From positions 1-64,000 of the forward strand of contig JAPLCB010000010.1 of the NCBI GenBank assembly GCA_026392455.1: a stretch of 64,000 nt of DNA. Reading direction: 5' to 3'. The notes beneath the pieces were generated by a model. That model worked only from the letters and a program-made list of their open reading frames with translations, made no database searches and was not told where the DNA came from. This document shows, one piece after another, positions 1-64,000 of the stretch (position 1 is its first letter; every line of letters begins with the position of its first letter). The stretch comes from Propionibacteriales bacterium (GTDB taxonomy: Bacteria > Actinomycetota > Actinomycetes > Propionibacteriales > Nocardioidaceae). The translations under genes were made by a program, and so were the position numbers.

Positions 1-2
1 TG

Positions 3-473
3 CCCGCCGACACCACCAACCCCACCGCATGGGTCGAGAACGGTGGCGGGCACCTGCTCACCCAGACCCAGGTCGCCGGCTGGTGCGCGAACCCCGACGT
101 GAAGGTCACGGTCAAACCCGTGATCGATCTGGCCACCAAGATGACGTCGACCGGCTATGTGGTCCCCGACAGTCTCAAGGAGCATCTCGAGCTCCGCGAC
201 CGGACGTGTGTGTTCCCGCACTGCGACAAACCCGCGAGGTCCTGCCAGAAGGACCACACCCACCCCTACGACCAAGGCGGGGCGACCAGCAGCGAGAACC
301 TCGGGAACCTCTGCCAGCACCACCACAACCTCAAGACCCACGTCGGCTGGAGCTACACCCACCTCGACACCGGGGTGTATCTCTGGCGGTCACCCCACGG
401 CTACCAGTTCCTCCGCGACCACCACGGCACCCACGACGTGACCCCCAGACCGGTTGACCCACCCGGCGGGTAG
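3..473 (+). CDS. HNH endonuclease, DUF222/13E12-type, C-terminal part (5' end outside window)
   Basis: The reading frame is open from the window edge with no start codon that would make a complete protein, so the gene begins upstream. The visible C-terminal part of about 156 residues holds an HNH nuclease fold: CVFPHCD, then a His within KDHTHPYDQGG, then NLGNLCQHHHNLKTH, which gives the two Cys pairs and the His/Asn/His metal-binding core. This arrangement at the C-terminus is typical of the multicopy actinobacterial 13E12 repeat proteins, which carry DUF222 in front. DUF222 itself is not visible here. The biological role of the family is poorly known. A repeated intergenic sequence follows directly downstream. 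Confidence 0.9.
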   Translation, partial: PADTTNPTAWVENGGGHLLTQTQVAGWCANPDVKVTVKPVIDLATKMTSTGYVVPDSLKEHLELRDRTCVFPHCDKPARSCQKDHTHPYDQGGATSSENLGNLCQHHHNLKTHVGWSYTHLDTGVYLWRSPHGYQFLRDHHGTHDVTPRPVDPPGG

Positions 474-497
474 ACCTCTGCCGTGACCAGGCGCCAG

Positions 498-566
498 GGG
501 TTTCGAGGCTCGCTGCGCTCACACCTCAACCAGCAAAACCAAACCGGCCCACACCTCAACCAGCAG
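498..566. repeat. Intergenic repeat element with a 16-bp direct repeat
   Basis: The run GTTTCGAGGCTCGCTGCGCT (about 500-519) followed by CACACCTCAACCAGCA (520-535) resembles a REP-like sequence I recall as common between genes in Nocardioides and relatives, often beside 13E12 HNH genes. The CACACCTCAACCAGCA unit occurs again at 550-565, 30 bp downstream, so the element is partly duplicated. No coding potential is seen in 474-661. Its status as a genome-wide repeat comes from memory of the family and cannot be shown from this window. Confidence 0.5.
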
Positions 567-661
567 GGCTGGAACTGGCGCACCTGAACCTGGCAGAGAA
601 CAAGGGCCGCCGACCAGCACCACGGCTGATCAGAGACCCTTGGTTCCTCGCTGAAAAAATG

Positions 662-734
662 TGCCCCCGGCAGGATTTGAACCTGCGACCACTGGTACCG
701 GAAACCAGTGCTCTATCCCCTGAGCTACGGAGGC
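662..734 (-). tRNA. tRNA-Arg(CCG)
   Basis: On the minus strand the 73-nt sequence folds as a complete cloverleaf. The acceptor arms are GCCTCCG and CGGGGGC (one G-T pair), the D stem is GCTC/GAGC, the anticodon stem is CTGGT/ACCAG with loop TTCCGGT, and the T stem is GCAGG/CCTGC with loop TTCAAAT. The discriminator base is A. The anticodon is CCG, which reads the Arg codon CGG. CCA is not encoded. It sits just upstream of the argininyl-tRNA synthetase gene but on the opposite strand. Confidence 0.96.
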
Positions 735-827
735 ATGCCTCCTGCGGTAAACGCCAGGACGCGAAGCAGAACACTACCGGTCGAAACTGGTGCGGAGGAA
801 ACCGGGGCGCGCCGATACGCTTGCCCG

Positions 828-2498
828 GTGAATCCCGAGCAGCTCTCCGCCACGATCGTCGCCGCCCTGAAGTCCTTAGAGCAATCGGGTCGTGTGACGC
901 TCCCGGACGGGATCCCGACGACCGTGGTCGTGGAGCGGCCGCGCAGCAAGGAACACGGCGACTACGCCACGAACGTCGCCCTGCAGCTGGGCAAGAAGGC
1001 GGGCATGAACCCGCGCGACTTCGCCGGTCTGCTCGCCGAGGCACTCGACGCGGCTGAGGGCATCGCGACGGTCGACATCGCGGGGCCGGGGTTCCTCAAC
1101 ATCACGGTCGAGGCCGGCGCCCAGGGGCAGATCGCTGCCGACGTGGTCGCGGCCGGGGCGTCGTACGGTCGGATCTCGGTGCTCGCCGGGCAGAAGATCA
1201 ACGTCGAGTTCATCTCGGCTAACCCGACCGGGCCGTTGCACCTGGGCCACACCCGGTGGGCCGTCCTGGGGGACGCGATCGGGAGGGTGCTCAGCGCCGC
1301 GGGCGCCGAGGTCACCCGCGAGTTCTACATCAACGACCGTGGTGTCCAGATGAACTACTTCGCTGACTCGATCACGGCCGCTGCGCTGGGGGAGCCCAAG
1401 CCGGAGAACGGCTACGCCGGCGCCTACATCGACGACCTGGCCAAGGCGGTCGAGGCAGCCAGCCCGGGCATCTTCGACCTGCCGGCCGACGAGCGTCGGG
1501 CCGCGGTCCGAGCGAAGGGGTACGAGCTCCAGCTCGCCGAGCAGCAGGAGCAGCTCACCACCTTCAACACCCACTTCGACGTCTGGTTCTCCGAGCTCTC
1601 CTTGCACGAGTCCGGCTCGGTGCCCGAGACCCTCCAGCGGCTGCGCGACCTGGGCCACGTCTACGAGGAGGGCGGTGCCCTGTGGATGCGCACCACCGAC
1701 TTCGGCGACGACAAGGACCGGGTGCTGATCAAGTCGGACGGCGAGCTGACCTACTTCGCCTCCGACACGGCGTACTACCTGAACAAGCGAGCGCGAGGTT
1801 TCGACAACTGCCTCTACCTGCTCGGCGCCGATCACCACGGCTACGTGAACAGGTTGCGCGCGATGGCGGCCTGCGTCGGTGACGACCCCGACCTGACCCT
1901 CGACGTGCTGATCGGTCAGCTGGTCAAGATCCTCAGCAACGGCGAGGAGCTGAAGCTCTCCAAGCGTGCCGGCACGATCGTCACCCTGGACGAGCTCGCT
2001 GACGTCATCGGAGTCGATGCGCTGCGCTACTCGCTGGCGCGGTACCCGGCAGACTCGCCGCTGGTGCTGGACATCGCCGAGATCACCAAGGCGTCGAACG
2101 ACAACCCCGTCTACTACGTCCAGTACGCACACGCTCGGACGTGCCGGATGATGGCGAACGCCGCGGACCTCGGGATGGAGCTGCCCGGCGCGTCCTTCGA
2201 TCCTGCCTTGCTCGACCACGAGCGCGACGGTGACCTGCTCCGCGCTCTGGCTGAGTACCCACGGGTGGTGGCCAGTGCGGCCGACCTGCGCGAGCCCCAC
2301 CGGATCGCCCGCTACCTGGAGGACACCGCCGCGGTCTTCAACCGCTGGTACGACACCAAGGAATGCCGGATGCTGCCCCAGGGTGACGAACCGGTCAGCG
2401 AGGCCAACCTGGCCCGGCTGGTCCTGGTCGTCGCAACACGGACCGTCTTTGCCAACGGGCTCGACCTCCTCGGTGTCAGCTCTCCGGAGCGGATGTGA
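828..2498 (+). CDS. argS: Arginyl-tRNA synthetase
   Basis: Class I aminoacyl-tRNA synthetase of 556 residues that charges tRNA-Arg in the cytoplasm. The HIGH motif appears as HLGH near residue 138 (ANPTGPLHLGHTRWAVLGDA) and the KMSK-like motif as KLSKR near 375, which are the usual positions for ArgRS. A DALR-type anticodon-binding domain forms the C-terminus. I place the start at GTG 828 (VNPEQLSATI); the frame is open further upstream but that part runs through the tRNA region. A TACGCT hexamer at 816-821, 6 nt before the GTG, fits a -10 box for a leaderless mRNA. It is the first gene of a tight run; lysA overlaps its stop by 4 bp. Confidence 0.96.
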   Translation: MNPEQLSATIVAALKSLEQSGRVTLPDGIPTTVVVERPRSKEHGDYATNVALQLGKKAGMNPRDFAGLLAEALDAAEGIATVDIAGPGFLNITVEAGAQGQIAADVVAAGASYGRISVLAGQKINVEFISANPTGPLHLGHTRWAVLGDAIGRVLSAAGAEVTREFYINDRGVQMNYFADSITAAALGEPKPENGYAGAYIDDLAKAVEAASPGIFDLPADERRAAVRAKGYELQLAEQQEQLTTFNTHFDVWFSELSLHESGSVPETLQRLRDLGHVYEEGGALWMRTTDFGDDKDRVLIKSDGELTYFASDTAYYLNKRARGFDNCLYLLGADHHGYVNRLRAMAACVGDDPDLTLDVLIGQLVKILSNGEELKLSKRAGTIVTLDELADVIGVDALRYSLARYPADSPLVLDIAEITKASNDNPVYYVQYAHARTCRMMANAADLGMELPGASFDPALLDHERDGDLLRALAEYPRVVASAADLREPHRIARYLEDTAAVFNRWYDTKECRMLPQGDEPVSEANLARLVLVVATRTVFANGLDLLGVSSPERM

Positions 2499-3910
2499 GG
2501 GCGCACGAAGCAGGCTGGGCGCACTCGGCCGTCTCGGTCAGCGGGCCGACCTGGTTGCGCGAGCCCGCCGATGCCAACGCCCTGGTGCCGCTGTTGTGGT
2601 CCTCCACCGCCCGCAAGGTCGACGGCGTCCTCGAGGTCGGGGGAGTCAGCGTGACGGACCTCGTCGCGGAGCACGGCTCGCCGGCGTACGTGCTGGACGA
2701 GGCCGACTTCCGCGGACGCGCGGCGGCGTTCCGAAACGCCTTCGAGAACTTCGACGTCTACTACGCGGGCAAGGCGTTCCTGAGTACGACGGTTGCCCGC
2801 TGGGTGGTCGAAGAAGGGCTGTTCCTGGACGTCTGCTCCGGGGGCGAGCTGGCGGTCGCCGAGCGCGCCGGTGTCCCGGCGGTGCGGATCGGCTTCCACG
2901 GCAACAACAAGTCGGTCGCCGAGCTGACCCGGGCGCTCGAGCTCGGCGTCGGTCGGATCATCGTGGACTCGTTCCACGAGATCGAGCGCCTCAGCCGCCT
3001 CACCCGCGAGCTCGGCCGTACCGCCCGGGTGCTGATCCGGGTCACTGCCGGGGTCGAGGCGCACACCCACGAGTTCATCGCGACCGCGCACGAGGACCAG
3101 AAGTTCGGGTTCTCGATCTCGAGCGGGGACGCGCTCGAGGCGGCCCGGCAGATCGTCGCGGTTCCGGGGCTCGAGCTGCTCGGGCTGCACTCGCACATCG
3201 GGTCGCAGATCTTCGACTCCTCGGGATTCGAGGTCGCAGCGCGGCGCGTGCTCGCCCTGCACGCCCAGATCTCGGACGAGGTCGGCGTGGTGATGCCGGA
3301 GATGGACCTCGGTGGTGGGTTCGGGATCGCCTACACCACCCAGGACGACCCGTCGGACCCGGCGCAGCTCGCGACCGAGCTGACCAAGATCGTCGCCGAG
3401 GAGGCCAAGGCCCGCGGGGTCGAGGTCCCGCGCCTCTCGATCGAGCCCGGCCGCGCGATCGTCGGCCCCGCCATGTGCACCGTCTACGAGGTCGGCACAG
3501 TCAAGGCGGTCGAGCTCGATGCCGGTGCTGTGCGCACCTACGTCTCGGTCGACGGCGGGATGAGCGACAACATCCGCACGGCCCTGTACGACGCCGACTA
3601 CTCCGCGACCCTGGCCGGCCGGTCCTCGGACGCGCCGGCGCTGTTGGCCCGGGTGGTCGGGATGCACTGCGAGTCCGGCGACATCGTCGTCAAGGACGAG
3701 TTCCTTCCCGGGGACCTGGTTCCCGGGGACCTGATCGCCGTACCCGGCACCGGTGCCTACTGCCGGTCGATGGCCAGCAACTACAACCACGCCCTGCGAC
3801 CGCCGGTGATCTCGGTCCGGGACGGCGCCAGCACGGTGGTGATCCGGCGGGAGACCACCGACGACCTGCTGAGACTCGACCTCGGTCCCGGCGCCCGGAT
3901 GGAAGACTGA
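2495..3910 (+). CDS. lysA: Diaminopimelate decarboxylase
   Basis: PLP-dependent fold III decarboxylase of 471 residues that converts meso-diaminopimelate to lysine, the last step of lysine synthesis. The PLP lysine lies in YYAGKAF near residue 92. The glycine-rich phosphate-binding segment is LGGGFGIAY, and the CESGD motif near 390 supplies the active-site Cys from the partner subunit. GTG 2495 overlaps the argS stop (ATGTGA), which implies translational coupling. The argS-lysA-hom-thrC-thrB-rho order is common in Actinobacteria and groups aspartate-family amino acid synthesis. Confidence 0.96.
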   Translation: MRAHEAGWAHSAVSVSGPTWLREPADANALVPLLWSSTARKVDGVLEVGGVSVTDLVAEHGSPAYVLDEADFRGRAAAFRNAFENFDVYYAGKAFLSTTVARWVVEEGLFLDVCSGGELAVAERAGVPAVRIGFHGNNKSVAELTRALELGVGRIIVDSFHEIERLSRLTRELGRTARVLIRVTAGVEAHTHEFIATAHEDQKFGFSISSGDALEAARQIVAVPGLELLGLHSHIGSQIFDSSGFEVAARRVLALHAQISDEVGVVMPEMDLGGGFGIAYTTQDDPSDPAQLATELTKIVAEEAKARGVEVPRLSIEPGRAIVGPAMCTVYEVGTVKAVELDAGAVRTYVSVDGGMSDNIRTALYDADYSATLAGRSSDAPALLARVVGMHCESGDIVVKDEFLPGDLVPGDLIAVPGTGAYCRSMASNYNHALRPPVISVRDGASTVVIRRETTDDLLRLDLGPGARMED

Positions 3911-3917
3911 CACCGTT

Positions 3918-5240
3918 ATGAGTACAGATTCGGCAGACAAGCCCCGCGGTGCCATCAGGGTCGCGCTGCTCGGGTGCGGCGTCGTGGGCACCCAGGTAGC
4001 CCGGCTGATCCACGAGCAGGCCGACGACCTGACGGCCAGGGTGGGTGCGCCGGTGGAGCTCGTCGGTATCGCCGTGCGCAGGCTCGGCCTCCAGCGGGAC
4101 GCCGACCTCCCCGCAGAGCTCTTCACCACCGACGCCGAGGCGCTGGTGACCCGGGACGACGTCGACCTGGTGGTCGAGCTGATCGGTGGCATCGAACCGG
4201 CGCGTTCGTTGATCCTGGCTGCGCTGGCCTCCGGGTCCTCGGTGGTCAGCGCCAACAAGGCTCTCCTCGCTGAGGACGGAGCCACCTTGTTCGCGGCTGC
4301 CGAGGCGGCCGGCCGCGACCTGTACTACGAGGCGGCCGTCGCCGGTGCGATCCCGATCTTGCGTCCGTTGCGCGAGTCGTTGGCCGGCGACAAGGTCACC
4401 CGGGTCCTCGGCATCGTCAACGGCACCACGAACTTCATCCTCGACAAGATGGACAGCACCGGAGCCGGTTTCACCGAGGCGTTGGCCGAGGCGCAGGGGC
4501 TCGGGTACGCCGAGGCCGACCCGACCGCCGACGTGGAGGGTTTCGACGCTGCTGCCAAGGCCGCGATCCTGGCCAGCCTGGCCTTCCACACCCGGGTGGT
4601 CGCCTCCGACGTGTACCGGGAGGGCATCGCCGAGGTGACCGCCAGCGACGTGGCCTCGGCCCGCGAGATGGGGTCGGTGGTCAAGCTGCTGGCGATCTGC
4701 TCGCTGGTCGAGGGGCCTGACGGTCCGGCGGTCTCCGCGCGGGTGCACCCGGCGATGATCCCGCTCTCGCACCCGCTGGCCAGCGTCCGCGGTGCCTACA
4801 ACGCGGTCTTCGTGGAGAGCGAAGCCGCCGGCCAGCTGATGTTCTACGGTCCCGGAGCCGGTGGCTCGCCGACCGCGAGTGCGGTGCTCGGTGACCTGGT
4901 CACGGTGGCCCGGAACCGGCTCGGTGGGGTCCGCGGCGCCGGCGAGTCCGCGTACGCCGACCTGCCGGTCCTGCCGATGGGAAGCACCCAGACCCGGTAC
5001 CACGTCCAGATCGACGTCGACGACAAGGCCGGCGTCCTCGCGGCGGTGGCGCTCGCCTTCGCCGAGCACGACGTGTCGATCCAGACGGTCCGTCAGGAAG
5101 GCCGGGGTGACGACGCTCAGCTGGTCGTCGTCTCGCACACCGCCAGCGACGCCGACCTCTCGGCGACGGTGGAAGCGATCCGCCGGATGGCGTTCGTCCG
5201 CGACGTGTCCAGCGTGATGCGTGTTGAAGGAGACCAATGA
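3918..5240 (+). CDS. hom: Homoserine dehydrogenase
   Basis: NAD(P)H-dependent enzyme of 440 residues that reduces aspartate semialdehyde to homoserine, the branch point to threonine and methionine. The N-terminal Rossmann motif is [10 protein letters not shown] (about residues 19-28). The catalytic region includes NGTTNFIL and the [16 protein letters not shown] signature. A C-terminal ACT domain (about 355-440, [17 protein letters not shown]) is the usual site for threonine feedback control. ATG 3918 is 8 nt after lysA. thrC follows immediately. Confidence 0.96.
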
Positions 5241-5253
5241 TGAGGGGCTCGGA

Positions 5254-6321
5254 ATGACCAGGCACCAGTGGCTCGGTGTGATCGAGGAGTACCGGGACCG
5301 GCTCGACCTCCCGGAGGGCACTCCGACGATCACCCTGCGTGAGGGTGGCACCCCGATGGTCCACTCGGACTGGCTCTCGGGGGTCACCGGTGCCGACGTC
5401 TGGCTCAAGGTCGAGGGGAACAACCCGACCGGGTCGTTCAAGGACCGCGGCATGACCGTCGCGCTCTCGGTCGCGGTCGGGCAAGGTGCGAAAGCCGTTG
5501 TCTGCGCCTCCACCGGCAACACCTCCGCGTCGATGGCCGCGTACGCCGCGAAGGCCGGTATCAAGGCGCTGGTGCTGGTGCCGCAGGGCAAGATCTCCGC
5601 CGGCAAGCTCGCCCAGGCCGTCATCCACGGCGGTCAGGTGATCATGGTCCGGGGCAACTTCGACGACTGCCTGACGATCTCTCGCCAGCTCGCCGAGGAC
5701 TACCCGGTGGCCCTGGTCAACTCGGTGAACCCGATGCGCCTGGAAGGCCAGAAGACCGGCTCGTTCGAGATCGTCGACTTCCTCGGCGAGGCCCCGGACG
5801 TGCACGTGCTCCCGACCGGGAACGCCGGCAACATCTCGGCGTACTGGAAGGGCTACAAGGAGTACCTCGACTCGGGGGACTCGACGCGGACCCCGGTGAT
5901 GCGCGGCTGGCAGGCCGCTGGAGCGGCGCCCCTGGTGCTCGGTGCCCCCGTCCTGGACCCCGAGACGGTCGCCTCCGCGATCCGGATCGGCAACCCGGCC
6001 TCGTGGGACCTGGCGATGGCGGCAGCCAACGAGTCCGGTGGGATGTTCCGCAAGGCGACCGACGAGCAGATCCTTGCGGCCCAGCGCGAGCTCGCGTCCC
6101 GGGACGGTGTGTTCGTCGAGCCAGCGTCCGCTGCCGGTGTCGCCGGCATCCTGATCGAGCACGCCGAGGGGGCCGACCTGCGTGGGAAGACGGTGGTGAT
6201 CACGGTGACCGGCCACGGGCTCAAGGACATCGACACCGCGCTGTCGACCTTCACCGACCTGGTCGACACGGTGGTCGACGCTGACGTCACCTCGGCGGCG
6301 CGTGCTGCCGGTCTGGCCTAG
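5254..6321 (+). CDS. thrC: Threonine synthase
   Basis: PLP fold type II enzyme of 355 residues that converts O-phosphohomoserine to threonine. The PLP lysine is K63 in GSFKDRGM, and the phosphate-binding loop is [12 protein letters not shown]. The length matches the short bacterial class. I chose ATG 5254 because GAGGGG at 5242-5247 is a well-placed ribosome binding site; in-frame GTG/TTG codons further upstream lie inside hom. thrB starts 3 nt after the stop, so hom, thrC and thrB are one operon. Confidence 0.95.
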
Positions 6322-6324
6322 CCG

Positions 6325-7245
6325 GTGTCGTCGTTCGTCACCGGTCCCGTCACGGTCGTGGTCCCGGCCACCAGCGCGAACCTCGGTCCGGGCTTCGACT
6401 GCCTCGGTCTCGCGCTCGGGCTCCACGACAGGCTGACTGCTGAGGTCGTGCCTGCCGGCCTCGAGATCGAGATCGTCGGTGAAGGTGCGGGACACCTGCC
6501 GCGCACCGAGCGTCATCTGGTCGTCCGGGCGATGCGGGCCACCTTCGAGATCCTGGGCGTCAGCCCCAGCGGGCTGCGCCTGCGGTTCGAGAACAACATC
6601 CCGCAGAGCCGCGGACTCGGGTCGAGCTCGGCCGCGATCGTCGGCGGGATCGTGCTGGCCCGGGCCCTGGTCGTCGGGGGAGAGCGGTTCGACGACGACT
6701 CGGTGCTCTTCCTGGCCAACAAGCTCGAGGGCCACCCGGACAACGTCGCGCCGGCGGTGATCGGCGGGTTCGTCATCAGTGGGCAGAGCGCCGACGAGGT
6801 CTGGGCGCTGTCCGCTCCGATCTCGACTGCCATCTCCGCGATCGCGTTCGTTCCCCCGGACGGGGTCTCCACCGAAGCTGCTCGCGGGCTGCTGCCCCAG
6901 CAGGTCGACCACGGCATCGCGGCGGCGAACACGGGACGGGCCGCCATCCTGGTCGCTGCGCTCGCCGGCGCCCCCGACCAGCTGTTCCGCGGTACCGAGG
7001 ACTTCCTGCACCAGCAGTACCGGTCCTCGGCGATGCCCGCGTCGTTCGCCCTGGTCACCGAGCTGCGCGGCCTGGGGAAGGCGGCCTTCATCTCGGGCGC
7101 GGGGCCGACCGTCCTGGTCCTCGGCACCGCCGCCGACCTCGACGGGGTCGCCGAGCAGGCACCCGCGGGTTGGGGCGTCCATGCGCTGCTGGTCGATCGC
7201 GCCGGTGTTACTGTTCAACCGCGTCCAGTGACGTCGCCGCGCTGA
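6325..7245 (+). CDS. thrB: Homoserine kinase
   Basis: GHMP-family kinase of 306 residues that phosphorylates homoserine to feed threonine synthase. The N-terminal PATSANLGPGFDCLG and the ATP-binding PQSRGLGSSSAAIVGG (about residues 92-107) are the family signatures. A third motif, ISGAGPTVLVLG, lies near the C-terminus. The GTG start at 6325 is 3 nt after thrC. A 123-bp gap then separates it from rho. Confidence 0.95.
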   Translation: MSSFVTGPVTVVVPATSANLGPGFDCLGLALGLHDRLTAEVVPAGLEIEIVGEGAGHLPRTERHLVVRAMRATFEILGVSPSGLRLRFENNIPQSRGLGSSSAAIVGGIVLARALVVGGERFDDDSVLFLANKLEGHPDNVAPAVIGGFVISGQSADEVWALSAPISTAISAIAFVPPDGVSTEAARGLLPQQVDHGIAAANTGRAAILVAALAGAPDQLFRGTEDFLHQQYRSSAMPASFALVTELRGLGKAAFISGAGPTVLVLGTAADLDGVAEQAPAGWGVHALLVDRAGVTVQPRPVTSPR

Positions 7246-7368
7246 TCAGCCCGAGCGACACCTGCCGCACCTCTCCGATCGGACCTCACCGCCGTCTGTG
7301 TCGAAACAGCCGAGGCGAACCCGGATCGGGCCACCCACGTAATCCACGTTCGGCGAAGAAGGACCTAG

Positions 7369-9102
7369 ATGACCGAGACCACCGAGTCCGCGCCTGCTGC
7401 CAAGGGCGGCCTGTCCGCGATGTTGTTGCCCGAGCTCAAGAAGGTGGCCGGTGGTCTGGGGATCAAGGCGACCGGTCTGAAGAAGGCCGAGCTCGTCGCT
7501 GCGATCAAGGCTGCTCAGGGTGGCGGTGCTCGGAGGTCGGAGCCGGTCCGGGAGAAGAAGGTGGCCGTCGACGTGCCCCCGGAGGCCCGAGCGGCGGAGA
7601 AGGTCGAGGCCGCCGAGCCCCAGAAGGCCGAGGCCCCTCAGACGGCTGACGACGGCGCGGTCGTCGAGAAGAACCGCAACGCGGGCAACCAGAACGCCGG
7701 CAACCGGGGTGCCGGGAACGCGGGCAACCAGAACGCGGGCAACCAGAACAACCAGAACAACCAGAATGCTGCGCAGGGCGACGACGGCGAGGGCGGAAGC
7801 CGTCGGAACCGTCGTCGGCGGGGTCGTGACCGGGACCGGGTGGTCGCGTCGGGTGGACAGACTGCTCCGGGCGCCCAGGGGTCGGCACCGAGCCAGCAGG
7901 GTGGCGCAGAGCGCCGCAGCAACCGCAACGAGCCCGATCTGCAGATCCTCGAGGACGACGTCCTGGCGCCGTGCGCGGGCATCCTCGACGTCCTCGACAG
8001 CTACGCCTTCGTCCGGACCAGCGGCTACATGCCGGGGACCGACGACGTGTACGTCTCCCTCTCGACGGTGCGGAAGTACGGTCTGCGTCGTGGCGACGCG
8101 ATCGTCGGGCAGGTCCGCCAACCCCGGGAAGGCGACCGCAAGGAGAAGTTCAACCCGCTGGTCAAGATCGACAGCATCAACGGGGGCGACCCCGAAGCGG
8201 CCAAGACCCGGGTCGAGTTCAGCAAGCTCACGCCGCTGCACCCGTCCGAGCGGCTGCGGATGGAGACCACGCCGACGAACCTGGTCGGTCGGATCATCGA
8301 CATCGTCGCGCCCATCGGCAAGGGGCAGCGAGGTCTGATCGTCTCGCCGGCCAAGGCCGGAAAGACGATGGTGCTCCAGTCGATCGCGAACTCGATCACC
8401 ACCAACAACCCCGAGTGCCACCTGATGGTGGTCCTCGTCGACGAGCGACCCGAAGAGGTCACCGACTTCGAGCGCTCGGTCAACGGTGAGGTGATCAGCT
8501 CCACCTTCGACCGTCCGGCAACAGACCACACCATGGTCGCCGAGCTGGCCATCGAGCGCGCCAAGCGCCTGGTCGAGCTCGGTCACGACGTCGTCGTCCT
8601 GCTCGACGGGATCACCCGCCTGGGGCGTGCCTACAACCTGGCACTGCCGCCCTCCGGCCGGATCCTCTCCGGAGGTGTGGACTCGGCTGCGCTGTTCCCG
8701 CCCAAGAAGTTCTTCGGTGCGGCCCGCAACATCGAGGACGGCGGTTCGCTGACCATCCTGGCGACGGCTCTGGTCGAGAGCGGTTCGAAGATCGACGAGG
8801 TGATCTTCGAGGAGTTCACGGGCACTCCGAACATGGAGCTCAGGCTGCGCAGCGAGTTCGCCGAGAAGCGGATCTTCCCGGCCATCGACGCGGTCGGTTC
8901 GGGCACCCGCCGCGAGGAGGAGCTGATGAGCGCCGAGGAGCTGGCGATCATCTGGAACCTCCGCCGGGAGCTGTCGGGCACCGGGCCCCAGCAGGCCGTT
9001 GAGCTGCTCCTGGAGCGGTTGGCGAAGTCCCAGACGAACCTGGAGTTCCTGATGCAGGTGCAGAGGAGCACTCCGGTAGCAGGGGCGTCGGTCAGGGGTT
9101 GA
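7369..9102 (+). CDS. rho: Transcription termination factor Rho with Asn-rich insert
   Basis: Hexameric RNA helicase of 577 residues that ends transcription of untranslated RNA. It has a Rho N-terminal SAP-like segment (about 15-50), a long low-complexity insert (about 51-188), the RNA-binding cold-shock domain (about 190-270) and the RecA-type ATPase. Walker A is SPAKAGKT (326-333) and Walker B ends at D413 in VVVLLDGITRL. The insert is unusual in having an Asn/Gly/Gln stretch (about 102-134, NAGNQ-like repeats) before an Arg-rich part (145-157). Actinobacterial Rho proteins are known for large inserts of this kind. No -10/-35 pair stood out in the 123-bp gap upstream. Confidence 0.97.
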   Translation: MTETTESAPAAKGGLSAMLLPELKKVAGGLGIKATGLKKAELVAAIKAAQGGGARRSEPVREKKVAVDVPPEARAAEKVEAAEPQKAEAPQTADDGAVVEKNRNAGNQNAGNRGAGNAGNQNAGNQNNQNNQNAAQGDDGEGGSRRNRRRRGRDRDRVVASGGQTAPGAQGSAPSQQGGAERRSNRNEPDLQILEDDVLAPCAGILDVLDSYAFVRTSGYMPGTDDVYVSLSTVRKYGLRRGDAIVGQVRQPREGDRKEKFNPLVKIDSINGGDPEAAKTRVEFSKLTPLHPSERLRMETTPTNLVGRIIDIVAPIGKGQRGLIVSPAKAGKTMVLQSIANSITTNNPECHLMVVLVDERPEEVTDFERSVNGEVISSTFDRPATDHTMVAELAIERAKRLVELGHDVVVLLDGITRLGRAYNLALPPSGRILSGGVDSAALFPPKKFFGAARNIEDGGSLTILATALVESGSKIDEVIFEEFTGTPNMELRLRSEFAEKRIFPAIDAVGSGTRREEELMSAEELAIIWNLRRELSGTGPQQAVELLLERLAKSQTNLEFLMQVQRSTPVAGASVRG

Positions 9103-9170
9103 TCGGGACTGATGTCGCTCAGTGGGGCGATTAGGGCGGATCGGTGCGCCGCAGTCGTTATGCTGAGCCG

Positions 9171-9204
9171 GCACTCTCCCTCGTGGCGGTGTCCGGGGGA
9201 GTGC
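9171..9204 (+). other. Hairpin between rho and the receiver gene
   Basis: GCACTCTCCC and GGGGGAGTGC can pair across a 14-nt loop, with one mismatch. A TATGCT hexamer at 9159-9164 lies just upstream, so the hairpin could be in the 5' leader of the next gene. It could also terminate rho. The sequence does not decide between these. Confidence 0.35.
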
Positions 9205-9231
9205 AGAGATGATGATTAAGAGGGGGTCCGC

Positions 9232-9603
9232 ATGGCGCGCATCGTGATCGCGGATGACGACGCAGATATCCGTGAGCTGGTCGTGTTCAAGCTGAGGCAC
9301 GCAGGCCACGAGGTGCTGCCGGTCGCCGACGGCGCTGCCGCGGTCGAGGCCTGCCTCGGCAACAAGCCGGACCTGGTGATCCTGGACGTGATGATGCCGG
9401 GGATGAGCGGCCTCGAAGCTGCCCGGGTGCTGCGAGCCGACGAGGCGATGGCCGGGGTCCCGATCATCATGCTGACCGCCCGTGCCCAGGAGTCCGACAT
9501 CGAGCAGGGCTTCGAAGCCGGTGCCGACGACTACGTCGTCAAGCCGTTCAGCCCCCGTGAGCTGGCCCAGCGGGTCGCGGCCGTGCTGGGCGACGAGTCC
9601 TAG
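9232..9603 (+). CDS. Stand-alone CheY-like response regulator receiver
   Basis: A 123-residue protein consisting only of a receiver domain. It has the acidic pair in IADDDADIRE, the phospho-acceptor Asp in LVILDVMMPG near residue 53, Thr/Ala in MLTARA and the conserved Lys in VVKPFSP near 105. There is no output domain, so it must act by protein contact or phosphotransfer. No kinase is adjacent; the nearest histidine kinases in the window are at 26467 and 48478. ATG 9232 follows a purine-rich AGAGGGGG ribosome binding site. Confidence 0.9.
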   Translation: MARIVIADDDADIRELVVFKLRHAGHEVLPVADGAAAVEACLGNKPDLVILDVMMPGMSGLEAARVLRADEAMAGVPIIMLTARAQESDIEQGFEAGADDYVVKPFSPRELAQRVAAVLGDES

Positions 9604-9629
9604 CTCCGTCCGATCGCGGAATGCGATTT

Positions 9630-9650
9630 CACCTTCGCGGGTTGAAGGTG
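9630..9650 (+). terminator. Small hairpin after the receiver gene
   Basis: CACCTTC and GAAGGTG form a 7-bp stem with a 7-nt loop, 26 nt after the receiver stop. There is no T tract. CAGAAT at 9652-9657 directly after it could be the rpmE -10 box. Confidence 0.35.
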
Positions 9651-9724
9651 GCAGAATCACCGAGGCTCCGGTTCACGTCTGCGCCCGCAGGCGACCCGGC
9701 GGCCGTTGACCCGGAAGAGGAAAC

Positions 9725-9937
9725 ATGAAGAAGGACATCCACCCCGCGTACGTGCTCACCGAGGTGACCTGTACCTGTGGAAACAAGTTCGAGACGCGCA
9801 GCACCTCGCCTGAAGGCAAGCTTCACGCCGACGTGTGCTCCAACTGCCACCCGTTCTACACCGGCAAGCAGAAGATCCTCGACACCGGTGGCCGCGTGGC
9901 CCGCTTCGAGGCTCGTTACGCCAAGAAGACCAAGTAG
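9725..9937 (+). CDS. rpmE: 50S ribosomal protein L31, zinc-binding type
   Basis: A 70-residue L31 of the C+ class. CTCGNKF and [13 protein letters not shown] supply the Cys residues that bind zinc. Zinc-free paralogues (YkgM/RpmE2) lack them and are zinc-regulated, so this copy is the housekeeping one. The ribosome binding site GAAGAGGA sits before ATG 9725. A strong hairpin terminator follows 7 nt after the stop. Confidence 0.97.
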
Positions 9938-9944
9938 CTTCACC

Positions 9945-9989
9945 GAACGCCGGTCCCGCGGGCATCTCTGCCCGCGGTGACCGGCGTTC
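9945..9989 (+). terminator. Strong intrinsic terminator after rpmE
   Basis: The outer arms GAACGCCGGT and ACCGGCGTTC pair over 10 bp, and the inner arms CCGCGGGCA and TGCCCGCGG over 9 bp with a TCTC loop. A small bulge separates the two stems. A pyrimidine-rich run follows. This isolates rpmE from prfA. Confidence 0.85.
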
Positions 9990-10043
9990 TGCGTTCTCCT
10001 CTCCCCTTGTCTTCCCCGCAGTCCCCACTCCCCAGGAGCCACG

Positions 10044-11117
10044 TTGTTCGAAGCCGTTGAAGGGCTGATCGACGAGCACGCCCAGCTCGAGAGCACCCTG
10101 GCGGAGCCGGGGATCCACGCGGACCAGGCGCTGGCACGCAAGCTGAACCAGCGTTACGCCGAGCTGACCGCGATCGTGAAGACCTACCGCGAGTGGTTGC
10201 AGCTGGCCGAGGACGCCGACGCAGCGCGGGAGCTGGCCAGCGAGGACGAAGCCTTCGCGGCCGAAGCGATTCAGCTCGACGAACGACGCGTCAAGGTGGG
10301 CGAGCGCCTCCGGCAGCAGCTCGTCCCGCGGGAGGCCTCCGACAGCAAGGACGCGCTGCTCGAGGTGAAGTCCGGGGAGGGCGGCGAGGAGTCGGCGCTG
10401 TTCGCCGCGGACCTGCTGCGGATGTACACCCGGTACGCCGAGACCCGGGGTTGGAAGACCGAGATCCTCGACGCCAACGAGTCCGACCTCGGTGGTTACA
10501 AGTCCGTGACCGTGGCGGTCAAGGCGAAGGGCACGCCCGCGCCGGGCGAGGCGCCGTACGCGCTGCTGAAGTTCGAGGGCGGCGTGCACCGGGTCCAGCG
10601 GGTGCCGGTCACCGAGAGCCAGGGCCGGGTGCACACCTCGGCTGCCGGGGTCCTGGTGGTTCCCGAGGCCGAGCAGGTGGACGTCACCATCAACGACAAC
10701 GACCTCCGCATCGACGTCTACCGCTCGTCGGGACCCGGCGGTCAGAGCGTCAACACGACGGACTCCGCGGTCCGGATCACCCATGTCCCCACCGGCATCG
10801 TGGCCAGCTGCCAGAACGAGAAGTCGCAGCTGCAGAACAAGGAGCAGGCGATGCGGATCCTGCGGGCCCGGTTGCTGGCGGCCGCTGAGGAGGCCGCCAA
10901 CGCGGAGGCCTCGGACGTCCGCAAGTCCCAGGTCCGCACCGTCGACCGGTCCGAACGGATCCGGACCTACAACTACCCGGAGAACCGGATCTCCGACCAC
11001 CGGACCGGCTACAAGTCCTACAACCTGGACCAGGTCCTCGACGGAGCGCTGGAGCCGGTGATCGAGTCCTGCGTCTCGGCCGACATGGCCACCCGGCTGG
11101 AAGCCCTCGGTGACTGA
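10044..11117 (+). CDS. prfA: Peptide chain release factor 1
   Basis: A 357-residue class I release factor that reads UAA and UAG. The catalytic GGQ lies in [16 protein letters not shown] (about residues 230-245), and its Gln is normally methylated by PrmC, encoded next. The start is TTG 10044, placed by the AGGAG ribosome binding site 5 nt upstream. prmC overlaps the stop by 8 bp, matching the functional pairing. Confidence 0.96.
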
Positions 11118-11958
11118 GTCGCGCTCCTTGCTGGGCCTGGCGAGCGCACGCCTCGCAGAGGCCGGGGTGCCGAGCCCGGACAACGACGCCGAGATCCTGC
11201 TGGCCCACGTCCTGGGCATCCCGCGCGGCAACCTGCTGCTGGTCGACGACGTGGCTGACGGCCCTGCGAACGACTTCCGCGCGCTGGTGTCCCGACGTGC
11301 CGAGAGGATCCCGTTGCAGCACCTCACCGGCAGCACCGGCTTCCGGTACGTCGATCTCGCCGTCGGCGCCGGCGTCTTCACGCCACGGCCGGAGACCGAG
11401 CTGCTGGCCGGCTGGGGGATCGAGCGGGCCGGTGAGGTCGTGGGGCGTGCCCCGGTCGTCGTGGACCTGTGCACCGGTTCCGGCGCGATCGCGTTGAGCA
11501 TCGCTGACGAGGTGCCGTCCGCCCAGGTGCACGCCGTCGAGCTCGACCCCGACGCCTTCGTCTGGGCGCAGCGCAACCTCGCGGGCAGCGGGATTGACCT
11601 CCGCGAGGGCGACATGGCAGATGCCTTCGTCGAGCTCGACGGGACGGTGGACGTGGTGGTCTGCAACCCGCCGTACATCCCGCTGACCGAGTACGCCGGG
11701 GTCGCCGCCGAAGCCCGCGACCACGACCCTGCCCTGGCGCTCTGGTCGGGCCAGGACGGGCTCGACGCGATGCGGGTGCTGGAGCGGGTCGCGGCTCGGC
11801 TGCTGCGACCCGACGGCTGGGTCGGGGCCGAGCACGCGGACCTCCAGGGCGAGTCGGCGCCGGGGGTCTTCGCTGCTGCCGGCCGCTGGACCGACGTACG
11901 CGATCACCGCGATCTGGCAGGTCGTCCGCGCTACCTGACCGCAAGGCTGGCACGATGA
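11110..11958 (+). CDS. prmC: Release factor glutamine methyltransferase
   Basis: A 282-residue SAM-dependent enzyme that methylates the GGQ glutamine of release factors. It shows the SAM-binding [16 protein letters not shown] (about 118-133) and the NPPY signature in [13 protein letters not shown] (about 183-195). The N-terminal helical domain recognises the release factor. GTG 11110 overlaps prfA, so the two are translationally coupled. Confidence 0.95.
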
Positions 11959-11962
11959 AGCC

Positions 11963-12655
11963 GTGTCAACCCGTTATGACTGTGCCGACGAGGCCATGCT
12001 GGAGTCCGGACTTGCTGCTGCGACGACCGCGATCCGGGCCGGTGAGCTGGTGGTGCTGCCCACCGACACCGTCTACGGACTCGGTGCCGATGCCTTCGAC
12101 CCGGTAGCCGTTGCGCGGCTGCTCGAGGCCAAGGGTCGTGGTCGGGAGATGCCGCCACCGGTCCTCGTCGGATCTCCTGCGACCCTCGACGCTCTCGCCA
12201 GCCAGCTTCCCGACTGGGCGCGTCTGCTGGTCGAGCACTACTGGCCCGGCCCGTTGACCATCGTGGTCCGGCAGCAGGGTTCCCTGCAGTGGGACCTCGG
12301 CGAGACCCGCGGCACCGTCGCGGTGAGGATGCCGCACGACAAGGTCGCCCTGGAGCTGCTCGCCCGGACCGGGCCGTTGGCGGTGTCCTCGGCCAACCTC
12401 ACCGGGATGCCGGCCGCCACGGATGCCGAGCAGGCCGCCGAGATGTTGTCGACGAAGGTCGCTGTCATCCTCGACGGTGGCCCGACCTCCGACGACCGTC
12501 CGTCGACGATCGTCGACTGCACCGGTGCCCAGCCCCGCTTGCTGCGGGTGGGGGCCATCAGTGCTGAGGAGCTGCGGGAGGTGCTGGCCGGGGTGGAGGT
12601 GGCCCTGGACGACCTGCCCGACGACCAGGCGCCCGAGGACACCGCCGGTGCGTGA
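11963..12655 (+). CDS. tsaC: L-threonylcarbamoyladenylate synthase (YrdC/Sua5 domain)
   Basis: A 230-residue protein of the YrdC family that makes threonylcarbamoyl-AMP from threonine, bicarbonate and ATP for the t6A37 modification of tRNA. Family features are PTDTVYGLG near residue 33, the KGR segment at 55-58 and SSANLTG near 137. The extended C-terminus is acidic. It follows prmC by 4 nt, and the next gene overlaps it by 8 bp. The prfA-prmC-tsaC-wecA run is standard upstream of actinobacterial ATP synthase operons. Confidence 0.93.
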   Translation: MSTRYDCADEAMLESGLAAATTAIRAGELVVLPTDTVYGLGADAFDPVAVARLLEAKGRGREMPPPVLVGSPATLDALASQLPDWARLLVEHYWPGPLTIVVRQQGSLQWDLGETRGTVAVRMPHDKVALELLARTGPLAVSSANLTGMPAATDAEQAAEMLSTKVAVILDGGPTSDDRPSTIVDCTGAQPRLLRVGAISAEELREVLAGVEVALDDLPDDQAPEDTAGA

Positions 12656-13772
12656 GTACCTCCTGGTCTTCCTCACGGCCGCGGTGGTCAGCTACCTGCT
12701 GTGCGTGGTGGCACGGGAGCTGGCGATGCGCCTCGGTGCGGTCGCCCAGGTTCGGGACCGGGACGTGCACGCGATCCCGATCCCGTACTTCGGGGGAGTG
12801 GCGATGCTCGGCGGACTCGGGGCAGGGCTGCTGATCGCGCACCACCTGCCGTTCCTGTCCACCTCGCAGCCGCAGATCTTCCACGACGCCGGCGTGGTCC
12901 TGGTCGGGGGCGCGATCATCTGTGCGGTCGGGGTCCTCGACGACCTGATCGAGCTCGACGCGCTGACGAAGCTTGGTGGGCAGATCGTCGCCGCCGGCTA
13001 CCTGGTGCTCAACGACGTCCAGCTGTACTCCCTGCGGCTGCCCGGCGGGGACCAGCTCTCCCTGGACCCGACCCAGGCGATGCTGTTCTCGATCGTCCTG
13101 ATCGTGGGGACGGTCAACGCGATCAACTTCGTCGACGGCCTCGACGGGCTGGCCAGCGGGATGGTCTGCATCGGAGCGTTCGCGTTCTTCCTGTTCTCCT
13201 ACAACCTCGCCGATGCCAACAACGAGACCCTGGCGATCACCGCCGCGCTGCTCTGCGCCTGCCTGGCCGGGGCGTGCGTCGGGTTCCTGCCGCACAACTT
13301 CTACCCGGCCCGGATCTTCATGGGCGACTCCGGGTCGATGCTGCTGGGTCTGGTGCTCTCGGGTTCCACCCTCACCCTCACCGGTCAGTTCGCCTCGGTG
13401 CAGCTCGGTGCCGACAGTCCGGGCGGGACCGACACCGGGACCGCACTGGTGATCCTGCTGCCGATCCTGCTGCCCATCTCGATCCTGGTGGTTCCGTTCC
13501 TCGACCTGCTGCTCGCCGTCGTTCGGCGGACCCGGCGCGGCCAGATGTTCTACCAACCGGACAAGGAGCACCTCCACCACCGGCTGCTCGAGTTCGGCCA
13601 CAGCCAGCGCAAGGCCGTGATGATCATGTGGCTGTGGACCGGGTTGATCGGTTTCGGTGCGGTCCTGATCAGCCTGTACGCCAGTCCGCTGACTGTGATT
13701 GCGATTGCCTTCTGGGCTGCCGCGACGGTGGTCCTGACGTTCGTGGTACCGCGCCTGCGCAGTGCGGTCTGA
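12648..13772 (+). CDS. wecA: Polyprenyl-phosphate GlcNAc-1-phosphate transferase (MraY/WecA family)
   Basis: Multi-pass membrane enzyme of 374 residues that moves a GlcNAc-1-phosphate-type sugar from UDP onto a polyprenyl phosphate, starting arabinogalactan or teichoic-acid linkage synthesis. Signatures are DDLIELDALTKLGGQ, NFVDGLDGLASG, MGDSGSMLLG and the C-terminal HHRLLEFGHSQRKAV His motif. These separate WecA from MraY, which lacks this tail. GTG 12648 overlaps the tsaC stop (GTGCGTGA). The exact sugar is inferred from the family. Confidence 0.88.
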   Translation: MREYLLVFLTAAVVSYLLCVVARELAMRLGAVAQVRDRDVHAIPIPYFGGVAMLGGLGAGLLIAHHLPFLSTSQPQIFHDAGVVLVGGAIICAVGVLDDLIELDALTKLGGQIVAAGYLVLNDVQLYSLRLPGGDQLSLDPTQAMLFSIVLIVGTVNAINFVDGLDGLASGMVCIGAFAFFLFSYNLADANNETLAITAALLCACLAGACVGFLPHNFYPARIFMGDSGSMLLGLVLSGSTLTLTGQFASVQLGADSPGGTDTGTALVILLPILLPISILVVPFLDLLLAVVRRTRRGQMFYQPDKEHLHHRLLEFGHSQRKAVMIMWLWTGLIGFGAVLISLYASPLTVIAIAFWAAATVVLTFVVPRLRSAV

Positions 13773-13782
13773 ACCGGGCGAA

Positions 13783-13796
13783 GCGCGCTAGCGCGC
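13783..13796. terminator. GCGCGC-TA-GCGCGC palindrome after wecA
   Basis: A perfect 14-bp palindrome lies 10 nt after the wecA stop. The loop is tight, and CCCTT rather than a T tract follows. It may be a weak terminator separating wecA from the ATP synthase genes. Confidence 0.4.
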
Positions 13797-13830
13797 CCTT
13801 GGATCGGTCCAATTCTCAGAGCGAAAAGAT

Positions 13831-13846
13831 TGTGCTAACTTTCACA
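13831..13846 (+). promoter_or_regulatory. CRP/GlxR-like box before the ATP synthase cluster
   Basis: TGTGCTAACTTTCACA has the TGTG-N8-CACA arms of actinobacterial CRP/GlxR sites (consensus TGTGA-N6-TCACA). Counting the flanking T and A, the arms TTGTG and CACAA are a perfect 5-bp inverted repeat. TAACTT at 13836-13841 inside the site could be the -10 box, with TTCTCA (13813-13818) as a poor -35 at 17 bp. ATG 13903 follows 57 nt downstream. cAMP control of atp genes is known in relatives; here it is inferred. Confidence 0.45.
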
Positions 13847-13902
13847 AGCACCGCCAGAGAACGCCGAACCGCCGCCCAGCTGACGACCACCACGAGGCCG
13901 CC

Positions 13903-14376
13903 ATGACGACGATCGCAGCACCGACGCAGAGGACTCCCCGAGTCCTGCGTGCGGGTGTGCTCGCGGTGCTCGCCGGGACCGGTCTGCTGGTCGCCGCGGC
14001 GGGTGCGTTCGACGGGACCGCAGCGGTGCGCTCGGCCGGCCTCGGCGGCGCCCTGGTGATCGCCTTCTTCGCCTTCGGAGCTCTCAACGTCGGTATCGCG
14101 GCGAGGATCGTGCCGTCGACGGCGCTGCTGGTGGCGATGATGACCTACACGATCCAGGTCGCCCTGGTCCTGATGGTCTTCGTGGTCCTGCGTCGCTCGG
14201 ACGCGTTCGACACGACGCTGACCGAGGGGTGGTTGGCGGCCGGACTGATCGTCGGCACCCTGACCTGGATCACGGCGCAGATCGTGACCACGCTGCGTAC
14301 CCCGATCCCGCCCTGGGAGGGCCAGACGGCCCAAACCGGGCAATCCGGATCGGCCGAGGAGGTGGATGCGGCATGA
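13903..14376 (+). CDS. Small four-helix membrane protein, AtpI-like position
   Basis: A 157-residue protein with about four hydrophobic segments (roughly 17-36, 48-66, 73-92, 107-126) and a hydrophilic tail. It sits between wecA and the ATP synthase genes, where Actinobacteria encode an AtpI-type protein thought to help assemble the c-ring. I see no residue motif that proves AtpI, so the assignment is mainly by position and topology. Confidence 0.6.
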   Translation: MTTIAAPTQRTPRVLRAGVLAVLAGTGLLVAAAGAFDGTAAVRSAGLGGALVIAFFAFGALNVGIAARIVPSTALLVAMMTYTIQVALVLMVFVVLRRSDAFDTTLTEGWLAAGLIVGTLTWITAQIVTTLRTPIPPWEGQTAQTGQSGSAEEVDAA

Positions 14377-14406
14377 GCGTCCAGCCCTGCTATTGTCCGC
14401 GGTGCG

Positions 14407-14703
14407 ATGACCCAGCCGGATCCTGCGCCCGACTCACCCAGCGAACCAACCGATTCGACGTACCAAGGAGACCCTTGGCACGCCCACGGTTATCTCGTTG
14501 CGGGGATCGGCCTGTACGGCTTCCTGGGTTGGCTCGCGGATCGGTGGCTCGGGACCTCATTCCTGGTCGTCATCGGGATCCTGCTCGGTGCGGGGTTCGG
14601 GCTCTACCTGACAATCAAACGGTTCGACGCGCTGCCGCAGTTCTCCATGACGCTGCGGCGCGGCAAGAAGCACCCTCCAGCATCAGCAGAAGACGAGAAG
14701 TAG
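14407..14703 (+). CDS. AtpZ/AtpI-type two-helix membrane protein
   Basis: A 98-residue protein with two transmembrane helices (about 28-47 and 52-68) separated by DRWLGTS, and a basic C-terminus. This matches the AtpZ/AtpI family (magnesium/calcium uptake or c-ring assembly factors of ATP synthase operons). It starts 31 nt after the previous gene and ends 10 nt before atpB. The N-terminus is Pro/Asp/Ser-rich. Confidence 0.72.
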   Translation: MTQPDPAPDSPSEPTDSTYQGDPWHAHGYLVAGIGLYGFLGWLADRWLGTSFLVVIGILLGAGFGLYLTIKRFDALPQFSMTLRRGKKHPPASAEDEK

Positions 14704-14713
14704 GAGCATCCAG

Positions 14714-15529
14714 GTGAGCGTTGCAGGGATCGTTGGGATCGCTGTCCCGGCCTCAGGAGGCGGCGACGAGTTCGTCGCGCCCGGCCCGGGTAACTTCGAT
14801 CTGCCCGCCGTGTTCTCCATCGGCAGCATCGACGTCACCAAGCCGATGCTCCAGCTGGTGCTGGCGGCCGGCCTGGTCTTCGCCTTCCTCTTCTTCGCCG
14901 CCCGCAAGCGTGCGATGGTCCCCGGCCGGCTGCAGTTCGCCGGCGAGGAGGCCTACTCCGCGGTGCGCAACGGCATGGGCCGCGACATCATCGGCAGCCA
15001 CGACTTCAAGCCGTACATCCCGTACCTGATCACCATCTTCTTCTTCGTGCTGACCAACAACCTGTTCAGCTCGATCCCGTTCATCCAGTTCCCGACCTTC
15101 AGCCGCGCGAGCATGGCGTACGCGCTGGCCGGCATCAGCTGGTTGGTCTACAACTCGATCGGCGTCCGCAAGCACGGCCTGATCGGGTACCTCAAGCTCC
15201 AGTGCGTCCCGGCCGGGATCACCGGACCGATGCTGCTGCTCCTGGTGCCGCTGGAGTTCCTGTCGAACCTGCTGATCCGCCCGGTCACGCTGGCGCTGCG
15301 TCTGTTCTGCAACATGTTCGCCGGCCACCTCCTGCTGATCCTGTTCTCGACCGGTGGCCTCTACATGCTGCAGAACGGCACCCCCTTCGTGCAGGGCGCC
15401 GGCATCGTCGCCTGGATCCTGGCGATCGCGATCTCGTTCCTCGAGCTCCTGGTCCAGTTCCTCCAGGCCTACGTCTTCACCCTGCTGAACGCGATGTACA
15501 TCCAGGGTGCGCTCGCTGACGAGCACTGA
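14714..15529 (+). CDS. atpB: ATP synthase F0 subunit a
   Basis: A 271-residue membrane subunit that forms the proton half-channels against the c-ring. The essential Arg lies in NLLIRPVTLALRLFCNMFAGH (about residues 190-210). Five to six hydrophobic helices are visible. GTG 14714 is preceded by TAGGAG at the proper distance. It is the first structural gene of atpBEFHAGDC. Confidence 0.96.
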   Translation: MSVAGIVGIAVPASGGGDEFVAPGPGNFDLPAVFSIGSIDVTKPMLQLVLAAGLVFAFLFFAARKRAMVPGRLQFAGEEAYSAVRNGMGRDIIGSHDFKPYIPYLITIFFFVLTNNLFSSIPFIQFPTFSRASMAYALAGISWLVYNSIGVRKHGLIGYLKLQCVPAGITGPMLLLLVPLEFLSNLLIRPVTLALRLFCNMFAGHLLLILFSTGGLYMLQNGTPFVQGAGIVAWILAIAISFLELLVQFLQAYVFTLLNAMYIQGALADEH

Positions 15530-15549
15530 TCGACCACTGCTCCACCTAG

Positions 15550-15819
<270 letters not shown>

Positions 15820-15833
15820 TTCATCTCTACTGA

Positions 15834-16420
<587 letters not shown>

Positions 16421-16421
<1 letters not shown>

Positions 16422-17230
16422 TGGTGCTGCGAGGCGCATCAGCCGAGGCCCAGGCAGGACTGCGCTCGGCGATCGACACAGCCGGCGCATCCGCCGCCGA
16501 CCTGGCCACGATCGGCGAGGACCTCTTCGGCGCGTCCGCCGTGCTCCGGGCCGAGCCCGGACTGCGGCGGGTCGCGACCGACCAGTCCCTCGACGCAGCG
16601 GCAAAGTCGGACCTGGTCCGGGGAGTGTTCGACGGCAAGATCTCGGCCGCTGGCCTGGACCTGGTCGCCGACGCCGTCTCCCGGCGCTGGACCACCCCGC
16701 GCGACCTGGCCGACACCCTGGAGTACCTCGGGGTCGTCGCCACGGTGAAGTCGGCGGGCAGCGACTCGGCCCGTCTGGCCGACGAGCTGTTCGAGATCAG
16801 CCAGCTGGTCAACGACAACGCCGACCTGCGCGGCGCGCTGTCGGAACCCACCCGGACGGTCGCCGACAAGGGTGCGCTGCTCTCCGCTCTGCTCGAGGGC
16901 AAGGCACTCGGCGCTACCCGACGCCTCGCGGTGCTGGCACTGAACGGCAGCCACCGCACCGTGACGGTCGCCCTCGGGGAGTACCAGAAGATCGCAGCAG
17001 CGGTGAAGGACGAGAGCGTCGCCAAGGTACGCGTCGCTCGCGAGCTGTCGGCCGCTGACCGTGACCGTCTGCAGAACGCGCTGAGCGCCCAGTACGGGCG
17101 TCCGGTGCACCTCAACGTCAGTGTCGAGCCCGACCTCGTCGGTGGACTTCGCGTCGAGATCGGTGACGACGTCATCGACGGAAGCGTTTCGTCCAGGATC
17201 GACGACGCACGTCGCCGGCTCGCCGGCTGA
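16421..17230 (+). CDS. atpH: ATP synthase F1 subunit delta
   Basis: A 269-residue stator subunit joining b to the top of F1. It is longer than the roughly 180-residue proteobacterial form, as is usual in Actinobacteria. The conserved C-terminal part includes LNVSVEPDLVGGLRVEIGD. Its ATGA junction with atpF indicates coupling. In mycobacteria b and delta are partly fused; here they are separate genes. Confidence 0.94.
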
Positions 17231-17273
17231 TCACCCACAAACTTCAAGAAGCACTAGAGAGTAGGGACCTGTT

Positions 17274-18914
17274 ATGACGGAGCTTTCGATCCGTCCCGAG
17301 GAGATCCGGGACGCGCTGCAGCGGTTCGTGGCTGACTACAAGCCCGACGCCGCGAGCAAGGAAGAGGTCGGCACCGTTGCCGAGGCCGCTGACGGCATCG
17401 CCCGCGTGTCGGGCCTGCCTTCGTGCATGGCCAACGAGCTCCTCGAGTTCGAGGACGGCACGCTCGGCATCGCCCTGAACCTCGACACCCGCGAGATCGG
17501 CGTCGTCGTCCTCGGTGACTTCGACAAGATCGAAGAGGGCCAGACCGTCCGTCGTACCGGCGAGATCCTCTCGGTCCCGGTCGGCGACGCCTACCTGGGC
17601 CGGGTCGTCGACCCGCTCGGCACCCCGATCGACGGTCTCGGCGAGATCGCCACCGAAGGCCGTCGCGCCCTCGAGCTGCAGGCTCCCGGCGTCATGGACC
17701 GCAAGTCGGTCCACGAGCCGCTCGCCACCGGCATCAAGGCCATCGACGCGATGACCCCGATCGGCCGGGGTCAGCGCCAGCTGATCATCGGCGACCGCGC
17801 CACCGGCAAGACCACGGTCGCGATCGACACGATCATCAACCAGAAGCAGAACTGGGAGTCCGGCGACCCCAAGAAGCAGGTCCGCTGCATCTACGTCGCC
17901 ATCGGCCAGAAGGGCTCGACCATCGCGTCGGTCCGCGGCGCCCTCGAGGAGGCCGGCGCGCTGGAGTACACCACCATCGTGGCGTCCCCGGCGTCGGACA
18001 GCGCGGGCTTCAAGTACCTCGCGCCGTACACCGGTTCGGCCATCGGCCAGCACTGGATGTACGCCGGCAAGCACGTCCTGATCGTGTTCGACGACCTGAC
18101 CAAGCAGGCTGAGGCCTACCGCTCGGTGTCGCTGCTGCTGCGCCGCCCGCCGGGCCGCGAGGCCTACCCGGGTGACGTCTTCTACCTGCACTCCCGCCTG
18201 CTGGAGCGGTGCGCGAAGCTCTCCGACGAGCTGGGCTCGGGCTCGATGACCGGTCTGCCGATCATCGAGACGAAGGCCAACGACGTCTCGGCGTTCATCC
18301 CGACCAACGTCATCTCGATCACCGACGGTCAGATCTTCCTGCAGTCCGACCTGTTCGCTGCCAACCAGCGTCCGGCCATCGATGTCGGTATCTCCGTCTC
18401 CCGAGTCGGTGGTGCCGCGATGACCAAGGCGATGAAGGCCGTCACCGGTTCGCTCAAGGTCGACCTGGCGCAGTTCCGGGCCATGGAAGCGTTCGCCATG
18501 TTCGCCTCCGACCTCGACGCCGCGTCCCGCCAGCAGCTGGACCGCGGTGGACGCCTGATGGCGCTCCTCAAGCAGCCGGCGTACTCGCCGTACCCGCTGG
18601 AGGACATGACCGTCTCGCTGTGGATCGGTACCACGGGTCGTCTGGACAAGGTCCCGACCGACGACGTGCTGCGCTTCGAGCGTGAGTTCCTCGACTATCT
18701 GAAGCTCTCGCACGCGGGCATCCTGGACGCGATCCGGGAGTCCCAGAAGTTCGAGGACGAGACCGAGACCGCCCTGGTGGGTGCCTACGACTCCTTCCTC
18801 GGCCAGTTCGAGACCTCGGAGGGCAACTCCATCAAGGCCGGCTCGGAGAAGCACGAGGCGCTCGAGGACGACGCCGTCGAGCAGGAGCAGATCGTCAAGC
18901 AGAAGCGGGGCTGA
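17274..18914 (+). CDS. atpA: ATP synthase F1 subunit alpha
   Basis: A 546-residue non-catalytic nucleotide-binding subunit. The P-loop is GDRATGKT (about 173-180), and the ATP synthase alpha/beta signature appears as [14 protein letters not shown]. The C-terminus ends in a charged tail of about 30 residues. ATG 17274 lies 44 nt after atpH, with AGTAGGGA upstream. Confidence 0.97.
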
Positions 18915-18917
18915 CCC

Positions 18918-21294
<2,377 letters not shown>

Positions 21295-21295
<1 letters not shown>

Positions 21296-21690
21296 TGGGT
21301 GTCCTGCAGGTCGAACTCGTCTCGGCGGACCGCCTGGTGTGGTCCGGCGAGGCGAGCATGATCATCGCCCGCACCTCGGAAGGTGATGTCGGCATCCTGC
21401 CGGGTCACGCTCCGATGCTCTCGGTGATGGTCGACGGCGTCGTGGACGTGACGACCACCGACGGGGAGACCTGGATCGCAGCTGTCGACGCCGGGTTCCT
21501 CTCGGTGGCCGACGACCGCGTCTCCGTCCTCGCCGAGCACGCCGAGATGGCCCACGACATCAACCTGGAGAAGGCGCGGGCCGATCTCGACCGGGCGCAC
21601 GCTGCCGGTGAGAACGACGACGAGTCCCAGGCTGCCGTAGCCGCTGCCTGGGCCGACGCACGTATCCGCGCGGTCGAGCGGGCCAACTGA
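21295..21690 (+). CDS. atpC: ATP synthase F1 subunit epsilon
   Basis: A 131-residue subunit that joins gamma to the c-ring and restrains ATP hydrolysis. The N-terminal beta barrel contains VELVSADRLVWSGEA and GDVGILPGHAPML; a C-terminal helical part follows. ATG 21295 overlaps atpD (TGATG). It is the last ATP synthase gene. Confidence 0.95.
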
Positions 21691-21759
21691 CCCGTAGCCT
21701 GCTGACTCTGGCACGCTGTCCTACCTGACCACTGCGACCGACCGAGGACGAGGAACCGA

Positions 21760-22224
21760 ATGCCCGCATGGCAATGGCTGCTCGACTCAGCCGGTGTCCT
21801 GCTGCTGCTCGTGGTTCTGTACGGAATCTGTCTGGTCGTGCGTCGGCGGGTGCTCTCCCGCAACGGTGGCACCTTCGAGCTGAGTGCCCAGATCCGCGTC
21901 CGGACCGTCACCTCGACGGCCGGGCGCGGTTGGGTTCTCGGACTCGGTCGGTACCACGGCACGGACCTGGAGTGGTTCCGGATCTTCTCGCCCTCGCCGC
22001 GCCCGCGGCGTCGGTGGGCGCGTACCGACCTGTCCATCGTCGGCCAGCGCGAACCCTCCGAGGCCGAGTCGTTCGCGCTCTACAGCGGGCATCGGATCAT
22101 CGAGTGCGAGACGCCCTCGGGACCGGTCTCGCTGGCCATGAGCCCGTCCGCGCTGACCGGGTTCTCGGCCTGGTTGGAGGCAGCGCCTCCGGGTACTGAC
22201 TGGGACCAGCGCCCCCAGCGCTGA
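21760..22224 (+). CDS. DUF2550 family membrane-anchored protein
   Basis: A 154-residue protein with one N-terminal hydrophobic helix (about 7-27) followed by a basic beta-rich domain with RGWVLGLGRYHGTDLEWFRIFS. The family is regularly found directly downstream of atpC in Actinobacteria, including mycobacteria. Its function is unknown. GAGGACGAGG precedes ATG 21760. A convergent terminator follows. Confidence 0.85.
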   Translation: MPAWQWLLDSAGVLLLLVVLYGICLVVRRRVLSRNGGTFELSAQIRVRTVTSTAGRGWVLGLGRYHGTDLEWFRIFSPSPRPRRRWARTDLSIVGQREPSEAESFALYSGHRIIECETPSGPVSLAMSPSALTGFSAWLEAAPPGTDWDQRPQR

Positions 22225-22231
22225 GCCGTGT

Positions 22232-22288
22232 CGGTTTCACGCCAGCTGGTGTGAAACCGGGCGAACAGCCTGTTGCAACGTGCTGTTC
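22232..22288. terminator. Bidirectional terminator: two adjacent hairpins
   Basis: CGGTTTCAC (22232-22240) pairs with GTGAAACCG (22251-22259), and the stem extends inward through CCAGCTGG. A second hairpin, GAACAGC (22263-22269) with GCTGTTC (22282-22288), follows. They lie between the convergent DUF2550 and adenosyltransferase genes and can serve both. T tracts are absent, as is common in this GC range. Confidence 0.7.
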
Positions 22289-22323
22289 AGTCAGCAACGG
22301 CCGTCAACCTCCGCCGATACCCA

Positions 22324-22896
22324 CTAGCGCTCCCCACCTGGGACCCAGAGGACATCGCCGTTCTCCCGGTTCGCATGCCGCGCCAGGATGAAGAGCAGGT
22401 CCGAGAGCCGGTTCAGGTACTTGATGGCGAGCGGGTTCATCGTGTCGGCGTACTCGCTCCAGGCAGCCCAGGCCTCACGCTCGGCGCGGCGTACGACGGT
22501 CCGCGCGACGTGCAGGTGAGCCGCGCCCGGCGTGCCCCCGTTGAGGATGAACGACCGCAGCGCCGGCAGGTTCTCGTTGTAGGCGTCGCACCAGGCCTCG
22601 AGCCGGTCGACGTAGTCCTGTTCGATCCGCAGCGGCGGGTACTCGGGGTTCTCCACGACCGGCGTGCAGAAGTCGGCGCCGACGTCGAACAGGTCGTTCT
22701 GGATGTGGGTGAGCACCCTGACCACGTCGTCCTCGAGGTCGCCGGTAGCCAGGGCGACGCCGAGGACCGCGTTGCTCTCGTCGACCACGGCGTAGGCCTG
22801 CAGCCGGGGGTCCGTCTTCGAGGTGACGCTCATGTCGCCGAGGCGGGTCTCCCCGGCGTCGCCGGTGCGGGTGTAGATGCGCGTGAGGTTCACCAT
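22324..22896 (-). CDS. PduO-type cob(I)alamin adenosyltransferase
   Basis: A 190-residue enzyme that adds the adenosyl group to cobalamin and supplies coenzyme B12 to mutases. It starts with the ATP-binding TRTGDAGETRLGD and has the family's DESNAVLG and LNRLSDLLFILAR segments. The two adenosylcobalamin mutases at 24352 and 46760 are likely users of its product. A TAGGCT hexamer at 22908-22903 (minus strand) ends 6 nt before ATG 22896, so the mRNA is probably leaderless. Confidence 0.93.
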   Translation of the reverse strand: MVNLTRIYTRTGDAGETRLGDMSVTSKTDPRLQAYAVVDESNAVLGVALATGDLEDDVVRVLTHIQNDLFDVGADFCTPVVENPEYPPLRIEQDYVDRLEAWCDAYNENLPALRSFILNGGTPGAAHLHVARTVVRRAEREAWAAWSEYADTMNPLAIKYLNRLSDLLFILARHANRENGDVLWVPGGER

Positions 22897-22952
22897 GACG
22901 TCAGCCTAGTGCGCTGCCGGGTAGGCCTGGACGAGGTCTAGGCTGCTGGATT
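22897..22952. promoter_or_regulatory. Divergent leaderless promoters, adenosyltransferase/murA
   Basis: The 56-bp gap carries TAGGCT on both strands: 22908-22903 on the minus strand, 6 nt from the adenosyltransferase ATG, and 22939-22944 on the plus strand, 8 nt from the murA GTG. Neither side leaves room for a ribosome binding site. Confidence 0.55.
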
Positions 22953-24266
22953 GTGGAGAGCTTCCAGATCACCGCCGCCGGGCCGCACTCGAGCCCGCTG
23001 GAGGGGACCGTGTACGTCGGCGGTGCCAAGAACTCCGCCCTGAAGCTGATGGCTGCTGCGCTGCTGGCGCCCGGGATCACCACGATCCACAACGTGCCGG
23101 AGATCCTTGACGTCACCGTGATGGCCGAGCTGCTGCGACGGTTGGGTTGCACCGTGGCTGTCGACCATCCGGGTGACGTGGACCCGACGACCGAGCTCAC
23201 CAGCGGGGTGGTCCGGATCGGGGTGCCCGAGGAGCTCGGCTGGGAGGCGCCGTACGAGCTGGTCCGTCGGCTCCGTGCGTCGATCGCCGTGCTGGGGCCG
23301 TTGGTGGCGCGCTGCCACCGGGCCAGTGTGGCGCTGCCCGGCGGGGACGCGATCGGTTCGCGTGGCCTGGACATGCACATGGCCGGTCTGCGCGACCTCG
23401 GTGCCGAGGTCCGGGTCGAGCACGGTCAGGTGGTTGCCGAGGTTCGCGACGGGCTCAAGGGTGCGTCGCTGTGGTTGGACTTCCCGTCGGTCGGAGCCAC
23501 CGAGAACCTGCTGATGGCCTCGGTCCTGGCCGCCGGGACCACGGTCATCGACAACGTCGCGCGTGAGCCCGAGATCGTCGACCTGTGCGAGATGCTGACC
23601 GAGATGGGGGCGCGCATCTCCGGGACGGGATCCTCGACCTTGACCGTCGAGGGAGTCGATCGGCTCAACCCCGTCGAGCACGTCTGCGTCTCCGACCGGA
23701 TCGTCGCCGGGACGTGGGCCTTCGCGCCGGCCATCGCCGGTGGCAGCCTGACCGTCAACGGGGGAGTCGCGGCCCACCTGGACCTGGTTCTGGACAAGCT
23801 GATCGACGCGGGCGCCGAGGTCAACACCCACGAGGGTGGCTTCACGGTGTCCGCGGACAAGCGGCTGCGGTCCTTCGACGTGGTGACCCTGCCGTTCCCG
23901 GGATTCCCGACCGACCTGCAGCCGTTCGCGATGGCACTCGCCTCCGTCAGCGACGGCACCGCGATGATCACCGAGAACGTCTTCGAGTCCCGGTTCATGT
24001 TCGCCCAGGAGCTTGCCCGGCTGGGCGCCGACCTCCACACCGACGGGCACCACGCAGTCGTTCGCGGGGTGCCGCTGCTGTCGGGGGCACCGGTGGTCGC
24101 GCACGACATCCGTGCCGGCGCCGCCCTGGTCCTGGCCGGTCTGGCAGGGATGGGCGTGACCACCGTCGCGGAGTCGCACCACATCGACCGGGGCTACCCG
24201 CACTTCGCCGAGGTCCTCGCCGGTATCGGCGCGGACGTCGTCCGGATCGGTGATTCGCCCGCCTGA
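22953..24266 (+). CDS. murA: UDP-N-acetylglucosamine 1-carboxyvinyltransferase, Cys-to-Asp form
   Basis: A 437-residue enzyme that transfers enolpyruvate from PEP to UDP-GlcNAc, the first committed step of peptidoglycan synthesis. The N-terminal [16 protein letters not shown] and the repeated inside-out barrel fold are clear. The loop that holds the fosfomycin-reactive Cys in most bacteria reads [11 protein letters not shown] here, with D132 (GAC at 23346-23348) in that place. The same change gives natural fosfomycin resistance in mycobacteria. GTG 22953 lacks a ribosome binding site and has TAGGCT 8 nt upstream. Confidence 0.95.
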
Positions 24267-24315
24267 TCCAGGTGCGGGTGTGACGTATCTCCGCCCCCGA
24301 TCAGGGCTGCTGCAC

Positions 24316-24329
24316 TTACCCGCGAGTAG
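24316..24329 (+). promoter_or_regulatory. EMC-type operator, site A (ethylmalonyl-CoA mutase)
   Basis: TTACCCGCGAGTAG, an imperfect palindrome (TACCC-GC-GAGTA). It matches sites B (30208), C (37486) and D (38119). It lies 22 nt before ATG 24352. The closing TAG opens TAGCAC, a poor -10 box; TACCCT at 24340-24345, 6 nt before the ATG, is a better leaderless -10. Confidence 0.6.
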
Positions 24330-24351
24330 CACGAGGATTTACCCTCCTCCT

Positions 24352-26355
24352 ATGAGTGCAGAAAAGGATCGTCCCTGGGTGATGCGGACGTACGCCGGTC
24401 ACAGCTCGGCCGTCGAGTCGAACAAGCTCTACCGAGGCAACCTCGCGAAGGGTCAGACCGGTCTCTCGGTCGCGTTCGACCTGCCGACCCAGACCGGCTA
24501 CGACCCCGACTCCCCGCTGGCACGCGGCGAGGTCGGCAAGGTCGGTGTCCCGATCCAGCACCTCGGCGAGATGCGCAAGCTCTTCGCCGACATCCCGCTG
24601 ACCGAGATGAACACCTCGATGACGATCAACGCCACGGCGATGTGGCTGCTGGCGATGTACCAGGTCGCCGCGGAGGAGCAGAACCCGGAGATGTCGCCGG
24701 CCGACGTCGCCGCGAAGCTGGCCGGCACGACCCAGAACGACATCATCAAGGAGTACCTGAGCCGCGGGACCTACGTCTTCCCGCCGGCCGCCTCCCTGCG
24801 CCTGATCAGCGACATGATCGCCTACACCGTCCACCAGATCCCGAAGTGGAACCCGATCAACATCTGCAGCTACCACCTGCAGGAGGCCGGGGCCACGCCG
24901 ACCCAGGAGCTCGCCTACGCGCTGACCACGGCGATCGCCGTGCTCGACGCGGTCAAGGACGCGGGCCAGGTCGACGAGAAGGACTTCGAGCAGGTCGTGG
25001 GCCGGATCTCGTTCTTCGTCAACGCCGGCGTCCGGTTCATCGAGGAGACCTGCAAGATGCGGGCCTTCGTCCAGCTCTGGGACGAGATCACCACGGAGCG
25101 CTACGGCGTCAAGGACCCGAAGATGCGCCGGTTCCGTTACGGCGTCCAGGTCAACTCGCTGGGCCTGACCGAGGCGCAGCCCGAGAACAACGTCCAGCGG
25201 ATCGTGCTGGAGATGCTCGGCGTCACGCTGTCCAAGAACGCCCGCGCCCGCGCGGTCCAGCTGCCGGCCTGGAACGAGGCGCTGGGGCTCCCGCGCCCCT
25301 GGGACCAGCAGTGGTCGCTGCGCCTGCAGCAGGTGCTGGCCTTCGAGTCCGACCTGCTCGAGTACGAAGACATCTTCGACGGGTCCCACGTGATCGAGGC
25401 GAAGGTGGCCCAGCTCGTCACCGATGCCCGGGCCGAGATGGACCGGGTCCAGGCGATGGGCGGCGCCGTGGCCGCTGTCGAGTCGGGGTACATGAAGTCC
25501 GAGCTCGTCTCCGCTCACGCGACCCGCCGTGCCCGGATCGAGAACGGCACCGACATCGTGGTCGGGGTGAACAAGTTCGAGACCACGGCGGTCTCACCGC
25601 TCACCGCTGATCTCGACGGTGCCATCCAGACCGCTGACCCCGCGGCCGAGCGGAACGCCATCGACTCGCTGAACGCGTGGAAGGCCGAGCGCGACGAGGA
25701 CGCGGTGACCGCGGCTCTGGAGACCTTGGCCGCCGAGGCGAAGACCGACAAGAACCTGATGGCTGCGACCCTGGCCGCGGCGCGCGCCGGCGCGACCACC
25801 GGTGAGTGGGCCGGCACCCTGCGCGAGGTCTTCGGGGAGTTCCGGGCGCCGACCGGCGTCGCTGGTGCCGTCGGCGTGGCCGAGGCCGGCGCCGAGCTGA
25901 CCGCGGTCCGGGAACGCGTCAGGGCCACGGGCGAGGAACTGGGTGGCCGGCTGCGGCTGCTCGTCGGAAAGCCCGGTCTGGACGGCCACTCCAACGGTGC
26001 CGAGCAGGTCGCCGTGCGGGCCCGTGACGCCGGCTTCGAGGTCATCTACCAGGGCATCCGGCTGACCCCTGAGCAGATCGTTGCGGCTGCGATCGCCGAG
26101 GACGTGCACTGCGTGGGGCTGTCCATCCTGTCCGGCTCGCACATGGAGCTGGTGCCGGACGTCCTGGACCTGATGAAAGCCCAGGGGATCGGGGACGTCC
26201 CGGTGATCGTCGGCGGGATCATCCCGGACTCCGACGGGCGCAAGCTCGTCGAGCTGGGAGTCTCGATGGTCTTCACCCCCAAGGACTTCAGCCTCACCCA
26301 GGCAATGGACGGCATCGTCACGTCGATCCGTACGGCCAACGGGCTCGGTGGGTAG
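24352..26355 (+). CDS. meaA: Ethylmalonyl-CoA mutase (MeaA)
   Basis: A 667-residue adenosylcobalamin-dependent mutase that turns (2R)-ethylmalonyl-CoA into (2S)-methylsuccinyl-CoA in the ethylmalonyl-CoA pathway of acetate assimilation. The N-terminal TIM-barrel part begins with RTYAGHSSAVESNKLYRGN, the form typical of this clade (methylmalonyl-CoA mutases usually have YAGFS). The C-terminal B12 domain has D544-G-H546-S-N-G549 (the DxHxxG cobalt-ligand motif) and later GGIIPDSD. Both domains are on one chain. I chose ATG 24352 because the conserved sequence starts there and TACCCT lies 6 nt upstream. It is monocistronic. Confidence 0.88.
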   Translation: MSAEKDRPWVMRTYAGHSSAVESNKLYRGNLAKGQTGLSVAFDLPTQTGYDPDSPLARGEVGKVGVPIQHLGEMRKLFADIPLTEMNTSMTINATAMWLLAMYQVAAEEQNPEMSPADVAAKLAGTTQNDIIKEYLSRGTYVFPPAASLRLISDMIAYTVHQIPKWNPINICSYHLQEAGATPTQELAYALTTAIAVLDAVKDAGQVDEKDFEQVVGRISFFVNAGVRFIEETCKMRAFVQLWDEITTERYGVKDPKMRRFRYGVQVNSLGLTEAQPENNVQRIVLEMLGVTLSKNARARAVQLPAWNEALGLPRPWDQQWSLRLQQVLAFESDLLEYEDIFDGSHVIEAKVAQLVTDARAEMDRVQAMGGAVAAVESGYMKSELVSAHATRRARIENGTDIVVGVNKFETTAVSPLTADLDGAIQTADPAAERNAIDSLNAWKAERDEDAVTAALETLAAEAKTDKNLMAATLAAARAGATTGEWAGTLREVFGEFRAPTGVAGAVGVAEAGAELTAVRERVRATGEELGGRLRLLVGKPGLDGHSNGAEQVAVRARDAGFEVIYQGIRLTPEQIVAAAIAEDVHCVGLSILSGSHMELVPDVLDLMKAQGIGDVPVIVGGIIPDSDGRKLVELGVSMVFTPKDFSLTQAMDGIVTSIRTANGLGG

Positions 26356-26418
26356 ATCCCGGTCTGGACCTCTATTTCCGAAACCGGACATTTCACTCCT
26401 GTCGGTGTCTGTGATCGC

Positions 26419-26447
26419 TAGCATGATCGCGTCGGGCCCCGCCCGAC
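26419..26447 (+). promoter_or_regulatory. Putative -10 box and leader hairpin before the PAS kinase
   Basis: TAGCAT at 26419-26424 fits a -10 box. GTCGGGC-CCC-GCCCGAC (26431-26447) forms a 7-bp stem that would lie at the very start of the transcript. The hairpin could instead be the meaA terminator. Confidence 0.4.
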
Positions 26448-26466
26448 ACCGGGGTGAGGGAGCCTG

Positions 26467-27963
26467 ATGAGCGCGGACGCGGAGGGCAGGAGCAGGCCGT
26501 CTGACCTAGGCGGCTTGCTCGAGGCTGCTCCGGACGCGATGGTCGTCATCGACCGCGCGGGCACGATCGTCCTGGTGAACGCGCAGACCGAGAGCGTTTT
26601 CGGCTACGAACGCGGCGAGCTGCTCGGGCAGAAGGTCGAGATCCTGGTGCCGATCGACCTGCACGAGGCTCACCGGACCCACCGCACCGAGTACGTCGTC
26701 GACCCGCACGTGCGCACCATGGGCTCGGGGCTGGACCTCCGGGCGCGCCGGAAGGACGGGTCGGAGTTCCCGGTCGAGATCTCCCTGGCGCCGCTCCAGA
26801 CCGAGGACGAGTTCCTGATCTCGGCGGCGGTGCGGGACATGACCAACAAGCGGCGCGAGGAGCGGTTGTTCCGAGGCCTGCTCGAGGCTGCACCGGACGC
26901 GGTGGTGATCGTGGACCAGCAGGGAACCATCGTGCTGGTCAACGCCCAGGTCGAGGAACGTTTCGGGTACGACCGGGCGGAGATGATCGGGCAGTCGATC
27001 GAGATCTTGGTCCCGGACCGGTTCGCCGGGATGCACGCAGGCTTCCGCAACGGGTACGTCCGGGAGCCGCGCACCCGCCCGATGGGTCTCGCCGGGGACC
27101 TCTTCGCCCGGCGCAAGGACGGCACCGAGTTCCCGGTCGAGATCTCGTTGGCCCCGTTGGAGACCGAGGACGGGCTCCTGGTCTCGGCAGCGGTCCGCGA
27201 CATCAGTGAGCGGCGCCGGATGCAGACCGAGGCGGACCGGGTGAAGGACGAGTTCTTCGCGACGGTGTCCCACGAGCTCCGGACACCGTTGACCTCGATG
27301 CTCGGGTACTCCGAGCTGATGGCCGATCTGGAGGTGCTCAGTCCGCAGGGCAAGCGGTTCCTCCAGGTGATCACGCGCAGCGCTGAGCGTGAGCTCCGTC
27401 TGGTCGACGACCTCCTCACCCTGGTGGCGATCGAGGAGAGCGGATTGACCATCCGGACCGCACTGATCGACCTCGAACCGATCGTTCGCGATGCCGTCGA
27501 GGCCGCCCGGCCCCGGGCCGAGGAGGTCGACATCGACCTGAGCCTGGACATTCCCGGGGCTGCTGTGGTCATCGACGGTGACCGCGACCGGGTCGGCCAG
27601 GCGATCGACAACCTGCTGTCCAACGCCCTGAAGTTCACCCCCGGAGGTGGGTCGGTCCGGGTGCGGCTGGTGGTCCACGGCGGGACCGTCGAGGTCGAGG
27701 TCGCGGACTCCGGCATGGGCATCGACGAGATCGATCCGAACCGGATCTTCGAGCGTCTCTACCGATCGGGCTCCGCGGTGGCCCAGCAGGTCCCTGGTGC
27801 CGGTCTCGGTCTGACGATCGCCCTGGCCATCGTCGAGGCGCACCACGGCACCATCGGGGTGGTGAAGTCCGACACCCACGGCGCGACGTTCCGGATCACC
27901 CTGCCGCTGGCCGGTTCAGGAGCGGGTTCACCGATGCCGGTTGCGAGGACCAGGTCGATCTAG
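26467..27963 (+). CDS. Tandem-PAS sensor histidine kinase (soluble)
   Basis: A 498-residue kinase without membrane segments. Two PAS domains (about 16-127 and 137-248) precede the dimerisation domain with phospho-accepting H269 (SHELRTPLTSM) and a C-terminal HATPase with NLLSNALKFTP, DSGMGID and GAGLGLTIA. The two PAS domains are close copies: both contain GLLEAAPDA, GTIVLVNAQ and FPVEISLAPL. The signal is unknown and is likely cytoplasmic. No response regulator is adjacent, so it is an orphan; the CheY-like protein at 9232 is one possible partner. The gene converges with nucS, 7 bp away. Confidence 0.92.
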   Translation: MSADAEGRSRPSDLGGLLEAAPDAMVVIDRAGTIVLVNAQTESVFGYERGELLGQKVEILVPIDLHEAHRTHRTEYVVDPHVRTMGSGLDLRARRKDGSEFPVEISLAPLQTEDEFLISAAVRDMTNKRREERLFRGLLEAAPDAVVIVDQQGTIVLVNAQVEERFGYDRAEMIGQSIEILVPDRFAGMHAGFRNGYVREPRTRPMGLAGDLFARRKDGTEFPVEISLAPLETEDGLLVSAAVRDISERRRMQTEADRVKDEFFATVSHELRTPLTSMLGYSELMADLEVLSPQGKRFLQVITRSAERELRLVDDLLTLVAIEESGLTIRTALIDLEPIVRDAVEAARPRAEEVDIDLSLDIPGAAVVIDGDRDRVGQAIDNLLSNALKFTPGGGSVRVRLVVHGGTVEVEVADSGMGIDEIDPNRIFERLYRSGSAVAQQVPGAGLGLTIALAIVEAHHGTIGVVKSDTHGATFRITLPLAGSGAGSPMPVARTRSI

Positions 27964-27970
27964 GCAGGCC

Positions 27971-28669
27971 TCAGAACAACCGGTCGGTCGGGTCGTCGAG
28001 TCCCCGCAGAGCGTTGTAGTCGACCAGGGCACAGGCGATGCCGCGATCCTCGGCCAGCACCCGGGCCTGGGGCTTGATCTCCTGGGCGGCGAAGATGCCG
28101 CGGACGGCACCCTTGCTCGTGAGAAGCGGGTCACGGTTGAGGAGCTCGAGGTAACGGGTGAGCTGTTCGACGCCGTCGATGTCGCCACGGCGCTTGATCT
28201 CCACCGCGACCGAGAGCCCGTGGCTGTCGCGACACATCAGGTCGACCGGGCCGATCGCGGTGGGGAACTCCCGGCGTACCAGGCTCAGGCCTTCCAGGAG
28301 GGTGGCCGGGTGGTCGGCGAGGAGCTCCTGGAGGTGCTTCTCGACGCCGTCCTTCTGCAGGCCCGGGTCGATGCCGAGCTCGTGCGAGGTGTCGTGCAGG
28401 ACCTCCTCGATCAGGATCCTCAGGGTGTCCTCCGGCCCCTTGGAGGTGCTGCGACTGGTCACGACCCATTCGATCTTGCCGTCGTCGTTGGTGCCCTCCT
28501 TGACGGTGCACGGCGGACTCATCCAGTTCAGCGGCTTGTACGAGCCGCCGTCGGAGTGCACCAGGACCGAGCCGTCGGCCTTCATCATCAGCACCCGGGT
28601 CGCCAGCGGCAGGTGGGCGGAGAGTCGGCCGGCGTAGTCGACCTGGCAGCGTGCAACGACAAGGCGCAT
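27971..28669 (-). CDS. nucS: Endonuclease NucS (EndoMS), mismatch-specific
   Basis: A 232-residue nuclease that cuts both strands at mismatches and replaces MutS/MutL in Actinobacteria and archaea. The N-terminal DNA-binding domain (1-110) is followed by a RecB-like nuclease core with GPVDLMCRD and the catalytic [20 protein letters not shown]. The C-terminal DDPTDRLF resembles the tail that binds the sliding clamp. TAAGTT ends 7 nt before the ATG on the minus strand, so the mRNA is probably leaderless. Confidence 0.94.
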
Positions 28670-28693
28670 GGGGGAGAACTTAACTGATGCCGC

Positions 28694-29224
28694 TCAACGT
28701 CGCCGCACCCGGCGCAGCAGGTCCTTGCCGACCGCGGTGCCGATGGTCACCGGGTGATTGGCCAGGGTGGCGAGCCGGCCTCTGCGGGTCAGCGGGTCGT
28801 GGGCGATGCCGAGCTGGCGCAGGATCGTGGCCGAGTCGAAGTACGGCCGTTCGCAGGTGACCCCGGTGCCGTCGTCGAACTGGAACACGGCGATGCACCG
28901 GACCTCGAAGGAGCGGCCGGTCGCGGGGAGCCCCCGGAACGGTCCGAGATGGGTCCCGAGCAGCATGAACTCCACGACGATGGAGTCGTCGGCGTGGTGC
29001 AGGGCGATCAGCTCGTTGCGCTGGTCGGGGAACGCCGTCCGGGACTCCGCGAAGTACTCCAGCACCCGCTCGGTGCCGTCGAAGACGTCTCCGGTCGGGA
29101 CGATCTCGTAACGGGGGTGGGAGAAGGTCGCCATGGTGACGTCGTAGTCGTGGACGTTCTCGGACTCCATGTGCTCGATGATCACCGCTTCGCGGCGGGC
29201 GCGGAGCTCTGCGTCGGCTGTCAT
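28694..29224 (-). CDS. SnoaL-like / NTF2-fold protein
   Basis: A 176-residue protein resembling SnoaL-like polyketide cyclases: an N-terminal helix, HYDVTM-type segment, then TGRSFEVRCIAVFQF and YFDSATILRQLGI, typical of the NTF2 fold. The family covers cyclases, isomerases and uncharacterised proteins, so no reaction can be named. The C-terminus ends in a basic LLRRVRRR tail. TAGCGT (29236-29231, minus strand) ends 6 nt before the ATG, suggesting a leaderless mRNA. Confidence 0.75.
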   Translation of the reverse strand: MTADAELRARREAVIIEHMESENVHDYDVTMATFSHPRYEIVPTGDVFDGTERVLEYFAESRTAFPDQRNELIALHHADDSIVVEFMLLGTHLGPFRGLPATGRSFEVRCIAVFQFDDGTGVTCERPYFDSATILRQLGIAHDPLTRRGRLATLANHPVTIGTAVGKDLLRRVRRR

Positions 29225-29347
29225 GGCCTCACGCTAGCGGCGTTCCGGCGGTGTGGCCGATCACGCCGTGCAGACGACGAGAGGCCGCGCCGGCAGGGTG
29301 GACGGGAAATCGGCGCACCGGCCCCACCAGGCCGTTAGCCTCCTCGT

Positions 29348-30160
29348 GTGCCCGTAGGCGATCTGGACCACCTCGACACCGTGCTGCTCGCCCAGGGCGC
29401 CTCGATCTTCACGGCCCTGAGCGGGACGGCCAACGTCGTCATGCAGCTGAGCCGCCCCGAGATCGGGTACGGCGTGAAGGACAGCGTCGTGGTCGAGGGC
29501 AGTCTCTTCGGCAACCCGCGCCGCCGTCAGCGCACGACGGTGGGGCTGCTCGCCGTGGCCGTGCTCGGCACCCCGGCGGAGCGGGCGACGTACCGTGCGG
29601 CGGTCAACGTCTCGCACGCCCGGGTGCCGAACGCGTTCGACCCGGAGCTGCAGCGGTGGGTCGGGGCGTGCATCTACAAGGGCTTCGAGGAGGCCCGGGA
29701 GTACACCTACGGCCCGCTGACCGGCACCGAGCGTGCGGAGTTCTACCGTCAGGGGGCAATCTTCGGCGGGATGCTGCAGATGCCGCTGGACCTGTGGCCA
29801 GCAACCCGGGACGACTTCGAGGTCTACTGGCGCGACGGGCTGGCCCGGGCCCGGATCGACGCGGCCGTCGGGGCGTACCTGCACCGGGTGATCCGGCTGG
29901 AGTACCTGGACCGCACGATTCCGGCCCCGATCCTGCGCCTGCGCAGCTGGCTGGTCACCGGGTACCTGCCCGCCGAGCTCCGACCACAGCTGGGACTGAC
30001 CTGGAGCCCGCGCCAGCAGCGCCGGTTCGAGCGGTTCAACAAGGCCGTCGGCGCCGTGGTGCGACGGCTGCCGGAGCGTCGGCGCGCGTGGCCCTTCACC
30101 CGCTCGATCGCTCACCTGAGGACCCGGATCGCTGCCGGGGAGCACGTCTTCGGCGCTTGA
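29348..30160 (+). CDS. MpaB/DUF2236 family oxygenase-like protein
   Basis: A 270-residue protein of the DUF2236 family (oxygenase MpaB type, related to the latex-clearing protein Lcp). The features seen are VMQLSRPEIGYGV near the start, RYRAAVNVSHARV-like spacing with a conserved His (NVSHA), and YGPLTGTERAEFY. Members are thought to bind haem and oxidise hydrophobic substrates; the substrate here is unknown. TAGCCT (29336-29341) ends 6 nt before GTG 29348. It lies directly upstream of the EMC dehydrogenase, but that gene has its own promoter. Confidence 0.72.
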   Translation: MPVGDLDHLDTVLLAQGASIFTALSGTANVVMQLSRPEIGYGVKDSVVVEGSLFGNPRRRQRTTVGLLAVAVLGTPAERATYRAAVNVSHARVPNAFDPELQRWVGACIYKGFEEAREYTYGPLTGTERAEFYRQGAIFGGMLQMPLDLWPATRDDFEVYWRDGLARARIDAAVGAYLHRVIRLEYLDRTIPAPILRLRSWLVTGYLPAELRPQLGLTWSPRQQRRFERFNKAVGAVVRRLPERRRAWPFTRSIAHLRTRIAAGEHVFGA

Positions 30161-30207
30161 CCGGGACGAATGTGACCGGTCTGGCAGACCGAGGAGTGGA
30201 AGACCCC

Positions 30208-30221
30208 TTACTCACGAGTAG
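30208..30221 (+). promoter_or_regulatory. EMC-type operator, site B (3-hydroxybutyryl-CoA dehydrogenase)
   Basis: TTACTCACGAGTAG contains the perfect inverted repeat TACTC-AC-GAGTA. Its last three bases are the first three of TAGGTT (30219-30224), a good -10 box, so a bound protein would cover the promoter. The start codon is 22 nt downstream. Confidence 0.68.
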
Positions 30222-30243
30222 GTTGCGTGGCATCATCGCCGCC

Positions 30244-31464
30244 ATGACTGACATCTCAGCCACCCAGATCCACGACACGTTGGTACTCCCGTACCTCAAC
30301 CACGCCGTACGGATGTTCGAGCAGTCCTACGCCTCGCGCGGGGACATCGACGCAGCGATGCGGTTCGGTTGCGGCTACCCCCGTGGTCCGCTGACCACGC
30401 TGGACGAGCTCGGCCTGGACGTGGTCCGGGACGGTCTCGCTGCCCGGTACGCCGAGACCGGCGACAACCTGCACAAGCCCGCCGACCTGCTGGAGAAGCT
30501 GGTCGCCGAAGGCCGCACCGGAAAGGCCTCCGGGCGCGGCTTCTACACCTACGCGGACGGCGAGGTCATCGCTGACGACCAGACCCCGTCGGCTGACGAC
30601 AAGCCGCAGCTCAAGCACGACATCAAGACCGTCGGCGTCGTCGGCACCGGCACGATGGCCTCGGGCATCGTCCAGGTCTTCGCCGCTGCCGGGTACGACG
30701 TGGTCTTCGTCGGTCGCGGTGACGACAAGGTCGAGGGCGTGATCACGGGAATCAGCCGGGGTCTCGACAAGCTGATCGAGCGCGGCAAGTCCGACGAGGA
30801 CACCAAGAACGCGATCCTCGGCCGGCTGACCGGCGCCACCAGCCGTGAGGCGCTGGCGGACGTCGACATCGTCGTCGAGGCGATCGCCGAGGACCTGGAG
30901 CTCAAGCTCGAGCTGTTCCGTGACTTCGACCGGATCATCAAGGCCGGCGCCATCCTGGCCACGACCACGTCCTCGTTGCCGATCACCCAGCTGGCGGCCG
31001 CGACCTCGCGTCCGGAGTCGGTCATCGGGATGCACTTCTTCAACCCGGCGACCGTGATGAAGCTCGTCGAGGTCGTCACGGCGCCCGCGACCGCAGCGGA
31101 CGTCAACGAGACCACCCTCGCCCTGTGCGCCAAGGTCGGCAAGGTGGCGGTGTCCTGCGCGGACCGCTCCGGGTTCATCGTGAACGCACTGCTGTTCCCG
31201 TACCTCAACGATGCCTGCCTCCTGGCCGAGTCGGGCGTCGCGCTGGACGTGATCAACGACGCCATCAAGGAGACCGCAGGCTTCCCGATGGGACCGTTCC
31301 AGCTGCTCGACGTGGTCGGCAACGACGTCTCGCTCGCGATCCAGAAGGAGCTCTTCGCCGAGTTCAAGGAGCCCGGTTTCGCGCCGGCTGCGTCCCTGGA
31401 GAAGGTCGTGGCCGACGGTCACCTCGGTCGCAAGACCAAGAAGGGCTTCCACGACTACAGCTGA
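30244..31464 (+). CDS. 3-Hydroxybutyryl-CoA dehydrogenase with an extra N-terminal domain
   Basis: A 406-residue NAD(P)-dependent dehydrogenase interconverting acetoacetyl-CoA and 3-hydroxybutyryl-CoA. The order is unusual: a copy of the C-terminal 3HCDH domain comes first (about 8-105, with PYLNHAVRM, GYPRGPLTTLDELG, GKASGRGFYTY). Then comes the Rossmann domain with GVVGTGTMASG (131-141) and the catalytic His in MHFFNPATVMKLVEVV. The normal C-terminal domain (about 300-406) closes the protein and repeats the same signatures (FPYLNDACL, GFPMGPFQLLD, GRKTKKGFHDYS). ATG 30244 follows site B and TAGGTT. It most likely serves the EMC pathway. Confidence 0.88.
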   Translation: MTDISATQIHDTLVLPYLNHAVRMFEQSYASRGDIDAAMRFGCGYPRGPLTTLDELGLDVVRDGLAARYAETGDNLHKPADLLEKLVAEGRTGKASGRGFYTYADGEVIADDQTPSADDKPQLKHDIKTVGVVGTGTMASGIVQVFAAAGYDVVFVGRGDDKVEGVITGISRGLDKLIERGKSDEDTKNAILGRLTGATSREALADVDIVVEAIAEDLELKLELFRDFDRIIKAGAILATTTSSLPITQLAAATSRPESVIGMHFFNPATVMKLVEVVTAPATAADVNETTLALCAKVGKVAVSCADRSGFIVNALLFPYLNDACLLAESGVALDVINDAIKETAGFPMGPFQLLDVVGNDVSLAIQKELFAEFKEPGFAPAASLEKVVADGHLGRKTKKGFHDYS

Positions 31465-31502
31465 CCCCAGGCTCCCGGCCCTCCCGCCGGGTGGCGCTCA
31501 CT

Positions 31503-31536
31503 ACGACGCCGTCGTCCCTCGGGGCGGCGGCGTCGT
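31503..31536 (+). terminator. Hairpin after the 3-hydroxybutyryl-CoA dehydrogenase gene
   Basis: ACGACGCCG (31503-31511) and CGGCGTCGT (31528-31536) pair perfectly with a 16-nt loop, 38 nt after the stop. Confidence 0.5.
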
Positions 31537-31582
31537 CGCGTTCCCACCCGCGCGGGGACAAAACGGACGTAGGCTCGCGGCC

Positions 31583-32344
31583 ATGCAGTGGCGAGCGGCG
31601 TGCGCAGCGGGGTTGATGAGCCTGACCGTGGCAGCGCCGGCCCACGCCGCGGTCGCACCGCTCCCGGTGGGCACCCACGTCGACTACCAGCTCGGCGGCT
31701 CCCGGTCGGTGACCGCGGCCGTCGGCATCGTGGTGCGCGACCGGACCGCACGGCCGGTCCCCGGGAAGTACAACGTCTGCTACGTCAACGGCTTCCAGAC
31801 CCAGCTGGACGAGGGCGCCTTCTGGGCGGAGCGCCCGGACCTGATCCTCCGCAAGGACGGTCGGCCGGTCGTCGACGCCGCCTGGGGCGAGAAGCTGCTC
31901 GACACCCGGAGCCCGGCGAAGCGCGATCGACTGGCCGTCATCGTCGGGCGCTGGATCACCGGCTGCGCCCGCTCCGGGTTCCGGGCCGTCGAGTTCGACA
32001 ACCTCGACTCGTTCTCGCGTAGTCAGGGGCTGATCACGCCTGCGCAGAACAAGGCGATGGCTGCCCTGCTGGTGGCCCGCGCTCACCGCGCCGGGCTGGC
32101 GGCCGGGCAGAAGAACTGGTCGGAGTGGAACGGTCGGGTGGTCGGGTTCGACTTCGCGGTTGCCGAGGAGTGCGGACGGTACGCCGAGTGCGCCCGCTAC
32201 GTCCGGCACTACGGGAGGCGGGTGCTGGCGATCGAGTACCGCCAGGTCGACTTCGCGCGGACCTGTTCGCGCTGGGGGAGTCGCCTCGCCGTCGTGCTGC
32301 GGGACCGCGACCTGACCAGTACCGGGCTGCGCCGCTTCTGCTGA
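31583..32344 (+). CDS. Secreted GH114-like endo-alpha-1,4-polygalactosaminidase family protein
   Basis: A 253-residue protein with a signal peptide (about 1-23, cleavage near AHA-AV). The mature part has the family pattern: VDYQLGG, NVCYVNGFQTQ, GFRAVEFDNLDSFSRS (catalytic acidic residues), AAGQKNWSE and the Cys-rich VAEECGRYAECARY. Members cleave galactosamine polymers, or are uncharacterised and tied to cell-surface polysaccharides. TAGGCT (31570-31575) ends 7 nt before the ATG. Confidence 0.82.
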   Translation: MQWRAACAAGLMSLTVAAPAHAAVAPLPVGTHVDYQLGGSRSVTAAVGIVVRDRTARPVPGKYNVCYVNGFQTQLDEGAFWAERPDLILRKDGRPVVDAAWGEKLLDTRSPAKRDRLAVIVGRWITGCARSGFRAVEFDNLDSFSRSQGLITPAQNKAMAALLVARAHRAGLAAGQKNWSEWNGRVVGFDFAVAEECGRYAECARYVRHYGRRVLAIEYRQVDFARTCSRWGSRLAVVLRDRDLTSTGLRRFC

Positions 32345-32356
32345 CAGAATGACGGG

Positions 32357-33169
32357 GTGACCTCGTCCCTGCACACCACGGCGTACGGCGAGCACGGCAG
32401 CCGGGTCGTCTTCCTGCACGGGCTCTTCGGCCAGGGGCGCAACTGGACCGCGATCGCCAAGGCGCTGGCCAGCGAGCACCGGGTGCTGCTGGTCGACCTG
32501 CCGGACCACGGGAGGTCTGCCTGGACCCACGGTCCGCCGCAGGGCAAGGGCTTCGACCTGGTCGGGGTCGCGGACGTCATCGCCGTCGAGCTCGCGACCG
32601 GTGCCCCGGTCGCCCTGGTCGGTCACTCCTTGGGCGGCAAGGTCGCGATGGTGCTCGCCCTGCGTCACCCTGCGCTGGTCGAACGGTTGTGCGTGGCGGA
32701 CATGTCACCGGTGGCGTACACCAGCGGGAGCGAGTTCAGTGGCTACATCGAGGCGATGCGCGCGATGGACCTGGGTGCGCTGGCGCAGCGGGCCGACGCG
32801 GACTCGGCCCTGAGGTCAGCGGTGCCCAACCCGACCGTTCGGTCCTTCCTGCTGCAGAACCTGCGGCGCGACGCGACCTCCGACGGGTCCAGCTCCTGGC
32901 GCTGGCAGCCCAACCTCGAGGGGTTGCAGCGGGATCTGCCGGGCTTCGTCTCCTGGCCCGCGGAGCAGCTCACCGGGTGCACGCCGTACGACGGTCCGGT
33001 GCTGTGGGTCGGCGGCGCGAACTCCGAGTACATCGTCGACGAGTACGCCCCGGCGATGGACCGGTACTTCCCGCGCAACCGGCGGGTGACGATCAAGAAC
33101 GCCGGGCACTGGCTGCACTCCGAGCAGCCGGAGGTGTTCGTCGAGGTGCTGCGCCGGTTCTTGACGTAG
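32357..33169 (+). CDS. Alpha/beta hydrolase
   Basis: A 270-residue hydrolase. The oxyanion region is HGLFGQGRNW, the nucleophile elbow is GHSLGGK with Ser near residue 95, and the catalytic His is in NAGHWLHSEQPE near the end. It resembles YbfF-type esterases. The substrate is unknown. CAGAAT ends 6 nt before GTG 32357, a possible leaderless promoter. It is 12 nt downstream of the GH114-like gene. Confidence 0.88.
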   Translation: MTSSLHTTAYGEHGSRVVFLHGLFGQGRNWTAIAKALASEHRVLLVDLPDHGRSAWTHGPPQGKGFDLVGVADVIAVELATGAPVALVGHSLGGKVAMVLALRHPALVERLCVADMSPVAYTSGSEFSGYIEAMRAMDLGALAQRADADSALRSAVPNPTVRSFLLQNLRRDATSDGSSSWRWQPNLEGLQRDLPGFVSWPAEQLTGCTPYDGPVLWVGGANSEYIVDEYAPAMDRYFPRNRRVTIKNAGHWLHSEQPEVFVEVLRRFLT

Positions 33170-33190
33170 GCAAAGCCTCGCTCGACCCGC

Positions 33191-33721
33191 TCAGGCCTGA
33201 CGGGCCCGGTACGCCGCGACGGCGTTCCGGTTCCCGCACGCGGTCGAGCAGTACTTGCGCGAGCGGTTCCGCGACAGGTCCAGGACCACGCCGGTGCAGT
33301 CGTCGTCCGCGCACACCGCCAGCCGGGTCATCTCGTCGGCGCGGATCACGTCGATCATGGCCATGGCTGTCTCGACGGTGATCCGGGTGGCCAGCTCGGC
33401 GGTGTCGTCGACGGCATGGATGTGCCAGTCGAGGTCGCCGTGACGGACCAGTCGGGGGAGCGCGTCCGCGGTGGCGAGCATCGCGTTCACCTGATCGACC
33501 GCGTCGTCGCGGCTGCTGGTCAGCAGTGTGCGCAGACTCCTGCGCACCGCTCGGACCCGGGCGAGCTCAGCGGGGTCCCCGGTCCGGGCGCCGGTGTAGC
33601 CGTGCCGGTCGAAGAACGCGCCGAGGTCCTCGGTGGTGGTCAGGGTGTCGGGCTCGAGCTCGGAATTGGCGAGCTCGACGGCCGCCAGCAGGGCCGCCTC
33701 AGTGTCATCAGCGAAAACCAC
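33191..33721 (-). CDS. CGNR zinc-finger (ABATE domain) protein
   Basis: A 176-residue protein with an N-terminal ABATE-type domain and a C-terminal CGNR zinc finger: CADDDCTGVVLDLSRNRSRKYCSTACGNRNAVAAYRAR, with four zinc-binding Cys. Members are putative transcription regulators. It is divergent from an EamA transporter, a typical regulator-target layout. GTG 33721 has TAATCT 6 nt upstream on the minus strand. Confidence 0.88.
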   Translation of the reverse strand: MVFADDTEAALLAAVELANSELEPDTLTTTEDLGAFFDRHGYTGARTGDPAELARVRAVRRSLRTLLTSSRDDAVDQVNAMLATADALPRLVRHGDLDWHIHAVDDTAELATRITVETAMAMIDVIRADEMTRLAVCADDDCTGVVLDLSRNRSRKYCSTACGNRNAVAAYRARQA

Positions 33722-33760
33722 TTTGACAGATTACCAGGTCGAGACGTAATGTCATTAGCC
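33722..33760. promoter_or_regulatory. Overlapping divergent leaderless promoters, CGNR gene/EamA transporter
   Basis: On the plus strand TTGACA (33723-33728) and TAATGT (33747-33752) are 18 bp apart and end 8 nt before ATG 33761. On the minus strand TAATCT (33733-33728) ends 6 nt before GTG 33721 and shares bases with the plus-strand -35. TAATG-T-CATTA (33747-33757) is an inverted repeat over the EamA -10 box and could be an operator. Confidence 0.62.
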
Positions 33761-34852
33761 ATGCGGCAAATGACCCATGACAACCATGCGAACGTGCTGA
33801 TCTCGGGGGTTGGTTTCGCGGTGCTGTCGGCGGCCTGCTTCGGCACCTCCGGTGCCTTCGCGGCCGGTCTGATGGATGCGGGTTGGAGCTCGGCCGCGGC
33901 CGTCGCCGTCCGGGTGAGTGTCGCCGCCCTCGCGCTCGTGGTCCCGGCCTGGTGGGCGCTCGACGGTCGCTGGCACCTGCTCCGCGCCGAGGCTGGGACC
34001 CTGCTCGCGTACGGGCTGATCGCGATCGCCGGCTGCCAGCTCGCCTACTTCAACGCGGTGCGCCACATGGAGGTCGGCCCGGCCCTGCTGATCGAGTACA
34101 CCGCCCCGGTCGCAGTCCTGGGATGGGCCTGGTTCCGGCACGGCCAGCGACCGAGCCGGATCACCTTGGCGGGCGGTGCGGTTGCCCTCGTCGGGCTGGT
34201 CCTGGTGCTCGACCTGGTCTCCGGTGCGCGGGTGAGCACGCCGGGGGTCCTCTGGTCGCTGGCGGCCATGATCGGCGCCGCGTTCTACTTCGTCCTCTCC
34301 GCGGGGCGCAGCGAGCTGCCGCCCTTGGTGCTCGCCGCCGGCGCGATGATCCTGGGTGCGGTAGCGCTGCTGATGGCCGGCGCGGTCGGGCTGGTCGAGT
34401 TCCGGGTCAGCACGGCTGACGTCGCGTACGCGGCGTTCTCGGTACCGTTCTGGCTGCCGCTGGCGTTGCTGGGCCTGGTCTCTGCCGCGGTGGCCTATGT
34501 GGCAGGCATCGCGGCTAGTCGGCGCCTCGGCGCCCGGCTGGCCTCCTTCGTCGCGCTGCTCGAGGTGCTGTTCGCGCTCGGGTTCGCCTGGGTACTGCTG
34601 CGGGAGCTGCCCAACGGGGTCCAGTTCGCCGGAGCCGGGCTGGTCCTGGTCGGCGTCGTGGTGGTCAAGCTGGGCGAGCGGTCGGGCACGCCGGGCCGGA
34701 ACGCGACGACGACCGCCCCGGTCGAGGCGGCCGTCGTGCTGGAGAGTGCTGGGGACTACTCCGTCGGGTCTGCGACTGCCGCCAGCGGTGCGTCGTCGGC
34801 GTCGTCGTCCTTGCCGAACCCGGAGACCACGTCCTTGAGCGCCCCGAGCTGA
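33761..34852 (+). CDS. EamA/DMT family transporter
   Basis: A 10-helix inner-membrane transporter of about 363 residues with two EamA repeats. The first contains FNAVRHMEVGPALLIEYTAPV, the second YVAGIAASRRLGARLASFVALLEVLFA. The substrate is unknown; the family exports amino acids and other metabolites. I prefer ATG 33761 because the promoter fits a leaderless start there; ATG 33749 lies inside the -10 box. The last 30 or so codons (Ala/Ser/Thr-rich) run antisense into the 3' end of the coiled-coil gene. Confidence 0.85.
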   Translation: MRQMTHDNHANVLISGVGFAVLSAACFGTSGAFAAGLMDAGWSSAAAVAVRVSVAALALVVPAWWALDGRWHLLRAEAGTLLAYGLIAIAGCQLAYFNAVRHMEVGPALLIEYTAPVAVLGWAWFRHGQRPSRITLAGGAVALVGLVLVLDLVSGARVSTPGVLWSLAAMIGAAFYFVLSAGRSELPPLVLAAGAMILGAVALLMAGAVGLVEFRVSTADVAYAAFSVPFWLPLALLGLVSAAVAYVAGIAASRRLGARLASFVALLEVLFALGFAWVLLRELPNGVQFAGAGLVLVGVVVVKLGERSGTPGRNATTTAPVEAAVVLESAGDYSVGSATAASGASSASSSLPNPETTSLSAPS

Positions 34853-35943
34853 GCCACGATCGCGTCGCGCCGCTTGGACACCCGGACGACCTCGGCCTTG
34901 ATCTCGGCCAGGGCCTGCTCGGAGGCGGCGTGGCCGTTGATCCGGAGGCTCTCGGCCTCCTTCTTCGCCGAGCGCACCAGTTGCTCCGCCTCGCGGCGGG
35001 CCTTGGACAGGAGCGCATCAGCATCGGTCGCGGTCTGGTCCCGATGGCTGTTGGCGGCGTTGATCGCTTCGCGTGAACGGTCCTCGGCCGCGTTGGCCCG
35101 GGCCTCCGCCTCGGCGACCAGCCGCTGCGTCTCGGTGGTCGCGGTGGCGTGGTGCTCGGCTGCTTCGCGGACAAGCCGTTCGCGCTCGACCGCCATGATC
35201 CGGCGGGCTTCGGTGACCTCGCGGTCCGCGCCGGCACGCATCTGCTCGACGTCGTGCTCGGTGTTGGTGCGCAGGGCCTCGGTCTGCTGGGTCACGGCCA
35301 GCCGGAGCTGGTCGGCCTCGCGCTGGGCCGCCGCCAGGTAGTCATCGGCGTCGGCCTTGAGCCGGCGGCGCTCGGCCTCGATCTCGGCCATCGTCCGGAC
35401 CCGCTGGTCGTCCAGCTCGCCGAGCTGGACGACTCGCATGTCATCGGCGTCGCTCTCCGCGCGGGCGCGGATCCCGGCCGCCTCTCGCTCGGCCTGCGCC
35501 AGGATCGCCGCGGCCCGGGAGTTCGCCTCGCCCAGGACGTCGTCCGCCTGCTCCTCGGCCAGCCGGAGCATCTCGCTGGCCCTGCCGCCGAGGCCCGCGT
35601 ACGACGGGGTCTCGTTCTCGCTGAGCTTCTCGCGCAGCTGGGCGTTCTCCGCAGCGAGGATCCGGATCCGGTCCTGGGACTCGTTCAGGCTGGCGATCAG
35701 GCCGGCCCTCTCGGCGGAGGTGGTGCGCAGGTGCCGGTCGACGGCGTCGGTGTCGTAGCCGCCCTTGCGGACCACCGGGAGCGTCGTCGCGCTGGTGGAC
35801 GCGGCCTTCGGCGGGACCAGGGGAGCATTGGCGGAGCGCGGCACCCCGGAAGCCACCGGCTGGACCGGAATCTTGCGCGTCTGTTCGTTGTCGAGCTCGT
35901 CCGAAGCGGTGCTCGAACCGGTGGTGCCCTGTTCCTCGCTCAT
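34756..35943 (-). CDS. DivIVA/Scy/FilP-like coiled-coil protein
   Basis: A 395-residue protein. A disordered N-terminus (1-60) is followed by a DivIVA-like segment (GYDTDAVDRHLRTTSAERA, about 62-80). An almost unbroken coiled coil rich in Ala, Glu and Arg (about 80-365) and an acidic tail complete it. It resembles the Scy and FilP cytoskeletal proteins that organise growth poles with DivIVA in Streptomyces, where the genes also lie beside the epimerase-thiolase-MeaB cluster. GAGGGGC precedes the ATG. Which of the Scy/FilP group it equals is not decided by the sequence alone. Confidence 0.78.
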   Translation of the reverse strand: MSEEQGTTGSSTASDELDNEQTRKIPVQPVASGVPRSANAPLVPPKAASTSATTLPVVRKGGYDTDAVDRHLRTTSAERAGLIASLNESQDRIRILAAENAQLREKLSENETPSYAGLGGRASEMLRLAEEQADDVLGEANSRAAAILAQAEREAAGIRARAESDADDMRVVQLGELDDQRVRTMAEIEAERRRLKADADDYLAAAQREADQLRLAVTQQTEALRTNTEHDVEQMRAGADREVTEARRIMAVERERLVREAAEHHATATTETQRLVAEAEARANAAEDRSREAINAANSHRDQTATDADALLSKARREAEQLVRSAKKEAESLRINGHAASEQALAEIKAEVVRVSKRRDAIVAQLGALKDVVSGFGKDDDADDAPLAAVADPTE

Positions 35944-36021
35944 GGTGCCCCTCGCAGTTGGCGGTGCTGTGATCCCTCGAGGTCAGTCTCGCTGATACCC
36001 CGACCGATTCCCAAGCCGATC

Positions 36022-36080
36022 GCCGTCCGGAGACGGCAACAGGGCCGTTTCCCCCTGCAGGAAGGGGAAACGGCCCTGTT
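36022..36080 (-). terminator. Terminator of the ccr gene: 17-bp stem plus a second hairpin
   Basis: The arms at 36038-36054 and 36064-36080 are perfectly complementary over 17 bp around a 9-nt loop. GCCGTC-CGGA-GACGGC (36022-36037) forms a second stem directly after it in the direction of ccr transcription. It begins 21 nt after the ccr stop. Sequence T tracts are short. Confidence 0.9.
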
Positions 36081-36100
36081 GACGGAGTATCGGTACTGGA

Positions 36101-37438
36101 TCAGATCCCGCGGAACAGGTTGATCTTGTCGAGGTGCTTCTCGCGGAGCTCGCCGTTCTTCACGCCGAGGCCCTCCTCGGGCGCCAGGCAGAGCACGCCG
36201 ACCTTTCCCTGGTGCTTGTTGTGGTGGACGTCGAGCGACGCCTGGCCGGTCTCCTCCAGGCTGTAGACCCGCGACAGCGTCGGGTGGATCTTGCCCTGGG
36301 CGATCAGCCGGTTGGCCTCCCACGACTCGCGGTAGTTGGCGAAGTGGCTGGAGATGATCCGCTTCAGGTTCATCCAGAGGTAGCGGTTGTCGTACTCGTG
36401 CATGTAGCCCGAGGTCGAGGCGCAGGTGGTGATGGTGCCGCCCTTGCGGGTGACGTAGACCGAGGCGCCGAAGGTCTCGCGGCCCGGGTGCTCGAAGACG
36501 ATGTCGATGTCCTCGCCGCCGGTGAGGTCGCGGATGGCCTTGCCGAAGCGCTGCCACTCCTTGGGGTTCTGCTGGGTGCCCTCGTCGTTCCAGAACTTCG
36601 GGGCGAGCTCGGAGCGGTTGATGACGTGCTCGGCGCCCATGTTCCGCACGATCTGGGCCTTCTCCTCGTTGGAGACCACGCAGATCGGGTTGGCGCCACC
36701 GTTCAGCGCGTACTGGGTGGCGAAACCGCCCAGGCCTCCCGAGGCACCCCAGATCAGGACGTTGTCGCCCTGCTTCATGTTGCCGCCGTTGGTCGAGACC
36801 AGCTGCCGGTACGCCGTGCAGTTCACCAGGCCGGGCGAGGCCGCTTCTTCCCAGGTGAGGTGCTCGGGCTTCGGCATCAGCTGGTTGGCCTTGACCATCG
36901 CGACGTCGGCCAGACCGCCGAAGTTGGTCTCGAAACCCCAGATCCGCTGCGAGGGGTCCATCATCGTGTCGTTGTGGCCGTCCGGGGCCTCGAGCTCGAC
37001 CGACAGGCAGTGCGCGACGACGCGGGCGCCCGGCTTCCACTTGGTGACACCGGGGCCGACGGCCAGCACGACGCCGGAGAGGTCGGAGCCGACGATGTGG
37101 TACGGCAGGTTGTGCCGGGCGCCGAGGTCGGACTCGCGGCCGTAGCGCTCGAGGAAGCCGAAGGTGGAGACCGGCTCGAAGATCGAGGTCCAGACGGTGT
37201 TGTAGTTGATCGCCGAGGCCATCACCGCGACGAGGGCCTCGCCGGGGCCGAGCTCGGGAAGCGGCACCTCGTCGAGGTGCAACGACTTGCGGGGGTCCTT
37301 GTCGCGAGAGTCGAGACCCTCGAACATGTCGACCTCGTCCTTGTGGACCGTCATGGCCCGGTAGGACTCGGGCAGGGCGAGAGCTGCGAACTCCTCGGTC
37401 GAGGCTTCGGCCGTGATCGCATCGAGAATGTGCTGCAC
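36101..37438 (-). CDS. ccrA: Crotonyl-CoA carboxylase/reductase
   Basis: A 445-residue MDR-family enzyme that reduces crotonyl-CoA and fixes CO2 to give (2S)-ethylmalonyl-CoA, the defining step of the EMC pathway. The sequence carries the long Ccr N-terminus (DSRDKDPRKSLHLDEVPLPELGPGE), AINYNTVWTSIFEPVSTF, the NADPH site IWGASGGLGGFATQYA and FEHPGRETFGASV. These set Ccr apart from ordinary quinone reductases. GTG 37438 has AGGAG at 37451-37447 on the minus strand. Operator site C overlaps its TAACAT -10 box. It is followed by a very strong terminator. Confidence 0.96.
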   Translation of the reverse strand: MQHILDAITAEASTEEFAALALPESYRAMTVHKDEVDMFEGLDSRDKDPRKSLHLDEVPLPELGPGEALVAVMASAINYNTVWTSIFEPVSTFGFLERYGRESDLGARHNLPYHIVGSDLSGVVLAVGPGVTKWKPGARVVAHCLSVELEAPDGHNDTMMDPSQRIWGFETNFGGLADVAMVKANQLMPKPEHLTWEEAASPGLVNCTAYRQLVSTNGGNMKQGDNVLIWGASGGLGGFATQYALNGGANPICVVSNEEKAQIVRNMGAEHVINRSELAPKFWNDEGTQQNPKEWQRFGKAIRDLTGGEDIDIVFEHPGRETFGASVYVTRKGGTITTCASTSGYMHEYDNRYLWMNLKRIISSHFANYRESWEANRLIAQGKIHPTLSRVYSLEETGQASLDVHHNKHQGKVGVLCLAPEEGLGVKNGELREKHLDKINLFRGI

Positions 37439-37485
37439 GTCAGGGGCTCCTGATCTTGGGGGCTGCGGGGATTGCGCGCCGTATG

Positions 37486-37499
37486 TTACCGGCGAGTCA
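37486..37499 (-). promoter_or_regulatory. EMC-type operator, site C (ccr)
   Basis: On the minus strand TGACTCGCCGGTAA; on the plus strand TTACCGGCGAGTCA, 11 of 14 bases identical to site A. Its terminal bases run into TAACAT (37488-37483, minus strand), the likely ccr -10 box, about 45 nt before the GTG. Half-site symmetry is weaker than in site B. Confidence 0.58.
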
Positions 37500-37529
37500 G
37501 GTTGTTCGGCCGGCTGTGTGCCGGACGTC

Positions 37530-38018
37530 TCAGTGTGCGTCAGTTCCGTGTGCGTCGGCCGCCGGCTCGACGAGCTCGACCAGCACGCCGCCGGCGTCCT
37601 TGGGGTGGATGAAGTTGATCCGGCTGTTCGCGGTGCCGCGCTTGGGGGCGTCGTACAGCAGTCGCATCCCGCGCTCGCGCAGGATCGCGGAGACCTTCTC
37701 GACGTCGGTCACCCGGTAGGCGAGCTGCTGCAGACCCGGGCCGGAGCGGTTCAGGAACTTGGCGATCGTGGACTCGTCGTTGAGCGGGGCCAGGAGCTGG
37801 ATGCGCTGGGTCCCCGAGCGGTCGGGGTCGCCCGCGCTGGTGTTGATCTGGACCATCGCCTCCTCGACCTTCTGCTCCTCGTTGACCTCGCGGTGGGCAA
37901 CGGTCATCCCGAAGACGCTCGTGTAGAGCTCGATAGCGGCATCGAGGTCGGGCACGGCGACGCCGACGTGGTCGATGCAGACGAACAGGTCTTCGGGGAG
38001 GTCCAGGGGTGCAGTCAT
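37530..38018 (-). CDS. mce: Methylmalonyl-CoA epimerase
   Basis: A 162-residue VOC-fold metalloenzyme that interconverts (2R)- and (2S)-methylmalonyl-CoA (and ethylmalonyl-CoA in the EMC pathway). Metal ligands lie in [20 protein letters not shown] and the Glu of VLVELVEP near the end. The start ATG 38018 ([11 protein letters not shown]) is where the conserved fold begins; the frame is open for 50 more codons upstream but these do not look coding. It is divergent from the thiolase gene. Confidence 0.93.
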
Positions 38019-38118
38019 GCCGACATCCTCGACCAGATCCCGGAGTTGCTCAACCGGAGCTGCTGAGGTGTGACGCCCCTGACACCGGACCAGAGCCCGA
38101 GACCCCTCCCGAGATCGG

Positions 38119-38132
38119 CTACCGGTGGGTAG
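38119..38132 (+). promoter_or_regulatory. EMC-type operator, site D (thiolase/epimerase intergenic)
   Basis: CTACCGGTGGGTAG (TACCG-GT-GGGTA), with four of five half-site bases in agreement. Its last three bases start TAGTGT (38130-38135), a good -10 box for the thiolase gene, giving a leader of about 47 nt that includes AGGAGG. It lies in the gap shared with the divergent epimerase gene, so it could control both. Confidence 0.6.
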
Positions 38133-38188
38133 TGTTCTTGGGTACTCGAAACGCTTCGACACCAGCACCGCTCGTCCCAGGAGGACCC

Positions 38189-39373
38189 ATGTCCGTAAAT
38201 GTCATCGTCGCCGGCGCCCGTACGCCGATCGGTCGCCTGCAGGGCGGCCTGGCTTCGCTCTCCGCAGCTGAGCTGGGCGCGGTCGCCATCAAGGGTGCGC
38301 TGGAGAAGTCCGGTGTGACCGGTGACCAGGTGGACTACGTGATCATGGGTCAGGTCATCCTGGCTGGCGCTGGTCAGAACCCGGCGCGGATGGCGAGCGT
38401 CGGCGCCGGCATCCCGATGAGTGTTCCGACCATCACCATCAACAAGGTCTGTCTCTCCGGGCTCAACTCCATCGCCCAGGCCTCGGCGCTGATCACGGCC
38501 GGCGAGGCGGAGATCGTGGTTGCCGGCGGGATGGAATCGATGACCCAGGCGCCGCACCTGCTGCCGAACTCCCGCGCAGGGTTCAAGTTCGGTGACACCA
38601 CGCTCGTGGACTCGATGGCGTACGACGCCCTGTACGACCAGTTCACCAAGCAGGCGATGATCAACCTCACCGATTCCTGCAACGCGACCAAGGACCAGTT
38701 CACCCGCGAGGAGCAGGACGCCTTCGCCGCTCAGTCGCACCAGCGTGCCGCCGCCGCGCAGAAGAACGGCGTCTTCGACGACGAGATCGTCCCGGTCACC
38801 ATCTCCTCGCGGCGCGGCGACGTCGTCGTCACCGAGGACGAGGGCGTCCGTGGCGACACCACCACCGAGTCCCTCGCCGGTCTTCGGCCGGTGAGCAAGG
38901 AAGGCACGATCACCGCAGGCTCGGCCTCGCAGATCTCCGACGGTGCCGCTGCCGTCGTCGTGATGAGCAAGGCGAAGGCCGAGGAGCTCGGTCTCGAGTG
39001 GCTGGCCGAGATCGGCGCGCACGGCCAGACCGCGGGTCCCGACTCGAGCCTGCAGCTGCAGCCGGCCGCCTCGACCGCCAAGGCGCTCGCCAAGGAAGGC
39101 ATCACCGCCGCTGACCTCGACCTCGTCGAGTTCAATGAGGCCTTCGCCGCGGTCGGGATCGCCTCGGCACGCGAGCTCGGCCTCTCCGCAGACATCGTCA
39201 ACGTCAACGGTGGCGCGATCGCGCTGGGTCACCCCGTCGGGATGTCCGGCACCCGCGTGGTCCTGCACCTCGCTCTCGAGCTCAAGCGTCGCGGCGGCGG
39301 CATCGGCGCGGCTGCCCTCTGCGGCGGCGGCGGTCAGGGCGACGCCCTCATCGTGCGCGTCCCGAAGAGCTGA
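38189..39373 (+). CDS. atoB: Acetyl-CoA C-acetyltransferase
   Basis: A 394-residue thiolase that condenses two acetyl-CoA to acetoacetyl-CoA, the entry step of the EMC and PHB pathways. The nucleophilic Cys lies in [11 protein letters not shown] near residue 88, and the conserved C-terminal motifs are [17 protein letters not shown] and [12 protein letters not shown] 38189 follows the ribosome binding site AGGAGG. It has the operator and -10 described for site D. meaB starts 32 nt downstream. Confidence 0.94.
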
Positions 39374-39405
39374 CGCAGGACCGCTGCTAGTAGCGTCTGC
39401 TGCTT

Positions 39406-40389
39406 GTGAGCCGTAGAACCACCAACGACGTCCCCGGACTGGTCGAGAAGGCCAGGTCCGGGGACGCCCGTTCTGTCGCCCGGTTGATCTCGCTGGTCGA
39501 GGACGCCTCGCCCGTGCTGCGCGAGGTGATGAAGAGCCTGGCCCCGTACGCCGGTGCTGCCCGCGCGGACGGCGGTGCGCACATCATCGGGATCACCGGC
39601 GCTCCCGGCGTCGGCAAGTCCACCTCGACCAGCGCGTTGGTCGGTGCCCTGCGCGCCCAGGACAAGCGGGTCGGGGTGCTCGCGGTGGACCCGTCGTCGC
39701 CGTTCTCCGGCGGGGCCCTGCTGGGTGACCGGATCCGGATGCAGGACCACGCCCTGGACTCCGAGGTCTACATCCGGTCGATGGCGTCGCGCGGCCATCT
39801 CGGTGGTCTGTCCTGGGCGGCACCGCAGGCGCTCCGGGTGCTGGACGCCGCCGGTTGCGACGTGATCCTGGTGGAGACCGTCGGCGTCGGGCAGAGCGAG
39901 GTGGAGATCGCCTCGATGGCCGACACCACCTTGGTCCTGCTGGCCCCGGGCATGGGGGACGGCATCCAGGCGGCCAAGGCCGGCATCCTGGAGATCGGCG
40001 ACCTGTACGTGATCAACAAGGCCGACCGCGACGGCGCCGACACCGTCCGGCGTGAGCTGCGCGGGATGCTCGGGCTGGCCCAGCGTCCCGAGGGTGCCTG
40101 GATGCCCGAGATCGTCAAGACGGTGGCGATGACCGGCGAGGGCGTCGATGACGTCGTCACCGCGATCGGCCACCACCTGGCCCACCTGACCAGCTCCGGT
40201 GAGCTCGCCGAGCGCCGGGTCCGGCGCGCCCGCGAGGAGATCGAGGCCATTGCCGTCACCCGGCTGCGGGAACGCTGGGGCGACGTGCACGCGCACACCG
40301 CCCTGGACTCGCTGGCGGCCGAGGTCGTCGCCGGCACCTCGGACCCCTACACCGCCGCCGACGCGCTCCTGGAGTCGTACCGGGACTGA
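39406..40389 (+). CDS. meaB: B12-mutase chaperone GTPase MeaB (ArgK family)
   Basis: A 327-residue G3E GTPase that protects and reloads adenosylcobalamin mutases. The P-loop is GAPGVGKS (65-72), switch regions contain VDPSSPFSGGALLGDRIRM and ETVGVGQSE, and NKAD is the base-recognition motif. It is next to the thiolase and epimerase, as in Streptomyces. Likely clients are the mutases at 24352 and 46760. TAGCGT ends 9 nt before GTG 39406, so it may have its own leaderless promoter. Confidence 0.94.
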   Translation: MSRRTTNDVPGLVEKARSGDARSVARLISLVEDASPVLREVMKSLAPYAGAARADGGAHIIGITGAPGVGKSTSTSALVGALRAQDKRVGVLAVDPSSPFSGGALLGDRIRMQDHALDSEVYIRSMASRGHLGGLSWAAPQALRVLDAAGCDVILVETVGVGQSEVEIASMADTTLVLLAPGMGDGIQAAKAGILEIGDLYVINKADRDGADTVRRELRGMLGLAQRPEGAWMPEIVKTVAMTGEGVDDVVTAIGHHLAHLTSSGELAERRVRRAREEIEAIAVTRLRERWGDVHAHTALDSLAAEVVAGTSDPYTAADALLESYRD

Positions 40390-40570
40390 GCGAGGCCGAC
40401 CCGAGCGACAGTCTGCGCAGCGTCCTTTCCCTTCCGAGACCCGAAAACTACCTTCGGTCCGGTACTCGCGGTCGTCGGGTCCCGGGAGCACGGGGGAGGT
40501 TCTTCCGGACCCTCTGTACGGCGCCCGCGCCGACAACGCCGTCTCGGACGGCGACAGGGAGGAAACCATC

Positions 40571-40924
40571 ATGAAGAAGCTGCTGGCCGCGTTCGCGGCA
40601 TCGCTGACCGCCACGGGTGGCCTGCTCGCGTTCGGGCTGACGACCCAGGCCGCTGACGCGGCGTCGTGCCCGAACAACAACTGGTCGAACATCACGCAGG
40701 CCCTGGTCCTGAACAACTTCGTCAACAACGGGGTGAACATCCGCACCGGGGACAGCACGTCCTGCACGGCCGTCGGACAGGGTCAGCAGACGCACGACAC
40801 CGTCCTGCACTGCCGGACCTGGAGCGGCTCGAGCTACTGGACCCACCTCTGGGACCGGGACACGGCGAAGTCGGGCTGGGTTCGCAACGACCAGCTCTGG
40901 GTCACCTCCGGCAACCCCTGCTGA
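40571..40924 (+). CDS. Small secreted SH3-like protein
   Basis: A 117-residue protein with a signal peptide (about 1-31, cleavage near ADA-AS) and a mature part of about 86 residues. NNGVNIRTGDSTSC and KSGWVRNDQLW resemble the strands of an SH3b-type domain. Four Cys in the mature part could form two disulfides. AGGGAGGAAACC precedes ATG 40571. Function is unknown; bacterial SH3 domains often bind cell wall. It is 7 nt upstream of a lipoprotein and an efflux operon. Confidence 0.7.
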   Translation: MKKLLAAFAASLTATGGLLAFGLTTQAADAASCPNNNWSNITQALVLNNFVNNGVNIRTGDSTSCTAVGQGQQTHDTVLHCRTWSGSSYWTHLWDRDTAKSGWVRNDQLWVTSGNPC

Positions 40925-40931
40925 GCGGCTC

Positions 40932-41507
40932 GTGAGAATCCGCGCGGTCCTTGCCGGCATCCTGGTGGGCGCTCTGCTCCACGGCTGTGCGACGGCCGAC
41001 AAACCGACGGTGGCGTCGTTGACCCCGGGCACCGGGGGTGCCGGTCAGGTTCGGCCGACGACCGACAGTGCAGCCGTGGTGGCTTCGTACGTCCAGGCGA
41101 TGCGCGACTACGTGCGTTGCTACCGCTCGCACGGCGTGCCGCAGATGCCGGACCCCGACGAGCTCGGGTCGATCCTCATCGACAGGCGCAAGGTCCGGAT
41201 CGATCCGCAAGCATCCCGACGCGCTGACCTTGCGTGCAAGGGGAAAGCGGTGCCGGTGCCGGCGGAGGTCAAGGAATTGCTCGACCGCCGAAACGCGGCG
41301 TCGATCACGCCAGAGCAGAAGCAGCAGTTCGCGGAGTACTCGCACTGCATGCAGACCCACGGTGCTCCGGACTTCCCGGACCCAGGTTCGGACGGGGTCG
41401 GCGACGAACGTGAGTGGGACCAGTTGTCGGCGGGCGCCAGCCGGGCCACCTCGGCGTGCGCGCCGATCATCGGCGCGCCGGCGAATCCGGGGCCGGGCGT
41501 TGGTTGA
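40932..41507 (+). CDS. Lipoprotein of unknown function
   Basis: A 191-residue protein with a lipobox (ALLHGC, Cys near residue 19). The mature part has two similar segments, YVRCYRSHGVPQMPDPDELG and YSHCMQTHGAPDFPDPGSDG, each with a Cys and a His-Gly-Pro-Asp-Pro pattern. This repeated motif is seen in actinobacterial lipoproteins next to MacAB-like systems. It overlaps the adaptor gene. The start is GTG 40932. Confidence 0.75.
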   Translation: MRIRAVLAGILVGALLHGCATADKPTVASLTPGTGGAGQVRPTTDSAAVVASYVQAMRDYVRCYRSHGVPQMPDPDELGSILIDRRKVRIDPQASRRADLACKGKAVPVPAEVKELLDRRNAASITPEQKQQFAEYSHCMQTHGAPDFPDPGSDGVGDEREWDQLSAGASRATSACAPIIGAPANPGPGVG

Positions 41508-42594
41508 TGGTTCCACCGGTCGGCCGTGGCGACGGATGCTGGTCGCGGCCGGCCTGCTCCTCGGGCTGGTCCTGGTGGTGGTGCAGTACCGGTCCCTCCC
41601 GCGCGCTGACCGCACGGACCCGACGGTCGCCGAGTCGTCGACCTCGGTCGCCGAGGTCATCCGGCGCGACCTCCGGGTCGGCGGGACGCTTCCGGGGACC
41701 CTGGGGTTCGGTGCGCCGGCCGCCCTCCCGATCAGGGCGACGGGCACGGTCACCTGGTTGCCGCGGACAGGCGCACTGGTCGATCGAGGGGGGACTCTCC
41801 TGCGGCTCGACGACCGGCCGGTCTCGCTGCTCCTCGGGCGGGTCCCGGCGTACCGGTCGCTCGGGCTCGCGAAGGCACGGCCGGGCGGCGCCTCACGAGG
41901 ATCGCCTGGTGCGCCAGGACCCCAGCGTCTCGTCGGTCCCGACGTGCTCCAGCTGGAGCAGAACCTCCGGGCCCTGGGCTACGACGGGTTCGACGTCGAC
42001 GACGAGTTCACCGCGGGGACGGCGACGGCAGTCCGCGCCTGGCAGACCGATCTCGGCCTCCCCGCGACCGGGAGGGTGGAGTTCGGGGACGTCGTCTACC
42101 TGCGCGGGCCGATCCGGGTCGCGGTCGACCGGGCGGCGCTGGGCCTGGAGCTGACCCCGACCGCGGTCCAGCAGACCTCGTCGCGGCTGACCGTCTCCGC
42201 GAAGGCGGACGGCGACAACCTCGGGTGGGCGGCGCCGGGCCGACGGGTGGCGGTGACCCTGGCGAACCAGCGGGTGGTCCGGGCTGCGGTTGTCAGCGTC
42301 GGGGCGGTCGAAGGCAGTGGGGAGGGCGGCAGCTCGGCTACGGTCCGGCTGCGGCTGCTCGACCGGGTCGGGGTCGGACAGGCGGGTGACGTGCTGGTCA
42401 GCTACGTGACCGCGCAGGCGCGTGCCGTACTCGCGGTCCCGGTGACGGCCCTGGTCGCCCTGGCCGAGGGCGGCTACGCGGTGCAGCGGGCAGACGGTTC
42501 CTTCGTCCCCGTGGAGCCAGGCCTGTACGCCGAGGGCTTCGTCGAGATCAATGGGCAGGTCGCCGCAGGTACCCAGGTCCGGGTTCCGCGGTGA
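41500..42594 (+). CDS. Efflux adaptor with peptidoglycan-binding domain (MacA/HlyD-like)
   Basis: About 364 residues. One N-terminal membrane helix (MLVAAGLLLGLVLVVVQY) is followed by beta-barrel-like segments, a peptidoglycan-binding-type domain (LQLEQNLRALGYDGFDVDDEFTAGTATAVRAWQ, about residues 150-185) and a C-terminal adaptor part. It probably links the ABC transporter to the envelope. The start is uncertain: TTG 41500 overlaps the lipoprotein stop, while ATG 41536 lies directly before the helix. It overlaps the ATPase gene by 4 bp. Confidence 0.78.
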   Translation: MVDGSTGRPWRRMLVAAGLLLGLVLVVVQYRSLPRADRTDPTVAESSTSVAEVIRRDLRVGGTLPGTLGFGAPAALPIRATGTVTWLPRTGALVDRGGTLLRLDDRPVSLLLGRVPAYRSLGLAKARPGGASRGSPGAPGPQRLVGPDVLQLEQNLRALGYDGFDVDDEFTAGTATAVRAWQTDLGLPATGRVEFGDVVYLRGPIRVAVDRAALGLELTPTAVQQTSSRLTVSAKADGDNLGWAAPGRRVAVTLANQRVVRAAVVSVGAVEGSGEGGSSATVRLRLLDRVGVGQAGDVLVSYVTAQARAVLAVPVTALVALAEGGYAVQRADGSFVPVEPGLYAEGFVEINGQVAAGTQVRVPR

Positions 42595-43274
42595 CGACGG
42601 TCCTGGAGTGCCGCGCCCTGACCCGGACGTATCCCGGAGACGTCCAGGCGCTGGTCGACGTCGGTCTGGAGGTCGCTGCGGGAGAGTTCGTCGCGATCCT
42701 GGGACGGTCCGGCTCGGGGAAGTCGACCTTGCTGAACCTCCTCGGCACCCTGGACCGCCCGACGTCTGGCAGCGTGCTGATCGACGGCGTCGACGTCACC
42801 ACGATGAGTGACCGCGAGCTCTCCGGCGTTCGGGCGCAGAAGATCGGCTTCGTCTTCCAGCAGTTCCACCTCTCCCCGCTGGTCAGCGTGCTCGACAACG
42901 TCGCCGAGGGCCTGCTGTACGCCGGGGTCCGGCACGCAGAGCGCCGGCGTCGGGCGGCAGTCGTGCTGGAGCGTCTGGGGCTGGGGCACCGGTTGTCCTA
43001 CCGTCCGCACCTGCTGTCAGGGGGCGAGCGCCAGCGGGTCGCCATCGCCCGCGCCGTGGTGGGCGACCCTGCCGTGCTGCTCGCGGACGAGCCCACCGGC
43101 AATCTCGACTCCGTCAACAGCGCCGCTGTCGTGGCGCTGTTGCGGGAGCTCGCGGTGACCGGGACGGCCGTCGTGGTGATCACCCACGACCACGAGGTCG
43201 CGGCTGCGATGGGCCGGCAGATCGAGCTGCGCGACGGTCGGGTCGTGACGAACGCAGCAGCGGGACCGCGGTGA
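42591..43274 (+). CDS. ABC transporter ATP-binding protein (MacB/LolD type)
   Basis: A 227-residue ATPase. Walker A is GRSGSGKST, the ABC signature LSGGERQRVAIARA and Walker B VLLADEPTGNLDS, the form typical of the MacB/LolD/FtsE group. It works with the permease that overlaps it by 4 bp. GTG 42591. Confidence 0.92.
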   Translation: MTTVLECRALTRTYPGDVQALVDVGLEVAAGEFVAILGRSGSGKSTLLNLLGTLDRPTSGSVLIDGVDVTTMSDRELSGVRAQKIGFVFQQFHLSPLVSVLDNVAEGLLYAGVRHAERRRRAAVVLERLGLGHRLSYRPHLLSGGERQRVAIARAVVGDPAVLLADEPTGNLDSVNSAAVVALLRELAVTGTAVVVITHDHEVAAAMGRQIELRDGRVVTNAAAGPR

Positions 43275-44449
43275 GCAGGCTGGCCGGGACCGACCTGGTA
43301 CGGCTGGCCGGGCGCGGCGCCCGGGGGCATCCGGTCCGGTTCCTGCTCAGCGCCCTCGGGATCGGGATCGGGGTCGCGGCGATGGTCGCCGTCGCCGGGA
43401 TCACCCAGTCCAGCAAGGCCGAGCTGAGCAACCTGCTCGAAGCACTCGGTACCAACGTCCTGAAGGTGTACCCGACCGCGGACCTGCGGGGTCGGCCGAG
43501 CATGCTGCCCCGGACCGCAGCACCGATGCTCGGCAGTATCGGTCCGGTCACGGCTGTCAGCGGGCTGACGGTGCTCCAGTCCGAGGCCGCGTACCGGTCG
43601 CCGTACGTGCCGAGCGGGCAGACCAGCAGCGTGCTGGTCACGTCGGTCTCGACCGACCTGCTGGCGACCTTGCGTGGCCAGGTCGCGGACGGGCACTGGT
43701 TCACGGCGACTGAGCAGCGCTACCCGGCGGTGGTGCTCGGCTGGGCCGCGGCCCGCCGTCTCGGGGTGGACGCTCCGGGCCTGAGGCTGTGGATGCACCA
43801 GCAGTGGTGGGTCGTGGTCGGCGTCCTGCGGCCGCTGCCGCTGGCCCCCGAGCTCGACAGCTCGGTGCTGGTGGGTGGGTCTGCCGCACAGGACTACCTG
43901 GGAGCGGACGGCACCCTGAGCGCGGTCTACCTGCGCGTCCCCGAGGACCAGCTCGGTCCGGTCGAGCGGGTGGTCCCACCCACCGCGTCGCCCGAGCACC
44001 CCGAGCTGGTCGGTGTCTCCCGGCCCTCGGACGCGCTCGCCGCCAAGCTGGTCGCCGATGCCACCTTGAACCGGCTCCTGCTCGGGTTGGCTGCCATCGG
44101 GCTGCTGGTCGGCGGCATCGGGGTCAGCAACACGATGATCATCGCGGCCCTGGAACGTCGCCCCGAGATCGGGCTGCGCCGGGCCCTGGGGGCCACCCGG
44201 GGGCAGATCGCCGCACAGTTCCTGGCGGAGTCCTTGGTGATGGCGACGGCCGGCGGGGTCCTGGGGGTCCTTCTCGGGGACCTGGTCACCGTGGTCTACG
44301 CCCAGGTCCAGGGGTGGCCGCTCAGTCTGCCGCTCTGGGTCAGCGGGGCAGCCGTGCTGCTGACCGTGCTCGTGGGAGCGGTGGCAGGCCTCTATCCTGC
44401 GGTCAAGGCCTGTCGCGTCCCGCCGACGGAGGCGCTGAGCTCGACCTGA
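43271..44449 (+). CDS. ABC transporter permease (MacB/FtsX type)
   Basis: A 392-residue permease with one N-terminal helix, a large extracellular domain (about 60-250) and three C-terminal helices. ERRPEIGLRRALGATRGQIAAQFLAESL is the FtsX-domain hallmark. With the adaptor and ATPase it forms a MacAB-type exporter for peptides, lipids or antibiotics. The cargo is unknown. Confidence 0.9.
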   Translation: MSRLAGTDLVRLAGRGARGHPVRFLLSALGIGIGVAAMVAVAGITQSSKAELSNLLEALGTNVLKVYPTADLRGRPSMLPRTAAPMLGSIGPVTAVSGLTVLQSEAAYRSPYVPSGQTSSVLVTSVSTDLLATLRGQVADGHWFTATEQRYPAVVLGWAAARRLGVDAPGLRLWMHQQWWVVVGVLRPLPLAPELDSSVLVGGSAAQDYLGADGTLSAVYLRVPEDQLGPVERVVPPTASPEHPELVGVSRPSDALAAKLVADATLNRLLLGLAAIGLLVGGIGVSNTMIIAALERRPEIGLRRALGATRGQIAAQFLAESLVMATAGGVLGVLLGDLVTVVYAQVQGWPLSLPLWVSGAAVLLTVLVGAVAGLYPAVKACRVPPTEALSST

Positions 44450-44464
44450 CCGAGGAGACGCCCG

Positions 44465-44956
44465 ATGACCATCGTCACTGGACCTGTGACCCAGCTGTGC
44501 TGGGTGACCGAGGACATCGCCGCTACCGAGGCGTTCCTGACGACGAACTTCGGCGTACCTCGCTGGACCCGGTTGCCCGACATCCGGTTCGACCCGGAGA
44601 GCTGCACCTTCCGCGGTCGACCGGCTGACTTCACGGTGCACGTCGCACTGGGTTACCTCGGCGACCTCCAGCTCGAGATCATCCAGCCGGTGAGCGGGGA
44701 GTCGATCTACACCGAGTTCCTGAGCAGCTCGCCGGCGGGACTGCACCACCTGTGCTTCGAGGTCGACGACATGCCGGCAGCACTGGAGCGTGCCGCCGCA
44801 GCCGGGGTCGACGTCGTCCAGGCCGGCTCGATGATGGGTGGCGCGATGGAGTTCGCGTACCTCGACGGCAGCGAGCACGGGGTTCCGTACGTCGAGCTCG
44901 CCTGCCTGGGCGCTGACATCCGTGCCTTCTACGAGTCGCTCAAGAGTGGCCAGTAG
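44465..44956 (+). CDS. VOC-family (glyoxalase fold) protein
   Basis: A 163-residue protein with metal-binding-type positions in TQLCWVTEDI, LHHLCFEVDDM and YVELAC, the pattern of a glyoxalase/dioxygenase fold. The substrate is unknown. GAGGAG lies before ATG 44465. It is 15 nt after the permease and directly upstream of a MarR gene. Confidence 0.85.
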   Translation: MTIVTGPVTQLCWVTEDIAATEAFLTTNFGVPRWTRLPDIRFDPESCTFRGRPADFTVHVALGYLGDLQLEIIQPVSGESIYTEFLSSSPAGLHHLCFEVDDMPAALERAAAAGVDVVQAGSMMGGAMEFAYLDGSEHGVPYVELACLGADIRAFYESLKSGQ

Positions 44957-44965
44957 CATCGTCGG

Positions 44966-45451
44966 ATGCTTCCCTTCGATCCGATCGACGAGGCCGCCCG
45001 GCAGTGGGGGCTGCGCTGGGGCGGCGTACCCCAGATGCATGCGGTGACCTCGTTGATGCGCGTGCAGCAGCTGGTGCTCTCGCGCTTGGACGCGGTCCTC
45101 AAACCGCTCGACCTGACCTTCGCTCGCTACGAGGCCCTGGTCCTGCTCTCCTTCACCCGGCGCGGCTCGTTGCCGCTGGGCAAGATGGGCGAGCGGTTGC
45201 AGGTCCACCCGACCTCGGTCACCCCGATCGTCGACCGACTCGAGTCGGCAGGGCTGGTGCGCCGGGTGCCCCACCCTGAGGACCGTCGGGCCGTGCTCGC
45301 TGAGATCACCGAGGCCGGGCGCGCACTGGTGGAGCAGGCGACCGCTGACCTGCTGGACGCCGGGTTCGGGATGGCTTCGCTGGACGACGACCAGCTCCGC
45401 GGGCTCTCCGAGCTGCTCCGACCCGTGCGCGAGGCGGCCGGGGACTTCTAG
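44966..45451 (+). CDS. MarR family transcriptional regulator
   Basis: A 161-residue winged-helix regulator. The wing region contains LGKMGERLQVHPTSVTPIVDRLESAGLVRRVPHPEDRR, the MarR hallmark. TAGCAT (44954-44959) ends 6 nt before ATG 44966, so it is probably transcribed leaderless from within the end of the VOC gene. Natural targets would be the neighbouring VOC or efflux genes. The stop codon shares CTAG with the convergent gene. Confidence 0.92.
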   Translation: MLPFDPIDEAARQWGLRWGGVPQMHAVTSLMRVQQLVLSRLDAVLKPLDLTFARYEALVLLSFTRRGSLPLGKMGERLQVHPTSVTPIVDRLESAGLVRRVPHPEDRRAVLAEITEAGRALVEQATADLLDAGFGMASLDDDQLRGLSELLRPVREAAGDF

Positions 45452-46686
45452 GGCGCGGTGGTCACCCCGGTGCAGCGATAGCTGGTACCGCCGATCGAGA
45501 CCCACCTGCCGCTCTTCAGGGCGAGCAGACGGGTGCAGGGTGAGACGTGCTTGGTCCCGACCTGCATCGGCGGGTGCAGGCCGCCGCCGGTCCAGGCGGT
45601 CACCGTGCGCAGCCGCGCGTTCAACGACGCCCGGCTGAGCTTGCCGCCGAGGCTGATCGCCTGGGAGGTGAAGAGCTTCGCCGCTGACCAGGCGAAGAGG
45701 CCGGTCGGCGTGGGGGTGGCGCCGGGGGAGACCTTGGCCAGCCAGGAGCGGTAGAGGTTGAGCTCGGCCTGGTTCGCCGAGAGCGGGACGAAGTTGATCG
45801 GGACGACCGAGTTCTGGACGGCGCTGCCCCCCGCGCTCGCGTAGCCGGGGACGTACGAACCGGGCTCGACCAGGAACACGTCCGGGGTGAAGTTCGCGGT
45901 CTGCATCGCCTGGGCCCACCGGACGGTCTGCTGGTACGGGCCGACGAACTGCACGGCCCGGACGCCGTCGTTCTTCAGCTTGGTCACGTACGGGCCGTAG
46001 CTGAAGTCAGCGATGTCGATCGCCTGGGTGGAGAGGAAGGAGTAGCCGCGCGCGCTGGCGACCTTCTGCAGGGTGATCGCCCGGGCGGCGAGGGCCGGGA
46101 GGTTCAGGTAGACCATGGCGGCCTTCTGAACGGCTGCTGGACGCTGGGCGACGAAGTAGTCCGGGACGCTGTTGGGCGCTTCGCCCGCACGGACGGCGTT
46201 GACGCTGAAGCACGTCGTGCACGCGTTGCGGGCGTTGGTCGCGGCCGTGACCCGGAGGTCGGGCAACCGGCACGACTGGGTAGCGCCGGCGCCGCCCCCG
46301 TCGTACAGGGACATCGAGCCGACGGACGCGAAGGTCTGGGTGCACAGCGTCCGGTACGCGCTCAGGTTCGTGGCGTCATCGGTCCGGGTGTCGACGCTGG
46401 TCAGCGCGAGCTTGCGACCGCAGATGGTCCGGGCGGAGTTGAAGTAGGCGACGTACGCCTTCGTCGCGAGCTGGGCATCCCGGTAGAGGTTCGGGACAGG
46501 GCCGGAGAGATCCGACGCGTTCCCGATCCGGATCACCTTGTTGGTCATCCCGGCCCGGTTGGTGAACCCGGCACAGGAGGCCGCCTGGGCCGGTGCCGGG
46601 GCCACGGCCACCACTGCCACGGCAGCCGCGAGGACGAGCACGACCGCGGCGGCGGTCGAGCGCAGGGAGGGGGTCGTCGTATCCAC
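45448..46686 (-). CDS. Orphan type 1 periplasmic-binding-like protein
   Basis: A 412-residue secreted protein with a signal peptide (about 1-36, APAQA-AS). The rest resembles the branched-chain amino-acid/amide ABC receptor fold (KVIRIGNASDLSGPVPNLYRDAQLATKAYVAYFN). No permease or ATPase gene is nearby, so it is either a receptor with partners elsewhere or has another role. GTG 46686 has TACATT 6 nt upstream on the minus strand, a clear leaderless promoter. Confidence 0.82.
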   Translation of the reverse strand: MDTTTPSLRSTAAAVVLVLAAAVAVVAVAPAPAQAASCAGFTNRAGMTNKVIRIGNASDLSGPVPNLYRDAQLATKAYVAYFNSARTICGRKLALTSVDTRTDDATNLSAYRTLCTQTFASVGSMSLYDGGGAGATQSCRLPDLRVTAATNARNACTTCFSVNAVRAGEAPNSVPDYFVAQRPAAVQKAAMVYLNLPALAARAITLQKVASARGYSFLSTQAIDIADFSYGPYVTKLKNDGVRAVQFVGPYQQTVRWAQAMQTANFTPDVFLVEPGSYVPGYASAGGSAVQNSVVPINFVPLSANQAELNLYRSWLAKVSPGATPTPTGLFAWSAAKLFTSQAISLGGKLSRASLNARLRTVTAWTGGGLHPPMQVGTKHVSPCTRLLALKSGRWVSIGGTSYRCTGVTTAP

Positions 46687-46729
46687 GCCTGCAATGTAGG
46701 ACGCCCGGAGCCGGGCCCGGGGGTTTCCC

Positions 46730-46753
46730 GGACATAGTCGGATGTCCTACTAT
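46730..46753 (+). promoter_or_regulatory. Palindrome and -10 box of the IcmA-type mutase gene
   Basis: GGACAT-AGTCGG-ATGTCC (46730-46747) is a perfect 6-bp inverted repeat that abuts TACTAT (46748-46753), a consensus TANNNT -10 box. ATG 46760 is 6 nt further. A protein bound to the repeat would block the promoter spacer. It is unrelated in sequence to the EMC operators. Confidence 0.6.
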
Positions 46754-46759
46754 CTTGCT

Positions 46760-48477
<1,718 letters not shown>

Positions 48478-48481
<4 letters not shown>

Positions 48482-50580
48482 GCCGCGCTGTCCGGCACGG
48501 GGGCGGCCGGGCTCGGTTCAGGGTGCCGGGCGGTTCCACGCCCGGCCACCAGCCTGAGGACGACCGTGGTGCCCCGGCCGCCGGGGCCGTCCTCGATCCA
48601 GATCCGGCCGCCGTGCCGGTCGACGATCCGCCAGCAGATCGCCAGCCCCAGGCCGGTGCCCCGGCCGGTCTCGTCGACGCGGTGGTACGGCGCGAAGACG
48701 TGCTCGCGCTCCTCGGGCTCGATCCCGATGCCGTTGTCGGTGACCCGGATCTCGACGGCGTCGCCGTAGGTGCGGGACCTGATCGAGATCTGCGGTCGGA
48801 CCCCGGGGGTGGCGTACTTGACCGCGTTGTCGATCAGGTTCTGGAACAGCTGGCGCAGCAGGACCCGGTCCCCGCGGACGACGATGCCCTCCTCGACGGT
48901 GATCCTCGGGCACGACCGACCGTTCCGGCTGAGCTCGGCCAGCTGCTCGGCCAGCGCGGTCAGGTCGGTCTGCTCCAGGTGCAGGGTCTGGTCCCGGGCG
49001 ACGGCGTAGGCCAGCAGGTCCCGGATGACGTCGCGCATGTGCTGGGCCGAGGCGTGGATCCGGCGTGCTGCGTGCAGGCTCAGGTCAGGATCGTCCTCGC
49101 CGGACTCGTAGGCCTCCACGAGGTTCTCGGCCCACCCGTTGACCATGGTCAGCGGGGTGAAGAGGTCGTGGGCGACGGTGCCGGCGAAGTTGGCCAGGGC
49201 ATCGCGGTGCTGGCGGTCGGCGGTCACGTCGCGGACGTTCACCAAGGCCCGACGCGATCCGTCGCGATTGGTCCCGGGCAGCAGGTGCGCACCCATCTCG
49301 ACGATCCGTCCGTGGGTCAGCAGCGGTGAGCGGACGTGGAACTCCGCCCCGGTGACCTCCTCGCCGGCCAGGGCCCGTGAACCGGGCAGGTCCTCGACCG
49401 CGACCGGGCGACCGTCGGGGTGGAAGAGGTTCGCCAGGGCCAGGTCGCTGGTGGCGCGTTCCGGGTCGTCGGCGGGGAGTCCGAGGAGCGTCGCCAGGGC
49501 CGGGTTGTGCAGGTACACGTTTCCCTGCTCGTCGACGACGGTGAGTCCCTCCCGCATGGTGCGGAGCACGGTGTCGAGCAGGGTGGTCCGGGCCGAGGCT
49601 TCCTCCAGCGTGGCCGTCAGGGCCCGGCTGGTCCGGTCCAGGTCGGACCGACCCAGCGTCAAGACCAGTGCTGTCAGTGCGAGGACGGCGACGAAGCCCT
49701 GCGCGAGCAGTGCCTGGGTCGTGTCGGACTGTCCGTCAGCCGTGAACGGTCCGTGGCCGTAGCTGGCCAGGACCAGGACGGTCCACCCCAGCGCCATGGC
49801 GTGCAGCATCGCCAGGACAGGGCTGAACCGGAGCCCCGCCCAGACGCTGGTCAGCACCAGGACGAAGACGAGGCTGTCCAGGCGAGGCTGGTACAGCACG
49901 ACCCCGGCCAGCAGGCCGGTCACCACGACCAGGCCCCCGGCCTCGGCAACCCGGGCGGCACCCGGCCACGGCTGGTCGCGGCGGAGCACGGTGATCCAGC
50001 GCCGGACCCCGAGGGTGCGGACCGGCTGGACCACCAGGATGCCCAGGCTGCCGATCACCATCGTCCCGATGCTGCAGCGGCACCACCAGACCAGCAGGTC
50101 GGTGACGTCAGCGCCCTCGGTCAGCTGCAACCCGGCCCAGCCGATCACGGCCGAGGCCAGGCCTGACAGGACCGATGCGACGACCAGGTGACCGAGGTCC
50201 GCCAGTCGAGCCAACGGGTCGTCGCCACCGAGTCCCCACAGGTGGCCGACGGTCCGGCGGGCTGCGTGGACGAAGGTGACCGCTCCGAGGACGTTCGCCG
50301 CGATCAGCACGACCACGGTCCCCGCGGTCGCCCCGGTGACGGCGTTGACCAGGACCGTGGCGACGGCGAGGCCGATCACGTCGACCCCCCACCGACGCGG
50401 GCCGGCCGTGCCGAGCCACAGGGCGGCGACCCCGGCGGCCGGCCAGATCAGCGCTGTCCGACCATCCGTGGTCAGCAGGGTGCGTCCGACCAGCCCGAAC
50501 GCGGTGAACAACGAGAAGAAGGCGAGGGTGCGCGCCGTCAGCGGCCAGCCGGCCGGTCGCCCACGGCGCGCTGTCCCCAT
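48478..50580 (-). CDS. MASE1-PAS sensor histidine kinase
   Basis: A 700-residue membrane kinase. About eight N-terminal hydrophobic segments (roughly 10-300) match a MASE1 sensor. A PAS domain (about 345-460, VDEQGNVYLHNPALATLLGLP) follows. The phospho-accepting His is in TVAHDLFTPLTMVNGWAENL (H-D-L-F variant of the usual H-E-L-R). The HATPase has QNLIDNAVKYA, DNGIGIEPEE and GTGLGLAI. No response regulator is adjacent. The frame stays open upstream, but the protein starts at ATG 50580, just before the membrane domain. Confidence 0.9.
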
Positions 50581-50712
50581 GACGGTCAGTGTCCGCCTGT
50601 GCCGAGGGGTGGTGCAAGGTCCCCGAGCACTCTCGGCACGGACCAACGGGCAACAGGTTCGGGCCGTTGGTCCCGCCGACGAGCCGTCGCCGGCGTTCGG
50701 CACAATGGCCCC

Positions 50713-51633
50713 ATGACGCAGCAGCCTTTCTCCCGTCCCGGTGCCATCGACCTGTCCGGCCTGCAGGCCGCCCCGACCGCCGGAGGTGCTCAGCCCGCGG
50801 CCGGGATGAGCGGCGCCTACACGGTCGTCGTGGACGAGGCGAACTTCCAGTCGGTGCTGGAGAGCTCGATGAGTGCCCCGGTCGTCCTCGCCTTCTACAG
50901 CGGGTCGCGCTCGCCGGAGAGCGTCCGGCTCGCCGACGACCTCCAGGGCCTCGCCAACGAGTTCGAAGGTCGGTTCCTGCTCGGTCGGGTGGACGTCGAC
51001 GTCAACCCGAAGATCGCCCAGGCGATGCAGATCCCGTCGGTCCCGTTGGTGGTCCTGGTCGCGCAGGGTCGGCCGGTGCCGCTGATCGACCAGGTCGTCG
51101 GAGTCGATGACCTGCGCGCCGCGATCAACCAGGTGCTCCAGCAGCTGACCACCAACGGCTTTGCCGGACGGCACCAGCCCCGGGCCGGTGAGGTCGATGC
51201 GGAGACGGGGGAGGAGCTCGTCGACCCGAGGTACGCCCCCGCGCAGGACGCGCTCGAGCGCGGCGATGCCGATGGTGCAGTCGCGGAGTACCAGAAGCTG
51301 CTCGCAGCGAACCCGGCGGACGCCGAGGCCGCGGCCGGGCTGGCGATGGCCCAGCTGCTGGTGCGGACCGGTGGGGTCGACCTGAACGCGGCCCGTACGG
51401 CGGCGGCCGAGAACCCCGACGACGTCGCCGCCCAGACGCTGGTCGCCGACCTCGACCTGCTCGGTGGCCACGTCGAGGACTCCTTCGTGCGCCTGATCAA
51501 GCTGGTCGCGCGGACCGTCGAGGCCGACCGGGACCAGGCACGGACCCACCTGATCGGACTCTTCGCGGCCGTCGGCAACGAGGACCCGAGGGTGGTCAAA
51601 GCCCGTCGGGACCTCGCGTCAGCGCTCTTCTGA
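50713..51633 (+). CDS. Thioredoxin-fold/TPR protein (YbbN/CnoX-like)
   Basis: A 306-residue protein. A thioredoxin-like domain (about 35-150) is followed by a tetratricopeptide part (about 170-306). The CxxC motif is replaced by SGSRSPES, so it is not a redox thioredoxin. This matches actinobacterial relatives of the chaperone-associated YbbN/CnoX. CACAAT (50701-50706) ends 6 nt before ATG 50713, a possible leaderless promoter. Confidence 0.85.
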   Translation: MTQQPFSRPGAIDLSGLQAAPTAGGAQPAAGMSGAYTVVVDEANFQSVLESSMSAPVVLAFYSGSRSPESVRLADDLQGLANEFEGRFLLGRVDVDVNPKIAQAMQIPSVPLVVLVAQGRPVPLIDQVVGVDDLRAAINQVLQQLTTNGFAGRHQPRAGEVDAETGEELVDPRYAPAQDALERGDADGAVAEYQKLLAANPADAEAAAGLAMAQLLVRTGGVDLNAARTAAAENPDDVAAQTLVADLDLLGGHVEDSFVRLIKLVARTVEADRDQARTHLIGLFAAVGNEDPRVVKARRDLASALF

Positions 51634-51750
51634 GCACCAAAAGTTACGGCTGTCTCACGGCGCTGGGGCGTCGGTGTGAGCGGGATCGCACTTCTCACAG
51701 GCTGCTACCGGGGTCTGCGAGAAACGGTTTACCTCGGCGTCATCGCTGCT

Positions 51751-51777
51751 GTGATCGGCCCGAAACATCTCGTTGAC
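51751..51777 (+). promoter_or_regulatory. GlnR-type box before the nitrate operon
   Basis: GTGAT-N6-GAAAC-N6-TTGAC has the actinobacterial GlnR half-site pattern (GTNAC-N6-GAAAC repeated) with correct spacing. It lies 51-77 nt before the narK ATG. TTGAC at its right end may also serve as a -35 element. Another GAAAC lies at 51721 within GAAACGGTTTAC. Confidence 0.6.
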
Positions 51778-51782
51778 ACCGT

Positions 51783-51817
51783 CAAGGTCAGGATCCGCCG
51801 ATGGATCCGTGACCTTG
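51783..51817 (+). promoter_or_regulatory. RBS-proximal hairpin before narK, with an overlapping alternative stem
   Basis: CAAGGTCA-GGATCC (51783-51796) pairs with GGATCC-G-TGACCTTG (51803-51817) through 14 bp and one bulge around a 6-nt loop. The stem ends in the first base of the ribosome binding site GAGGAG (51817-51822). TTGAC-ACC-GTCAA (51773-51785) is a second inverted repeat that shares CAA with it, so the two cannot form together. Confidence 0.55.
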
Positions 51818-51827
51818 AGGAGTGCGG

Positions 51828-53393
51828 ATGTCCGTCACCGAGACGCCAGCAACAGAACAGGGTGGGCTTTCGGCCGAAGCCGTGGCAGCGCCGCCGCGCA
51901 AGGGTTGGATCGACCACTGGGACCCCGAGAACGAGGAGTTCTGGGAGTCGACCGGCAAGCCGGTCGCCCGCCGGAACCTGATCTTCTCCATCTTCGCCGA
52001 GCACCTCGGCTTCTCGGTCTGGCTGCTCTGGAGCGTCAGTGCGGCGCTGCTGGCCAAGGCCGGCTTCAACTTCACCCCGCAGCAGCTCTTCTGGCTGGTG
52101 GCGGTGCCGAACCTGGTCGGCTCCCTGCTGCGGCTTCCGTACACCTTCGCGGTCCCGAAGTTCGGCGGGCGCAACTGGACGATCGTCTCGGCCCTGATGC
52201 TGCTGATCCCGACCAGCCTGTTCGTCGTCTTCGTCCAGCGGCCGGAGACGCCGTTCTGGGTCTTCGTGGTGATCGCCGCGACTGCCGGTGTCGGTGGCGG
52301 CAACTTCGCCTCGTCGATGGCGAGCATCAACTTCTTCTACCCGACCGCGAAGAAGGGCGCTGCCCTGGGTCTGAACGCGGCTGGTGGTAACGCCGGCGTC
52401 GCCGTGATCCAGTTCTTCCTCCCGATCATCGTCGGCGGTGCCGGTGCGTTCGGTATGGTCAAGGCCAGCCAGAGCGGGATCGTGCTCGAGCGGGCCGGTT
52501 ACCTGTACGCGGCACTCGCCCTGCTGGCGGCCGCCTGCGCCTACAAGTTCATGGACAACCTGTCGGGTGCCTACTCCAGGCCCCGCGAGCAGCTCGCGGT
52601 GGTCAAGTACAAGCACACCTGGGTGATGGCGTTCCTCTACATCGGGACCTTCGGTTCGTTCATCGGCTACTCGGCCGCGATGCCGCTGCTGATCAAGATC
52701 AACTTCTTCCGCTCGCCGGTGCCCAGCGCGTCGATCGGCATCAACTTCGTCTACTACGCCTTCCTCGGCGCGCTGGTGGGCTCGATCTCCCGTCCGTTCG
52801 GCGGCTGGCTGGCGGACAAGTACGGCGGAGCCCGGGTCACCCTGGGTGCGTTCATCGCGATGATCGCCGGCACCCTGGGGGTGCTGTACACCCTCACGCT
52901 GCTCGACAAGGTTCCGGTCGCGCCGCCCGAGAAGCTCGCCGCATGGGCCAAGGACCCGACCTCCTTCCCCGGCTTCACCCCGGCTGTCGTGGACGCGGTC
53001 AACCACAACTCCGACATCTTCCCGTTCTTCCTGATGGCCTTCCTCTTCGTCTTCGCGGCGACCGGGATCGGCAACGGGTCGGCGTACCGGATGATCCCGG
53101 CGATCTGGAAGACCTACGCCAGCACCGCCGGCCCGGAGGGCACCCAGCAGCGGGCCGACGCCGAGGCCAGGTCGACCAAGGAGGCCTCCGCCGTCCTCGG
53201 GATCGTCGGTGCCATCGGCGCCCTGGGCGGCTTCCTGATCCCGATCACGTTCGGGTCGCCGTGGGTCGGTGACCCGGTCGAGGCCTGCAAGATGGCCTTC
53301 GGGGTGTTCGCCGGGTTCTACGTGGTCTGCGTCGCCGTGACCTGGGTGTTCTACCTCAAGCCGTCGTCGCAGATGGCCAAGGCCCGGGTCTGA
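51828..53393 (+). CDS. narK: Nitrate/nitrite MFS transporter
   Basis: A 521-residue membrane transporter of the NarK/NasA family. GGNFASSMASINFFYPTAKK and LGLNAAGGNAGVAVIQF are the two glycine-rich nitrate signatures. Transmembrane segments are regularly spaced, and an acidic N-terminus comes first. ATG 51828 has GAGGAG 5 nt upstream. It is the first gene of the nitrate assimilation operon, behind the GlnR-type box. The nitrate reductase starts 2 nt after its stop. Confidence 0.93.
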   Translation: MSVTETPATEQGGLSAEAVAAPPRKGWIDHWDPENEEFWESTGKPVARRNLIFSIFAEHLGFSVWLLWSVSAALLAKAGFNFTPQQLFWLVAVPNLVGSLLRLPYTFAVPKFGGRNWTIVSALMLLIPTSLFVVFVQRPETPFWVFVVIAATAGVGGGNFASSMASINFFYPTAKKGAALGLNAAGGNAGVAVIQFFLPIIVGGAGAFGMVKASQSGIVLERAGYLYAALALLAAACAYKFMDNLSGAYSRPREQLAVVKYKHTWVMAFLYIGTFGSFIGYSAAMPLLIKINFFRSPVPSASIGINFVYYAFLGALVGSISRPFGGWLADKYGGARVTLGAFIAMIAGTLGVLYTLTLLDKVPVAPPEKLAAWAKDPTSFPGFTPAVVDAVNHNSDIFPFFLMAFLFVFAATGIGNGSAYRMIPAIWKTYASTAGPEGTQQRADAEARSTKEASAVLGIVGAIGALGGFLIPITFGSPWVGDPVEACKMAFGVFAGFYVVCVAVTWVFYLKPSSQMAKARV

Positions 53394-53395
53394 GA

Positions 53396-55588
53396 GTGAC
53401 CTTGGAACCGGTGCAGACCCACTGCCCGTACTGCGCGCTGCAGTGCGCGATGACGCTGACCCCCTCCGCCGACCAGGTGGAGGGGGGCAGCGCCGTCGAG
53501 GTCGCGCCCCGGCCCGTGCCGTCGGTCCAGGGTGGCGCGACCAGCGCGGGCGGCCTGTGCCACAAGGGCTGGACCAGTGCGGCGGTCCTGCGGGTGCCCG
53601 ACAGGATCACCGAGCCGCTGGTCCGCTCGGCGTCCGGTGTGCTGGAACCGAGCTCCTGGGAGGACGCGCTGGCCTTCATCGCGACCCGGGTCGCAGCGCT
53701 GCAGGGCGCCCACGGGAACGACAGCATCGGGGTCTTCGGCGGCGGTGGGCTGACCAACGAGAAGGCGTACCAGCTGGGCAAGTTCACCCGTACCGTGCTC
53801 CGGTCCAAGCACATCGACTACAACGGCCGGTTCTGCATGAGCTCGGCGGCAGCGGCCGGCAACCGGGCGTTCGGCATCGACCGGGGGATGCCGTTCCGGG
53901 TGACCGACCTCGGCTCGGCCGACGCGATCCTGCTGCTGGGCAGCAACGTCGCCGACACGATGCCACCGTTCGTGCAGCACCTCGCCGGGGTCCGCTCCCG
54001 CGGCGGGCTGATCGTCGTCGACCCGCGCCGCACGGCCACCGCAGCCCTCACCGACGGTGACGGCCAGTCGCCCGGCGGCCTGCACCTCCAGGCCCTCCCG
54101 GGGACCGACCAGACGCTGCTGCTCGGTCTGCTGCACCTCGTCGTCGCCGAGGGCCTGGCCGACGAGCAGTACCTGGCTGCCCGGGTGAACGGCTGGGACG
54201 ACGTCCGCCGGTCGGTCGCGTTGTGGTGGCCCGAGCGGGTCGCCGCGACCACCGGGGTCGCCGAGTCCTCGCTGCGCAGGGCCGTCCAGATCCTCGCCGC
54301 TGCGTCCCCGGCCCGCGGAGGCAACGGCGCGATGATCCTGTCGGGCCGCGGCGCCGAGCAGCACACCGACGGCACCGACACCGTCACCGCAGCGATCAAC
54401 CTGTCGCTGGCCCTCGGCCTGCCGGGTCGTCCGGCCAGCGGCTACGGCTGCCTGACCGGACAGGGCAACGGCCAGGGCGGTCGCGAGCACGGCCAGAAGG
54501 CCGACCAGCTGCCGGGCTACCGGATGATCGACGACCCGTCGGCCCGTGCCCACGTCGCGGCCGTCTGGGGGGTCGACCCGGACTCCTTGCCGGGCAAGGG
54601 CGTCCCGGCCGTCGAGCTCCTCGGCAAGCTCGGGGGAGAGGTCAAGGCGCTCTTCGTCCACGGCGCGAACGTGGTGGTCAGCGCCCCCGATGCTCTCGCC
54701 GTACGCCGCCGGCTGGAGTCCCTGGACCTGCTGGTGGTCTGCGACTTCGTCCCCAGCGAGACCGCCCAGCTCGCCGACGTCGTCCTCCCGGTCACCCAGT
54801 GGGCCGAGGAGGAGGGCACCATGACCAACCTCGAGGGCCGGGTCCTGCGGCGCCGCAAGGCGCTGGACGCCCCTGGCCAGGCGCGCAGCGAGCTCGACAT
54901 CCTCGCCGGGCTGGCCCGGGCCCTCGGCTCCGAGGTGCACTTCGACACCGAGCCCGCCCTGGTCTTCGACGAGCTCGCCCGGGCCAGCGCCGGTGGCAAG
55001 GCCGACTACTCCGGCCTGTCGCACGCGCTGCTGGACGCCGAGGAGCAGGGCGCCGGCTCCGGCGGTCACTACTGGCCAGCGCCGGTCGGCTCGACCGGAA
55101 CCCCGCGCCTGTTCGCCCGCCGGTTCGCGCACCCCGACGGCCGCGCCCGGATGGTCGCGGTCTCGCCGGGGGCTCCGGCCGACGACCTGCGTCGGGAGGC
55201 CCCGGTCTACCTGGTCACCGGACGGGTCCTGGCCCAGTACCAGTCGGGGGCCCAGACGCGCCGGGTCGACGCCCTGAACGCCGTCGCGCCGGCGGCGTTC
55301 GTCGAGCTGCACCCGCACCTGGCCAAGCTCCACCAGATCGACGACGGCGACGACGTCGCGGTGACCTCGGTCCGGGGGACCGCGATCGCGCGGGCCCGGA
55401 TCACCACCACGATCCGGACCGACACCGTCTTCATGCCCTTCCACTGGGCCGGCGACGGGATGGCGAACGCCGTCACCAACGACGCCGTCGACCCGATCTC
55501 CGGGATGCCCGAGTTCAAGGTGTGCGCGGTCTCGATCGCCCGCGCGGACCTGTTCGTCCCGCCCCAGCCCGAGGAGGTACTCGCATGA
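53396..55588 (+). CDS. nasC: Assimilatory nitrate reductase, molybdopterin subunit
   Basis: A 730-residue molybdopterin oxidoreductase that reduces nitrate to nitrite in the cytoplasm. The N-terminal [4Fe-4S] cluster uses C10, C13, C17 and C54 (HCPYCALQC and GGLCHKGW). The molybdopterin-binding parts include GRFCMSSAAAAGNRAFG and the C-terminal dinucleotide-binding domain (PVYLVTGRVLAQYQSGAQTR). It receives electrons from the FAD partner that overlaps it by 4 bp. Periplasmic export signals are absent. Confidence 0.92.
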   Translation: MTLEPVQTHCPYCALQCAMTLTPSADQVEGGSAVEVAPRPVPSVQGGATSAGGLCHKGWTSAAVLRVPDRITEPLVRSASGVLEPSSWEDALAFIATRVAALQGAHGNDSIGVFGGGGLTNEKAYQLGKFTRTVLRSKHIDYNGRFCMSSAAAAGNRAFGIDRGMPFRVTDLGSADAILLLGSNVADTMPPFVQHLAGVRSRGGLIVVDPRRTATAALTDGDGQSPGGLHLQALPGTDQTLLLGLLHLVVAEGLADEQYLAARVNGWDDVRRSVALWWPERVAATTGVAESSLRRAVQILAAASPARGGNGAMILSGRGAEQHTDGTDTVTAAINLSLALGLPGRPASGYGCLTGQGNGQGGREHGQKADQLPGYRMIDDPSARAHVAAVWGVDPDSLPGKGVPAVELLGKLGGEVKALFVHGANVVVSAPDALAVRRRLESLDLLVVCDFVPSETAQLADVVLPVTQWAEEEGTMTNLEGRVLRRRKALDAPGQARSELDILAGLARALGSEVHFDTEPALVFDELARASAGGKADYSGLSHALLDAEEQGAGSGGHYWPAPVGSTGTPRLFARRFAHPDGRARMVAVSPGAPADDLRREAPVYLVTGRVLAQYQSGAQTRRVDALNAVAPAAFVELHPHLAKLHQIDDGDDVAVTSVRGTAIARARITTTIRTDTVFMPFHWAGDGMANAVTNDAVDPISGMPEFKVCAVSIARADLFVPPQPEEVLA

Positions 55589-57117
55589 CTGCCCAGAGCT
55601 CCGCGCCGGAGAAGATCGTCGTGGTCGGCGCCGGCATGGTCGGCCACCGGTTCGTCGACGAGCTGGTCCGCAACGACCGCAGCGGCCGGTTCGCGATCGA
55701 GCTGGTCGGTGCCGAGGAGTACGAGCCCTACAACCGGATCCTGCTGTCGGAGGTCCTGGCCGGACGAGCCGATCTCCGTGCCCTGGGACTCCCGCTGCCG
55801 GACGCGGACCGGGTGCTCTTCCGGCGCGGGGTCGCCGTCGACGAGATCGATACCGACGCGCGCGAGCTGCTGCTCTCCGACGGCACCCGGTCGACGTACG
55901 ACCGGTTGGTGCTGGCGACCGGCGCACGAGCGTTCGTGCCACCGCTGCCCGGCCTGGCCGGTCCTGCTGGGGCCCCCAAGCACGTGCACGTGCTGCGCAC
56001 CCTGGACGACACCCGCAACATCGCCGCCCGCGCGATGAACGCCAAGCACGCGGTCGTCCTGGGCGGCGGGCTGCTGGGTCTCGAGGCGGCCTGCGGTCTG
56101 CGCCGGCGCGGGGTCCCGGTCACGGTCGTGGACCTCGACGACCACCTGATGGCGACCCAGCTGGACCGCGGTCCGTCGCGGATGCTCGCCGCCCAGCTGC
56201 GGTCGCTGGGGATCGACGTGATCACCAGCACCAGCGTGGCCGAGGTGATCAGCGCCTACGACGAGATCGTCGCGGTCCGGCTGACCGACGACCGGCTCCT
56301 GGCTGCGGACCTGATGCTGGTCTCCTGCGGCATCCGGGCCGAGAGCGGCCTGGCCGCCCGGGCCGGGATCGCCGTCGAGCGCGGCATCGTCGTCGACGAG
56401 GAGCTGCGGACGTCGGACCCGTGGGTGCACGCGATCGGCGACTGCGCCCAGCCGCCGACCGGGATGACCGGGCTGCTGGCGCCCGGCTGGAACCAGGCCG
56501 ACGATCTGGTCGCGCTGATGCTCGGTCGCGAGGACCTCGACCCCGACGCGGTCGGGGACGACCGTCCCGACCCGGTCAAGCTCAAGGCCGTCGGCGTCGA
56601 CCTGGTCACGATGGGGGTGCGTCCCTCGCAGGCGCTGGACGACGACCGGGTGCTGACCGTCAGCGACGGTGGCGGCAACCGGCACGTCGACCTGGTCCTG
56701 CGCGACGGGGAGCTGGTCGGGGTCACCTGCCTGGGCTTCCCCGACGTCTCGGCGGCGCTGACGCTGGCCTACGACCGGCGGACGCCGCTGCCCGCCGACC
56801 CGCTGGCACTGCTGGTCCCGGCCGGCGCCCAGGGAGGTGTGGCCGCGACGGTCTCACCGATGCGGATGCCCGGCTCCACGACGGTCTGCCGCTGCAGCGC
56901 CGTGACCAAGAAGCAGATCGTGAGCGCCTGGGAGCAGGGTGCCACCACGCCCGACGCGATCGCCGGGGCCACCCGGGCGACCACCGGCTGCGGCGGGTGC
57001 AAGGAGGTCGTCTGCGGCCTCGTCGACTGGCTCAACGCCAGTGATCCGGCAGCGCCCGCACCATCTGTTGACACGCCCGTAACACCGCGAAACACGCCCG
57101 TTGAATCGACTACCTAA
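55585..57117 (+). CDS. FAD-dependent oxidoreductase with C-terminal [2Fe-2S] domain (NasB-like)
   Basis: A 510-residue flavoprotein resembling the N-terminal half of NirB. FAD and NAD motifs are VVGAGMVGHRF and VVLGGGLLGLEAA. The C-terminal BFD-like domain (about 435-475) has CRC and CGGC cysteines for a [2Fe-2S] cluster. Between nitrate reductase and nirB it most likely transfers NAD(P)H electrons to nitrate reductase. It overlaps nasC (ATGA). Confidence 0.85.
   Translation: MTAQSSAPEKIVVVGAGMVGHRFVDELVRNDRSGRFAIELVGAEEYEPYNRILLSEVLAGRADLRALGLPLPDADRVLFRRGVAVDEIDTDARELLLSDGTRSTYDRLVLATGARAFVPPLPGLAGPAGAPKHVHVLRTLDDTRNIAARAMNAKHAVVLGGGLLGLEAACGLRRRGVPVTVVDLDDHLMATQLDRGPSRMLAAQLRSLGIDVITSTSVAEVISAYDEIVAVRLTDDRLLAADLMLVSCGIRAESGLAARAGIAVERGIVVDEELRTSDPWVHAIGDCAQPPTGMTGLLAPGWNQADDLVALMLGREDLDPDAVGDDRPDPVKLKAVGVDLVTMGVRPSQALDDDRVLTVSDGGGNRHVDLVLRDGELVGVTCLGFPDVSAALTLAYDRRTPLPADPLALLVPAGAQGGVAATVSPMRMPGSTTVCRCSAVTKKQIVSAWEQGATTPDAIAGATRATTGCGGCKEVVCGLVDWLNASDPAAPAPSVDTPVTPRNTPVESTT
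57068..57101 (+). promoter_or_regulatory. Possible internal GlnR-like site before nirB
   Basis: TTGAC-N6-GTAAC (57068-57083) fits a GlnR half-site pair, and a GAAAC follows at 57089-57093 with off-register spacing. The 10-mer ACACGCCCGT repeats at 57071 and 57092, exactly 21 bp apart. All of it is inside the 3' coding end of the FAD gene. TAAGGT at 57115-57120 could be a -10 box for nirB. Confidence 0.35.
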
Positions 57118-57127
57118 GGTGCCTGAC

Positions 57128-59743
57128 ATGTCCAGTACTCACCCCGAACTGGCCAATCTGTCCGACGGCTCGCGCACTCCGAGGAGGTTGCGCGTGATCG
57201 GCGGCGGCATGGTCGCCCACCGCCTCGTCGAGGCGCTGCGCGATCGCGACCCCGAAGGCCGCTGGTCGGTCGACCTCTACTGCGAGGAACCGCACCCGCC
57301 GTACGACCGGGTGGCGCTGACGTCCTACTTCTCCGGCAGGTCCCCCGCGGACCTGGTGATGGGCGAGGTGGACCTGGCCGCGGACCCGCTGGTCTCGGTC
57401 CACCTGGGCACCGCGGTCACCGGGATCGACACGGCCGCCCGCACCATCGAGGTCGCGGGCGAGGAGGTCGGTTACGACGCCCTGGTGCTCGCGACCGGGT
57501 CGTCGGCCTTCGTGCCGCCGGTCACCGGTTCCGATCTGCCGGGCGCGTTCGTCTACCGCACGATCGAGGACGTCCAGACGCTCGAGGCCTGGGTGGAGAA
57601 AGTTGCCGCCGCCGGTGCCACGGTCAGGGGCGTCGTGGTCGGGGGTGGGCTGCTCGGGCTCGAGGCCGCCGGGGCGCTGCACGGCCTCGGCGTGCAGACC
57701 AAGGTCGTCGAGTTCGCCGACCGGTTGATGCCGCTCCAGGTCGACGAGGGTGGCGGCGCAGCGCTGCGCCGGATCGTCGAAGGGATGGGGGTCGAGGTCC
57801 TGACCGCGACCGCAAGTGCTGCGCTGCACGCCGGCGACAGCGGTGCGGTCGCGGCGATGGAGTTCGGCGACGGCACCGTGGTCGACACGGACGTCGTCGT
57901 CTTCGCCACCGGTGTCCGCCCTCGTGACGAGCTCGCCCGGAGCTCGGGCCTGGTGATCGGCGAGCGCGGCGGCGTCGTCGTCGACGACAGCTGCGTGACG
58001 GTGGCCGACGACGTGTACGCCATCGGAGAGGTGGCCTGCATCCAGGGCCGCACCTGGGGCCTGGTCGGCCCCGGCTACACGATGGCCGAGGTCGTCGTCG
58101 ACCGCCTCCTGGGAGGCGAGGCCACCTTCCCCGGCGCCGACATGAGCACCAAGCTGAAGCTCCTCGGCGTCGACGTCGCCTCCTTCGGCGACGCCTTCGC
58201 CGAGGCGCCGGGCAGTCTCGAGGTCGTCTACGCGGACCCGGTCGCCGGTGTCTACAAGAAGCTCGTGATGTCCGACGACGCCAAGACCCTCCTCGGAGGG
58301 GTGCTGGTCGGCGACGCCAGTGCGTACGCCTCGTTGCGCCCGATGCTGGGGGCCGAGCTGGGGTCGGACCCGAACGCGTGGCTGCTGCCCGAGGGGACGG
58401 GGGCCCCGGTGACCGGAGACCTGCCGGACGCGGCGAACGTCTGCTCCTGCAACAACGTCACCGCGGGGACGATCCGGTCGTCGGTCTGCGAGGGTGGTTG
58501 CACCGACCTCGCCGGCGTGAAGGCCTGCACCAAGGCCGGCACCAGCTGCGGATCCTGCCTGCCGCTGGTCAAGAAGCTGATGACCGCCGAGCTGGAGAAG
58601 TCCGGCATCACGGTCAGCAACGCGCTCTGCGAGCACTTCGAGTTCAGCCGGGCCCAGCTCTTCGACATCATCTCGGTCACCGGGATGCGGACCTTCAGCG
58701 AGATCATCTCGTCGCACGGCACCGGTCGCGGCTGCGACATCTGCCGCCCGGTGGTCGCCTCGATCCTGTCCTCGCTGGGGACCGGGCACGTCATGGACGC
58801 CGATCTCGCCCGGCTCCAGGACACCAACGACCACGTGATGGCCAACCTGCAGAAGGACGGCACCTACTCGGTCGTGCCGCGGGTCCCCGCGGGGGAGATC
58901 ACCCCGGAAGGGCTGATCGCGATCGGTCAGGTCGCCCAGGACTTCGGGCTCTACACCAAGATCACCGGCGGTCAGCGGATCGACCTGTTCGGTGCCCGGA
59001 TCGAGCAGCTGCCGCCGATCTGGAAGCGTCTGGTCGAGGCCGGCTTCGAGTCCGGCCATGCCTACGGGAAGTCGCTGCGGACGGTGAAGTCCTGCGTGGG
59101 TTCGACCTGGTGCCGCTACGGCGTCCAGGACTCGGTGGGCCTCGCCGTCGAGTTGGAGCTGCGCTACCGGGGACTGCGGTCGCCGCACAAGATCAAGCTC
59201 GGTGTCTCCGGTTGCGCCCGGGAGTGCGCCGAGGCCCGTGGCAAGGACGTCGGGGTGATCGCGACCGACAACGGCTGGAACCTCTACGTCGGCGGCAACG
59301 GGGGGTTCACCCCGCGGCACGCCCAGCTCTTCGCCGAGGACCTGGACACGCCAGCGCTGGTCCGGACCATCGACCGCTTCCTGATGTACTACGTCCGCAC
59401 CGCCGACCGGCTACAACGCACCGCCCCGTGGGTCGAGGCGCACGAGGGTGGCATGGACGCCATCCGCGAGGTCGTGATGGAGGACTCGTTGGGGATCTGC
59501 GCCAGCCTGGACGCTGCCATGGACGCGCACGTGGACAGCTACCGCGACGAGTGGGCGGCGACGCTCGCCGACCCTGACAAGCTCTCCCAGTTCGTGTCGT
59601 TCATCAATGCCCCGGAGGCCGGCGACCCCGACCTGGCCTATGTCGAGGAACGTGGACAGCGCAGGCCCGCGACGGCCGCCGAGAAGGTCGGCACCGTTGG
59701 ATCGACGTTGATCGCCGGTGCGAAGCTGGAGGTCCGGGCATGA
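57128..59743 (+). CDS. nirB: Nitrite reductase (NADH) large subunit
   Basis: An 871-residue enzyme reducing nitrite to ammonium. FAD and NAD domains (GGGMVAHRL; GVVVGGGLLGLEAAG) are followed by a [2Fe-2S] BFD domain (about 439-480, CSCNNVTAGTIRSSVCEGGC and CGSC). The sirohaem/[4Fe-4S] reductase follows with CVGSTWC near 656 and GVSGCARECAEA near 696. I chose ATG 57128, where TAAGGT lies 7 nt upstream; GTG 57101 is also in frame but overlaps the upstream gene. nirD overlaps its stop by 4 bp. Confidence 0.95.
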   Translation: MSSTHPELANLSDGSRTPRRLRVIGGGMVAHRLVEALRDRDPEGRWSVDLYCEEPHPPYDRVALTSYFSGRSPADLVMGEVDLAADPLVSVHLGTAVTGIDTAARTIEVAGEEVGYDALVLATGSSAFVPPVTGSDLPGAFVYRTIEDVQTLEAWVEKVAAAGATVRGVVVGGGLLGLEAAGALHGLGVQTKVVEFADRLMPLQVDEGGGAALRRIVEGMGVEVLTATASAALHAGDSGAVAAMEFGDGTVVDTDVVVFATGVRPRDELARSSGLVIGERGGVVVDDSCVTVADDVYAIGEVACIQGRTWGLVGPGYTMAEVVVDRLLGGEATFPGADMSTKLKLLGVDVASFGDAFAEAPGSLEVVYADPVAGVYKKLVMSDDAKTLLGGVLVGDASAYASLRPMLGAELGSDPNAWLLPEGTGAPVTGDLPDAANVCSCNNVTAGTIRSSVCEGGCTDLAGVKACTKAGTSCGSCLPLVKKLMTAELEKSGITVSNALCEHFEFSRAQLFDIISVTGMRTFSEIISSHGTGRGCDICRPVVASILSSLGTGHVMDADLARLQDTNDHVMANLQKDGTYSVVPRVPAGEITPEGLIAIGQVAQDFGLYTKITGGQRIDLFGARIEQLPPIWKRLVEAGFESGHAYGKSLRTVKSCVGSTWCRYGVQDSVGLAVELELRYRGLRSPHKIKLGVSGCARECAEARGKDVGVIATDNGWNLYVGGNGGFTPRHAQLFAEDLDTPALVRTIDRFLMYYVRTADRLQRTAPWVEAHEGGMDAIREVVMEDSLGICASLDAAMDAHVDSYRDEWAATLADPDKLSQFVSFINAPEAGDPDLAYVEERGQRRPATAAEKVGTVGSTLIAGAKLEVRA

Positions 59744-60150
59744 ACGCCGTGGCCGAACGGAAGTCCGAGTGGGTGTCGGTGTGCACCAAGGGCCAGCTGA
59801 TCCCCGAGCGCGGGGTCGCGGTCCTGGTCCGGGACCAGCAGGTGGCGTTGTTCCGGGTGACCGGGACGGACGTCGAGACCGGGCTCCCGGCCGACTTCGT
59901 CTACGCCGTCGGGCACCGGGACCCGTTCGCCGACGCCAACGTGATCGCCCGCGGCATCGTCGGTTCGGTCGGGCGTGACGGCCAGCAGCGCGACACCGTG
60001 GCATCGCCGATGTACAAGCACGTCTTCGACCTCGCCACCGGTGAGTGCTACACCGACCCGTCCGCCCGACTCCCGGTCTACCGGACCTGGATCGCCGGCG
60101 GTGTCGTCTACGTCCATCCCGTCCCGGTCTCCACTGCCTTGGTCCCTTAG
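59740..60150 (+). CDS. nirD: Nitrite reductase (NADH) small subunit
   Basis: A 136-residue Rieske-fold subunit that lacks the iron-sulfur ligands, as usual for NirD. VSVCTKGQLIPERGVAVLVRD opens the fold, and YKHVFDLATGECYTDPSARLPVY is the family's C-terminal signature. It completes the NirBD enzyme. The ATGA overlap with nirB indicates coupling. Confidence 0.93.
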   Translation: MNAVAERKSEWVSVCTKGQLIPERGVAVLVRDQQVALFRVTGTDVETGLPADFVYAVGHRDPFADANVIARGIVGSVGRDGQQRDTVASPMYKHVFDLATGECYTDPSARLPVYRTWIAGGVVYVHPVPVSTALVP

Positions 60151-60159
60151 GAACTGCCC

Positions 60160-61269
60160 ATGACCGAACTCACCCCGGTCCTCGCGGGCACCAAGATCCT
60201 GGTGACCGCACAGCGACGTTCCGACGAGCTCGCTGCTGCGCTGTCGCGCCGTGGCGCGGAGGTGACGGTGGCGCCCGCGCTCGGGGTCGTCCCCGACATC
60301 GACGTGGACGAGCTGCTGCGTCGTACCCGGGAGATCCTGGCGAACCCGGTGGACGTGGTGGTGGTGACCACCGGGATCGGCTTCCGCGGGTGGATGGACA
60401 CCGCCGAGGAGGCCGGTCTCCACGACGAGCTGGTCGGGAACCTCGAGCAGTCCCGGCTGGTCGCCCGCGGGCCGAAGGCACGCGGTGCCCTGCAGGCAGC
60501 AGGACTGAAGGCGGACTGGGTGGCCGAGTCGGAGACGTCGGCGGAGATCGTGGAGTTCCTGCTCGCGGAGGGGGTCCGCGGTCTGCGGATCGCGATCCAG
60601 CACCACGGCGCCGGGGACCCGCACCTGGAGTCGGTGCTGTCCGGCGCCGGAGCGCAGATCGTCCCCCTGGAGGTCTACCGCTGGGGCCCGCCGAGCGATC
60701 CGGCCGCTGTCAGCGAGACCGCCCTGCAGGTAGCCGCGGCCGCGTACGACGCCGTCATGTTCACCTCGGCCCCGGCGGCGATCGCCTGGCTCGCGGAGCT
60801 CGACCAGCAGGGGATCACCGACGTCGTCCGCAGCCTGGTGGTGCAGGGCCGGTTGCTGATCGCGGCGGTCGGCCCCGTCACGGCCGACCCGCTGCTCAAC
60901 GCCGGGCTGCGCCCGGTGTACCCGGACCGTTCCCGGATGGGGGCCCTGGTGCGGCTGGTGATCATGACGCTGGGCGACGAGGCCCACAGTGTCGTGACGC
61001 CGTCCGGGGTGCTGCACGTCCGGGCGAGTGCGGCGACCCTCGACCACAGCCTGCTGCCGTTGTCACCGAACGGACTGGCGATTCTCCGTCAGCTGGCACT
61101 GCACCCGGGCGAGGTGGTCAGTCGTGACCGGCTGCTGGACGCGCTGCCGGGTGACTCCGCCGATCCGCACACCGCCGAGGTCGCGGTGGCCCGGCTCCGT
61201 GAGGCCCTCGGCCCCTACCCCTTGGTGAAGACCGTGATCAAGCGGGGCTACGTGCTCCAGACCCTCTAG
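60160..61269 (+). CDS. nnaR: HemD-like/winged-helix regulator of nitrate assimilation (NnaR-like)
   Basis: A 369-residue fusion. The first 255 residues resemble uroporphyrinogen-III synthase (TKILVTAQRRSDELAAALSRRGAEV; VVVVTTGIGFRGW; AVMFTSAPAAIAWL). The last 100 residues are an OmpR/PhoB-type DNA-binding domain (LSPNGLAILRQLALHPGEVVSRDRLLDAL; VKTVIKRGYVLQTL). This is the architecture of Streptomyces NnaR, reported to act together with GlnR on nitrate and nitrite genes. It ends the operon, 9 nt after nirD. A role in sirohaem supply for NirB is an alternative. Confidence 0.85.
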   Translation: MTELTPVLAGTKILVTAQRRSDELAAALSRRGAEVTVAPALGVVPDIDVDELLRRTREILANPVDVVVVTTGIGFRGWMDTAEEAGLHDELVGNLEQSRLVARGPKARGALQAAGLKADWVAESETSAEIVEFLLAEGVRGLRIAIQHHGAGDPHLESVLSGAGAQIVPLEVYRWGPPSDPAAVSETALQVAAAAYDAVMFTSAPAAIAWLAELDQQGITDVVRSLVVQGRLLIAAVGPVTADPLLNAGLRPVYPDRSRMGALVRLVIMTLGDEAHSVVTPSGVLHVRASAATLDHSLLPLSPNGLAILRQLALHPGEVVSRDRLLDALPGDSADPHTAEVAVARLREALGPYPLVKTVIKRGYVLQTL

Positions 61270-61280
61270 GGCCCAGCACC

Positions 61281-62186
61281 TCAACCGGCGCCGGCGCCGG
61301 CGCCGGCCAGGGCAGCAACCACGGCCCGGACCGCGGGGGAGCGGTCCTGGCTACGGCGCCAGATCACGATGGTCTCGCGGGCCGGGACCGGGTCGGTGAC
61401 CCGTACGGCGCGGGTGTCGTCGGGCAGCGGTCCCCGGCCGAGCCGCGGGATCAACGCGATCCCGAGGTTCGCTGCCACCAGTGCCTGGTGGGAGGCGAAC
61501 TCCATGGAGACGTGCTCGATCCGGGGCAGCCGGCCGGTGCCGGCGAACATCCGGTGCAGCCACTGGCGGCAGATCGTCCCGTCCGGGGTGGCGATCCACG
61601 GTTCGTCGACCAGGTCCGCGACGGTGACCTGGGAACGCCCCGCCAGCCGGTGGGTGGCATGCAGGATCACCTCGGCCTCGTCGTGGTGGACCACGCGCCG
61701 TTCGAGGTGATCGGGGATCTCCAGGACGACGTCACCCCAGCGGTGCACCAGCGCGACGTCGCTCTGCCCGGTGGAGACCCGCTCGACCGCGTCCCACGGC
61801 TCGAGCTCGGTCAGCCTGACCTGGAGGCCCGGGTGGGCGACCGTCAGCTCGGCGACCACCGGACCGATCAGCCCGCGCATCGACGTGGAGAAGCCGACCA
61901 GCTCGAGCTGGCCGACGACGTCGCCGGCGTGGGCCTGCAGGTCGCTCTCCAGGCGTTCGAGCTGCTCCGCGATCCGGGAGCCCTCGGCGACCAGGATCCG
62001 GCCCGGGCCGCTCAGGATCACACCACGGCCGACCCGCTCGAGGAGCGCGACGCCGGACTGACGTTCCAGCCGCTTGATCTGCTGGGAGACGGCCGACGGG
62101 GTGAAGCCGAGCTCGTCGGCCGCAGCGACCACCGAGCCGAACTGGTCGACGGCTTCCAGGGAACGCAGGGCGGTCAGATCAATCAT
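61281..62186 (-). CDS. LysR family transcriptional regulator
   Basis: A 301-residue regulator with an N-terminal winged helix (LTALRSLEAVDQFGSVVAAADELGFTPSAVSQQIKRLERQSG-type pattern) and a LysR substrate domain. It is divergent from an EamA transporter, its likely target. The C-terminus is (AG)n because of a GGCGCC tandem run at about 61282-61303. TAATCT (62198-62193, minus strand) ends 6 nt before the ATG, suggesting a leaderless mRNA. Confidence 0.92.
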   Translation of the reverse strand: MIDLTALRSLEAVDQFGSVVAAADELGFTPSAVSQQIKRLERQSGVALLERVGRGVILSGPGRILVAEGSRIAEQLERLESDLQAHAGDVVGQLELVGFSTSMRGLIGPVVAELTVAHPGLQVRLTELEPWDAVERVSTGQSDVALVHRWGDVVLEIPDHLERRVVHHDEAEVILHATHRLAGRSQVTVADLVDEPWIATPDGTICRQWLHRMFAGTGRLPRIEHVSMEFASHQALVAANLGIALIPRLGRGPLPDDTRAVRVTDPVPARETIVIWRRSQDRSPAVRAVVAALAGAGAGAG

Positions 62187-62258
62187 GAAGTCAGATTACA
62201 TGGATTACTGAAGATGCCATCGCTGGTGCTTCATCAATCTGGGGCCCAGACTGACTCC
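62187..62258. promoter_or_regulatory. LysR/EamA divergent promoter region
   Basis: TCAG-N13-CTGA (62191-62211) is a short inverted repeat that covers the LysR -10 box and contains ATTAC-N4-ATTAC. On the plus strand CAGACT (62247-62252) ends 6 nt before the EamA ATG. A LysR box is expected here and this is the only candidate I see. Confidence 0.4.
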
Positions 62259-63188
62259 ATGAGCGCACGTCACAGCCTCCTCGCGGTCCTGGTCGCGACC
62301 ATCTGGGGCTTCAACTTCGTGGTGATCGAGTGGGGCCTGGACGACGGCGTGCCGCCCCTGCTCTTCGTCGCGCTCCGGTTCGTCGCTGTGGTGCTTCCGG
62401 CGGCGTTCTTCGTCCCGCGTCCGCAGGCGCCCGCCAGGACCGTCGTCGCCGTGGGTCTGTTCATGTCCCTGGGACAGTTCGGCTTCCTCTACACCGCGAT
62501 GGACGCCGGGATGCCTCCCGGGCTGGCCGCGCTGGTGCTGCAGGCGCAAGTGCTCTTCACCGTCGTCATCGCCGCGCTCTGGTTGGGGGAGCGGCCGACC
62601 GCTGGACAGCTGGCCGGGGTCGGGCTCGGGGCTGCCGGTCTGGTCGTCGTGGGTGTCGGTCGGGGCGGTCACATCCCGCTCGCGGCACTACTGCTGTGCC
62701 TGGCCGGTGCCCTGAGCTGGGGCGTCGGGAACGTCGTCGCCCGGAGGGCAGGGGTCCGGTCCGGCTTGTCCATGGCTGTCTGGTCCTCGTTGGTGGTGCC
62801 GGTTCCGCTCGTGGTCCTGAGCTGCCTGCTCGACGGCCCGGGCGTGGTCGCCGACGCGACCCTGCACCTGGGCTGGCACGCGATCGTCTCCACGCTCTAC
62901 ACCGCCGGGCTCGCCTCGCTGGTCGGCTACTCGATCTTCAACGGCCTGCTGGCGCGGTACCCGGCGTCCTCGGTGGTGCCGTTCATCCTGATCGCGCCCC
63001 CGGTGGCGATGATCAGCGCTTGGGCCTTGCTGGGCCAGGTGCCGAACATCGCGGAGCTGGCCGGTGGACTGGTGGTCCTGACCGGTGTCCTGGTGGCCCT
63101 GCGGCCGTCCCGAGCGGGCGGTCCGGCGGTACCAGACACCCGGCCCGACCGTTTTCCGCAGCATTCGGCGGTCGGGCCTCGGATCTGA
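62259..63188 (+). CDS. EamA/DMT family transporter
   Basis: A 309-residue transporter with about ten helices in two EamA repeats. It begins with LLAVLVATIWGFNFVVIEWGLDD, and the second repeat contains TAGLASLVGYSIFNGLLARYPASSVVPFILIAPP. It resembles EamA/YdeD amino-acid metabolite exporters. The LysR gene is divergent. Confidence 0.9.
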   Translation: MSARHSLLAVLVATIWGFNFVVIEWGLDDGVPPLLFVALRFVAVVLPAAFFVPRPQAPARTVVAVGLFMSLGQFGFLYTAMDAGMPPGLAALVLQAQVLFTVVIAALWLGERPTAGQLAGVGLGAAGLVVVGVGRGGHIPLAALLLCLAGALSWGVGNVVARRAGVRSGLSMAVWSSLVVPVPLVVLSCLLDGPGVVADATLHLGWHAIVSTLYTAGLASLVGYSIFNGLLARYPASSVVPFILIAPPVAMISAWALLGQVPNIAELAGGLVVLTGVLVALRPSRAGGPAVPDTRPDRFPQHSAVGPRI

Positions 63189-63191
63189 CCG

Positions 63192-63237
63192 GTTCGCACC
63201 AACTTCACTGACGTCGTTCGCACGCTGTTCACCGGAA
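63192..63237 (+). promoter_or_regulatory. Two PHO-box pairs before pstC
   Basis: GTTCGCACCAA-CTTCACTGACG (63192-63213) and GTTCGCACGCT-GTTCACCGGAA (63216-63237) are each direct repeats with an 11-bp period, as PhoP sites are in Actinobacteria. GTTCACCGG is the closest match to the consensus. They are 113 nt before the probable pstC start. Confidence 0.7.
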
Positions 63238-63349
63238 TACGAGTTTCGCGACACCCGGCCTCGCGACGGTACTCCCGTCAGCAGGCTGGATCTGCGACAC
63301 GGGATTCTCGGCCCGTCCAGTACGAATGATCTTTCAGGGCAGGTTCGGT

Positions 63350-64000
63350 TTGACGTCCGTGGCTCAGGTTCCCGGTGGGGGCGCGCTCAGCGACCCCCGC
63401 TCCAAGCGCTCCCTGAGGAGCCGCCCGACCGGTGCGGACCTCGTGTTCCGCAACCTCACCTCGGCGACCGCGATCACCGTGCTGGTCATCATGCTGCTCG
63501 TCGGCGGGTTCCTGGCGTTCCGGGCCTCCGAGGCGCTGATCGACGCGAAGCTGAACTTCCTCACCGAGACCCAGTGGGAGCCGGACTCCCACAAGTTCGG
63601 GGTCCTGGGCATCCTGGTCGGCACCGTTCTGATCGGGCTGGTGGCGATCAGCTTCGCCGTTCCGCTGGCGACCGGGACCGCGCTGTACATCAGTGAGTAC
63701 GCCCCGCCGCGCCTCAAGAGCACCCTGATCAGCCTGGTCGACCTGATGGCTGCGGTGCCCAGCGTCGTCTACGGGCTGTGGGGCTTCTTCCTGCTGCAGA
63801 ACAAGGTCGTGCCGCTGGCCCAGTGGATCTCCGAGCACTTCGGCTGGCTGCCCCTGCTCGGCATCGACAGCGACGGGTACGAGAAGGGCAGCGCCCTGAC
63901 CCAGAACACCGTCTTCACCTCCTCGACCTTCATCGCCGGCATGGTCGTCGGCTTCATGGTCACCCCGATCATGTGCGCGATCATGCGCGAGGCCTTCTCG
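63350..64000 (+). CDS. pstC: Phosphate ABC transporter permease PstC, N-terminal part (continues beyond window)
   Basis: The frame is open to the window edge (217 codons). A basic N-terminus is followed by a membrane helix (TAITVLVIMLLVGGFLAF), the LGILVGTVLIGLVAISFAVPLATGTALYISEYAP segment and LMAAVPSVVYGLWGFF, characteristic of PstC. The start is uncertain: TTG 63350 has GGGCAGG at 63337-63343, while GTG 63359 and ATG 63326 are also in frame. The two PHO boxes upstream support the call. No pstS gene precedes it. Confidence 0.88.
   Translation, partial: MTSVAQVPGGGALSDPRSKRSLRSRPTGADLVFRNLTSATAITVLVIMLLVGGFLAFRASEALIDAKLNFLTETQWEPDSHKFGVLGILVGTVLIGLVAISFAVPLATGTALYISEYAPPRLKSTLISLVDLMAAVPSVVYGLWGFFLLQNKVVPLAQWISEHFGWLPLLGIDSDGYEKGSALTQNTVFTSSTFIAGMVVGFMVTPIMCAIMREAFS

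Follow-up and report, generated by a model that had tools for sequence, protein, structure and literature searches.

In Escherichia coli, FadR and IclR place fatty-acid breakdown and the assimilation of acetyl-CoA through the glyoxylate shunt under joint control. In Methylobacterium extorquens, the TetR-family protein CcrR is reportedly an activator of an ethylmalonyl-CoA (EMC) pathway gene. In the accessible portions of the open-licence literature, no description was found of how the EMC pathway is controlled in actinobacteria lacking the glyoxylate shunt, and those texts that name both the EMC pathway and Nocardioides apparently do not deal with regulation. In mycobacteria, the TetR repressor FdmR (Rv0238), which responds to long-chain acyl-CoA, regulates fadE5 and further β-oxidation genes (PMC9262360, PMC12403877), and Thermus thermophilus FadR is a TetR-type fatty-acid regulator with the operator TTRNACYNRGTNYAA (PMC5597230). 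The palindrome described here resembles the Thermus site in its ACY..RGT core and in the probable TetR-type control of fatty-acid genes, but its half-sites are four central bases apart rather than one. This 14-bp palindrome, TTACY-N4-RGTAA, is probably the operator of a TetR-type β-oxidation repressor whose regulon includes the EMC pathway in the Nocardioides-like actinobacterium studied here.

The window (the whole 64-kb stretch of DNA analysed, C5:1-64000) carries on its plus strand a gene for a meaA-type acyl-CoA mutase (ethylmalonyl-CoA mutase, 667 aa; 24352..26355), matched by NCBIfam and Pfam mutase models, whose product is 71-72% identical to that of the ccr-adjoining gene in Streptomyces. 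On the same strand, profile matches identified a gene for 3-hydroxybutyryl-CoA dehydrogenase (hbd, 406 aa; 30244..31464), which carries an additional 3HCDH-like stretch at its N-terminus. The minus strand encodes crotonyl-CoA carboxylase/reductase (ccr, 36101..37438; TIGR01751, 603 bits vs. a cut-off of 379) and methylmalonyl/ethylmalonyl-CoA epimerase (37530..38018; TIGR03081, 138 bits vs. 115), and the epimerase gene diverges from that for acetyl-CoA C-acetyltransferase (thiolase, 38189..39373, plus strand; TIGR01930, 431 bits vs. 241). A preliminary description had placed one shared palindrome at four promoters of these genes, and the four sequences were found exactly at 24316, 30208, 37486 and 38119. 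They are TTACCCGCGAGTAG in the meaA promoter (24316..24329, plus strand; ending 10 nt upstream of the predicted -10 box), TTACTCACGAGTAG in the hbd promoter (30208..30221, plus strand), TGACTCGCCGGTAA in the ccr promoter (37486..37499, minus strand; one mismatch to the core) and CTACCGGTGGGTAG in the divergent thiolase/epimerase region (38119..38132, plus strand; score 8/10). All four are one palindrome, although its form, first written TACYC-N2-GRGTA, is better given as TTACY-N4-RGTAA. The score out of 10 used throughout ignores the four central bases, which are mostly S-R-Y-S in 69 ccr and hbd sites scoring at least 9; the outer bases are near-invariant in these 69 sites partly because the score picked them. 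The core TACYNNYGRGTA has five strand matches at three places in the window against 0.13 expected, and none of 100 shuffles reached five matches.

The motif exceeds random frequency in the whole genome (3.55 Mb), where TTACYNNYGRGTAR has five exact matches, meaA and hbd among them, against none for the reversed control. The excess becomes modest with one mismatch allowed (30 strand matches vs. 21 for the control) and for the symmetric form TTACYNNNNRGTAA with up to one mismatch (21 places vs. 12). EMC genes with a site include thiolase, hbd, ccr, meaA and a predicted mcd, the operator of which lies 39 nt upstream of the start. The expectation that further EMC genes would carry the site was thus borne out for the predicted mcd, whereas the malyl-CoA-lyase-like (mcl-like) gene has only a weaker one (8/10). 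Other targets in this genome are a fadE5-like and another acyl-CoA dehydrogenase gene (fadE), etfBA, an etfD-like gene, fabG4/fadA2, and genes for a Mce-type ABC ATPase and an enoyl-CoA hydratase; the names fadE5, etf and fadA2/fabG4 are in part our presumptive assignments. Isocitrate lyase had no match in the genome. Sites upstream of a GAPDH gene (L002), near a substrate-binding protein gene (C6:356457), at C7:161163 (in or beside a coding region) and at L054, L058 and L006 were not accepted as targets, being without a clear lipid link, and a Pfam search of the L006 gene found nothing.

Across 61 genomes of the family, the stringent pattern occurs at 34 places in 21 genomes, and 19 of the 21 places inspected sit at the same gene classes as the targets above. 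In the mycobacterium-like genome G063, the operator is found at relatives of fadE5 (two sites) and etfD (two sites; 55% identity) and also at etfBA (44%) and fabG4/fadA2, and three of its six stringent sites lie at β-oxidation genes. The promoters of fadE5, etf and fadA2/fabG4 therefore bear the operator in this genome, in the family and in G063, and the site is not confined to the EMC pathway in either this genome or the family. Because of this distribution, a general fatty acyl-CoA signal is likelier than the CoA ester of the EMC pathway that the preliminary description had proposed as ligand. The same palindrome at these relatives in G063 is a likeness to the FdmR system, which differs in that the regulon here takes in EMC genes. 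Our reading is that a β-oxidation regulon has absorbed the EMC pathway in this lineage, in keeping with the genome's lack of an isocitrate lyase match.

None of the 61 PF00440 matches of the genome lies in the window, in agreement with the earlier remark that it holds no TetR gene. The best candidate for the regulator, as far as sequence comparison indicates, is the single-copy TetR encoded beside fadA2/fabG4 (C3:551855-552535, minus strand; PF00440, 56.6 bits vs. a cut-off of 24). This protein occurs in 39 of the 61 family genomes, one copy each, and in 20 of the 21 genomes with the stringent motif (Fisher p=0.0002, which ignores shared ancestry); 19 of the 39 have no stringent motif match. 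A meaA site scoring at least 8 is present in 33 of 36 genomes with this TetR but in 2 of 13 without it (Fisher p=8e-7, shared ancestry again ignored), where one of the 33 sites lies inside the coding region (G014), one of the two overlaps the start codon (G015) and most genomes without the TetR are small or fragmentary. This comparison left out G025, in which the anchor motif was not found, and two TetR-bearing genomes, G003 and G059, the latter with a meaA match beginning at residue 85. Two family genomes without the fadA2-side TetR nevertheless carry the site, G058 at meaA and G036 at etfBA. The promoter of the candidate itself has no strong site (best 7/10). Its predicted structure is mostly helical and TetR-like (pLDDT 90.8), and in a fold search it resembled the acyl-CoA-binding Bacillus subtilis FadR (stearoyl-CoA) and Mycobacterium tuberculosis FasR, with DarR ranking first; structure prediction and fold search thus yielded nothing beyond a generic TetR fold, and no indication of a ligand. 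The earlier proposal of one regulator, probably a TetR-type repressor, remains probable, and we infer both the repression and the identity of the binding TetR.

The TetR beside the fadA2/fabG4 cluster of G063 is, by its position in the gene order, presumably FdmR. The Nocardioidaceae candidate also adjoins fadA2/fabG4, but on the opposite side of fadA2. Its position suggested that it might be the FdmR ortholog, which was rejected on sequence: it belongs to another TetR lineage with another recognition helix, aligns with the FdmR-position protein at 32% over 94 aa and comes eighth when the TetR-locus proteins of its genome are ranked against that protein by phmmer. No clear full-length ortholog of the FdmR-position protein was found among the TetRs of this genome (best 26% over 192 aa). 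We tentatively propose that the operator was conserved while its regulator was swapped, with non-orthologous TetRs at the same fadA2 locus in mycobacteria-like and Nocardioidaceae-like actinobacteria, and that in the Nocardioidaceae the scattered EMC genes also acquired the operator, one gene at a time, direct coupling replacing the FadR/IclR-glyoxylate logic. If so, this would be a clean case for the study of an operator outliving its regulator.

The same regulon might instead be read by another TetR, encoded at C6:155108, at C8:350283 (MadR-like, we assume) or at C4:51519 (presumably FasR-like), with the fadA2-side protein a mere neighbour; we consider this a serious possibility, if somewhat short of an even chance. 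The C6 TetR has the operator TGACTCACGAGTAA 37 nt before its gene, which suggests autoregulation, and all five of its orthologs found (38-58% identity) score 8-9 in their own promoters. In the HTH, the FdmR-position protein also resembles the C6 TetR (42% over 72 aa) more than it does the fadA2-side TetR. However, no more than 6 of 41 family genomes have a clear ortholog of the C6 TetR (E <= 1e-39), whereas the operators are widespread. The C6 protein is therefore too poorly conserved to be the general regulator and was rejected as such, but is retained as an alternative candidate for some of the regulon; the expectation of a TetR whose own promoter carries the site was correct only in this restricted sense. 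The C8 TetR has an ortholog in G219 with a stringent site in its promoter and weakly shares the TetR_C_46 domain with the FdmR-position protein. Against this, none of 18 other promoters of this type scores at least 8, its own scores 6, and the protein occurs also where meaA lacks the operator. The stringent motif is present, in some cases at β-oxidation genes, in 9 of 16 genomes from outside the family that gave no match to the fadA2-side TetR among nine TetR candidates scored per genome, so that another protein must read the operator there. Within the family, by contrast, the co-occurrence described above, computed for the fadA2-side TetR only, fits that protein.

A dedicated EMC regulator sensing an EMC CoA ester, with a second protein using a similar site for β-oxidation, would account for the site common to the four EMC promoters of the window, and CcrR is said to regulate an EMC gene in Methylobacterium. 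We regard this arrangement as improbable, given that the ccr and fadE/etf sites share one consensus, with several of both kinds fused to a -10 box, and that no second regulator tracking the EMC genes alone was found among the TetRs examined, which were part of the set. The likeness to CcrR lies in a TetR-family regulator acting on an EMC gene; CcrR is reportedly an activator, whereas the operator here lies at the -10 box, as suits repression, and spans β-oxidation.

The operator end forms the start of a predicted -10 box in three of the four window sites, as had been noted: TAGGTT at hbd (30219..30224, plus strand), TAACAT at ccr (37483..37488, minus strand) and TAGTGT at the thiolase gene (38130..38135, plus strand). 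Among ccr relatives whose site scores at least 9, 54 of 55 show the fusion to TANNNT, as do 27 of 29 thiolase relatives at 8 or above, but only 2 of 14 hbd relatives scoring at least 9. The sole non-fused case in the window is meaA, with a predicted -10 box TACCCT (24340..24345, plus strand) 6 nt before the ATG at 24352, a spacing that suggests a leaderless mRNA. The same arrangement is found in 29 of 35 meaA promoters with a site of at least 8, where TANNNT lies 8-11 nt past the site and 6-8 nt before ATG or GTG. The site running into the -10 box at most ccr and thiolase promoters could also mark a promoter element, for an alternative sigma factor or an extended -10, rather than an operator. 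This seems very unlikely, as the motif is palindromic throughout and stands at varying distances from the -10 box, from fused at ccr to 8-11 nt upstream at meaA and mostly unfused at hbd.

In the preferred reading, that of a β-oxidation repressor, the EMC part of the regulon would comprise thiolase/epimerase, hbd, ccr, meaA, mcd and possibly mcl. A repressor dimer would cover the -10 box at ccr, thiolase, hbd, mcd and etfBA and the -35/spacer region at meaA, and so block RNA polymerase. Rising fatty acyl-CoA, the putative ligand, would release the repressor, and the production and assimilation of acetyl-CoA would be switched on together. This would resemble the E. coli FadR/IclR system in the joint control of β-oxidation and acetyl-CoA assimilation, but the EMC route is used here and the coupling is apparently direct, through one operator and no second regulator. 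Fat breakdown would thereby be linked to a pathway that supplies the polyketide building blocks ethylmalonyl-CoA and methylmalonyl-CoA. Now that the operator is defined, its targets over several contigs are listed and a candidate regulator is named, the question of EMC control becomes directly testable.

The shared operator close to the -10 box is conserved in the family, as comparisons of ccr, hbd and meaA show. A site scoring 9-10 is present in 55 of 63 non-streptomycete ccr promoters, against a shuffle rate of 0.3% at 9 or above; overall, 55 of 79 ccr loci score at least 9, all of them non-streptomycete (one of 80 loci, L074, was left out with less than 100 bp upstream). For meaA, 28 of 30 family orthologs score at least 8/10, including the G014 site inside the coding region. 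For hbd, 14 of 27 homologs within reach score at least 9 and 18 at least 8. Among 58 thiolase relatives, 29 score at least 8 but only 7 at least 9; the thiolase site is thus weaker than the ccr site and was downgraded as evidence. Rows below the identity limits were dropped (2 of 59 for epimerase, 14 of 41 for hbd and 4 of 22 for meaA). A set of 64 loci selected for ccr, most of them from Nocardioidaceae (1.23 Mb in total), holds 83 sites scoring at least 9, all of which have one end outside called genes and lie at most 150 bp upstream of a start, compared with 0-5 such intergenic sites for each of seven control patterns. One-mismatch matches to TACYNNYGRGTA are common in the window (12 vs. 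4.5 expected), so that the ccr site alone would be unremarkable without comparative data, but a chance likeness of four AT-containing stretches within GC-rich promoters has a negligible probability and was rejected on the conservation at ccr and meaA and on the promoter placement of all 83 sites. The motif is accordingly well represented in related Nocardioidaceae.

In Streptomyces, none of the 16 ccr promoters has the site. A TTACY-type site is found elsewhere in 12 of these 16 loci, and in two streptomycete loci whose genes were listed (L127 and L134) it lies within a gap shared with hbd.

We have high confidence in the operator and its target set: this 14-bp palindrome (TTACY-N4-RGTAA, scored by matches at ten defined positions) is real and conserved. 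The four sites that the preliminary description had located upstream of ethylmalonyl-CoA (EMC) pathway genes, namely meaA (24316), 3-hydroxybutyryl-CoA dehydrogenase (hbd; 30208), ccr (37486) and thiolase/epimerase (38119), were all confirmed in the sequence. NCBIfam and Pfam supported the annotation of crotonyl-CoA carboxylase/reductase, epimerase, thiolase, 3-hydroxybutyryl-CoA dehydrogenase and a 667-aa acyl-CoA mutase. Because the gene immediately 3' of ccr in two Streptomyces loci was 71%–72% identical to this mutase, the name meaA (ethylmalonyl-CoA mutase) is fair. The dehydrogenase (30244–31464) is longer at the N-terminus by approximately 120 residues and matches the 3HCDH C-terminal domain a second time.

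In the window, the core TACYNNYGRGTA occurred at three places (five strand matches vs. 0.13 expected), and five matches were reached in none of 100 shuffles. The ccr site differed from this core at one position, and with that tolerance matches readily arise by chance (12 in the window vs. 4.5 expected). Random occurrence was disfavoured across the 3.55-Mb genome, where TTACYNNYGRGTAR was found five times, including the meaA and hbd sites, and its reversed control not at all. The excess shrank when one mismatch was allowed (30 strand matches vs. 21 for the control; symmetric form, 21 places vs. 12). An exact match, TTACTCCCGAGTAG, at L002:1501–1514, 81 nt upstream of genes judged by eye to encode GAPDH and PGK, may be due to chance or may reflect a tie to central metabolism.

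Of 80 named ccr loci, 79 were scored by the best 14-mer within approximately 200 bp upstream, with the ten defined positions of TTACYNNNNRGTAA as the reference. Among the 63 non-streptomycete loci, 55 scored 9–10 and 61 scored at least 8, and 0.3% of shuffled ccr promoters reached 9; none of the 16 Streptomyces/Kitasatospora loci scored 8. The hbd promoters scored at least 9 in 14/27 and at least 8 in 18/27 cases. The corresponding thiolase counts were 7/58 and 29/58, with 7.5% of shuffles at 8 or above, and the thiolase site is therefore weaker. For meaA near ccr loci, both Aeromicrobium promoters scored at least 9, and none of the 16 streptomycete promoters scored at least 8. The motif was not lost from related Nocardioidaceae: meaA scored 9 in 15 and 8 in 13 of 30 genomes of the family (shuffles, 5% at 8 or above), one of these 28 sites (G014) lying inside a coding region. 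The 64 non-streptomycete loci (1.23 Mb) contained 83 sites scoring at least 9, many of them ccr sites since the loci were chosen for ccr, and all 83 had one end outside called genes and stood at most 150 bp ahead of a gene start. In the same loci, seven control patterns each gave 0–5 intergenic sites of this kind; one of them had 40 matches in total, mostly within genes.

The last TA of the palindrome opened a TANNNT box at 54 of 55 ccr and 27 of 29 thiolase sites. At hbd, this fusion was found in just 2 of 14 cases; the hbd of the window has it. In 29 of the 35 site-bearing meaA promoters (window 24316–24352, L234–L263), the site lay 8–11 nt upstream of a TANNNT box that in turn preceded the start codon by 6–8 nt; in the window, the start is ATG 24352 and the TACCCT box ends 6 nt earlier. 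This short distance suggests that meaA mRNA is probably leaderless across the family. A protein bound to the sites would obstruct contacts at the −10 or −35/spacer region, a position consistent with repression. That the motif is a sigma-factor signature is argued against by the distance to the −10 box, which varies between promoters, and an operator is therefore favoured.

The EMC-specific reading of the preliminary description proved too narrow, since β-oxidation genes carry the same operator in this genome and in the family. Within this genome, it preceded a fadE5-like acyl-CoA dehydrogenase gene, another fadE, etfBA, an etfD-like membrane Fe-S oxidoreductase gene, the divergent fabG4/fadA2 pair and genes for a Mce-type ABC ATPase and an enoyl-CoA hydratase, the names fadE5, etfD, fabG4 and fadA2 being assigned partly from sequence features. 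Further targets were a biotin carboxylase, a two-domain SDR, a DUF4442 gene and a TetR/fatty-acid hydroxylase pair. Among further EMC genes, the operator was present at the predicted mcd, which is 72%–73% identical to the acyl-CoA dehydrogenase of the Streptomyces ccr–meaA cluster, and at its relative in the genome G199 (81% identity); a malyl-CoA-lyase-like gene had a site scoring 8/10, placed 24 nt ahead of its start. The stringent motif occurred at 34 places in 21 of 61 family genomes. When one locus per genome was inspected, 19 of 21 were at ccr, hbd, etfBA, fadE5-like, fadE, SDR, DUF4442, Mce-ATPase or etfD-like genes, and two (L201, L203) had no assigned gene class. Because isocitrate lyase had no match in this genome, the EMC route is the likely route of acetyl-CoA assimilation, and joint control therefore makes sense. 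The most likely reading is an acyl-CoA-responsive TetR repressor regulon of β-oxidation, extended to the EMC pathway; its ligand and sign of regulation would be those of FdmR/FadR-type systems, from which we infer them.

Outside the family, all six stringent sites of G063, mycobacterium-like as judged by gene content, were inspected. Three lay at a fadE5 relative and an etfD relative (each with a second site) and at etfBA, the latter two with 55% and 44% identity, respectively; the others were near a flavin monooxygenase-like gene, a gene without assignment and a GMC-oxidoreductase-like gene. An additional site lay between fabG4 and fadA2, a locus adjoined by a TetR of a different lineage with the same operator (L345:10414–15798), which suggests replacement of the regulator under a conserved operator. 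The motif also occurred at fadE5-like genes, etfBA and fadA-like genes in other families, at a ccr-like gene in G068 (60% over a 63-aa fragment), and several times near genes without an evident lipid role in G072 and G219. Among the described targets of FdmR is fadE5 (PMC9262360), and FdmR is equated with Rv0238 in PMC12403877.

As the preliminary description had noted, the window has no TetR gene: none of the 61 PF00440 matches in the genome falls there. One TetR (C3:551855–552535, minus strand) adjoins fadA2, opposite an operator, and the chances that it is the regulator are about even. With a nearly invariant HTH, it occurs as one copy (E ≤ 1e-20) in 39 of the 61 genomes of the family, and AlphaFold gave a confident TetR fold (pLDDT 90.8) whose closest solved structures include DarR, PfmR and FadR proteins. 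Ignoring common ancestry, it was present in 20 of 21 genomes with the stringent motif vs. 19 of 40 without (p = 0.0002), and meaA sites scoring at least 8 occurred in 33/36 genomes with it and 2/13 without (p = 8e-7; at least 9, 18/36 and 1/13, p = 0.008). In single sampled members that lack it, from two genera (G041, G055), the meaA site was missing or degenerate; in a third genus (G058), the site was kept. Three results count against this TetR: outside the family, the stringent motif was present in 9/16 genomes without a match to it (1/1 with a match); its own promoter has no strong site; and sequence comparison rejected orthology with the G063 TetR taken as FdmR from its position.

A rival reader of the operator is the TetR at C6:155108, which answers the expectation of a TetR gene with the site in its own promoter and has it in all five orthologs found, but is rare in the family. 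An operator-like site, TGACTCACGAGTAA (L139:5058–5071), lies in the own promoter of a TetR gene that is transcribed divergently from a gene for a fatty-acid hydroxylase; five orthologs of this TetR in other genera (L155–L159) have own-promoter sites of 8–9/10. The TGACTCACGAGTAA core equals the hbd site of the window over 11 bp. The other rival is a widespread TetR at C8:350283, presumably MadR-like: its type has a stringent site in its G219 promoter, but 18 of 18 other scored promoters lack a site of at least 8.

Directly upstream of ccr, two Streptomyces loci (L134:8861–9583, L127:8768–9604), whose ccr promoters lack the operator, have a gene that by eye looks TetR-like and possibly encodes a separate EMC regulator there. 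Upstream of a gene, a TTACY-type palindrome with GGTTA or AGTTA as its end was observed in 12 of the 16 streptomycete ccr loci (L122–L138; mostly at approximately 5,300–6,650, but at 546 in L128), and in L127 and L134 the gap bearing it is one shared with a 3-hydroxyacyl-CoA dehydrogenase gene.
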